32,652 nt of DNA from an uncultured SAR116 cluster alpha proteobacterium (lineage in GTDB: Bacteria; Pseudomonadota; Alphaproteobacteria; Puniceispirillales; Puniceispirillaceae). The stretch is from NCBI GenBank assembly GCA_902559985.1, contig CACEJY010000014.1:1-32652 (forward strand), in the 5' to 3' direction. Below the pieces are notes generated by a model. The model was not told the DNA's origin and searched no databases. It worked only from the letters and a program-made list of their open reading frames with translations. Positions 1-32,652 of this stretch are shown piece after piece. Both the position numbers and the translations under genes were made by a program. Numbering within the stretch: the stretch's first letter is position 1; every line of letters starts with the position of its first letter.

Positions 1-170
1 GTAACCTCTTCAGACTTGTGTTTGTCTAACTCTTTTTGTAACTCCTGTAGAGCGTTACCTAAAAGTCCTTCAACAGCTTTTGGGTCAAATAATGACTGAG
101 CGTTCGCGGGCGTTGTAGTAATACAGTAAAGCAGTGCACCTACAATTAAGGGCAACGGTGACCAGACCAT
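1..170 (-). CDS. Secreted protein of unknown function, N-terminal part (runs off left edge)
   Basis: An open frame runs from an ATG at 168-170 leftward to the window edge without a stop, giving 56 complete codons. The start is preceded by a purine-rich GAGAGA. The first ~25 residues look like a Sec signal peptide: MVWSPLPLIVGALLYCITTT, then PANAQ with an Ala-X-Ala cleavage site. The visible mature part is charged and helical (for example ALQELQKELDKHKSEE). I do not recognise the family. It lies on the far side of the tRNA-Glu scar, so if that reading is right it belongs to the inserted element rather than to the ancestral chromosome. Confidence 0.55.
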   Translation of the reverse strand, partial: MVWSPLPLIVGALLYCITTTPANAQSLFDPKAVEGLLGNALQELQKELDKHKSEEV

Positions 171-347
171 TAAATCTCTCGCTTTTCGAATTGTTAAAAA
201 AAAGATTTATGAAATTTTCTACGGAGTCAATTATTCTATCGCAAAATATATCAAAAAATGCTGTATAGTTAAGGAGTAAAAATGGGTTCATAGGCGGTTT
301 CGGCTTGTGCTCCTTTATCTGACTCGAATGAAATGGAGAGGGCAAAA

Positions 348-397
<50 letters not shown>

Positions 398-427
398 GAC
401 TACAACCCAAGTATCGACTCAAAAACA

Positions 428-463
428 AGCCCTCGGCCTTAACAGGCCGAGGGCTGTTTTTTT
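428..463 (+). terminator. Rho-independent terminator after the tRNA-Glu fragment
   Basis: A perfect 11-bp stem AGCCCTCGGCC / GGCCGAGGGCT (428-438 with 445-455) and a 6-nt loop are followed by GTTTTTTT. On the minus strand it is also followed by a T-run, so it can end the convergent dctM transcript too. It is probably the original tRNA-Glu terminator, left on the chromosomal side of the insertion. Confidence 0.9.
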
Positions 464-512
464 GTATTTGTTTTTAGCCTTTAATTGTAATGCGAGCTTG
501 GAAGACGACGCA

Positions 513-1784
513 TCATTTGGTAAGTAGCGAGGGAAGCCAGGTTGATGCTTCCGGCAAAAAGATCATAAATATCCCGTATAGAATACCGACGCCAACAAAT
601 AATGGCACTTCCTTGAACGCCTTCGCTGGATTTTCTTGAATAACACTGGCGCTCGTATAGATGCCAACACAAACAGGAGGCGTGATCATGCCAATCCCTG
701 CAAAGGCAACAAAAACAACATAAAGGTGAAGAAGGCTTTGGTTGAACGAGATAGTAATTGCTGCAAAAATTGGAACGGTAAGATAGAAAACCGGTACAAT
801 CTCAACAAAGGTTCCTAGAATTAGACATATTACCGCCAATGCTATCCAAAAAAGTGTGAATGTCGCTCCCATTTCAGTGAAATAAGCTATGATTTGTTGG
901 GGTATTTGACTGTAGGTAAGCACAACACTTAAAAAAGTGGCAGTCGCGATTATGGCAAAGATAATGGCGGTGATTGTTGCGGTTTCGCGCAGGGCTATTT
1001 GCAGTGATTTGAGGGTCAATTCCCGGTAAATGAAAAAGCCCATAAAAATCGCCCAGACGCCTGCAACAGCAGCAGACTCAGATGGCGTCAGCAAACCTGC
1101 GTAAATTCCACCCAATATTATGATAGGTGTAAAAAGTCCAGGCATGGCACCCAGAAAACTTTGCCACCGCTCGGCAGAAGATGCTGGTTCTGGGTTGCGA
1201 ATATTGCGACATTTAACAAGAACTACTAAAATCATCAAGCAAAGCAATATAAGCCCGGGTATCATGCCGGCAGCAAACGTCTGAGAAACAGGTACATTGG
1301 TTAAAGCGCTGAATAAAATTGCAGCATTTGATGGTGGTATTAAAGCTTCAAGCAGAGCTGCTGACGCAGCCAGAACGATGACGAAAGGTTTAGGATAACC
1401 CTGCTCAAGCATTTTAGGCATCATTATAGTGCCAACGGCCGTGATCGCAGCCAGTATTGAGCCGCAAAAGGCGGCAAAGAACCCCATGGCAATGACCATG
1501 GCGATACCAAGTCCACCTGGCCAATGCCCGACTAGTGCAGTTGCAAAATCGACCAAACGCCTCGCGGCTCCACCTCGGAGCATAACCATCCCGGCAAATA
1601 TAAAAAGCGGTACTGCGACAAGAATATGTTTTGTCATTGCACCGAAGGATACTTGGATTAATGTTGACCATGGCAGACCAAGTCCAAGGATAGCAGCGGC
1701 CGAACTTCCAATGCCAAAAACAAGAAAAATAGGAACCGAAATCAGTAGTAGAAACATAGAGGATATAATTGCCAGAGTGTACAT
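513..1784 (-). CDS. dctM: TRAP transporter large permease subunit (DctM family)
   Basis: The 423-residue product is hydrophobic along its whole length with about 12 membrane segments, the normal size for DctM. In known TRAP systems this subunit is the Na+-driven channel-forming protein of the inner membrane, importing organic acids delivered by the periplasmic DctP. Family features include an N-terminal GLGLPW segment, PLFIFAGMVM and a conserved ALIPPSNAAILFS-type segment near residue 150. It begins 3 nt after the stop of dctQ, so the two are translationally coupled. It is the last gene of dctPQM and ends facing the bidirectional terminator at 428-463. Substrate cannot be told from sequence. 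Confidence 0.92.
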   Translation of the reverse strand: MYTLAIISSMFLLLISVPIFLVFGIGSSAAAILGLGLPWSTLIQVSFGAMTKHILVAVPLFIFAGMVMLRGGAARRLVDFATALVGHWPGGLGIAMVIAMGFFAAFCGSILAAITAVGTIMMPKMLEQGYPKPFVIVLAASAALLEALIPPSNAAILFSALTNVPVSQTFAAGMIPGLILLCLMILVVLVKCRNIRNPEPASSAERWQSFLGAMPGLFTPIIILGGIYAGLLTPSESAAVAGVWAIFMGFFIYRELTLKSLQIALRETATITAIIFAIIATATFLSVVLTYSQIPQQIIAYFTEMGATFTLFWIALAVICLILGTFVEIVPVFYLTVPIFAAITISFNQSLLHLYVVFVAFAGIGMITPPVCVGIYTSASVIQENPAKAFKEVPLFVGVGILYGIFMIFLPEASTWLPSLLTK

Positions 1785-1787
1785 GTC

Positions 1788-2303
1788 CTAGGTATCTCTT
1801 CCATTTAGCAATGCCAAAAGCTCGGATAAAACAAGTTCCAATGCGAAAATCGCCATAATAAGAAATCCGGTTGGAAAGGCGAGATAAACCCACCAAACTG
1901 GTATTTCAATTTCCAACTCCATTACTTGTCCGAGCTTAAAATAGAGGCTAGTTGCTTCAATTCCTGCCATTAAGAAAATGATCGACGCTATTAATGCAAT
2001 TAGAGATATAATCAGTCTCAATAGTGAAAGGTTCTGGGGTGAGAGGTTATTGTTTAGAACATCTACCTTGATATGGCTGCCAGATTTCAGCAATGGCCCT
2101 AACATTGGGAACACCAACCAACTCGTTAATATCGGAGGTAATTCGATAAACCAGTCATATCCAGTTCCTGACAGGTATCGAACTAACGCGCTCAAAAATA
2201 AAGCCAGAACCATGTTCGCAACGATAAATGTTGCGAGGAGATAAACAGCCTTTTCAAGCCATTCATTGAATTTGGAAAAACGAGCAAGCGCAACCGTTAA
2301 CAC
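1788..2303 (-). CDS. dctQ: TRAP transporter small permease subunit (DctQ family)
   Basis: The 171-residue protein has four predicted membrane helices and the DctQ pattern: a first helix after NEWLEKAVY, then RYLSGTGYDWFIELPPILTSWLVF and a central GSHIKVDVL segment. The start is GTG at 2303-2301, with GGAG about 9 nt upstream; the nearby ATG is out of frame and stops after six codons. The gap to dctP is 36 nt and to dctM 3 nt, so this is a single operon. DctQ forms the membrane complex with DctM and is needed for transport. Confidence 0.9.
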   Translation of the reverse strand: MLTVALARFSKFNEWLEKAVYLLATFIVANMVLALFLSALVRYLSGTGYDWFIELPPILTSWLVFPMLGPLLKSGSHIKVDVLNNNLSPQNLSLLRLIISLIALIASIIFLMAGIEATSLYFKLGQVMELEIEIPVWWVYLAFPTGFLIMAIFALELVLSELLALLNGRDT

Positions 2304-2339
2304 CGCGCTTGCTCCATAGGTTTGTTGAGAGCACGCAAT

Positions 2340-3368
2340 TTACTTGCTCGCGAATATCTGGGCCTCTGACAGCGTGTCCTCGTCGAACATATCTGCCATC
2401 GCCGGCATAACCTTTTCTTGCATCAATTTATCAAACTTAGCTTTTTCAGCACCGCTGAGTACAGTTACCACCCCGCCACGATCAACAAATTTTTTCAAGG
2501 TATCCTCTCCAGCGCCGAGGATCGTATTCGTCGAGATCTGGCCTACCTCAGCGCCAACAGTAAGTACTAGCTCCTGTAGGTCAGTGGGCAGGCTGTTCAT
2601 CCAGTCCTTGTTGGCCATGATGTATGCGTCGGCAAAGTATTGATAGGGCTTTTGCCCATAAGAAAGGAATTCCCACCAGCTGTAGGCTTCAATTGAACCG
2701 GGTGGGCTGTTAATAGTGTCAATCATTCCAGTCTGGAGGGACGTGTAGACTTCGCCTGTAGGCAGTGAGACAGCGTTTGCTTCGAGAGCTTTCCACATTG
2801 GGAGTTCGCTTTTCAAAAGGCGTCTCGCCTTTAGGCCCTTCATAACGTCAATGCCTGTCAATTCACGGGCGCTACTGAAAGTCATTACCGGACCAACAGG
2901 ATTGTACATAATTAATTGTGAGTTGCTCTTGCTCGTTATATCATTCCAGATCTCTTGACCTTTAGCAGACTTGAGAAAGAAATTCCGCTGTTGCTCGTAG
3001 GAAGAAAAGAGACCTGGGTATGATGCTACGTTGAAGTTCTTGTTAATTGGGGGGAAACTTACCACGCCAACAACGCCGCCGAGTTCAACCGCGCCGGAAG
3101 TAACCGCGCCGAGGACTTCTCTGATCCCAAACAGTTGTTTTGATGGATAATATTCAATTTTTAACCGCCCATTTGATCTTTTGGTGACTTCATCCGCAAA
3201 CATTTGAGCATGAATTGAGCTTTGGTGTTTGGGGCTCCAATGTCCTGACATCCGCGCAACAATCTGTTCTGCGGCAGCCTGCATCGGCGCAAAAGAAACC
3301 GCTAGAATAACAGCGAGAGCCGCAGGCTTTGATGTATTGACAAACTTATTCAAAATAGTTCGTCTCAT
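2340..3368 (-). CDS. dctP: TRAP transporter periplasmic substrate-binding protein (DctP family)
   Basis: This is a 342-residue solute receptor. I place the start at 3368 because GGAGGAAAAC precedes that ATG and the product then begins with a good Sec signal peptide (MRRTILNKF, a hydrophobic core and APMQAAAEQ). The frame is open a further 23 codons upstream, but those lack a signal. DctP traits include the ligand-binding segment around residues 165-215 (GLKARRLL followed by GEVYTSLQTGMIDTINS) and a C-terminal helix. It heads the dctPQM operon and is divergent from soxR. The ligand is unknown; proximity to sox genes might suggest an organosulfur acid, but that is only a guess. Confidence 0.9.
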   Translation of the reverse strand: MRRTILNKFVNTSKPAALAVILAVSFAPMQAAAEQIVARMSGHWSPKHQSSIHAQMFADEVTKRSNGRLKIEYYPSKQLFGIREVLGAVTSGAVELGGVVGVVSFPPINKNFNVASYPGLFSSYEQQRNFFLKSAKGQEIWNDITSKSNSQLIMYNPVGPVMTFSSARELTGIDVMKGLKARRLLKSELPMWKALEANAVSLPTGEVYTSLQTGMIDTINSPPGSIEAYSWWEFLSYGQKPYQYFADAYIMANKDWMNSLPTDLQELVLTVGAEVGQISTNTILGAGEDTLKKFVDRGGVVTVLSGAEKAKFDKLMQEKVMPAMADMFDEDTLSEAQIFASK

Positions 3369-3712
3369 GTTTTCCTCCATTTTCTTTATTTTCGGTCCAT
3401 TTGATAAAACGATTGCAGTGCATGGAACGTCTGTCAATCATGTAGGTCGATACTTATGTTGAAAAGTAGGCACAATATTTAGATTTAAGTGTTTTAGGTT
3501 AGAAAAGGGTGCGGCTCTTCTAGCTAGAGTAGCAGTGATAAAAATGTCATCATAAAATGAATATATGTCGGTGATAAAAGTCTCAATTGGCGTAATGATG
3601 TCTCAAAACAAATGTGTAAATCTTACTTTTGGCGAATTCTTGTCTTAGTTTTCTGAAAAGCCGTTTAAATAAATAAAAGATACTATAATATTGGATTACT
3701 GGAAAACGATTA
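3369..3712. other. Divergent intergenic region between dctP and soxR
   Basis: These 344 nt hold no credible gene. They are AT-rich and must contain the outward promoters for dctPQM and soxRS. AT-rich -10-like sequences are present (for example TACTATAAT near 3681), but I could not assign a clear operator or hexamer pair. Confidence 0.4.
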
Positions 3713-4099
3713 GTGATGAGTGATAGAAAACCTCTTTTTAATGACAGTGAGTTTGAGCTTGACCGACCAACCAGTCGCATGGTTTGCATTTACCATGCGT
3801 TGTCGCACCCTGTTCGTCTTACCATTTGCAAATGTTTATTGGCGGGTCCGCTATCTGTCAGTAAAATTTGTGAGCGGCTAGAGCTCAAGCAGTATGCAGT
3901 ATCGCAACAATTGGCTGTCTTGAGAAAATCAGATGTTGTGGTAACTAAACGTGTTTCAAGGAACGTGATTTACTCTTTAAGGAGTGAGGCTGTGCGCCGC
4001 ATTTTACGCGTTAGCATCACAAATACAAAAATTGAGGAAGGGTTGTCGCCCATTGGGACAAGTAAAAATGCCAGCGATATTGTCAAGATTTTCGATTAA
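3713..4099 (+). CDS. soxR: ArsR-type regulator, SoxR-like repressor of sulfur oxidation genes
   Basis: The 128-residue protein has one winged helix-turn-helix of the ArsR family (residues ~26-92): ALSHPVRLTICKCLLAGPLS, then a recognition helix in KQYAVSQQLAVLRKS and a wing VVVTKRVSRNVIYSL. Its position directly before a SoxS-like thioredoxin and soxYZ matches soxRS of Paracoccus-type clusters, where SoxR senses sulfane sulfur and represses sox genes. It has Cys25, 39, 41 and 53. Cys53, in the KICERL helix, sits where the first sensing Cys of BigR/SqrR/SoxR proteins lies. The second, expected in the last helix (~residues 93-110), is absent. The start is GTG 3713 (GGA 10 nt upstream); ATG 3716 is an alternative. 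Confidence 0.8.
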   Translation: MMSDRKPLFNDSEFELDRPTSRMVCIYHALSHPVRLTICKCLLAGPLSVSKICERLELKQYAVSQQLAVLRKSDVVVTKRVSRNVIYSLRSEAVRRILRVSITNTKIEEGLSPIGTSKNASDIVKIFD

Positions 4100-4139
4100 T
4101 TGCCTCTGTTTTGTCATATTCATTTTGAGGATTGTATCG

Positions 4140-4493
4140 ATGGCTAAGATCATATTAATTGCTGTTTTGCTTCTAATAGGGTCTCAAATAAATGCAGCAG
4201 AGAGAAATGGGCTGTTTCGTCTAGTTTATGTTTTTTCAGAGCATTGCGTATTTTGCAAAGCTTGGGAAAGGGATGTTGGACGTCTTTATGGAGATACGGA
4301 ATACGCGAAAAAAGCGCCATTATTCAAAATTGATATAAGCCTTTTTAGGGAATATTTCACCGATGTGACACCTAAAATTTTAGTAACGCCAACGTTTATT
4401 TTAATGAGTGGAGATGATGAGGTTGGCCGAATAGTAGGTTACCAAAACCGTGATATGTTTTTTTGGGCACTGTCCGAATACATCCCTCATTAA
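4140..4493 (+). CDS. soxS: Periplasmic thioredoxin-fold protein, SoxS-like
   Basis: A 117-residue protein with an N-terminal signal peptide (MAKIILIAVLLLIGSQINA, cleavage before AE). It has a thioredoxin fold with active site CVFC in SEHCVFCKAWE, a cis-Pro context TPTFIL and a GYQNRDMFFW end. I chose ATG 4140 because TGAGGA lies 9 nt upstream and the signal peptide then starts the protein; the frame is open further back but overlaps soxR. It follows soxR by 40 nt. In Paracoccus, SoxS is a periplasmic thiol-disulfide protein that keeps the SoxY carrier cysteine active. That role fits here, with soxY 206 nt downstream. Confidence 0.8.
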   Translation: MAKIILIAVLLLIGSQINAAERNGLFRLVYVFSEHCVFCKAWERDVGRLYGDTEYAKKAPLFKIDISLFREYFTDVTPKILVTPTFILMSGDDEVGRIVGYQNRDMFFWALSEYIPH

Positions 4494-4699
4494 TATTGAT
4501 TTGAAATCCGACATAGAAAAAGAGCCTATGGTGATTTTACCTATTGCGTTTTCCACCACACACAATTGATAATTAAAGGCTGAAACTCTATACTACATTG
4601 GTAGATCGGCATAGGCCCTGTTCCTTAAAAATCTGAACATGTTGTTTTCTTCATGTTTAACCGAACGCTCGTAATAATTTGAATGGAAGGTGTCTCAAT
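4494..4699 (+). promoter_or_regulatory. Leader region upstream of soxY with inverted repeats
   Basis: This gap between soxS and soxY has no gene. It carries GCCTATG at 4524-4530 and its inverse CATAGGC at 4610-4616, and a second short inverted repeat AACATG (4636-4641) / CATGTT (4652-4657). These may be regulator sites or a promoter for soxYZCDB, but no function is demonstrated. GGAAGG at 4684-4689 is the soxY ribosome binding site. Confidence 0.35.
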
Positions 4700-5164
4700 A
4701 TGGTTGCTCAAAAAATGACATTAATACCGCGTCGGCAGGCAATGCGCCTTTTAACGGGTGTGGCGGCCAGTTCTTTGTTTCCTCTTAGGAGTTTTGCTAC
4801 TCCTGACAAAGTTGCCAGTCGCATTTCTGAGATAACAAATGGTAAAAAAGTTAGCGATATTGATATCTACCTTGATATGCCTGAAATTGCTGAAAATGGT
4901 AATCAAGTCAAAATTGTTTTTGAAATCGATAGCCCGATGAATGAGGACGAGTATGTGAAAACGGTTTTTGTTTTCGCGGATGGAAATCCCGAGCCCGATG
5001 TAGCAAAATTTAATTTTACACCTGCAATGGGGGCGTGCGGTGCTACCACACGTATGCGTTTATCAAAAACACAGAACGTAATTGTTTTGGCTGAGATGAA
5101 CAATGGTGTATTTGCGAGAGCCGATACTAAGGTAAAAGTTACAATCGGTGGCTGTGGTGGTTGA
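4700..5164 (+). CDS. soxY: Sulfur carrier protein SoxY
   Basis: The 154-residue protein ends in GGCGG, the swinging arm of SoxY whose Cys (here Cys152) carries the sulfur substrate through the Sox cycle. The N-terminus has a twin-arginine signal (PRRQAMRLLTGVAA), which agrees with Tat export as a SoxYZ complex. The start is ATG 4700 with GGAAGG about 10 nt upstream. The body (DIDIYLDMPEIAENG ... FNFTPAMGACG) matches the SoxY immunoglobulin-like fold. It is followed 11 nt later by soxZ. It acts in the periplasm with SoxZ, SoxB and SoxCD; the SoxXA that normally loads it is not in the window. Confidence 0.96.
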   Translation: MVAQKMTLIPRRQAMRLLTGVAASSLFPLRSFATPDKVASRISEITNGKKVSDIDIYLDMPEIAENGNQVKIVFEIDSPMNEDEYVKTVFVFADGNPEPDVAKFNFTPAMGACGATTRMRLSKTQNVIVLAEMNNGVFARADTKVKVTIGGCGG

Positions 5165-5175
5165 GGAGAAAAAGG

Positions 5176-5502
5176 ATGGCAAAAGTTAAAGCGCGAGTAA
5201 AAGTGCAGAAAAAAGCGAGTGTTGGTGAGGTCATTGAAATTAAGACGTTAATCTCGCATCCAATGCATAGTGGCCGGGCTGTTGATGCTGATGGTAAAAC
5301 AATACCACGTAATATTATAAAAAGTTTCACCGCAAAATTTAATGGCAATACGGTATTTAACGCAGATTTAAAACCATCTGTGGCATCCAATCCGTTTATC
5401 GTCTTTCCCTTTAAGGTCACCGAGGCTGGCACGTTTGATTTTATCTGGGTTGAGGATGGCGGCAAAGAATACACGGCTTCAAAAAATATGAAAATTGCGT
5501 GA
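5176..5502 (+). CDS. soxZ: Sulfur carrier partner SoxZ
   Basis: The 108-residue protein has the SoxZ signature: KARVKVQKKASVGEVIEIKTLISHPMHSG split over its first 40 residues, and the C-terminal WVEDGGKEYTASKNMKI. It has no signal peptide, as usual, because it is exported by binding to SoxY. ATG 5176 is chosen over an upstream in-frame ATG because GAGGAGA (5163-5169) is well placed for it and MAKVKARV is the family's normal N-terminus. It directly follows soxY and precedes soxC by about 100 nt. Confidence 0.96.
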   Translation: MAKVKARVKVQKKASVGEVIEIKTLISHPMHSGRAVDADGKTIPRNIIKSFTAKFNGNTVFNADLKPSVASNPFIVFPFKVTEAGTFDFIWVEDGGKEYTASKNMKIA

Positions 5503-5599
5503 CGCTGTGTAATAACCAAAACAAATTGTAGCTCTTGACTCACGAAGATAGTGAACTGATGCAGTGGATATCAGAAATAATGGGAGTAAAAAGGTAAAC

Positions 5600-6874
5600 A
5601 TGACTAAAAAACATGATCAAAGCCTCTCACTTTCACGACGCTCTTTATTGGGGGGAGCGACCGCTTTGGGTGCTGCATCAGTTTTAAATTCGGCAAGTGC
5701 AGGCGAGGTGAATCCTGATAATTTACCACCGAATGTGCCGGAATGGACGCCCTATCTAGGCGAGGGCGTAGATGCAAATCCATATGGCCTGCCGTCTGAG
5801 TTCGAAAGTCATGTCGTGCGGCGTAATGTCGAATGGCTGACAGCGAGTGCGGAATCGTCCGTAAATTTTACACCGCTTCACGAACTCGATGGTATTGTAA
5901 CACCGAACGGGCTGTGCTTTGAACGACATCACGGTGGGGTACCTGAGGTTAATCCTACTGATTTCAGGCTTATGATAAATGGTCTAGTAGATCGACAGTT
6001 AATATTTACGCTTGATGATTTACGCCGCTTTCCGCAAACAAACCGCTTTTATTTTTTGGAATGTGCTGCCAATGGCGGTATGGAATGGCGTGGTGCGCAA
6101 TTGAACGGGTGTCAGTACACTTTTGGCATGGTGCACAATGTTCAATATACCGGCGTGCGGTTGTCCGACATTTGCCGGGAAGTCGGAGTCAAGCCAAGTG
6201 CAAAATGGGTGTTAGCAGAGGGGGGGGACTCTGCTGGTATGACCCGCTCCATCCCGATTGAGAAGATTCTCGATGATTGTATGGTCGCTTATGCGATGAA
6301 TGGTGAGGCGCTTCGTCCCGAGCAGGGGTATCCAGCTCGCTTAGTCGTGCCGGGATGGGAAGGCAATATGTGGGTGAAGTGGCTTCGTCGTCTTGAATTT
6401 GGCGACATGCCTTATATGGCTCGTGAAGAGACATCAAAATATACTGACCTAATGAAGGATGGAAATGCGCGCATGTTCACTTGGGTGATGGACGCAAAAT
6501 CTGTTGTCACGTCGCCTTGTCCAGAAAAAGCGATAAATAATAGAGGAGTGCAGCTTTTAAAGGGAATTGCATGGTCTGGTCGAGGTAAAATCAAACGAGT
6601 GGATGTATCATTGGATGCTGGACGTAACTGGCAGACTGCTGAATTACATGGGCCGGTGCTGGAGAAGTCACTTGCCCGGTTTACCATGCCTTTTGAGTGG
6701 AATGGTGAAGAGATGTTGATTCAGTCGCGCGCGATTGATGAAACGGGTTATATCCAGCCAACTATTCAAGCGCTACAAGCTGAAAGAGGTGTAAACTCTA
6801 TTTATCACAATAATGCAATCGCGACTTGGATGGTCAATAAAGACGGAAGCGTGGATAATGTCAGGCTTGGCTAA
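5600..6874 (+). CDS. soxC: Sulfane dehydrogenase molybdoprotein subunit SoxC
   Basis: A 424-residue member of the sulfite oxidase family. It has a Tat signal (SRRSLLGGATALGAAS), an oxidoreductase molybdopterin domain (~residues 95-295) with the molybdenum-ligating Cys155 in YFLECAANGGMEW, the LVVPGWEGNMWVKW segment, and a C-terminal dimerisation domain with VDVSLDAGRNW. It has no heme domain, which is typical of SoxC as opposed to animal sulfite oxidase. In the periplasm SoxCD oxidises the sulfane sulfur bound to SoxY and passes electrons to cytochrome c. ATG 5600 is preferred over the start 36 nt earlier because AAGG precedes it and the Tat signal then sits at the N-terminus. It overlaps soxD by 17 nt. 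Confidence 0.95.
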   Translation: MTKKHDQSLSLSRRSLLGGATALGAASVLNSASAGEVNPDNLPPNVPEWTPYLGEGVDANPYGLPSEFESHVVRRNVEWLTASAESSVNFTPLHELDGIVTPNGLCFERHHGGVPEVNPTDFRLMINGLVDRQLIFTLDDLRRFPQTNRFYFLECAANGGMEWRGAQLNGCQYTFGMVHNVQYTGVRLSDICREVGVKPSAKWVLAEGGDSAGMTRSIPIEKILDDCMVAYAMNGEALRPEQGYPARLVVPGWEGNMWVKWLRRLEFGDMPYMAREETSKYTDLMKDGNARMFTWVMDAKSVVTSPCPEKAINNRGVQLLKGIAWSGRGKIKRVDVSLDAGRNWQTAELHGPVLEKSLARFTMPFEWNGEEMLIQSRAIDETGYIQPTIQALQAERGVNSIYHNNAIATWMVNKDGSVDNVRLG

Positions 6875-7517
6875 GCAAAAGAAGGCAGGCTTATTAAGCA
6901 TTGGTTTTGTCCTTACGCAATTTTCCTTTTCTCCAGTGTTTGCAGAACAGCGGCCATTTAACTTAGGCTCAATCGCCACTGCAGAACAGGTGGCAGGATG
7001 GGATATTGACGTTCGTCCAGACGGACTGGGAGCTCCAATCGGAGCTGGAAATGCTATTGACGGGGAAGCGGTGTATACCGACCGCTGTGCCTCTTGTCAC
7101 GGTGATTTTGGAGAGGCTGTTGATAATTGGCCAGCATTGGTTGGCGGTGAGGGTACATTAGCAAGCCATGATCCGGTCAAAACAACTGGGAGTTATTGGC
7201 CGTACGCTTCAACCATGTACGATTATATTTATCGAGCAATGCCATTTGGTGAGGCTCAGTCGCTCACCTACAATGAGACCTACCAGATTGTCGCTTACTT
7301 GCTGAACATGAACGATATTATCGACGACGACTATGAACTTAATAATAAGAATATTGGAAAAATTGAAATGCCGAACCATGCAGGTTTTTTGATTCCTGAC
7401 CCTCGACCCGATGCGCAGTCCATTTCTGGGGACCCGTGCATGAATGATTGTAATGTCCCGACGCAAATCATTGGCAAGGCCAGGGATATTGATGTGACTC
7501 CAGAAAATGAGAGTTAA
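6858..7517 (+). CDS. soxD: Cytochrome c subunit of sulfane dehydrogenase, SoxD (monoheme form)
   Basis: The 219-residue protein starts at ATG 6858, overlapping the soxC end, and has a Sec signal peptide ending VFAEQ (~residue 30). One heme c site, CASCH, lies at residues 77-81, with a likely Met ligand in RAMPFGEAQ. The conserved SoxD segment with PFNLGSIATAEQVAGWDIDV follows the signal. The Paracoccus protein has two heme domains; here the region after ~residue 165 is short and has only a C-X3-C pair (Cys194, Cys198) without a heme motif. It takes electrons from SoxC. The translational overlap supports an obligate SoxC partner. Confidence 0.88.
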   Translation: MSGLAKQKKAGLLSIGFVLTQFSFSPVFAEQRPFNLGSIATAEQVAGWDIDVRPDGLGAPIGAGNAIDGEAVYTDRCASCHGDFGEAVDNWPALVGGEGTLASHDPVKTTGSYWPYASTMYDYIYRAMPFGEAQSLTYNETYQIVAYLLNMNDIIDDDYELNNKNIGKIEMPNHAGFLIPDPRPDAQSISGDPCMNDCNVPTQIIGKARDIDVTPENES

Positions 7518-7697
7518 TTTTTCTCGGAATTTCGGTTACTTTATTGATGGTTTTGGCAATTAAAAAGGGCCACGTAAGTATCACGAGGTTACAAAATATA
7601 TAATGAAGTATGAGATCAAGAAGGGGTGTTAATAATATAGACGCCGCATCAAAAGTCTCAGTGCCAATGGATATTGATAATCTTCGCAAGGGTTTTT

Positions 7698-9392
7698 ATG
7701 CGTTCACGTCGAGAATTCCTTCAATTAGCTGCAGTAAGTGCGTCTTATTTTGCTGGTACCTCAAATTTTGCGAGGGCTGCTGCGCGACAGGTCCTAACCC
7801 AAGATGACTTGTTAAAATTTGAGTCTATAGGCCAAGTAACACTGTTACACATAACCGATATGCACGGACAACTGAATCCTGTTTATTTCAGACCACCATC
7901 TGAAAACTACGGTGTTGGTGCCTTTGAAGGTGTCCCCCCACATCTTATTGGTGCCGAATTCTTGGAACATTTTAATATTCCAGCCGGCTCCGCTTATGCC
8001 TATGCGCATACAATGGTTGATTACGTTTCTCTGGCGAGAGCTTACGGCAAACTTGGTGGTTTAGATAGAACTTCCACCATAATAAAAGCAATTAGGGCGG
8101 AACGCGGTGAGGACCGGGTTCTTCTCTTAGATGGCGGGGATACATGGCAGGGTTCCTACACTTCATTGAAGACACAGGGCGCTGATATGGTCACGGCTAT
8201 GAAAGCACTCCGACCAGACGCGATGGTTGGACATTGGGAATTTACTTTTGGGAAAGATCGTGTTGAAGAACTGATTGATGAAATGGGCTACCCTTTTCTT
8301 GGAAGTAATTGTTTCGACACTGAATGGGAGGAACGTGTTTTTGATAGCACCGCTTACTTTGAAAAAGGGGGGGTCAAGGTGGCTGTAATTGGCCAGCATT
8401 TTCCCTACACACCAATTGCAAATCCAAGCCATTTGATTGAGGGTTGGTCCTTTGGCATAAGGCCCGATGAGATTCAAAAAAATGTTGATGAGGCACGTGG
8501 TAAAGGTGCTGAAGTAGTCGTTCTGCTCTCCCATAATGGATTTGATGTTGACCAGAAATTGGCGACTGAAATAAATGGGATTGACGTTGTACTAACGGGC
8601 CACACCCATGATGCCGTGCCTGAGGCCATACGCATCAATAACACACTTATTTTATCATCTGGTTCGCACGGCAAATATCTTGGCAGAATTGATTTAAAGG
8701 TGAGTGGTGGAAAAGTTGTTGACGCCAATTCCACTCTTATTCCTATATTTTCTGATGTAATTGCTCCGGATATCGAAATCACCAAGTTGATAGGTGAACT
8801 GCGGGCACCCTATGAAAAAGAATGTCGCCGCATCATTGGTCAAGCTGGTGCACTATTATACCGTCGTGGTAATTTTAACGGCAGTTGGGACGACGTTATC
8901 TGTGATGCTATTCGGGACCAGAAAGATGTTGAAATAGCTCTGAGTCCGGGTTTTAGGTGGGGCACCACACTTCTTCCGGCACAACCAATAACTATCGATG
9001 ATATCTATGCGCAAACTGCCATGAATTATCCGGCTGTTTACCGCACATATATGACCGGTGAACAGCTTAAGACCATGCTTGAGGATGTTTGTGATAACCT
9101 TTTCAATCCTAACCCGTATTACCAACAGGGAGGGGACATGGTGAGAGTGGGTGGCGTGTCTTACGAGTGTGCTCCAAAGGAACTTATAGGGAAACGAATT
9201 CGGAACATGGTGATTAGCCAAACTGGAGAACCCATAGAACCCGGTAAGAAATATACTGTTGGCGGTTGGGCATCGGTAAATCCCAAAACGACGGGACCCC
9301 CAATATACGATGTGCTTGAAGATTACATTACTCGTAAAAAAATTGTTCGGCCCTCTGGTACCGATTACGTTAAAGTTACTGGCGTATCGTAG
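7698..9392 (+). CDS. soxB: Thiosulfohydrolase SoxB
   Basis: A 564-residue periplasmic metallophosphatase-fold enzyme. It has a Tat-type signal (RSRREFLQLAAVSAS) and dinuclear manganese ligand motifs in order: ITDMHGQL (~52-59), LLDGGDTWQGS (~150), VGHWEFTFG (~180), LSHNGFDVD (~285) and TGHTHD (~308). A 5'-nucleotidase C-terminal domain follows (ITIDDIYAQTAMNYPAVYR). SoxB cleaves sulfate from the SoxY-bound sulfur chain. ATG 7698 has AAGGG 5 nt upstream and puts the Arg pair at the start; the in-frame codon at 7674 is less suitable. A 180-nt gap separates it from soxD, and a strong terminator follows. Confidence 0.95.
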   Translation: MRSRREFLQLAAVSASYFAGTSNFARAAARQVLTQDDLLKFESIGQVTLLHITDMHGQLNPVYFRPPSENYGVGAFEGVPPHLIGAEFLEHFNIPAGSAYAYAHTMVDYVSLARAYGKLGGLDRTSTIIKAIRAERGEDRVLLLDGGDTWQGSYTSLKTQGADMVTAMKALRPDAMVGHWEFTFGKDRVEELIDEMGYPFLGSNCFDTEWEERVFDSTAYFEKGGVKVAVIGQHFPYTPIANPSHLIEGWSFGIRPDEIQKNVDEARGKGAEVVVLLSHNGFDVDQKLATEINGIDVVLTGHTHDAVPEAIRINNTLILSSGSHGKYLGRIDLKVSGGKVVDANSTLIPIFSDVIAPDIEITKLIGELRAPYEKECRRIIGQAGALLYRRGNFNGSWDDVICDAIRDQKDVEIALSPGFRWGTTLLPAQPITIDDIYAQTAMNYPAVYRTYMTGEQLKTMLEDVCDNLFNPNPYYQQGGDMVRVGGVSYECAPKELIGKRIRNMVISQTGEPIEPGKKYTVGGWASVNPKTTGPPIYDVLEDYITRKKIVRPSGTDYVKVTGVS

Positions 9393-9410
9393 TTACACGA
9401 TCTCATCTTA

Positions 9411-9450
9411 CTATAATAAAAAAGGGCAGCCATTCGGCTGCCCTTTTGTA
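9411..9450. terminator. Bidirectional terminator between soxB and fccB
   Basis: An 11-bp stem AAAGGGCAGCC / GGCTGCCCTTT (9421-9431 with 9436-9446) has a 4-nt loop and A/T runs on both sides. It ends the soxYZCDB transcript on the plus strand and the convergent fccB transcript on the minus strand. Confidence 0.9.
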
Positions 9451-9464
9451 ATTTGTAATAAGGC

Positions 9465-10730
9465 TTAAGAGAACATATCGGTTGTAATTCCTTTATACCA
9501 ACCCTCTGACTCCTCATAAGTAGCTTTACGCACATCTGCGCTCTCACCACCTTGCGAAATGAATTTATCCACAACATCAATTTTTTCAGCGCCAGCTTTA
9601 TAATTCGCGCCAACCTTAACGCCGTCATTTGTCGCGATAAGTGACCAGCAAGTATTTGCAAAGCGTGGCTCGAACACCCTGCTGCCAGTTAGCTCACCAC
9701 GAATAGCATTTGCTGCTACCTTTGCCTGGCTATTAGCGGAAAAACCTGATTTTGGCATTGAAGAAGCAACAGAAGCATCCCCCAAAACATAAATATTAGG
9801 ATCAGCTTTTGATGCCATTGTGGCAGGAATTATAGGTGCCCAATCACCATCTGTTACCCCCGCACTCTGAGCAATCGTCCCCGCTCTTTGTCCCGGTACC
9901 ACACAAGCTGCATCCGCTTTAAACGTGTCTAGATCGGTCTCAAACTCCATTGTTTGAGCATTAATAGACTTTAATCCCCCGTGTGTATCTGGTGCAATCC
10001 ATTCAATCATTCCTGGATAATGCTTTTCCCATCCAGCGGTAAAGAGGCCCATTTTTGAGAATTTTGGCTTAGGATCAAGGATAATGATTTTTGCGGTTGG
10101 ATTGGATTTCTTAAAGAGATGCGCAATCATTGATACCCGCTCATATGGCCCAGGTGGACACCGATATGGATTGGGTGGGGGTACCATCACAAAAGTACCG
10201 CCTTTTTTCATATTTATGACCTGGTTGCGCAGCAACTGGACTTGTGTTCCCGAGGTCCAAGCATGAGGCATACGGCTTTGCACTTCAGGAGAATAGTTAG
10301 GAACACTATCATACTTTAAAGAAATTCCCGGAGATAACACTAGCTTATCGTAAGCAATTGAACCGCCAGAGCCTAATTTTAATACTTTAGCTCCGTTGTC
10401 AACTGACGTTGCCCATTCATGTACAACATTGACACCGTTGTTCACTGCAAGACCGTAATAATTATGGCCTATTGAAGCGTAGTTTCTGAACCCACCAAGA
10501 TAAAGATTTGAATAGAAGCAAGTGTAATAACGTTTTGATGCTTCCACTAATGTTACGTCAACGGCACCTTTACTATCCTTTGCGATATACCGAGCCGCTG
10601 TTGCGCCGCCCGCACCACCGCCGACCACAACAACACGTGGCCGTGCACCAAAAGCTAACGAGGGTGCAGCAAGAATTGCTGTACCGAAAGCGAGGCCGGT
10701 GGCAAATTGTCTACGTGAAAAATTTGACAT
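9465..10730 (-). CDS. fccB: Sulfide dehydrogenase flavoprotein subunit (flavocytochrome c, SoxF/FccB)
   Basis: The 421-residue protein has a Tat signal (MSNFSRRQFATGLAFG), an FAD-binding VVVVGGGAGGATAARY motif (~residues 33-48) and the FCSD redox Cys71 in YYTCFYSNLYLGG. It also has an NPYRCPPGPYERVSM segment, an FAD-contact GDASVASSMPKSGFSAN segment and a C-terminal FCSD-specific domain (FANTCWSLIA). In the periplasm it oxidises sulfide and passes electrons to its cytochrome subunit, encoded just upstream. ATG 10730 is chosen for its GGGAGGAAAC. The gap to the cytochrome gene is 131 nt and AT-rich. It is convergent with soxB, with a shared terminator. Confidence 0.93.
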   Translation of the reverse strand: MSNFSRRQFATGLAFGTAILAAPSLAFGARPRVVVVGGGAGGATAARYIAKDSKGAVDVTLVEASKRYYTCFYSNLYLGGFRNYASIGHNYYGLAVNNGVNVVHEWATSVDNGAKVLKLGSGGSIAYDKLVLSPGISLKYDSVPNYSPEVQSRMPHAWTSGTQVQLLRNQVINMKKGGTFVMVPPPNPYRCPPGPYERVSMIAHLFKKSNPTAKIIILDPKPKFSKMGLFTAGWEKHYPGMIEWIAPDTHGGLKSINAQTMEFETDLDTFKADAACVVPGQRAGTIAQSAGVTDGDWAPIIPATMASKADPNIYVLGDASVASSMPKSGFSANSQAKVAANAIRGELTGSRVFEPRFANTCWSLIATNDGVKVGANYKAGAEKIDVVDKFISQGGESADVRKATYEESEGWYKGITTDMFS

Positions 10731-10861
10731 GTTTCCTCCCACTTAAAACAAGCTGTTTAAATATATACATGAGCTTTATGTTAGGAAATATTTTTCACTT
10801 TAGTAAAGAAAACATAAGACATATATAAATTTATGCATATAAATTCAGGCAGTGCTTAAGC

Positions 10862-11191
10862 CTATTTAGAAGATAACGAGGCAAAATAAACCGCGAGCGA
10901 CGCAATCTGTTCATCGTCAAGCCTGCTTGCCACCAGTTGCATTACCTTATTCTCAAGTTCTTTACTTCGGTAAGATTGTAAAATGTAGACAAAAGAATCA
11001 GCGTCCATTCCCGAAATATTTGGAATACCATCATTAGCAGCGCCGCTGCGATGACAAGTTACGCACTCACCAGCTAAATACTCTCCGTAAGCGATATCAG
11101 CATTTTTAATTAAGTTTTCCGCCTGAACGCATTGGATAGATGCTACTGAGATAGATATTGCCGCCATAAAAGTTAATATAAACCGGGACAT
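10862..11191 (-). CDS. fccA: Monoheme cytochrome c, probable FCSD cytochrome subunit
   Basis: A 109-residue class I cytochrome c with a Sec signal peptide (cleavage near VQAEN), one heme site CVTCH at residues ~43-47, and a Met ligand in the ENKVMQLVASRLDDEQ region. Its place immediately before the FCSD flavoprotein suggests it is the electron acceptor of that enzyme. Sox clusters may also call it SoxE-like, though classical SoxE has two hemes. CAGGAG precedes the ATG. Only 39 nt separate it from the stop of the S-formylglutathione hydrolase gene, with no GC-rich hairpin between them, so co-transcription with adhC-fghA is likely. Confidence 0.82.
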   Translation of the reverse strand: MSRFILTFMAAISISVASIQCVQAENLIKNADIAYGEYLAGECVTCHRSGAANDGIPNISGMDADSFVYILQSYRSKELENKVMQLVASRLDDEQIASLAVYFASLSSK

Positions 11192-11230
11192 AATTTTTCT
11201 CCTGACATCAATAAAAAAATTTTCGGTTTT

Positions 11231-12058
11231 TTAAAGGCGCGAGTGGTGCCAATGCAAATGATCCTTCATAAATGTTGAAATAAAGAAATATGAGTGATCA
11301 TAATTCTCGTGCATTCGTAATTTGATTTTTATTCCCGCATCCTTGCAAGCGTCAACCAATAGCCAAGGTCTCAAACCGTCTTGGAGAAAACTGTCACCTT
11401 TCCCTTGGTCAACAAAGAACTCTGGGAACAGGTGGCCATCCTCGATCAATGAAACTGCATCGTATTTTCGCCATTCGTCATTTTTTTGTCCCAAATACTT
11501 CTCAAATGCGGGCGTTGACCAACTTGCATTCGAAGGTTGAGAAATTGGCGCAAAAGCCGAGCAGCTCTTAAACCGTTTTGGGTTTTTTAGTGCCATAGTC
11601 AACGCGCCATGGCCTCCCATTGAGTGTCCAAATATTCCTTGCCTGCTCATATCAACTTTGAACTTATTATCAATTAGCTCTGTTAATTCATGTAATATAT
11701 AGGAATACATATTGTAGTTCACTGAAAATGGCCGCTGAGTAGCATCTAAATAAAATCCAGCGCCTAAACCAAACTGCCAATTATCTCTCTCATCAGGGAC
11801 ATTGTCTCCTCGAGGGCTAGTGTCTGGACAAACGATAGTAATGCCGAGTTCTGCTGCGATTTCCCGGTATTCACCCTTTTCCATAACATTTGAATGGTTA
11901 CACGTAAGTCCGGATAAATACCACAAAACCGGTGGCGGGGTTTCTCTATTGGGTGGAGTGAAAACTGCGAATGTCATTTCACATTCGTTGGTTTTGGCAA
12001 AGTGTTTGTATACACCTTGCACACCACCATGAGACATGTTTTCTGAAATTACCTCCAT
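11231..12058 (-). CDS. fghA: S-formylglutathione hydrolase
   Basis: The 275-residue product is full length for the esterase D family. The nucleophile is Ser146 in FGHSMGGHGAL; family motifs include LSGLTCNHSN, PDTSPRGDNVPDE and NYNMYSYI, with a C-terminal His in YDHSYFFISTF. It hydrolyses S-formylglutathione to formate and glutathione, the second step of cytoplasmic formaldehyde oxidation. The ATG directly abuts the TAA of adhC with no gap, indicating translational coupling. A later in-frame ATG (codon 8) lies 14 nt after a GGAGG, but family alignment of MEVISENMSHGGVQ favours the first ATG. Confidence 0.95.
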   Translation of the reverse strand: MEVISENMSHGGVQGVYKHFAKTNECEMTFAVFTPPNRETPPPVLWYLSGLTCNHSNVMEKGEYREIAAELGITIVCPDTSPRGDNVPDERDNWQFGLGAGFYLDATQRPFSVNYNMYSYILHELTELIDNKFKVDMSRQGIFGHSMGGHGALTMALKNPKRFKSCSAFAPISQPSNASWSTPAFEKYLGQKNDEWRKYDAVSLIEDGHLFPEFFVDQGKGDSFLQDGLRPWLLVDACKDAGIKIKLRMHENYDHSYFFISTFMKDHLHWHHSRL

Positions 12059-13168
12059 TTAGTACACTACTACGGAGCGGATAGATTCGCCAGCATGCAT
12101 TAGATCAAAGCCTTTATTGATTTCATCGAGCTTGAGAGTATGGGTAATCATTGGATCGATATCAATCTTGCCATCCATGTACCAATCAACAATTTTGGGT
12201 ACATCAGTCCGGCCACGTGCCCCGCCAAATGCAGTGCCCCGCCAACTGCGTCCAGTTACAAGCTGGAAAGGACGTGTACTGATTTCCTGACCAGCGCCAG
12301 CAACACCAATGATAATTGATTCACCCCATCCTTTGTGAGCGCATTCAAGAGCTTGGCGCATTACATTAACATTGCCGATACATTCAAAAGAATAATCGGC
12401 GCCACCACCTGTCAATTCAACAAGATGTCCAACAAGATCATCCTTGAGTTTTGATGGATTTACAAAATGTGTCATGCCAAATTTTTCGCCCCAGGGCTTT
12501 TTGGCATCGTTCATATCAACACCAACAATCATCCGGGCCCCAATCATGCGTAGCCCCTGAATGACATTCAGGCCAATACCGCCAAGTCCAAAGACTACGC
12601 CAACGCAGCCTGGCTCAGCCTTGGCCGTATTGATCACCGCGCCAATCCCAGTTGTAACCCCGCATCCGATATAACAAATCTTATCGAAAGGTGCGGCCTT
12701 ATTAACTTTGGCAAGTGCAATTTCAGGCAGGACTGTGAAGTTGGAAAAGGTCGAGGTTCCCATATAATGCAGAACAGGCTTTCCTTTTATAGAAAACCGG
12801 CTAGTGCCATCGGGCATAACGCCCTGGCCTTGCGTGGTGCGAATAGCCTGACACAGATTTGTTTTGGGATGCAGACAATAATCACATTCGCGACATTCAG
12901 GCGTGTAAAGAGGGATTACATGATCACCCACCCCAACACTTGTAACACCAGAACCTATCTCGCGGACAATACCAGCCCCTTCATGCCCCAGAATAGCTGG
13001 AAACAGGCCTTCAGGATCAGCCCCGGAAAGGGTGAATTCATCAGTATGACAAATGCCAGTCGCCATGATTTCAACAAGCACCTCGCCATCGCGTGGACCA
13101 TCAAGATCTACTTCCATAACTTCTAATGGTTTGCCAGCCTCAACCGCAACAGCCGCTCGTGTCTTCAT
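12059..13168 (-). CDS. adhC: S-(hydroxymethyl)glutathione dehydrogenase / class III alcohol dehydrogenase
   Basis: A 369-residue zinc-dependent dehydrogenase of normal class III length. The catalytic zinc site is in GICHTDEF and GHEGAGIV. The structural zinc site has four Cys in PECRECDYCLHPKTNLC. The NAD-binding motif VFGLGGIGLNVIQG is followed by VGVDMND, and IGCGVTTGIGAV marks the family. It converts S-hydroxymethylglutathione (formaldehyde plus glutathione) to S-formylglutathione in the cytoplasm, and the next gene completes the pathway to formate. AAGGGAGG precedes the ATG. The upstream DUF2182 gene ends 68 nt away, without an obvious terminator between them. Confidence 0.96.
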   Translation of the reverse strand: MKTRAAVAVEAGKPLEVMEVDLDGPRDGEVLVEIMATGICHTDEFTLSGADPEGLFPAILGHEGAGIVREIGSGVTSVGVGDHVIPLYTPECRECDYCLHPKTNLCQAIRTTQGQGVMPDGTSRFSIKGKPVLHYMGTSTFSNFTVLPEIALAKVNKAAPFDKICYIGCGVTTGIGAVINTAKAEPGCVGVVFGLGGIGLNVIQGLRMIGARMIVGVDMNDAKKPWGEKFGMTHFVNPSKLKDDLVGHLVELTGGGADYSFECIGNVNVMRQALECAHKGWGESIIIGVAGAGQEISTRPFQLVTGRSWRGTAFGGARGRTDVPKIVDWYMDGKIDIDPMITHTLKLDEINKGFDLMHAGESIRSVVVY

Positions 13169-13236
13169 AAATTGCCTCCCTTGAACCTAAACCAAAATTC
13201 TAAACAAAAGTACAATATCAAGTTGAATTAGTAATA

Positions 13237-14067
13237 TTAAACCACGTTTTTTAGGCTAAAAGCCGCAAACGCCAAAGCGACTAAACCGATAAATTTGTTG
13301 GAAACCTCGCTATTAAAAAGGTTGGTCTCAACAAACATCATGATGGTCAAGAACAGCATTGCAATAAAATTCATTAAACCAAAGGCAAACATGGTTAGCA
13401 TTAAAGGGCCGCAACTGACAGCACAGGAGATGCCAAGCTTTGTTCCGGCTTGAAAGTTAAACCTAACGCCAACCGATGTTTTTGCGGTTGAAGCTAGCAG
13501 TTGGTTTCGAACACTACATGACCGCAACTTAATTTTTGAAAATTGATAAATTCCTACCAAAGTCAATAAGAGGAATGCCAACAATGAATGAGTTATTACC
13601 ATCTCGTTACTAAGCAAGCCATTGGTATGCAAAAACCATTGAATAAAAATGCCGACAACACAGAACAACATCCAAACTGCTAAATAGCCCAGCATGAACC
13701 TACAAAAATTTTTGAAGCTAATGATCGTAGAATTAAGAAAGGGTAAAAGGCTTGGCAGCATCATGGCAAAGATCATAAAAACCCACATCAAAAAAGACTC
13801 TAGCCAGGTTTTCACGCTCCAACCGGCCTCTAATGTTGTACATATTGGCAAATAGAAAATAATTGATTCAGGTCCGAAGAAGATCTTTTCTCTAAACGTA
13901 TCAAAAAATTGCATTCCAGGCCCAAGAGCATTGAACCCGGTGCCGACAGACGCGAAAACTACTTGAACCGTTGTATATAGCCAGCCAAGAAAAACAAAAG
14001 CCAGGCCAATCCAGATAGGCTCTATGACTGGAAATTCATTTTTCATTTGGTTTTTTACTTGTGCCAT
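13237..14067 (-). CDS. DUF2182 family integral membrane protein, putative metal-binding
   Basis: A 276-residue protein with about seven hydrophobic segments. It shows the DUF2182 pattern: W-x2-M-x2-AMMLPSLLPF in the middle, a YQFSKIKLRSCSVRN segment in which YQ-x3-K-x3-C is conserved, and G-x-SC-x3-CGPLMLTMFAFGLMN, followed by VETNL. The paired Met and Cys residues led to the family being called predicted metal-binding; no enzymatic role is known to me. No strong ribosome binding site is visible; a second in-frame ATG is eight codons in. It heads the minus-strand run that contains adhC, fghA, the cytochrome and FCSD, and it is divergent from the TPR gene with the conserved promoter block between them. 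Confidence 0.75.
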   Translation of the reverse strand: MAQVKNQMKNEFPVIEPIWIGLAFVFLGWLYTTVQVVFASVGTGFNALGPGMQFFDTFREKIFFGPESIIFYLPICTTLEAGWSVKTWLESFLMWVFMIFAMMLPSLLPFLNSTIISFKNFCRFMLGYLAVWMLFCVVGIFIQWFLHTNGLLSNEMVITHSLLAFLLLTLVGIYQFSKIKLRSCSVRNQLLASTAKTSVGVRFNFQAGTKLGISCAVSCGPLMLTMFAFGLMNFIAMLFLTIMMFVETNLFNSEVSNKFIGLVALAFAAFSLKNVV

Positions 14068-14166
14068 TTTTTGTCTTTGATTCCTTTACGCAACGAAGGC
14101 TTTCGCATTGACGTTGAATTCATGCACAAACAGTGCACATTGACAATCTTTTCTGGCTGTTTAATG

Positions 14167-14195
14167 CTTGTAATGTACCGTTTGGTCTGTACACT
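14167..14195 (+). promoter_or_regulatory. Promoter and TetR-type operator of the TPR gene (copy 1 of a shared 29-nt block)
   Basis: A -35-like TTGTAA (14168-14173) and a -10-like TACACT (14190-14195) are separated by 16 nt. The operator TGTACCGTTTGGTCTGTA (14174-14191) fills that spacer, with ACC-N4-GGT dyad symmetry and outer TGTAC/GTACA arms. The whole block differs at only 4 of 29 positions from the one at 20015-20043. It lies 49 nt before the TPR start and about 100 nt upstream of the divergent DUF2182 start. Confidence 0.7.
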
Positions 14196-14243
14196 GAATG
14201 GTGTATTTATAAAAACAGTAAAATATTAATAGGGGAAGTCCAG

Positions 14244-15998
14244 ATGTCTCTCGCACCCATAGATTATGATTTTGGAAACGCGTCAAACTATTCATTCGCG
14301 ACAACGATTACTTGCGCAAATGAAGATGCACGGAAAATGTTCGTTGAAGGCTTCGGACATATGCTGAATTTTAACCACGAACAAGCAATTGCGTGCTACA
14401 TGAAGGTGGCCGAACACGACTCGAACTGCGCAATGGCATATTGGGGTATAGCATACTGCGTCTCCTCGAACTACAACTGGACGCCTGGCTTGGGCTCTGG
14501 CTTTGATCCAATTCAACAGGCTATCTCTCTTAAAGCGAATTGTTCAGAATTAGAACAAGATCTCATCGATGCATTAGCCGAGCGCCACTCTAAAGAAGCA
14601 CGTGATGCAGCTGACCCTTCAGTGCTTAATATGGGTAATACACCAGAACTCAATGCTGCGTTCGCAGCAGCTATGGCTCCTCTTTATGAAAAATATAAAG
14701 GCAATTTGGACGTTGCTGCAATCTATGTAGAGGCTCTCATGAACCTCAAAGCATGGCAATTGTGGGACAAGAACACCGAGACTGGTGAAATCACACCGGC
14801 GGATGACAACACACTGACTTGCGTTAAAGTTATGGAAGATGCCTTTGAGAATATCGACGGCGCAAAAGAACATATTGCATTGTGCCATTTATATTGTCAC
14901 TGCTTGGAGCTGTCTCCATTCCCTGAACGAGCTTTACCTGCAGCTGATGTGCTACGCACTGCCATGCCGAGCATGGGTCACCTTGTGCACATGCCCTCTC
15001 ATATTGATGCTTGGGTTGGACAATGGAAAGAGGCCGTGGAATGCAACATCGCTGCTGTAGAAGCTGATGATAAATACGTTGAACTCACTGGCAACGAATC
15101 ACAATTTTACAAGTTTTATAGAATGCATAACCACCACTTCGTGGTCTGGTGTGCAATGTTTGAAGGCCAATATGAAACCGCCATGAAATACGCTCGGAAG
15201 GCGGCGGCTGCAAATCCCGCAGGTGACGAGAATTCAGGCGTACAGTTCATGCTTGCTGGGATCATACCAATGGGCGCAATCTTCCTTGAATCCTATGTCG
15301 CCCTGCCATTCCATGTAATGATCCGATTCGGAATGTGGGATGATATAATTGCTGAACCGACCTTTTCAGACAAAGAAGTCTTCGCATCCACTATCGTAAC
15401 ACAACACTACGCTCGTGGTGTCGCCTATGCCTCCAAAGGCATGGTCGCGGAAGCGGAAGCAGAACAGGCTCTCTTTTATGAAGCACTCAAAAACCCAGCA
15501 CTTGCTGGTCGCGTGCTACATAATAATTTGATGTACCAAGACCCAAGCGATGGCCCGTGTATTCACTTGGTTAATGCTGCTGTTTTGGACGGTGAAATCG
15601 AATACCGCAAGCAGTTCCTAGCCAAGGCTCGCGGTGAAGCATCTGACTTTACCGCTGCTTTTGACCATTTACGTCGCGGTGTCAATCTCTCACTAAACCT
15701 TGCGTACAACGAGCCATGGGGGCAAATGCAACCTGTGCGCCATATTCTTGGTGCATTACTTTTCGAACAAGGCGAGATAGAGGAAGCAGAAGCCGTATAC
15801 CGTGCTGACATCAAACTTTGGAAAGACAACATGTGGGGCTTATTGGGTCTCAAACTCTGTCTCGAAGCACGAGGCGATGCGCCTGAGGAACTCGCTGAGG
15901 TCACTGCTTTATTCAATGAGCGCAGCTCGCGTGCTGACATTGTGCCAGCAAAAACGTGTTTCTGTGCTCAAGACAGCATCGCTAAGAGTTGCTGTTAA
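14244..15998 (+). CDS. Large TPR-repeat protein, Cys/His-rich (TTC38-like family)
   Basis: The 584-residue product has no signal peptide, so it is probably cytoplasmic. Tetratricopeptide helices are visible throughout, for example NFNHEQAIACYMKVAEHD, GNLDVAAIYVEALMNL, YETAMKYARKAAAANP and GEIEEAEAVYRADIKLW. It resembles bacterial TPR proteins related to TTC38, including the HMPSHIDAWVGQW motif near residue 250. It contains 17 Cys, with clusters CHLYCHC (~215) and a tail with CFC and a terminal CC (Cys572, 574, 583, 584), plus HNHH near 297; metal or thiol binding is possible. GGGGAAG precedes ATG 14244. It is monocistronic, ends at a terminator and shares its promoter block with the MaoC-ETF operon. 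Function unknown. Confidence 0.85.
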   Translation: MSLAPIDYDFGNASNYSFATTITCANEDARKMFVEGFGHMLNFNHEQAIACYMKVAEHDSNCAMAYWGIAYCVSSNYNWTPGLGSGFDPIQQAISLKANCSELEQDLIDALAERHSKEARDAADPSVLNMGNTPELNAAFAAAMAPLYEKYKGNLDVAAIYVEALMNLKAWQLWDKNTETGEITPADDNTLTCVKVMEDAFENIDGAKEHIALCHLYCHCLELSPFPERALPAADVLRTAMPSMGHLVHMPSHIDAWVGQWKEAVECNIAAVEADDKYVELTGNESQFYKFYRMHNHHFVVWCAMFEGQYETAMKYARKAAAANPAGDENSGVQFMLAGIIPMGAIFLESYVALPFHVMIRFGMWDDIIAEPTFSDKEVFASTIVTQHYARGVAYASKGMVAEAEAEQALFYEALKNPALAGRVLHNNLMYQDPSDGPCIHLVNAAVLDGEIEYRKQFLAKARGEASDFTAAFDHLRRGVNLSLNLAYNEPWGQMQPVRHILGALLFEQGEIEEAEAVYRADIKLWKDNMWGLLGLKLCLEARGDAPEELAEVTALFNERSSRADIVPAKTCFCAQDSIAKSCC

Positions 15999-16330
15999 TC
16001 AGCTGTTACTTCTTATCTGATAATAAAAGGGGGCGGTTCTTTCCGCCCCTTTTGCGATAAAACATTGATGATTTCCATCCAATGGATTGAAACTGTTTAT
16101 CAAATAAATTGGAACGTTTCGATCGCCGACCATCAGCAAGTAACAGCGATCAATCTTCGCGGCGCAACAACAGGATTGAAAAAGCATAATCACGTGGCCT
16201 CTAGAAAAGCCAAGAATGAATTCATTCAGATTGTCCACACTGGCTTTTAAGGGTATAAATTCCTTGTAAAAAAATAAAAGATATATGCTGATAAAATTGC
16301 TTTGGTCCGTCGACTCTCAGCTCTTTTCTA
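15999..16330. other. Gene-free region between the TPR gene and etfA
   Basis: Apart from the terminator at 16025-16053 I see no supported gene here. The two overlapping open frames of 60-80 codons on opposite strands lack ribosome binding sites and family resemblance. Confidence 0.5.
16025..16053 (+). terminator. Rho-independent terminator of the TPR gene
   Basis: GGGGCGG / CCGCCCC pairs with a 6-nt loop TTCTTT, is extended by A-T pairs, and ends in TTTT. It lies 27 nt after the TPR stop codon. The left A-run would also let it stop minus-strand transcripts from etfA. Confidence 0.85.
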
Positions 16331-17326
16331 CTAGGCTTTCAGCTTCCTAATCTCTTCGGCCAGTGCGGGCATAATTTCCTGAGAGTTTCCTACTATACCA
16401 AAACGAGATGATTTGAATATTTCCGCATTTGGATCAGAATTGACCGAAACAATGGTCTTTGAATTTCCACAGCCCGCCATATGGTGGCTAGCGCCGGATA
16501 TTCCGACCGCAATGTAAAGTTCAGGTGCCACTGTGCGCCCGCTCAACCCAATCTGGTAAGAGCGTGGACACCAGTCCAAATCACAGGCGGCACGACTTGC
16601 ACCAACAGCTCCATCCACCAGTTCTGCAATTTCATTGAGTGTTTTAAATCCTTCTGGACCGCCTAAACCAAGCCCACCACCTATCACAATTTTTGCACTC
16701 TCCATCTTTACTCCGTCGGCTTTTTCCGTTTCACGGTTGACAACACGAGTGCGTATCGAATTTTCATCAAGAATTGAATCCACATGTTTAATCTCACCGC
16801 TGCGCTCCATCATAGGTGGGAGGGCCTGTTGGCTTTTTGAACGAACAGTAGCTAACGTAGGTGTCTTGGTGAAAGTGACCACTTCGCGCGCAAGGCCACC
16901 AAAGCAGCTTCTGGTCATGTGTGGTTGTCCATTCATAACCTCAATGGATTCACAACCGGTAGCCACATCTACATCAAGCCGGAAGGCGAGGCGGGGGGCA
17001 AGGTCAGTGCCAGACTCCGAATGTCCAATTAGAACAATAGCGGGCGCCACCTCAGCAATTATTTTGGATAGATCTGGCAACCAGGCTTCAGCATGAAAGT
17101 TGGCAAAAATTGAGTTATCATTAATTAAAACTTGATCTGCACCGTGTGCAATCAGTGTTTCACCAGTAGTTTCCATGCCAGTACCGAACGCGACCGCGGT
17201 GACTATTCCCCCCATACTGTCAGTTAGATACCTTGCCAATGCCAACATCTCCAAACCTAGATCGATTGGTTGGCTTTCCGAGACCTCGACAACTACGAGA
17301 ACACCATTATTATTGTCAGTCATCAT
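16331..17326 (-). CDS. etfA: Electron transfer flavoprotein alpha subunit
   Basis: A 331-residue ETF alpha protein. The N-terminal adenine-nucleotide alpha-hydrolase-like domain (residues ~8-190) is followed by the FAD-binding C-terminal domain with KIVIGGGLGLGGPEGF, GAVGASRAACDLDW, YQIGLSGRTVAPELY and GISGASHHMAGC. The family usually has Q-H in the last motif; here it reads HH. ETF collects electrons from flavin dehydrogenases and passes them to ETF-ubiquinone oxidoreductase. Two ATG codons are adjacent; the second (17323) has the better spacing to AGGA. It follows etfB by 6 nt. No acyl-CoA dehydrogenase is in the operon, which makes the upstream molybdoenzyme the obvious redox partner. Confidence 0.93.
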   Translation of the reverse strand: MMTDNNNGVLVVVEVSESQPIDLGLEMLALARYLTDSMGGIVTAVAFGTGMETTGETLIAHGADQVLINDNSIFANFHAEAWLPDLSKIIAEVAPAIVLIGHSESGTDLAPRLAFRLDVDVATGCESIEVMNGQPHMTRSCFGGLAREVVTFTKTPTLATVRSKSQQALPPMMERSGEIKHVDSILDENSIRTRVVNRETEKADGVKMESAKIVIGGGLGLGGPEGFKTLNEIAELVDGAVGASRAACDLDWCPRSYQIGLSGRTVAPELYIAVGISGASHHMAGCGNSKTIVSVNSDPNAEIFKSSRFGIVGNSQEIMPALAEEIRKLKA

Positions 17327-17332
17327 TTGTTC

Positions 17333-18145
17333 CTATATCAATTTTGCTTCACGCATGTGCTGAGCCAATGCGGCAGCTATATCTGCTGGTGTATCTCCAC
17401 CAATGAATTCACACTCTATGTCGTTCACTGGGATATAGAGGCGCTCTAGTTTGTAACGCATAGCGGTAGAACCCACCTGTGTCTCATCAAGGCCAATATC
17501 ATCAGGCATCCATTCATTAACCGGTTTCTTCGCCGCGCGCATGGTCTCCCGCATTGATGCATGGCGGACTTTGCCCAACTCGTTGGAGATAGTTACCAAC
17601 GCTGGTAAATCTGCTTCAACTGTCTCAATACCATCCTGAAGCACTCGTTGAACTGTGACGACACCGTCATTAATCCGCACGTCACGCGCGAAAGTGATGG
17701 CTGGAATATCTAAAATTTCGGCTATTCCTAGCCCTACAACGCCAGCGTCCCCGTCGGCAGCTTGACGCCCAGTCAAAATCAAGTCCACATCACCAATGGT
17801 GCGGATTGCCTCAGCCAAGTTACGGGCAGTGACGTACCCACCACTACCATCAAAGACTGAATCACTGAGCAAAACGGCATTATCAGCACCTAGAGCAAGC
17901 GCCGCTTTGATGGGCGCACGGGAGGCTTTTGACGCGATAGTCACAATTGTTATCTCTACGTCTGCGTCCTCTCCTAAGCTATCACGTATCCTCAAAGCAG
18001 CTTCAACTGCTTGTTCATCAAATGGACTTAGAACAGGTTGCAAACCAGATACTGGAATCAAGACTTTTGCTTGTTCGTCAATGCGAAACTGAGCAGATGG
18101 GATCTCAGGATTTTGGATCTGTTTGACACACACCACGATCTTCAT
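17333..18145 (-). CDS. etfB: Electron transfer flavoprotein beta subunit
   Basis: The 270-residue protein starts MKIVVCVKQIQNPE, the usual ETF beta N-terminus. It carries the signature VLTGRQAADGDAGVVGLGIAEILDIPAITFARDV split around residues 120-155, and AAKKPVNEWMP near 205. I place the start at 18145, not at the frame's first Met seven codons upstream, because AAAGGGTGA sits just ahead of it and the N-terminus then matches the family. It is 7 nt from the stop of the SoxC-like gene and 6 nt from etfA. With etfA it forms the soluble cytoplasmic FAD heterodimer. Confidence 0.94.
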   Translation of the reverse strand: MKIVVCVKQIQNPEIPSAQFRIDEQAKVLIPVSGLQPVLSPFDEQAVEAALRIRDSLGEDADVEITIVTIASKASRAPIKAALALGADNAVLLSDSVFDGSGGYVTARNLAEAIRTIGDVDLILTGRQAADGDAGVVGLGIAEILDIPAITFARDVRINDGVVTVQRVLQDGIETVEADLPALVTISNELGKVRHASMRETMRAAKKPVNEWMPDDIGLDETQVGSTAMRYKLERLYIPVNDIECEFIGGDTPADIAAALAQHMREAKLI

Positions 18146-18152
18146 AGAAAAA

Positions 18153-19415
18153 TCACCCTTTCTCAACAGTAATTATTTCAGGCACGATGCCGTCAAAGTG
18201 CTTGCGCTGAAAATTCCAGTCCATAGTCGGTTGCACTCGACCTTTTTCGTCGGTTCCACGCGCCATCACTTTGTACTGTCCTGGTTCAGCAACATCCCAA
18301 ACATAGTGGAACCGTCGCCATAGCCAGCGGTCGTTAGATTCCTCGATGGTTGCATCGTTCCAGCTTTCACCCCCGTCAGTACTGATCTCAACCCGAACCA
18401 CGGCACCTTCACCACTCCAGGTTCGACCAGTGATGGCGTGTGTACCGCACTTGATTGGACCATCGTCGTCTCGAGGCGAGGTAATTAATGCTTTGACACC
18501 AAGCTTTTTCATCGGCTTCTTGTCGGGATCTTCTGGAGATTTGCCGCTCACAAAATAGTGGGTTTGATAATAGAAATCGGGCGTATGATCTAGCACTTCT
18601 ATTTTTTCAATCCATTTTACCCACCAATTTCCAGCCCAACCCGGCACAACTAGTCGCAGTGGTGCACCATGTACATGTGTCAAGTACTCACCGTTGTGAG
18701 CCCATGCTAGAATTGTGTCTTCATGGAGGGCTTTTTCGATCGGCATCGCCTTTGCGTAATTGATGATACCAGGATCAACCACATCAAAGTCAGTACGTCC
18801 AACTGAGAGGTATTGGGTTACTGGATCAGGTTTGCCTTCATCCCAACCATGAAGGGCGACAGACACCGCACCTTCTTGTATGCCAGCAAGCTCAAGCACA
18901 GTCTTAAAGGGCACTCCAGTCCATTCACCACCACTGACCAGTCCCGTCGTTGGAATAGACTGAAGGATATTATTAATGTCTAGAGCCTCTTCGCCGTCTC
19001 CGGATTGGCGCCAACCGCCTTCTTCAGCTTGGACAACCCGCAAAGAGGGCTTCGGTACGTTTTTACCTTCTTCGATATAGTCCCAAAATTCACCATCATT
19101 TCCCGCACATTCGGTCACTGCACGTACTGTGCGCCCCGGCAACTTTCGAATTTCCTCAAGAGTGTATTCAATTGGATTATCAACCATTCCACCGATTGAA
19201 AATGAAAAATCATCTGGATGAACCGGATCAGGCATATTGAGTTGAGCGATCACATAATATGCGTCTGTTGGTGTCAGCACTCCCTCTAGATCAAGGACTG
19301 GAGAACGCGCAAATATAGTTCGCCCTTCAGAGTCTTTACTTGGCATCACACGGGCCCGTTTACGATCGGGCCAACCCATAACCCATTCACCTTCGAGTTC
19401 CATCTCTTCTGACAT
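18153..19415 (-). CDS. SoxC-like / sulfite oxidase family molybdoenzyme without export signal
   Basis: A 420-residue sulfite oxidase family protein. The molybdopterin domain has the molybdenum ligand Cys103 in RAVTECAGNDGEFW. The HGAPLRLVVPGWAGNWWVKW segment is near residue 260, and the Mo-co dimerisation domain has VRVEISTDGGESWNDA and a QPTMDWN end. Sequence motifs resemble SoxC more than heme-containing sulfite oxidase, and there is no heme domain. The N-terminus (MSEEMELEGEWVMGWPDRKR) is acidic and lacks Tat or Sec features, so the enzyme should be cytoplasmic. GGAGTGATAAT precedes the ATG. It lies between the MaoC gene and etfBA, with 7 nt to etfB. The substrate could be sulfite or another sulfur oxyanion or sulfoxide; this is not decidable here. 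Confidence 0.88.
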   Translation of the reverse strand: MSEEMELEGEWVMGWPDRKRARVMPSKDSEGRTIFARSPVLDLEGVLTPTDAYYVIAQLNMPDPVHPDDFSFSIGGMVDNPIEYTLEEIRKLPGRTVRAVTECAGNDGEFWDYIEEGKNVPKPSLRVVQAEEGGWRQSGDGEEALDINNILQSIPTTGLVSGGEWTGVPFKTVLELAGIQEGAVSVALHGWDEGKPDPVTQYLSVGRTDFDVVDPGIINYAKAMPIEKALHEDTILAWAHNGEYLTHVHGAPLRLVVPGWAGNWWVKWIEKIEVLDHTPDFYYQTHYFVSGKSPEDPDKKPMKKLGVKALITSPRDDDGPIKCGTHAITGRTWSGEGAVVRVEISTDGGESWNDATIEESNDRWLWRRFHYVWDVAEPGQYKVMARGTDEKGRVQPTMDWNFQRKHFDGIVPEIITVEKG

Positions 19416-19473
19416 ATTATCACTCCTGCTTAGTGGTATTTCTGTTTAAATAATTTTGAAAAGTCTTCTTCGT

Positions 19474-19929
19474 TTAAAGGCCCTTGAGCGCCATAGTGTA
19501 AGTGGTAGCGGTGCCATCAACACAAAGGTCGCCAGCACTGTCGGTAATGGTGGTTTTTAGCTTGCAAATTGGTTTGTCATCTCTTACCGATTCAATTTCG
19601 ACTCTGGCAGTCAACTCTTCTCCCACTCCCACTGCTTTTAAAAATTTTAGTTCAGTTGATAAAAACACCGTGCCAGGCCCGGGTAAGTCTTCCGCAACAC
19701 AGGCATTCAGGAGTCCTGTCGTCACACCACCTTGCACTATAAGCTTTCCAAACGGAGTTTTTTTTGCAAGCTCTTCATCATAATGAACTGGGTTTTTATC
19801 GCCAGTCATCTCAGTAAACAAATGTATATCGCTAATCTTAGTAGTACGAGTGCGTTCACTGAATTGTCCGACTTTTGGTTGGCCATTTAAAACTCCTGCC
19901 CATCCATCTTTTTTTTCTGTATCTGACAT
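19474..19929 (-). CDS. MaoC-family hydratase, (R)-specific enoyl-CoA hydratase-like
   Basis: A 151-residue single hot-dog domain. The hydratase motif is FTEMTGDKNPVHYDEE, with catalytic Asp and His of the D-x4-H type in GDKNPVHYD, followed by FGKLIVQGGVTTGLL and PGPGTVFLSTELKFLKAV. The family hydrates enoyl-CoA thioesters or acts as a broad acyl-thioester dehydratase. ATG 19929 is the family-like start; the frame is open 36 codons further, but that part is the promoter region. The leader has a 10-nt A-run and no strong ribosome binding site. It is the first gene of the operon with the SoxC-like enzyme (58 nt gap) and etfBA. Confidence 0.87.
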   Translation of the reverse strand: MSDTEKKDGWAGVLNGQPKVGQFSERTRTTKISDIHLFTEMTGDKNPVHYDEELAKKTPFGKLIVQGGVTTGLLNACVAEDLPGPGTVFLSTELKFLKAVGVGEELTARVEIESVRDDKPICKLKTTITDSAGDLCVDGTATTYTMALKGL

Positions 19930-20014
19930 ATAACTAATTTCTTTTTTTTTTAAAATCTGTTTTAAAAAAGGGCAGTATGCAGGCGCGCATCTGATTAAAA
20001 TAAATTCCGATAGT

Positions 20015-20043
20015 AATATACAGACCAATCGGTACAATACAAG
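20015..20043 (-). promoter_or_regulatory. Promoter and TetR-type operator of the MaoC/SoxC-like/ETF operon (copy 2)
   Basis: Read on the minus strand: -35-like TTGTAT (20042-20037), 16-nt spacer, -10-like TATATT (20020-20015). The operator TGTACCGATTGGTCTGTA (20036-20019) overlies the spacer, so a bound repressor would exclude RNA polymerase. It matches the block before the TPR gene at 25 of 29 positions. It is about 85 nt upstream of the MaoC start. Confidence 0.72.
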
Positions 20044-20247
20044 TGGGAAATATTGTCACAGGTATCAAAAAATCAATTTCAATGCGTGAGCTTTTTAACA
20101 TTTGTTCGGAAAGTTGAAATTATTCAAATTACTTGCTATCTCGGGGGATCATTTCGAAGAAGTTCAAGACTTTAACTACTGGGGATTCTTAGTTTGGTAC
20201 GCGTCCAATTTAGGTGTGATAACTTTGAATGGAGCAGGGGGGTTATC

Positions 20248-20433
20248 ATGACTAACGTTTATATTGCTAGCGAAAAATTTTCGTGCATTGGTCAATTGAA
20301 TGGAACTCTTGAGCGCCTTTTTGCACTCGAATTTTGCAACGATATAATCTCTGATCTAATGAATGGCATTAACGCATCAGTGCTTGACAAAGGCGTAATT
20401 GGGCATACGCGCAGTGACTACTGCCACGTTTAA
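20248..20433 (+). pseudogene. Remnant of a thiolase (acetyl-CoA acetyltransferase) N-terminus
   Basis: An open frame of 61 codons with a strong GGGGGG ribosome binding site starts MTNVYIAS, then has IG-x2-NG-x-LE, a LFALEF segment and a late GVIGHT. This is the spacing of a thiolase N-terminus, which typically begins MTNVYIASAARTPIG and reaches the VILGQV strand near residue 50. The ART-P region is altered (EKFSC), and the frame stops before the catalytic Cys expected near residue 90. The following 50 nt do not continue the match in any frame. I read it as a decayed fragment; a short unrelated protein is the alternative. It sits between the MaoC operon promoter and the TetR gene. Confidence 0.5.
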
Positions 20434-20451
20434 AGAGTGAATAAACCTACT

Positions 20452-20464
20452 TACCAACTTGGTA
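20452..20464. promoter_or_regulatory. Palindrome upstream of the TetR gene, candidate autoregulatory site
   Basis: TACCAACTTGGTA is a perfect 13-nt palindrome about 22 nt before the TetR start codon. It shares the ACC/GGT half-site core of the two operators but with one extra central base, so it may be a separate or weaker TetR site. Confidence 0.35.
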
Positions 20465-20486
20465 TGAATTAGCGGATGATAGAAAA

Positions 20487-21068
20487 TTGAAACAAACAGA
20501 ACAAGCAAAGAAGATAACTAAGGTGGCAGCATCTTTGTTCGCACAAAAAGGCTACAATGGAGTTGGCGTTGCGGAAATTGGAGCAGCTTCAGGTTTCGGT
20601 CGTGGTACGCTCTACCATCACATAGAAAGCAAGGAAGACCTTCTCCACGAAATTGCTTCACAGTATATTTCAGACCTTGTTCAGTCTGGCCATAGGATAG
20701 CTATAGAATATCCAGACCCTGTTCAGCGCTTGAAAGCGCTCAGTAGACACCTGATGGCTGTAATCAGCAGTAGTTTAGCAGAAATAGTTGTCTGTTTTCG
20801 TGAGGTACAGTCTTTGACGGGCTCACGGCACCATGACGTTATGTGTATGCATGCAGAATACCAACAAATCTGGTCTAAAACTATAGAGGAAGGTGTGCAA
20901 CAAAATGTGTTCAGAGAAGTCGATAAAATTGCTGTGAAGGGCCTTTTGGGGATGTATTTTTACTCCTGTCTGTGGCTAAAACCTGATGGTCTTCAATCTC
21001 CTGAGGATATTGGAGATGTTTTTAGTGATCTTGTTATTCGTTCTCTTTCGAGAAGCCCGGGCGTATAA
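20487..21068 (+). CDS. TetR/AcrR family transcriptional regulator
   Basis: The 193-residue protein has the TetR DNA-binding domain at residues ~5-52: KKITKVAASLFAQKGYNGVGVAEIGAASG in two stretches, then GFGRGTLYHHIESKEDLLHEI. The C-terminal half is the ligand-binding helical domain, which contains several His and Cys residues (SRHHDVMCMHAEY). The start is TTG at 20487 with GGATGA about 10 nt upstream; the closest ATG stops after four codons in another frame. It lies 450 nt from the operator at 20015-20043 and is the natural candidate for binding it. The ligand is unknown; TetR proteins beside MaoC and thiolase genes often sense acyl-CoAs, but that is inference here. Confidence 0.9.
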   Translation: MKQTEQAKKITKVAASLFAQKGYNGVGVAEIGAASGFGRGTLYHHIESKEDLLHEIASQYISDLVQSGHRIAIEYPDPVQRLKALSRHLMAVISSSLAEIVVCFREVQSLTGSRHHDVMCMHAEYQQIWSKTIEEGVQQNVFREVDKIAVKGLLGMYFYSCLWLKPDGLQSPEDIGDVFSDLVIRSLSRSPGV

Positions 21069-21409
21069 TGAAGGGTTACTTATTTTACATAAACCCGCAC
21101 GCGATGAAATAAACTACTCATTCCTTGGTTATGGCGAGGGAGTGAAGGGCAGCTATCTTACCTCGTCACAGTTCAGCTCAACTCTAAAAACGACTGTGGT
21201 TGACCACAAAATGGACATAGAAACTAGAGTTTTCCTTTTCTTCGTTTTATCAACTTATTTTTTTAATGTATTTGAGAAAGTCTGGTTGGGTTTAATGTAC
21301 AGTATTTGGGAACAGACAAACCGATCCAAAACGCAAAGGATTAGTTTGTCTATCAATTAGATGATTAACTGTTTTTCGAAAACACCAATCTTTTAATGGG
21401 ATCAAGTTA
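21069..21409 (+). other. Gene-free region between the TetR gene and the hydrolase
   Basis: The open frame through this stretch overlaps the TetR gene and shows no family resemblance. The only element of note is the operator-like sequence at 21311-21328. Confidence 0.4.
21311..21328. promoter_or_regulatory. Degenerate third TetR operator candidate
   Basis: AACAGACAAACCGATCCA matches the operator TACAGACCAATCGGTACA (as read on the plus strand at 20019-20036) at 13 of 18 positions. It lies 82 nt upstream of the alpha/beta hydrolase start. The match could be chance; its placement before the next gene of the same neighbourhood is the reason for listing it. Confidence 0.3.
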
Positions 21410-22285
21410 GTGCCAAAAGTTGCTATTAATAATCACGAAATATCATATAGTTTTAATGGTGTTTCTAGAGACATTAGCAGCTCAGAAATAGTTTTAATTC
21501 ATGGCGCAGGTGGGCAAGAGATTGATTGGCCGATGGCATGGCGTAGTGCCAACGACCTAACTGGATCAATGGGATTGACGCCAAGTAACCAAGGTGTAAT
21601 CAGGCTTTTTAATGCCGGATTAAACAATTACTCGATTTACGCTGTTGATTTACCCGGGCATGGAAAATCGGAAGGCAAAAGTAAATTAAGCATAGATGAA
21701 TATTCGAACGACATCATAGATTTTCTGGATGCGATGGACCTCAAAAAAGTATGTTTAGTGGGACATTCTATGGGTGCCGCAATTGCATTAAACGCTTCCC
21801 TGAGCCGCCATTGGCGTATTTGTTCGGTTGTGGCGATTGGTGGTGCGAGCAAGATGAATGTCAACCATGCTATTCTTCAGGGTCTGCAAAATACATTTGA
21901 AGCAACTGTCAACAGTATCGTTAAATATTCATGGCATAAAAAAACTGGAGCTGTCGCAGACAGTGAGCAAATGGCGGCGTATTTTAGGGAGAAAGCCAAA
22001 CAAAGAATGCTGGATGCGGGCTCAAAAACTGTGCATGGCGATTTTCTCGCGTGTAGCAATTTTGATTTAAGTGCACGCTTGGAAGAAATTGCTGTTCCTG
22101 TGCTCGTAATTGCCTCTGATTGTGATCGAATGGTGCCTTTAAAGGTGAGTCGGGAAATGGCTGAAAAGTTACCAAATGCTGAGTTTGTTTCTTTGGAAAA
22201 TTGTGGTCACTTTCAGCACATTGAGCAAACCGCGAAAGTTGCCGGAGAATTAGTGACTTTTTTATCTAAACTTCGAAATACTTGA
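21410..22285 (+). CDS. Alpha/beta hydrolase
   Basis: A 291-residue alpha/beta hydrolase fold protein without signal peptide. The oxyanion region is LIHGAGGQEIDW (~residues 29-40), the Asp-Pro-Gly strand end is YAVDLPGHGKSEG (~77-89), and the nucleophile Ser120 lies in VGHSMGAA. The acid Asp is in VIASDCDRMVP and the catalytic His in ENCGHFQHIEQ. GTG 21410 is the start, with GGGA 9 nt upstream. Family members include esterases, thioesterases and haloperoxidase-like enzymes; the substrate is not predictable. It is followed 64 nt later by a small Cys-rich protein and preceded by a weak operator-like site. Confidence 0.87.
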   Translation: MPKVAINNHEISYSFNGVSRDISSSEIVLIHGAGGQEIDWPMAWRSANDLTGSMGLTPSNQGVIRLFNAGLNNYSIYAVDLPGHGKSEGKSKLSIDEYSNDIIDFLDAMDLKKVCLVGHSMGAAIALNASLSRHWRICSVVAIGGASKMNVNHAILQGLQNTFEATVNSIVKYSWHKKTGAVADSEQMAAYFREKAKQRMLDAGSKTVHGDFLACSNFDLSARLEEIAVPVLVIASDCDRMVPLKVSREMAEKLPNAEFVSLENCGHFQHIEQTAKVAGELVTFLSKLRNT

Positions 22286-22349
22286 CGAGCTGTTAAACGA
22301 TCAATGCTCCATCAGACCCGGAGCCATAATAAAGAAGATAGGAAGGCTT

Positions 22350-22538
22350 ATGCAGGATCAATCAACTCAAAATGGTAAAAGCTTGAAACAAGGCATGAGT
22401 GAGACGGTTCTTCAACCGCGATGCCCGTCTTGCGGCCGTTCAGAAAATATTATTTGGGTACATGGGCATGGTCAATGCGCGCATTGTAAGATAAATGTAA
22501 TGCCCTGTTGTGATGGTGAAGTTTGTCAAACAAGCTGA
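22350..22538 (+). CDS. Small Cys-rich, zinc-ribbon-like protein
   Basis: A 62-residue protein with a good ribosome binding site (AGGAAGG). It has two CxxC knuckles, CPSCG (~25-29) and CAHC (~43-46), around an IIWVHGHGQ segment, then VMPCCDGEVC. The pattern suggests a zinc-ribbon with an extra CC-x3-C tail. I have an impression of similar small proteins with VHGHGQCA-C in other alphaproteobacteria, but know no function. It lies downstream of the alpha/beta hydrolase on the same strand and may be co-transcribed with it. Confidence 0.75.
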   Translation: MQDQSTQNGKSLKQGMSETVLQPRCPSCGRSENIIWVHGHGQCAHCKINVMPCCDGEVCQTS

Positions 22539-22652
22539 GATTTTAACCCCTTGCGCTAGACGCAACATTATCGCTTGGCGGCGAATTAGCCCTTGTCATC
22601 AGGTTTGGAAACGCTATAAATCTGTCAATATTTAACCATCAGGAGATCAATT

Positions 22653-22751
22653 ATGGATGTAAATATTGGCGTCTTGCTTGTTATTGGCTTTCCACTAGCA
22701 CTTGTTTTAACCCTTTGGCTATTTGGTAAAGTGTCGGTTCGTCCAGAGTGA
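22653..22751 (+). CDS. Very small single-pass membrane protein (32 residues)
   Basis: AGGAGA (22641-22646) stands 6 nt before an ATG. The 32-residue product is MDVNIGVLL followed by a hydrophobic helix (VIGFPLALVLTLWLFG) and a basic KVSVRPE tail. Size, ribosome binding site and clean membrane segment make it a credible gene although it is very short. It may be an accessory subunit of a membrane complex or a regulatory peptide; its partner is unknown. It is convergent with the IscU/SufU-like gene. Confidence 0.55.
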   Translation: MDVNIGVLLVIGFPLALVLTLWLFGKVSVRPE

Positions 22752-22790
22752 GACGGTGCATCAATTGATCATGCCATTTACGGTAAAGAC

Positions 22791-23195
22791 CTAACCCATC
22801 GCCTGGACCGCGGCGTCAAATGCAAGAAGAACACACTTTTGTCGGTTGCGGATTTCTCGGATCGGCATGAATGTTTCCATGTCTTCATTCGGTGCATCTT
22901 CGTTAATCTTGGCGATCCAGTTGGTAAAATCAGCTGTCATTTTGCGTGCGTCCGCAACACTACATCCCTCGAATTTTTTGAGTAAAAGGCCGGCTCCAGC
23001 TTCACTCAAAGCACACCCGCGAACGGTCACCCCGATATCATGAATAACGCCACCAGTGCATGAAAAAGAGATGTCAACCCGGTCACCACAGGTTGGATTA
23101 TTGTAGCTGGCCTGCAACGGAGCGCTGGGGTCAAAATTGCTGGTGCGAGATTGTTGCGCGAACTGAAGAATTTGTTTTTGATAAAGCGCATCCAA
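22791..23195 (-). CDS. IscU/SufU-like iron-sulfur scaffold protein
   Basis: A 134-residue protein of the SufU/IscU/NifU N-terminal family. The three metal-binding Cys are in place: Cys36 in NNPTCGDRV with Asp38, Cys61 in VRGCALSEAGAG, and Cys121 in RQKCVLL. It is longer between Cys61 and Cys121 than IscU, as in SufU, which accepts sulfur from SufS. The start is TTG 23195, with GAGA and GGAAGAAG upstream. It stands alone, without sufS, sufBCD or iscS neighbours in this window, and lies 27 nt downstream of the small membrane protein gene on the same strand. Confidence 0.82.
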   Translation of the reverse strand: MDALYQKQILQFAQQSRTSNFDPSAPLQASYNNPTCGDRVDISFSCTGGVIHDIGVTVRGCALSEAGAGLLLKKFEGCSVADARKMTADFTNWIAKINEDAPNEDMETFMPIREIRNRQKCVLLAFDAAVQAMG

Positions 23196-23222
23196 TGATT
23201 AATTCTCGCTTCTTCCGTTAAG

Positions 23223-23360
23223 CTACACAGCGCCGCTAATAAGCAAATAAATAGCTGCTGATGCTACGATATACGTGACGACAACCATCCAGTGCATAGA
23301 CTTATATACATTTTCCTCTGGCACTCCGGATGGACGCGGTTTTTGTGAAGATGATGCCAT
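23223..23360 (-). CDS. Small single-pass membrane protein (45 residues)
   Basis: GGGAGG stands 7 nt before the ATG on the minus strand. The 45-residue product has a polar N-terminus (MASSSQKPRPSGVPEENVYK) and one C-terminal membrane helix (MVVVTYIVASAAIYLLISG). It ends with TAG at 23223. Ribosome binding site, composition and the 27-nt distance to the IscU/SufU-like gene support a real gene, perhaps the first of a two-gene unit. I do not recognise the family. Confidence 0.6.
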   Translation of the reverse strand: MASSSQKPRPSGVPEENVYKSMHWMVVVTYIVASAAIYLLISGAV

Positions 23361-23625
23361 TGGTTAACCTCCCAATATTAATCTGTACACACCTCAACCC
23401 ATATAGGTTGGCATTAACTTACATTTTGAATGTGTAGCCTGCGGCAATGTCAAAAACAACCCAACAGATGTTGTTTTTTGAACTGCCGCAATCACATCAA
23501 AAGACATATTTGCTCCAATTTGCTCTGAGAATTTCTTTTTTTTTGATTTTCTTGCATTGAAGATAAACCAAAAGCTATTTAAGGTTTTGGCTATATTATT
23601 CACAAGATAGTGATTTATTGATCTG

Positions 23626-24201
23626 ATGCGTTTCCTAACATTATTTGTCATTTTGTTTGTCGGCTGGCTTCTAATGTCTGGCCATTATAATGGCCTGTTG
23701 ATTGGGTTAGGTGTGGCAAGTTGTGCGCTTTGTGCGTGGCTTAGCCTTCGCATTGGTGCCACTGACAGTGAGGGGCTGCCAATACATCTATTTAGCCGCC
23801 TTCCTTCATATCTAACCTGGCTTATTGGCGAAATTGTTTCATCGAATATAGCCACAGCCAAAATCATTCTTCGTGGAACGGCTGACCCAGAAACTTTTGA
23901 AGTTCCGGCTAATCAAACAACTTCGGCTGGGCTGGCTAATTATGCCAACTCAATTACCCTGACGCCTGGAACTGTTACCGTTGATATTGAAGAGGCTAAA
24001 ACCGGAAAAAGCCGGTTCCTGGTTCATGCGCTGCACCCACAATTTGGGGATGATGTGCGCGGTGGTGATATGGATAGACGAAATTGTGATCTTGAAGGTA
24101 TGGGTGCAATGGTCTCAGGATCAAAACGATTTTCGGGTATACCAACAAAATCTGATGCGAAAAAAGTAGATAAAAAATCACCAGGAAGTATTTCCAAATG
24201 A
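23626..24201 (+). CDS. mrpE: Mrp-type Na+/H+ antiporter subunit E
   Basis: A 191-residue MnhE/MrpE protein. The N-terminal helices are MRFLTLFVILFVGWLLMSG and LLIGLGVASCALCAW. The family core has YLTWLIGEIVSSNIATAKIIL, then NYANSITLTPGTVTVDIE, then FLVHALHP (residues ~60-145). The last 50 residues are a basic, Ser/Lys-rich extension. It is the first gene of a tightly overlapping operon of Mrp/MBH-type subunits; its stop overlaps the mrpF start (ATGA). No strong ribosome binding site precedes it. MrpE is a small membrane subunit of the antiporter complex. Confidence 0.93.
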   Translation: MRFLTLFVILFVGWLLMSGHYNGLLIGLGVASCALCAWLSLRIGATDSEGLPIHLFSRLPSYLTWLIGEIVSSNIATAKIILRGTADPETFEVPANQTTSAGLANYANSITLTPGTVTVDIEEAKTGKSRFLVHALHPQFGDDVRGGDMDRRNCDLEGMGAMVSGSKRFSGIPTKSDAKKVDKKSPGSISK

Positions 24202-24476
24202 TGATGATTGTTGCAATAGTCGCCTGCGCGGTTTGCCTTGTAATGGCGCTTATTCGAACCGCGTTAGGGCCAACGGCATTTGACCGTGTTCTGGCTGTTA
24301 ATGCCATTGGCACTCTAATGATACTGGGGATTTCACTTCACGGCTTTATCATGGAACGGCCAGAATTTGTTGATATTGCGTTACTATATGCAATTTTGAA
24401 TTTCATTGGTACCTTTGCCGTGCTCAAGATCTTTAGTACTGGCTCACTTGGTGACCTTGGAAAAGGGCCAAAATAA
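24198..24476 (+). CDS. mrpF: Mrp-type antiporter subunit F
   Basis: A 92-residue MrpF/PhaF protein with three membrane helices and the family segment RTALGPTAFDRVLAVNAIGT (~residues 19-38), followed by DIALLYAILNFIGTFAVLK. Its start overlaps the end of mrpE and its stop overlaps the mrpG start (TAATG), so translation is coupled throughout. Confidence 0.94.
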   Translation: MMMIVAIVACAVCLVMALIRTALGPTAFDRVLAVNAIGTLMILGISLHGFIMERPEFVDIALLYAILNFIGTFAVLKIFSTGSLGDLGKGPK

Positions 24477-24838
24477 TGGAATTGCTGATCCTCATCCTCT
24501 CTGGTCTGTCACTTTTTATTGGCATCGTTGCACTACTTATTGGCAGCTTTGGCTTAATCCGCCTGCCAGATGTGTTTTGCCGGATTCATGCAGTTGGCAT
24601 GATTGATACCGCCGGTGCAAGTTTCATTATCCTCGGCATGGTGATTTACGAAGGCTTTACCCTTGTGACGGTGAAGCTATTGTTTGTTGGCATTTTTCTG
24701 TTTTTCACAAGTCCAATCGCAACGCATGCGGTAGCCCAAGTGGCGCACACGATGGGGGTTGCACCTGTTGGCCGCAATCTTACGAAACGGCCTTTCGCGA
24801 AAACAACAGCAAGTGGTCGATCCGGTAAAGGGAAATAA
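24476..24838 (+). CDS. mrpG: Mrp-type antiporter subunit G
   Basis: A 120-residue MrpG/PhaG protein with three membrane helices. The signature is FGLIRLPDVFCRIHAVGMIDTAGA split at residues 27-50, followed by FFTSPIATHAVAQVAH. The C-terminal 30 residues are basic and variable. The gene lies between mrpF and a DUF4040/MbhE-type gene, with 2 nt to the latter. Confidence 0.94.
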   Translation: MELLILILSGLSLFIGIVALLIGSFGLIRLPDVFCRIHAVGMIDTAGASFIILGMVIYEGFTLVTVKLLFVGIFLFFTSPIATHAVAQVAHTMGVAPVGRNLTKRPFAKTTASGRSGKGK

Positions 24839-24840
24839 TA

Positions 24841-25464
24841 ATGGCAAGTCTGATAATTGATGTGTTTTTGCTGGTATTGCTCGTCTTAATTGCTGTAATG
24901 GTTGTTCGAACTTGCAAGCTATATGCGGTAATAGTAATGTCGGGTGCTTACTCACTGACATCGGCTGCAATTTTTGTAAATCTCGATGCTGTTGATGTGG
25001 CTTTTACCGAAGCGGCAGTCGGGGCTGGCATTTCAACCATCCTTTTTCTTGCAGTCATGGCATATGTCCCAGCTGACGAAAAACCTGGCTTAAACCGAAA
25101 TTTTCTGGCTGGTTTTATATGTGTCGGGGCAGGAGCGTTGCTGTTACTTGCCGTGACTGATTTACCATCTTTTGGCGATCCGATGTCGCAAGTCCATCAG
25201 CATGTAGCGCCCCGTTACCTCACCGAAAGCGGAAGCGCGCTGCACATTCCGAACGTAGTGACAACAGTTTTGGCGAGTTACCGCGGATTTGATACATTAG
25301 GCGAAACGATTGTTGTCTTCACTGCGGGCCTTGGCGTTTTAATGCTTCTAGCCGGGGCAACGCGTACCCATCATATAGCAAAAAAAACCGGTAAGAAAAC
25401 TGCGTCAGGGGTATCAAAACAGGTTTCAAAGGTTTTGCCTAAATCAATGGGGAAAAAGGCATGA
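24841..25464 (+). CDS. DUF4040 plus MbhE-like fusion (equivalent of the MrpA C-terminus)
   Basis: A 207-residue membrane protein with about six helices. The first half has the DUF4040/MbhD pattern VDVAFTEAAVGAGISTILFL (~residues 53-72). The second half has the MbhE pattern NVVTTVLASYRGFDTLGETIVVF (~140-162). In canonical Mrp these segments form the C-terminal end of the large MrpA subunit; in archaeal MBH/MBX complexes they are the separate MbhD and MbhE. Here both parts are one protein placed between G and B. The C-terminal tail is basic. Its start is 2 nt after mrpG and its end overlaps mrpB by 4 nt. Confidence 0.86.
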   Translation: MASLIIDVFLLVLLVLIAVMVVRTCKLYAVIVMSGAYSLTSAAIFVNLDAVDVAFTEAAVGAGISTILFLAVMAYVPADEKPGLNRNFLAGFICVGAGALLLLAVTDLPSFGDPMSQVHQHVAPRYLTESGSALHIPNVVTTVLASYRGFDTLGETIVVFTAGLGVLMLLAGATRTHHIAKKTGKKTASGVSKQVSKVLPKSMGKKA

Positions 25465-25889
25465 AGCAAAATCCTGTATTCCGCGTTGTTGCTAAAATTC
25501 TGTTTGCGCCAATTATCATGTTTGGCTTGTATGTCCAGTTTCATGGGGATTATAGCCCAGGCGGTGGTTTTCAAGCTGGAGTTATTATAGCCGCTGCCTT
25601 TATTCTGCATGCAATTGTCTTTGGGCTTCAAGCGGGCCGCGAAATCGTATCAGCACGGGTCAATCTTTGGATGATGGTTTTTGGCGTATCGCTTTATGGT
25701 GGAGTTGGCGTTGTTTCTATGGCGAAAGGTGGTCTCTTTCTTGATTATACGGCGCTGACTGGTTCAGTTGCAACGGGCCAGCATATCGGGATTTTGCTTG
25801 TTGAGCTTGGTGTAGGTTTGACGGTTACAAGCGTAATGCTGGCGGTTTTTCATGCGTTTGCCGGTTTTGTTGAGGATAATGCCAAATGA
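25461..25889 (+). CDS. mrpB: Mrp-type antiporter subunit B
   Basis: A 142-residue MnhB protein with four helices. The family signature HGDYSPGGGFQAGVIIAAAFIL is at residues ~28-49, and a further conserved segment has LLVELGVGLTVTSVMLAVFHA. It overlaps its upstream neighbour and mrpC by 4 nt each (ATGA). It is a membrane subunit of the antiporter. Confidence 0.94.
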   Translation: MKQNPVFRVVAKILFAPIIMFGLYVQFHGDYSPGGGFQAGVIIAAAFILHAIVFGLQAGREIVSARVNLWMMVFGVSLYGGVGVVSMAKGGLFLDYTALTGSVATGQHIGILLVELGVGLTVTSVMLAVFHAFAGFVEDNAK

Positions 25890-26290
25890 TTGAGCAACTC
25901 GCAGATAGTTGGAATTATGTCATTGTTATTATCTTGATGATGACAGGACTTTTTATAGTCATTGCACGTGCAAATTTGATAAAAAAGTTGATTGGACTAT
26001 CGATCTTTCAGACCTCGGTTTTCCTTTTCTATATTTCACTTGGTAAGGTTGCGGGTGGTACAGCTCCCATTCTTGATGGAAATCCAGGCACGCTATATTC
26101 AAACCCATTGCCACATGTGTTGATTCTAACTGCGATTGTGGTTGGGGTAGCAACCACCGCTCTTGGGCTGGCACTTATTTTGCGGATTAACGAAGCCTTT
26201 GGTAGCATCGAGGAAGATGAAATAATTGCGGCAAAATTAAACCAGTCGTTAGCGCGCCCTAAACGCCCAATTGATGAGGCTTCCGAATGA
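25886..26290 (+). CDS. mrpC: Mrp-type antiporter subunit C (NuoK-like)
   Basis: A 134-residue protein with three helices, homologous to NuoK. It has the NLIKKLIGLSIFQTSVFLFYI segment split near residues 30-50, and HVLILTAIVVGVATTALGLALILRI (~73-97). The last 25 residues are polar. It is coupled by 4-nt overlaps to mrpB and to the first antiporter-like subunit. Confidence 0.94.
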   Translation: MIEQLADSWNYVIVIILMMTGLFIVIARANLIKKLIGLSIFQTSVFLFYISLGKVAGGTAPILDGNPGTLYSNPLPHVLILTAIVVGVATTALGLALILRINEAFGSIEEDEIIAAKLNQSLARPKRPIDEASE

Positions 26291-27798
26291 TGGGAAGCGT
26301 TATTTTTACAAATTTACCGGCATTGCTGGTTGTGGTTCCGTTACTGCTGGCCCCGATTAGCGCTTTATTTACATTTGCCGGTTTGGGTTGGGCTATTGCA
26401 ATTGTTGGTACAGGAGCGTCTTTCATTTTTGCGCTATTGCTGCAATCAGTGACTGAAAACGGCGCCCGTATCAGTTACCACCTTGGTAATTGGGAACCAC
26501 CATGGGGCATTGAGTTTGTCGTCGACTCAGCAAGCAGCTTGACACTCGTTGTGATGTCGGGCCTTGGGTTCCTTGCAACGCTTGCTGCTCGTCAACTTGT
26601 GAAAAATGAAATAGCGGAAAAAGATATTGGCAAATTTTATGCAGCATGGCTTCTTGTCAGTGGTGGGTTATTTGGCCTTGTAATGACAGCTGATGCCTTC
26701 AATCTTTTTGTATTCCTTGAAATTTCTGCACTGGCATCGGTGATTTTGATTGGCATGGGCGCCGGTACCGACAGGCGCGCGCTGATCGCTGGTTATCATT
26801 ATCTTGTGATTGGCGCGGTCGGGGCCACTTTTTATGTCATTGGCGTTGGGTTTATTTACGCCATGACCGGCAGCTTAAACATGGTGGATATTGCCAACCG
26901 AATACCAGACGCTAGTGGCAGCGCTGCTATTTATGTTGGATTTGGTTTTATGGTGGCTGGCATCCTTGTTAAGGCGGCAATTTTTCCAGTGCATATTTGG
27001 CTTCCCGCGGCTTATAGCTATGCTCCGTCAGCCGTTTCAACATTGCTGGCATCAATTGCGACTAAAGCAGCACTTTATGTGTTGGCAAGGATCCTTTTTA
27101 CCGTTTTCAGCGGTATGCCGGAGGTTGTGACTATTGCCCTGTCAAACGTTATTGTGCCGCTTGCTGTTGGTGGTGTTTTCGTTGGCACAATCATGGCTAT
27201 TTATGAGGCTGATGTTAAGAAACTGTTTGCTCATTCATCGGTTGCGCAAATTGGATATATAGCTCTTGGCCTTGGTCTTGGAACGCCTGCCAGTGTCAGT
27301 GCTGCATTTATACATATTGGCAATCATGCGCTGATTAAGGGCGGTATTTTTATGGCCATCGGCGGGTTTGTTGCCGCTCTGGGTGCGCGTGCTAGCCTTG
27401 ACAGTCTGATTGGGATAGGGCGGCGTCTTCCTCTCACTGCGACAGCATTTGTGATATGTGGGCTTAGCCTTGCCGGATTACCCCTTACTGCTGGATTTAT
27501 CTCAAAATTGTATTTGGTGCGTGCGATCCTCGAAACTGAGTCTTATGTTATTCTCTCATTGGTACTGATTAGCAGCGCCTTATCAGTGGTTTATTTATGG
27601 AAGATCATGGAAGTCATGTGGATGCAACCAGCTCCTGCAAGATTGCCAAAACTGGTTGAAAATCCGGCAATATATTTGCCAATTTGGATCGTTGCCCTTG
27701 GCAATATCTGGTTTGGTATTGATGCCAATTGGCTTGTTTCAGCCTCGCAAATGGCGGCTCAAATACTCTTTGATTTATCATCAGGAGGCGGGGCATGA
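26287..27798 (+). CDS. mrpD: Mrp-type antiporter subunit D (first NuoL/M/N-like subunit)
   Basis: A 503-residue protein with about 14 helices of the NuoL/M/N antiporter family. Key proton-path residues are visible: the Glu in NLFVFLEISALASVIL (~residue 145), the Lys in GILVKAAIFPVHIWLPAAY, a further Lys in TKAALYVLAR, and the KKLFAHSSVAQIGYI loop near residue 310. The start is one of two adjacent ATG codons overlapping the mrpC stop. The gene is followed by a second, related large subunit with a 4-nt overlap. Confidence 0.94.
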   Translation: MMGSVIFTNLPALLVVVPLLLAPISALFTFAGLGWAIAIVGTGASFIFALLLQSVTENGARISYHLGNWEPPWGIEFVVDSASSLTLVVMSGLGFLATLAARQLVKNEIAEKDIGKFYAAWLLVSGGLFGLVMTADAFNLFVFLEISALASVILIGMGAGTDRRALIAGYHYLVIGAVGATFYVIGVGFIYAMTGSLNMVDIANRIPDASGSAAIYVGFGFMVAGILVKAAIFPVHIWLPAAYSYAPSAVSTLLASIATKAALYVLARILFTVFSGMPEVVTIALSNVIVPLAVGGVFVGTIMAIYEADVKKLFAHSSVAQIGYIALGLGLGTPASVSAAFIHIGNHALIKGGIFMAIGGFVAALGARASLDSLIGIGRRLPLTATAFVICGLSLAGLPLTAGFISKLYLVRAILETESYVILSLVLISSALSVVYLWKIMEVMWMQPAPARLPKLVENPAIYLPIWIVALGNIWFGIDANWLVSASQMAAQILFDLSSGGGA

Positions 27799-29252
27799 TG
27801 TCGCTCCAAATTGCAATGCTGATAGGCCTTTTAGCTCCCCTTATGGTTGCAGTTTTAACGCCGTTTTTAGCTGTGCGCCATGTTTGGCGTGATGCGGCTG
27901 GGCCTGTGGGAGGCGTGATAACCTTTATCGCGGCGGTTGAGGTTGCACTGGCAGTTCTTGATGGAGAAACCCCGCGTCTATTTGTTGCGCAAATAGCTGA
28001 AGGGCTTGCCATCGAATTTGCCGTAACGCCGCTTGGTGCAATCTTTGGTCTTGTTGCATCCGGCCTTTGGATTCTGGCTGCTCTCTATTCGGTTGGATAT
28101 ATGCGCGGCAATCATGAAAAGCATCAAACCAGGTTTGCGGCTTTTTACGCCGTTGCTGTTCATGCGGCAATGGCAGTGGCGTGGTCGGGCAATCTTCTGG
28201 TGCTTTTTATCTTCTACGAAATTCTTACGTTTTCTACATACCCACTTGTAACACATAAGGAAAGTGCTGTTGCGCGAAACGCTGGTCGCCTGTACATGAG
28301 CATTCTTGTTGGTACTTCGGTTATTCTTTTGTTGCCAGCTGTCGTGTGGGTATGGTTCAACACCGGTACCCTCGATTTTCGACCTGGCGGCTATCTTGAG
28401 GGGCAAATTGATCCAACTATGGTGCCTATTTTACTCGGGTTATTTGCATTTGGTGTTGGCAAGGCGGCGTTAATGCCAATTCATCGCTGGCTGCCCGCTG
28501 CAATGGTGGCTCCTACGCCTGTATCTGCTTTGCTACATGCTGTTGCGGTTGTTAAAGCGGGTGTTTTTACTATTCTGACCGTTGTTGTTTATGTGTTTGG
28601 TATCGATTTTCTAGCTAAAACTGGCGCCTCGCAATGGTTGATTTGGCTTACTGCCTTTACGATTTTAGCGTCAAGTGTGGTGGCCATCAGCAAGGATGAT
28701 ATTAAGGCACGCCTTGCCTATTCAACGATAAGTCAGCTTTCTTATATTGTTTTAGGGGCCGCGCTCGCATCACAAATGGCTGTCCAAGGGGCTGCTCTTC
28801 ACATCGTTATGCATGCGGCGGGTAAAATTACGTTATTCTTTTGTGCAGGCGCTATATACGTTCAGGCGCATCTTACTAAGGTTTCTGATCTAGACGGGCA
28901 GGGGCGCGAAATGCCATGGGTTTTTGCCGCATTTTTTGTTGGCGCTTTGTCCATTATTGGTATTCCTCCGCTTGGTGGGAGTTGGTCTAAATTCATGCTG
29001 ATGGTGGGTGCTGCCGATGCTGGCTATATCGCCATTCTTGTGGTTCTTGGATTATCATCATTGTTGAATGTTTTTTATCTGTTAGAGCCATTATCTCGAG
29101 CTTTTTTTCGAGAGAAAATTAAATCGGTAGAAGTCAAGCGTCATCCTTTGGTTGTTATTCCGCCAGTTATGACCGCTCTGATTTCTGTTGCGTTATTTTT
29201 CTACAACGAAACTTTCTTGGATCTCGCGATCCTTGCAAGCGGGGGGCGGTAA
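27795..29252 (+). CDS. Second NuoL/M/N-like antiporter subunit of the Mrp operon
   Basis: A 485-residue proton-conducting membrane transporter family protein with about 14 helices. The conserved Glu is in LFIFYEILTFSTYPLV (~residue 142), Lys in FGVGKAALMPIHRWLPAAM and in VAVVKAGVFTIL, and the loop SKDDIKARLAYSTISQLSYI follows. It matches MrpD-type proteins and the N-terminal module of MrpA. The large MrpA of classical systems is absent, so this gene probably supplies that half. It overlaps its neighbours at both ends. Confidence 0.92.
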   Translation: MMSLQIAMLIGLLAPLMVAVLTPFLAVRHVWRDAAGPVGGVITFIAAVEVALAVLDGETPRLFVAQIAEGLAIEFAVTPLGAIFGLVASGLWILAALYSVGYMRGNHEKHQTRFAAFYAVAVHAAMAVAWSGNLLVLFIFYEILTFSTYPLVTHKESAVARNAGRLYMSILVGTSVILLLPAVVWVWFNTGTLDFRPGGYLEGQIDPTMVPILLGLFAFGVGKAALMPIHRWLPAAMVAPTPVSALLHAVAVVKAGVFTILTVVVYVFGIDFLAKTGASQWLIWLTAFTILASSVVAISKDDIKARLAYSTISQLSYIVLGAALASQMAVQGAALHIVMHAAGKITLFFCAGAIYVQAHLTKVSDLDGQGREMPWVFAAFFVGALSIIGIPPLGGSWSKFMLMVGAADAGYIAILVVLGLSSLLNVFYLLEPLSRAFFREKIKSVEVKRHPLVVIPPVMTALISVALFFYNETFLDLAILASGGR

Positions 29253-29497
29253 TGAGAGACAGCATATCAAATAAATTGAGGGTCTTGGGCTTTAGGTCAA
29301 AATTAGTACTTATTACGCTAGCCTTTTTGTTGCTCGTCCTCGAATTTTTTGTGCATCGCCACGCTGAAACTGATATTGAGAATATCTTCTTTTTCCCTGC
29401 TCTTTATGCATTTGTCATTTGCGTGGCGATTGTATTAGGAGGAATTGTTCTAAGGAAATTAGTCATGCGCCGCGAGGATTATTACGATAATGGCTGA
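29252..29497 (+). CDS. Small two-helix membrane protein within the Mrp operon
   Basis: An 81-residue protein with a basic N-terminus, two membrane helices (KLVLITLAFLLLVLEFF and FFFPALYAFVICVAIVLGG) and a charged tail (MRREDYYDNG). Its start overlaps the stop of the preceding subunit (TAATG) and its end overlaps the next subunit by 8 nt, so it is surely translated with the operon. I know no function; an assembly or accessory subunit of the antiporter is likely. Confidence 0.8.
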   Translation: MRDSISNKLRVLGFRSKLVLITLAFLLLVLEFFVHRHAETDIENIFFFPALYAFVICVAIVLGGIVLRKLVMRREDYYDNG

Positions 29498-31189
29498 GTT
29501 ATTTTTAAATTTTCCTCCTGGTTTGATCATGGTTCTACTGGCAATGCCTGCCGCATTGGTGCCACATCATTACAGACAAATTTTTATACTTTCTGTTATA
29601 GCACTGTCTGCTTTTTTTCTAACTGCTGGTCCCGGTATTCATTGGGAAACTGAAATTTCAGGATTTAATTTAATTTTAAACAGAGCAGATCATCTTACTT
29701 TGCCCTTTGCTATCGTATTCCACATAGCGGCAGCTCTTAATGTAATATACGGATGGCATGAACCAAAACCTCTAGAGCATTGTAGCGGTTTGGCTTACGC
29801 TGGTGCCGCGATTGCCGCGTTACATGCGGGGGACTTGTTCTCACTTTTCATATGGTGGGAATTGACCGCCGTAACCTCAGTGTTTCTCATATTAGCAAGC
29901 GGTTCAAATCACGCCAAATCCTCGGCAATGAGATATTTAATCATTCAAGTATTATCAGGAATGTTCCTCCTGAGTGGTGCAGTTCTGGTTTTTGAAGATA
30001 GTGGATCGCTGGCATTTGATAAGATGAATCTGGGTACGGTTGGTACCTGGCTTATTTTTGTAGCTTTTGGGATAAAGGCAGCATTTCCTCTCCTTAACGG
30101 TTGGTTACAAGACTCTTATCCAGAGTCAACTGTCATTGGTACTGTAATGTTGTCCGCATTCACAACAAAGCTCGCGATCTATGCTTTGGCGAGGGGCTTC
30201 CCGGGAACAGATATACTAATAATAATCGGCTGTGTGATGACTATGTTTCCCGTTTTTTTGCTGTTATTGAGAACGACATGCGACGCGTTTTGTCATACAG
30301 CCTAAACAACCAGCTCGGATTTATGGTCGTCGCAATAGGGGTCGGAACGGAGTTGGCAATAAATGGTGCTGTTGCTCATGCTTTTGCACACATTATTTAT
30401 AAAGGGCTTTTGTTCATGAGCATGGGAGCAGTACTATATAGGGTTGGAACTGTTAAAGCTTCTGAACTTGGTGGCTTGTATAAAATGATGCCACTCACTT
30501 GCATTTTCTGTATAATTGGAGCTATGTCCATATCAGCTTTCCCTCTTTTTAGTGGTTTCGCGGCAAAGTCCCTAATAATGTCATCGCTTGGATATGAGGG
30601 CTTGGTTTATGCCTACTTGGTTTTACTAGCTGCTTCAGCGGGAGTGCTGCACCACTCAGGTATAAAAATTCCCTATTTCGCTTTTTTTGGTCACGATGGG
30701 GGGCATAAAGTAAAGGAAGCGCCGACCGGAATGATCGTTGCCATGGGAATCGCTGGACTATTGTGTATCCTGATTGGAGTACTCCCGTCTTTATTCTACT
30801 CCATTTTGCCGTATCAGATTGATTACAACCCCTATGACGCCGGTCACGTGCTTGCACAGTTGCAGTTGTTAATATTCTCAATACTTGCATTTGCGTTTTT
30901 AATGACTTTCAAAATATACCCGCCGGAGTTGAAATCTACCGTTTTAAATTCTGACTGGTTCTATCGCAGAATGTTACCAGCCCTCGGTTGGCCGATACTT
31001 AGTGCTGTTTTATCAGTTTGGGGAAGTTTTTTGCGCAAGGTGCGAGGCATCGTGAATTCTGCTTGGGATATGATCGACCAAATCATGCACAGCCCATTGG
31101 CTGGTCCAACGGTAAGTGGGCGGGCTGTTCTTATTCAAGCAGGGTTGTTGTCCTCTATATTGATGATAGCGTATGTGGTGGCTGGCTGA
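29490..31189 (+). pseudogene. Third NuoL/M/N-like antiporter subunit, interrupted by a frameshift at a T7 run
   Basis: Two frames together encode one 566-residue MnhD-like protein. The first runs from 29490 and would stop at 30305; the second carries the rest to 31189. The break is at TTTTTTT (30253-30259): before it the protein reads GCVMTMFPVF, and in the -1 frame it continues FAVIENDMRRVLSYSLNNQLGFM, the expected family sequence. Conserved Glu (FIWWELTAVTS) and Lys (FGIKAAFPLLNGWL) are in the first part; the C-terminal part has FAHIIYKGLLFMSMGA. One extra T would restore the frame, so a sequencing error, a recent mutation or slippage are all possible. The gene is otherwise intact and coupled to the upstream 81-residue gene. 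Confidence 0.85.
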
Positions 31190-31694
31190 GGTGCTAGTTG
31201 ATGCGAGTTTGCTCGCCCGCCTCCAACGTCTTGTTGTTGTTTTCTTAATTTTGATACCCGCCAGTGCGCACGCCACTGATGAGGTGGTTCAAGCCCCAGA
31301 CTATGAGAAAGTGAAAATCCGGCTAACTCCAGCCGACAGCTCAACACCGATTGCTTTTAGTGTAAAGCTTGCGGTAACTCCATCACAGCATGCCTTTGGG
31401 CTGATGTTCTCTCCGCCATTGCCGGCTAAAAGTGGAATGCTGTTTGTTTTTGAGGATATGAAACCACGAACGTTTTGGATGAAGAATACACCCGTCGCGC
31501 TTGATATGCTGTTTTTTGATGATAGCGGTCGGCTAGTTTCGTTAATCTCGAACGCCAAGCCCAACACTATGACTTTACTCCATTCAAGGGTAGCCGCCAG
31601 ATACGTTCTTGAGATCGGTGGTCTAGAGGCATCACGTTTAAATATAAAAATTGGGTCTCGTCTGCATTTGCCCATTGTAATCAATGGCAATTAG
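31173..31694 (+). CDS. DUF192 family secreted protein
   Basis: A 173-residue product with a hydrophobic N-terminal signal (LQRLVVVFLILIPASAHAT, cleavage near residue 35) and a DUF192 domain. The domain has VKLAVTPSQHAFGLMFSPPL, the core FVFEDMKPRTFWMKNTPVALDMLFFDD in two stretches, and YVLEIGGLEASRLNIKIG. The family is small and periplasmic or extracellular, without an established biochemical role. The ATG at 31173 overlaps the end of the antiporter subunit by 17 nt; GTG 31191 is an alternative start that would give a shorter signal region. It is probably co-transcribed with the antiporter operon but functionally unrelated. Confidence 0.88.
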   Translation: MWWLAEVLVDASLLARLQRLVVVFLILIPASAHATDEVVQAPDYEKVKIRLTPADSSTPIAFSVKLAVTPSQHAFGLMFSPPLPAKSGMLFVFEDMKPRTFWMKNTPVALDMLFFDDSGRLVSLISNAKPNTMTLLHSRVAARYVLEIGGLEASRLNIKIGSRLHLPIVINGN

Positions 31695-31781
31695 CCTCAA
31701 TTAAGCAAAAAATAAATAAATCATCATCCTTACGCGATGAATACTTGAAATTCTTTTAAAGGAGGGATAAGAAAACACCGT

Positions 31782-31858
<77 letters not shown>

Positions 31859-32219
31859 ACTCCCTTTTGTGGAATATTAATAATAAACAGTTTGTTACGT
31901 GGTTTTCCTCAATTTCATTCCCGCAATGTAAAGAATCAACGGCCCCAAAAATGCACAACCCCCCATTTGAGGCGTGGTTACAACCCAAATTATTTGTTGG
32001 TTATTTTAGTCAACGGTTTGTGCAACAAGCCCCCCAGCCTCAATTAACAACAATGGTCTACTGGGTGGAAACGAGACCCTTCTGCTTCTTTGGCATTCGA
32101 GTTCTTCATTTATTCATAGGCAATTGTCCAGCCAATGATCAGGATTCATCTCTACTCAAGCAGCAATAAAACCGTTCCCTTTGACATATTAGTCTGCGCA
32201 AACATCAAAACGCTGCGTT
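31859..32219. other. Gene-free region after tRNA-Pro
   Basis: These 361 nt carry no supported gene. A 100-codon open frame on the plus strand lacks a ribosome binding site and family resemblance. I see no integrase fragment, repeat of the tRNA end or clear hairpin here. Confidence 0.45.
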
Positions 32220-32652
32220 TTACTCTACCTTGATCAATACACACCCACCGTTTGCGGTGTACCCTATGTAAGAGTATTTAATCCCGTTTTTATCACAAAA
32301 TTCCCTCCATGCCTTCCATTCATGTTGTTTCCAAGCGGGGTAATTAAAATATTCATCAAACAAAATATATGAACCAGAAACCAATTTATTACCAATCGTA
32401 TCTAATACAGTCTTTGCAGAGCTGTACAAATCGCTATCTATATGACAAAAACTTATATCATTATCTATGGCATCACTGAATACAGGTAGCGTTTCACTGA
32501 AAAGCCCCTTTTTTAACACAACATTTTTTGCGACCTTTGGTAGCCTCTTTTGCTTGAAAGCGCCTACTGATGCAGAATGGCCCGACCAACTTTCTGGAAG
32601 CCCTTCGAATGTGTCAAAGCCAAAGACTGTGGCATCTTCTTGTAAAAGAGAT
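32220..32652 (-). CDS. TylF/macrocin-O-methyltransferase-like SAM methyltransferase, C-terminal part
   Basis: The frame enters from the right edge and ends at 32220, giving 143 residues. The visible part has FGFDTFEGLPESW just inside the window, then FCHIDSDLYSSAKTVLD and GSYILFDEYFNYPAWKQHEWKAW. These are the TylF-family motifs: a metal-binding Asp in IDSDLY and the Asp-Glu pair in FDEY. Family members O-methylate sugars, including in surface polysaccharides. The SAM-binding N-terminus lies outside the window, so the start is not seen. Confidence 0.85.
   Translation of the reverse strand, partial: SLLQEDATVFGFDTFEGLPESWSGHSASVGAFKQKRLPKVAKNVVLKKGLFSETLPVFSDAIDNDISFCHIDSDLYSSAKTVLDTIGNKLVSGSYILFDEYFNYPAWKQHEWKAWREFCDKNGIKYSYIGYTANGGCVLIKVE

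Follow-up and report, generated by a model that had tools for sequence, protein, structure and literature searches.

The ETF-dependent acyl-CoA, dimethylglycine and trimethylamine dehydrogenases are flavoproteins, and the sulfite dehydrogenase (quinone) SoeABC is a membrane-bound member of the DMSO reductase family. The sulfur metabolism of SAR116, a marine group of high abundance, is being studied (PMC8547437, PMC12262181), and SoeABC is predicted in some of its members (PMC12262181). The accessible parts of both papers name soxCDBYZ, soeABC, ssuD and msmA, and the gene pairing reported here is not among the systems named there. The sulfite dehydrogenase SorT is periplasmic and uses the cytochrome SorU as acceptor; the same source states that many enzymes that oxidise sulfite have no known external electron acceptor (PMC4760952).

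The DNA analysed here (the window) is a 32,652-nt stretch from a SAR116-type alphaproteobacterium. It encodes a SoxC-like protein that was labelled SoxC2, together with its family (26 members and their loci were compared). From the genome comparisons below, SoxC2 is probably a soluble cytosolic molybdenum dehydrogenase with a dedicated, downstream-encoded ETF as its electron acceptor. The proposed enzyme would resemble the ETF-dependent dehydrogenases in passing electrons from a soluble dehydrogenase to ETF, but the donor would be a molybdenum enzyme, in which Pfam searches found no flavin domain. With SoeABC, the proposed route would share the transfer of sulfur-compound electrons to quinone.

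Locus and protein architecture

The features of the locus are listed in Table 1. The original prediction had the coordinates, the reading frames and the 7 nt between SoxC2 and etfB correct; the other intergenic gaps were 58 nt (MaoC-SoxC2, calculated from the coordinates) and 6 nt (etfB-etfA). Pfam scores were 138 bits (Oxidored_molyb) and 51 bits (Mo-co_dimer) for SoxC2, 67 bits for MaoC, 106 and 110 bits for the ETF domains and 103 bits for the FAD-binding domain of EtfA. Both subunits thus carry the ETF domain and EtfA has the C-terminal FAD site, as expected of an ETF. No acyl-CoA or amine dehydrogenase was found among the window proteins scanned (part of the window ORFs), in agreement with the earlier statement that no flavin dehydrogenase is present. 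The genome also holds a second ETF and an ETF-quinone oxidoreductase (ETF-QO), and an ordinary Tat-type SoxC is encoded elsewhere in the window.

Table 1. Genes of the SoxC2 cassette and its surroundings, with positions in the window
Feature	Position	Strand	Evidence
SoxC2, cytosolic sulfite-oxidase-family molybdoenzyme (probable), 420 aa	18153..19415	-	Pfam PF00174 + PF03404; Foldseek; family n=26
etfB, ETF beta subunit, 270 aa, proposed to be dedicated to SoxC2	17333..18145	-	PF01012; 7-nt gap; co-divergence
etfA, ETF alpha subunit, 331 aa, proposed to be dedicated to SoxC2	16331..17326	-	PF01012 + PF00766; subtype distribution
MaoC/PhaJ-like hydratase, 151 aa, accessory	19474..19929	-	PF01575; 12/26 loci
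Divergent TetR-family regulator, possible cassette regulator	20487..21068	+	PF00440 + PF17932
Alpha/beta hydrolase beside the TetR regulator	21410..22285	+	Pfam; locus comparison
TPR-repeat protein, convergent with etfA	14133..15998	+	Pfam; locus comparison
S-formylglutathione hydrolase	11231-12058	-	NCBIfam TIGR02821 above cut-off
S-(hydroxymethyl)glutathione dehydrogenase	12059-13168	-	NCBIfam TIGR02818 above cut-off

Several neighbours recurred with the cassette. Of the 11 further loci with MaoC, nine have the TetR gene next to the cassette (absent from L029; L027 is too short), and the alpha/beta hydrolase gene is present in 6 of the 7 other SAR116 loci with sufficient flank (absent from L029). 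Seven other SAR116 loci carry the TPR-repeat gene at 84-89% DNA identity; the gammaproteobacterial locus L041 has it too, truncated where the contig ends, and L032 and L034 lack it. The formaldehyde detoxification pair (11231..13168) lies near the cassette in two arrangements, and its link to SoxC2 is uncertain.

SoxC2 contains both the Moco domain and the Mo-co dimerisation domain of the sulfite oxidase family. Cys103, the molybdenum ligand, is present in 26/26 family members and aligns with the corresponding cysteine of the SorA and SoxC structures. Foldseek searches were carried out with a model of moderate confidence (pLDDT 61.6; a first model, pLDDT 49.8, was useless), and the best matches were SorA chains (TM 0.63-0.66), with matches spanning the length of the protein (best E 3.7e-30). 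Two family-specific inserts, at about residues 104-159 and 194-215, are ill-defined in this model.

For assessment of export, a crude hydropathy measure (the highest hydropathy of any 15-residue stretch within the N-terminal 60 residues) was applied to the start common to the SoxC2 family. The value was 0.93 for the SoxC2 of the window and 0.56-1.46 over the 26 members (1.46 in L062), versus 1.54 for the canonical SoxC of the window, whose start bears RRSLLGG; an early RR pair was seen in five of the 26 (L036, L039, L057, L058, L060). The heme motif CxxCH is absent from SoxC2, EtfA and EtfB, and from the 3 kb on either side of SoxC2 in 25 of the 26 loci (five loci extend less than 3 kb on one side, and L038 has nothing downstream). 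The only CxxCH-bearing frame near a SoxC2 gene (L060) resembles a zinc alcohol dehydrogenase. The original prediction of a Mo-ligand cysteine without export signal or heme domain was therefore confirmed, by this crude measure in the case of export, and the search for Tat signals or regular cytochrome partners among homologs yielded neither.

An ordinary SoxC or SorA/SorT was ruled out by the scores against curated models, together with the leader, the partner and the residues of the active site. Like SoxC of the SoxCD sulfane dehydrogenase (2xts), SoxC2 has the Mo-ligand cysteine in ECA(A/G)N, the Moco and dimerisation domains, a full-length fold match and no arginine at the SorA R109 position. 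However, it is only 30-32% identical to the SoxC of the window and scores 197.7 bits against the SoxC cut-off of 420 (NCBIfam TIGR04555), which the SoxC of the window exceeds (629). SoxC2 has two extra inserts and lacks the arginine found in SoxC at the position of SorA R55; whereas the SoxC of the window begins in Tat-type fashion and has a CxxCH protein encoded next to it downstream, SoxC2 has no leader and no cytochrome, and is paired with ETF. SorA is the best structural match and shares the tyrosine Y236 with SoxC2, but the SorA/SorT models gave 180.9 bits against a cut-off of 600 (NF052245) and 143 against 570 (NF052247).

Linkage and co-divergence of SoxC2 and ETF

At least one SoxC2 copy adjoins etfBA in 14/14 of the SoxC2 genomes compared, which are labelled Alpha-, Beta- or Gammaproteobacteria; the arrangement is co-directional in 13 and divergent across one gene in the other. 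SoxC2, etfB and etfA lie in this order on one strand in 18 loci, with SoxC2-etfB gaps of 6-43 nt (the etfB start that places L098 in this range was the analyst's choice). The same order is seen in L027, where etfA is cut by the contig end, and in L039 etfBA diverges from SoxC2 across a TetR gene. Such recurrence indicates more than chance, and the conservation of the neighbourhood, on which the original prediction depended, thus held at the level of genomes. Against a dedicated pairing, about four label changes were needed on the tree to account for ETF linkage, and five single copies have no ETF neighbour (L035, L036, L037, L060, L062). In genomes G459, G460, G462 and G461 the first-found copy is ETF-less and another copy adjoins etfBA. 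The ETF-less copies are left with sharing the ETF or relying on a different partner.

SoxC2 is a rare enzyme, carried by some marine and soil bacteria. Plasmid searches matched 118 records with SoxC2 and 260 with EtfA, all below 60% identity; the sole annotated neighbourhood read, on a Rhizobium plasmid (L100), contains a gene named 'sulfite oxidase' but no ETF, and L099 is unannotated. Viral carriage was rejected: 65 viral_contigs stretches matched a pattern and none was a relative.

The EtfA linked to SoxC2 forms a subtype that scored 453.6-586.7 bits in 14/14 SoxC2 genomes. In 15 selected genomes that lack SoxC2, the best EtfA scores were 180.9-200.9 bits and the subtype was found in 0/15. 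In a sample of 398 genomes from the phylum, SoxC2 and the EtfA subtype each occurred in one genome, that of the window. Among 61 relatives, seven carried SoxC2 and six of these the EtfA subtype; in the seventh (G014), etfA runs off the end of a 3.5-kb contig (L008/L027). The distances of SoxC2 correlated with those of EtfA and EtfB (Mantel r 0.97/0.98 over 19 loci; 0.91/0.86 over nine deep lineages), a co-divergence that is partly shared species history. ETF-QO was found in 14 of the 15 SoxC2 genomes tested, and its gene directly follows etfA in Glaciimonas (L042); the genome of G. immobilis has a second etf-qo.

Active site and candidate substrates

Tyr287 of SoxC2 is kept and is equivalent to Y236 of SorA. 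The R55 position of SorA, a residue presumably involved in sulfite binding, is I/V/L/Q/N/M in SoxC2 (alignment to 2blf and 2ca3, R55 being mutated in the latter) and the R109 position is G/T/A/S, with arginine at either position in 0/26 members; the H57 position is occupied by Gln. Because two active-site arginine positions lack Arg throughout the family, plain sulfite is doubtful as substrate, and the reaction class rests on the fold and the Cys/Tyr pair. Free sulfite is slightly less favoured than an organosulfur compound or some other shielded form of S(IV).

The original prediction had proposed a sulfur-containing acyl substrate, with MaoC adding a CoA-thioester step. Its departure from free sulfite remains reasonable in view of the arginine positions; its acyl-CoA part is unsupported, since MaoC occurs in 12/26 loci, which all belong to a single SAR116/marine-gamma cassette of close relatives, and in 0/14 of the others (tblastn). 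MaoC was accordingly ruled out as a core partner. The sulfite-releasing alkanesulfonate monooxygenase SsuD, considered as a general co-occurring source of sulfite, was likewise unsupported (2/14 SoxC2 genomes versus 3/15 without, at E 1e-60).

Other sulfur- or flavin-related genes, which are weak leads, were seen at individual loci. A TauE/SafE exporter gene (PF01925) lies near the ETF-less copy L035, and a similar sequence was noted by eye near L038. Organosulfur-type flavin monooxygenases surround L039, and a flavin reductase is encoded upstream in Glaciimonas L042.

Proposed electron route and its alternatives

In the proposed mechanism, Mo(VI) would oxidise a substrate that contains sulfur, the oxygen coming from water, as the fold, Cys103 and Tyr287 suggest. 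The resulting Mo(IV) would be reoxidised by the FAD of ETF in two one-electron steps, and ETF would pass the electrons via ETF-QO to ubiquinone, consistent with the distribution of ETF-QO and its position in Glaciimonas. The molybdoenzyme-ETF-quinone route of the original prediction is well supported, entirely by genome comparison (linkage, co-occurrence, co-divergence and the Glaciimonas ETF-QO).

SoxC2 and ETF could belong to one pathway in which another enzyme, for example one resembling acyl-CoA dehydrogenases, reduces the ETF while SoxC2 uses a different acceptor. ETFs normally serve several dehydrogenases, L039 encodes an SfnB/DszC-like relative of the acyl-CoA dehydrogenases and the SAR116 cassette includes MaoC; however, no such enzyme was seen common to the ETF-linked lineages, and in L057-L059 only SoxC2-etfB-etfA stands among genes that appear housekeeping-like by eye. 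Sharing of this ETF with another dehydrogenase is made less likely by the subtype itself, which, among the genomes searched, turned up solely alongside SoxC2, and we consider this explanation unlikely. That SoxC2 and ETF are neighbours without functional coupling, by chance or as a passenger operon, is scarcely credible: five SoxC2 copies do lie apart from ETF, but the linkage in 14/14 genomes, the exclusive co-occurrence among those searched and the co-divergence argue against it.

Reverse flow, from ETF to a SoxC2 that reduces an S-oxide, N-oxide or nitrate, is improbable. The sulfite oxidase family does include nitrate reductases of plants and sulfoxide reductases of bacteria (PMC7759655), and the solved relatives of SoxC2 include a fungal nitrate reductase. 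Yet the solved relatives that come closest in both sequence and fold are two dehydrogenases, SorA and SoxC, and the match to MsrP is weak (36 bits); the Glaciimonas ETF-QO fits delivery to quinone, though it is also compatible with reverse flow. Participation of SoxC2 in bifurcation or confurcation with an electron-bifurcating ETF is very improbable. The five nearest solved EtfA/EtfB (6fah CarD/CarE, 4kpu, 5ol2, 7koe and 7qh2 LctB/LctC) are ETFs that we take to be bifurcating, but the DGDTxQVG stretch of their EtfB, presumably a mark of bifurcation, is absent from 19/19 SoxC2-linked EtfB, which read (G/W/L/F/D)D(A/G/E)G(V/I/M)VG instead.

To our knowledge, no molybdoenzyme has previously been shown to use ETF, and SoxC2 would be the first. 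No description of the SoxC2-ETF pairing was found among the matches listed in the open-access literature searched (ETF with sulfite or molybdenum terms). In the accessible parts of PMC3578206, PMC8305402 and PMC4378227, a sulfite enzyme and ETF are mentioned in separate places in each.

The pairing of SoxC2 with its own ETF suggests a putative, undescribed route of sulfur-compound electrons into respiration. More tentatively, and with considerable doubt, a cassette common to several classes of marine bacteria may encode a new entry point into respiration, in which a cytosolic enzyme of sulfite oxidase fold would oxidise an organosulfur compound rather than free sulfite and its electrons would reach ubiquinone by way of a dedicated ETF and ETF-QO. 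The genome itself suggests the acceptor of SoxC2, and two or three recombinant proteins would suffice to test the proposal. If true, it would join the sulfite oxidase family with the ETF/ETF-QO route, systems that are usually kept apart, and add a cytosolic sulfur-oxidation step to SAR116.

The SoxC2 branch of the sulfite oxidase family

SoxC2 missed the cut-off of every NCBIfam subfamily that it matched, and was rejected as SoxC (198 bits against a cut-off of 420), SorA (181 against 600), SorT (143 against 570) and MsrP (36 against 207). In a tree from which the truncated SoxC2 of locus L038 was left out, the 25 near-full-length members formed one group against seven other sulfite-oxidase-family rows (support 99/98). 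The original statement that SoxC2 has neither an export signal nor a heme domain was supported across the members: all N-termini were less hydrophobic than that of the window's SoxC (1.54; nearest member L062, 1.46), and no CxxCH was found in any of them. SoxC2 forms a distinct branch and appears to be cytosolic.

The expected molybdenum ligand, Cys103, was indeed kept in 26/26 SoxC2 sequences, as was the tyrosine equivalent to SorA Y236. None of the 26 has arginine where SorA has R55 and R109, and the H57 position was Gln in all of them; SoxC has the arginine at the R55 position and lacks the one at R109. In SorA these four residues have roles in sulfite binding. Equivalences were taken from alignments of SoxC2 to wild-type 2blf and to 2ca3, 2ca4 and 2c9x (R55M and Y236F are named in PDB titles, H57 came from the 2ca4 alignment, and the number of R109 from counting residues in the alignment to 2blf). 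The AlphaFold model of SoxC2 (pLDDT 61.6, pTM 0.65) gave TM scores of 0.63-0.66 against SorA chains.

The cassette genes are separated by 58 nt (MaoC/SoxC2), 7 nt (SoxC2/etfB) and 6 nt (etfB/etfA), and the closest loci carry SAR116 or Puniceispirillum labels. The SoxC of the window has a Tat-type start, and the genome encodes one periplasmic and one apparently cytosolic SoxC-type enzyme. A third sulfite-oxidase-family protein of this genome (367 aa, locus L066) had no obvious leader by eye, and the gene upstream resembled an enoyl-CoA hydratase by eye.

Features of the window and of two other loci
Feature	Position	Strand	Remarks
SoxC, CxxCH protein in SoxD position, SoxB	5564-9392	plus	SoxC 629 bits, SoxB 810 bits
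FAD protein and adjoining small CxxCH protein	9465-11191	minus	FAD protein weakly matches sulfide:quinone reductases (60.9 bits, under cut-off); possibly a flavocytochrome c-type sulfide dehydrogenase
Formaldehyde detoxification pair	11231-13168		downstream of cassette
TPR-repeat protein	14133-15998		no other Pfam domain; 92-95% identical beside the cassette in seven other SAR116 loci
Junction	16179-16187		MFS transporter gene after etfA here in 7/10 sister loci
etfA	17326-16331	minus	Pfam/NCBIfam
etfB	18145-17333	minus	Pfam/NCBIfam
SoxC2	19415-18153	minus	superfamily clear by Pfam/NCBIfam
MaoC	19929-19474	minus	Pfam/NCBIfam
TetR regulator	20487-21068	divergent from cassette
Third sulfite-oxidase-family protein	L066 (G000 contig C25), 6362-7465
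Two tandem SoxC2 genes	L061, 8202-10789		directly ahead of etfB-etfA (G954)

Linkage and co-divergence of SoxC2 and etfBA

Among the 18 loci found in genome_contigs, 14 had etfBA near SoxC2. In 12 of these, etfB and a complete etfA come immediately after SoxC2; in L027 etfA is cut by the contig end, and in L039 etfBA is divergent across a TetR gene. The remaining four lacked etfBA near SoxC2, one of them (L038) being cut at the contig end. Extra SoxC2 copies came from a family search around one of the genomes of these four loci: SoxC2-etfB-etfA was present elsewhere in G459, G460 and G462 (L057, L059 and L058, respectively), and in G954 etfB and etfA come after a tandem pair of SoxC2 genes. 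The fourth genome, G461, likewise carries a SoxC2-etfB-etfA cluster (L098). The products of this tandem might form a heterodimer. Six further SoxC2 loci showed the pairing too (L026, L027, L028, L030, L032 and L033). Five copies had no ETF neighbour (L035, L036, L037, L060, L062), and L038 cannot be judged. The anticipated conservation of the linkage was upheld, with at least one ETF-linked copy in 14/14 SoxC2 genomes compared.

Pairwise SoxC2 distances correlated with those of EtfA and EtfB over 19 loci (r 0.97 and 0.98) and over 9 deep lineages (r 0.91 and 0.86), with a permutation p of 0.0001 for each; shared species history accounts for part of this co-divergence. Of 15 SoxC2 genomes tested, 14 had ETF-QO (PF05187), the window's among them; in G014 (79% complete) it was not found. 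In Glaciimonas immobilis, the gene after etfA, some 150 nt away and in the same orientation, encodes an ETF-QO (PF05187 and ubiquinone-binding PF21162), and a second lies elsewhere in the genome. An electron route from SoxC2 through a private ETF to quinone is the reading best supported by this comparative evidence, which is strong.

Distribution of the EtfA subtype and of the cassette

Scores with a profile of SoxC2-linked EtfA were 453.6-586.7 bits in 14 SoxC2 genomes; in 15 genomes that lack SoxC2, chosen by the author from earlier searches, they were 180.9-200.9 bits. A second, lower-scoring EtfA was present in 13/14 SoxC2 genomes compared, and not in G460. With at most four or five candidates scored per genome, SoxC2 and the EtfA subtype were both detected in the window's genome only in samples of 398 genomes of the phylum, and SoxC2 in 2/385 of the class (the window and L039 genomes). 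Among 61 relatives, SoxC2 occurred in 7 and the EtfA subtype in 6 of those; in the seventh, a contig end truncates etfA. SoxC2 was found in 1/145, 4/7 and 1/17 genomes of the families of G466, G460 and G464. The compared genomes cannot be counted as independent, and several fall short of completeness (72.7% for that of the window); other phyla were covered by a pattern scan reaching close relatives only.

Between the window and L032, L034 and L041, labelled Oceanospirillaceae or Gammaproteobacteria, DNA identity was 79-85% over MaoC-SoxC2-etfB-etfA and 85-90% over the TetR stretch; among SAR116 loci the block was 82-89% identical. These identities across class labels suggest that the block was transferred between classes, provided that the MAG labels are right.

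Neighbouring genes and the SoxC2-ETF pairing

The neighbours of SoxC2 vary by lineage. L039 carries organosulfur-type flavin monooxygenases (SfnB-like 277 and SsuD-like 285 bits, both under cut-off, and two NtaA/DmoA family members above their cut-offs), L042 (Glaciimonas) a flavin reductase and L098 a class III aminotransferase; a TauE/SafE exporter lies near L035, and the genes around L057-L059 look housekeeping by eye. No SsuD enrichment was found in SoxC2 genomes. Where SAR116-type loci have the formaldehyde detoxification pair close to the cassette, its place differs: in the window it lies downstream, but L028, L030, L031 and L033 have it upstream; L025 has S-formylglutathione hydrolase alone downstream, and the pair was not found near the cassette in L026, L029, L032, L034 and L041. 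That these genes flank the cassette on one side or the other in different SAR116 genomes may hint at formaldehyde release by the pathway. Of 11 SAR116/marine-gamma loci examined, 7 have an MFS transporter after etfA (fragmented in L028); the window, L026, L030 and L031 lack it. As substrate clues, the formaldehyde pair, the transporter and the other lineage neighbours are leads only.

No earlier description of a SoxC2-ETF pairing was found in the open-access library searched, which omits most subscription papers, and on that basis the pairing counts as undescribed so far. Judged from sequence comparison, the pairing is conserved, and it joins a private ETF to a sulfite-oxidase-family enzyme that is apparently cytosolic.
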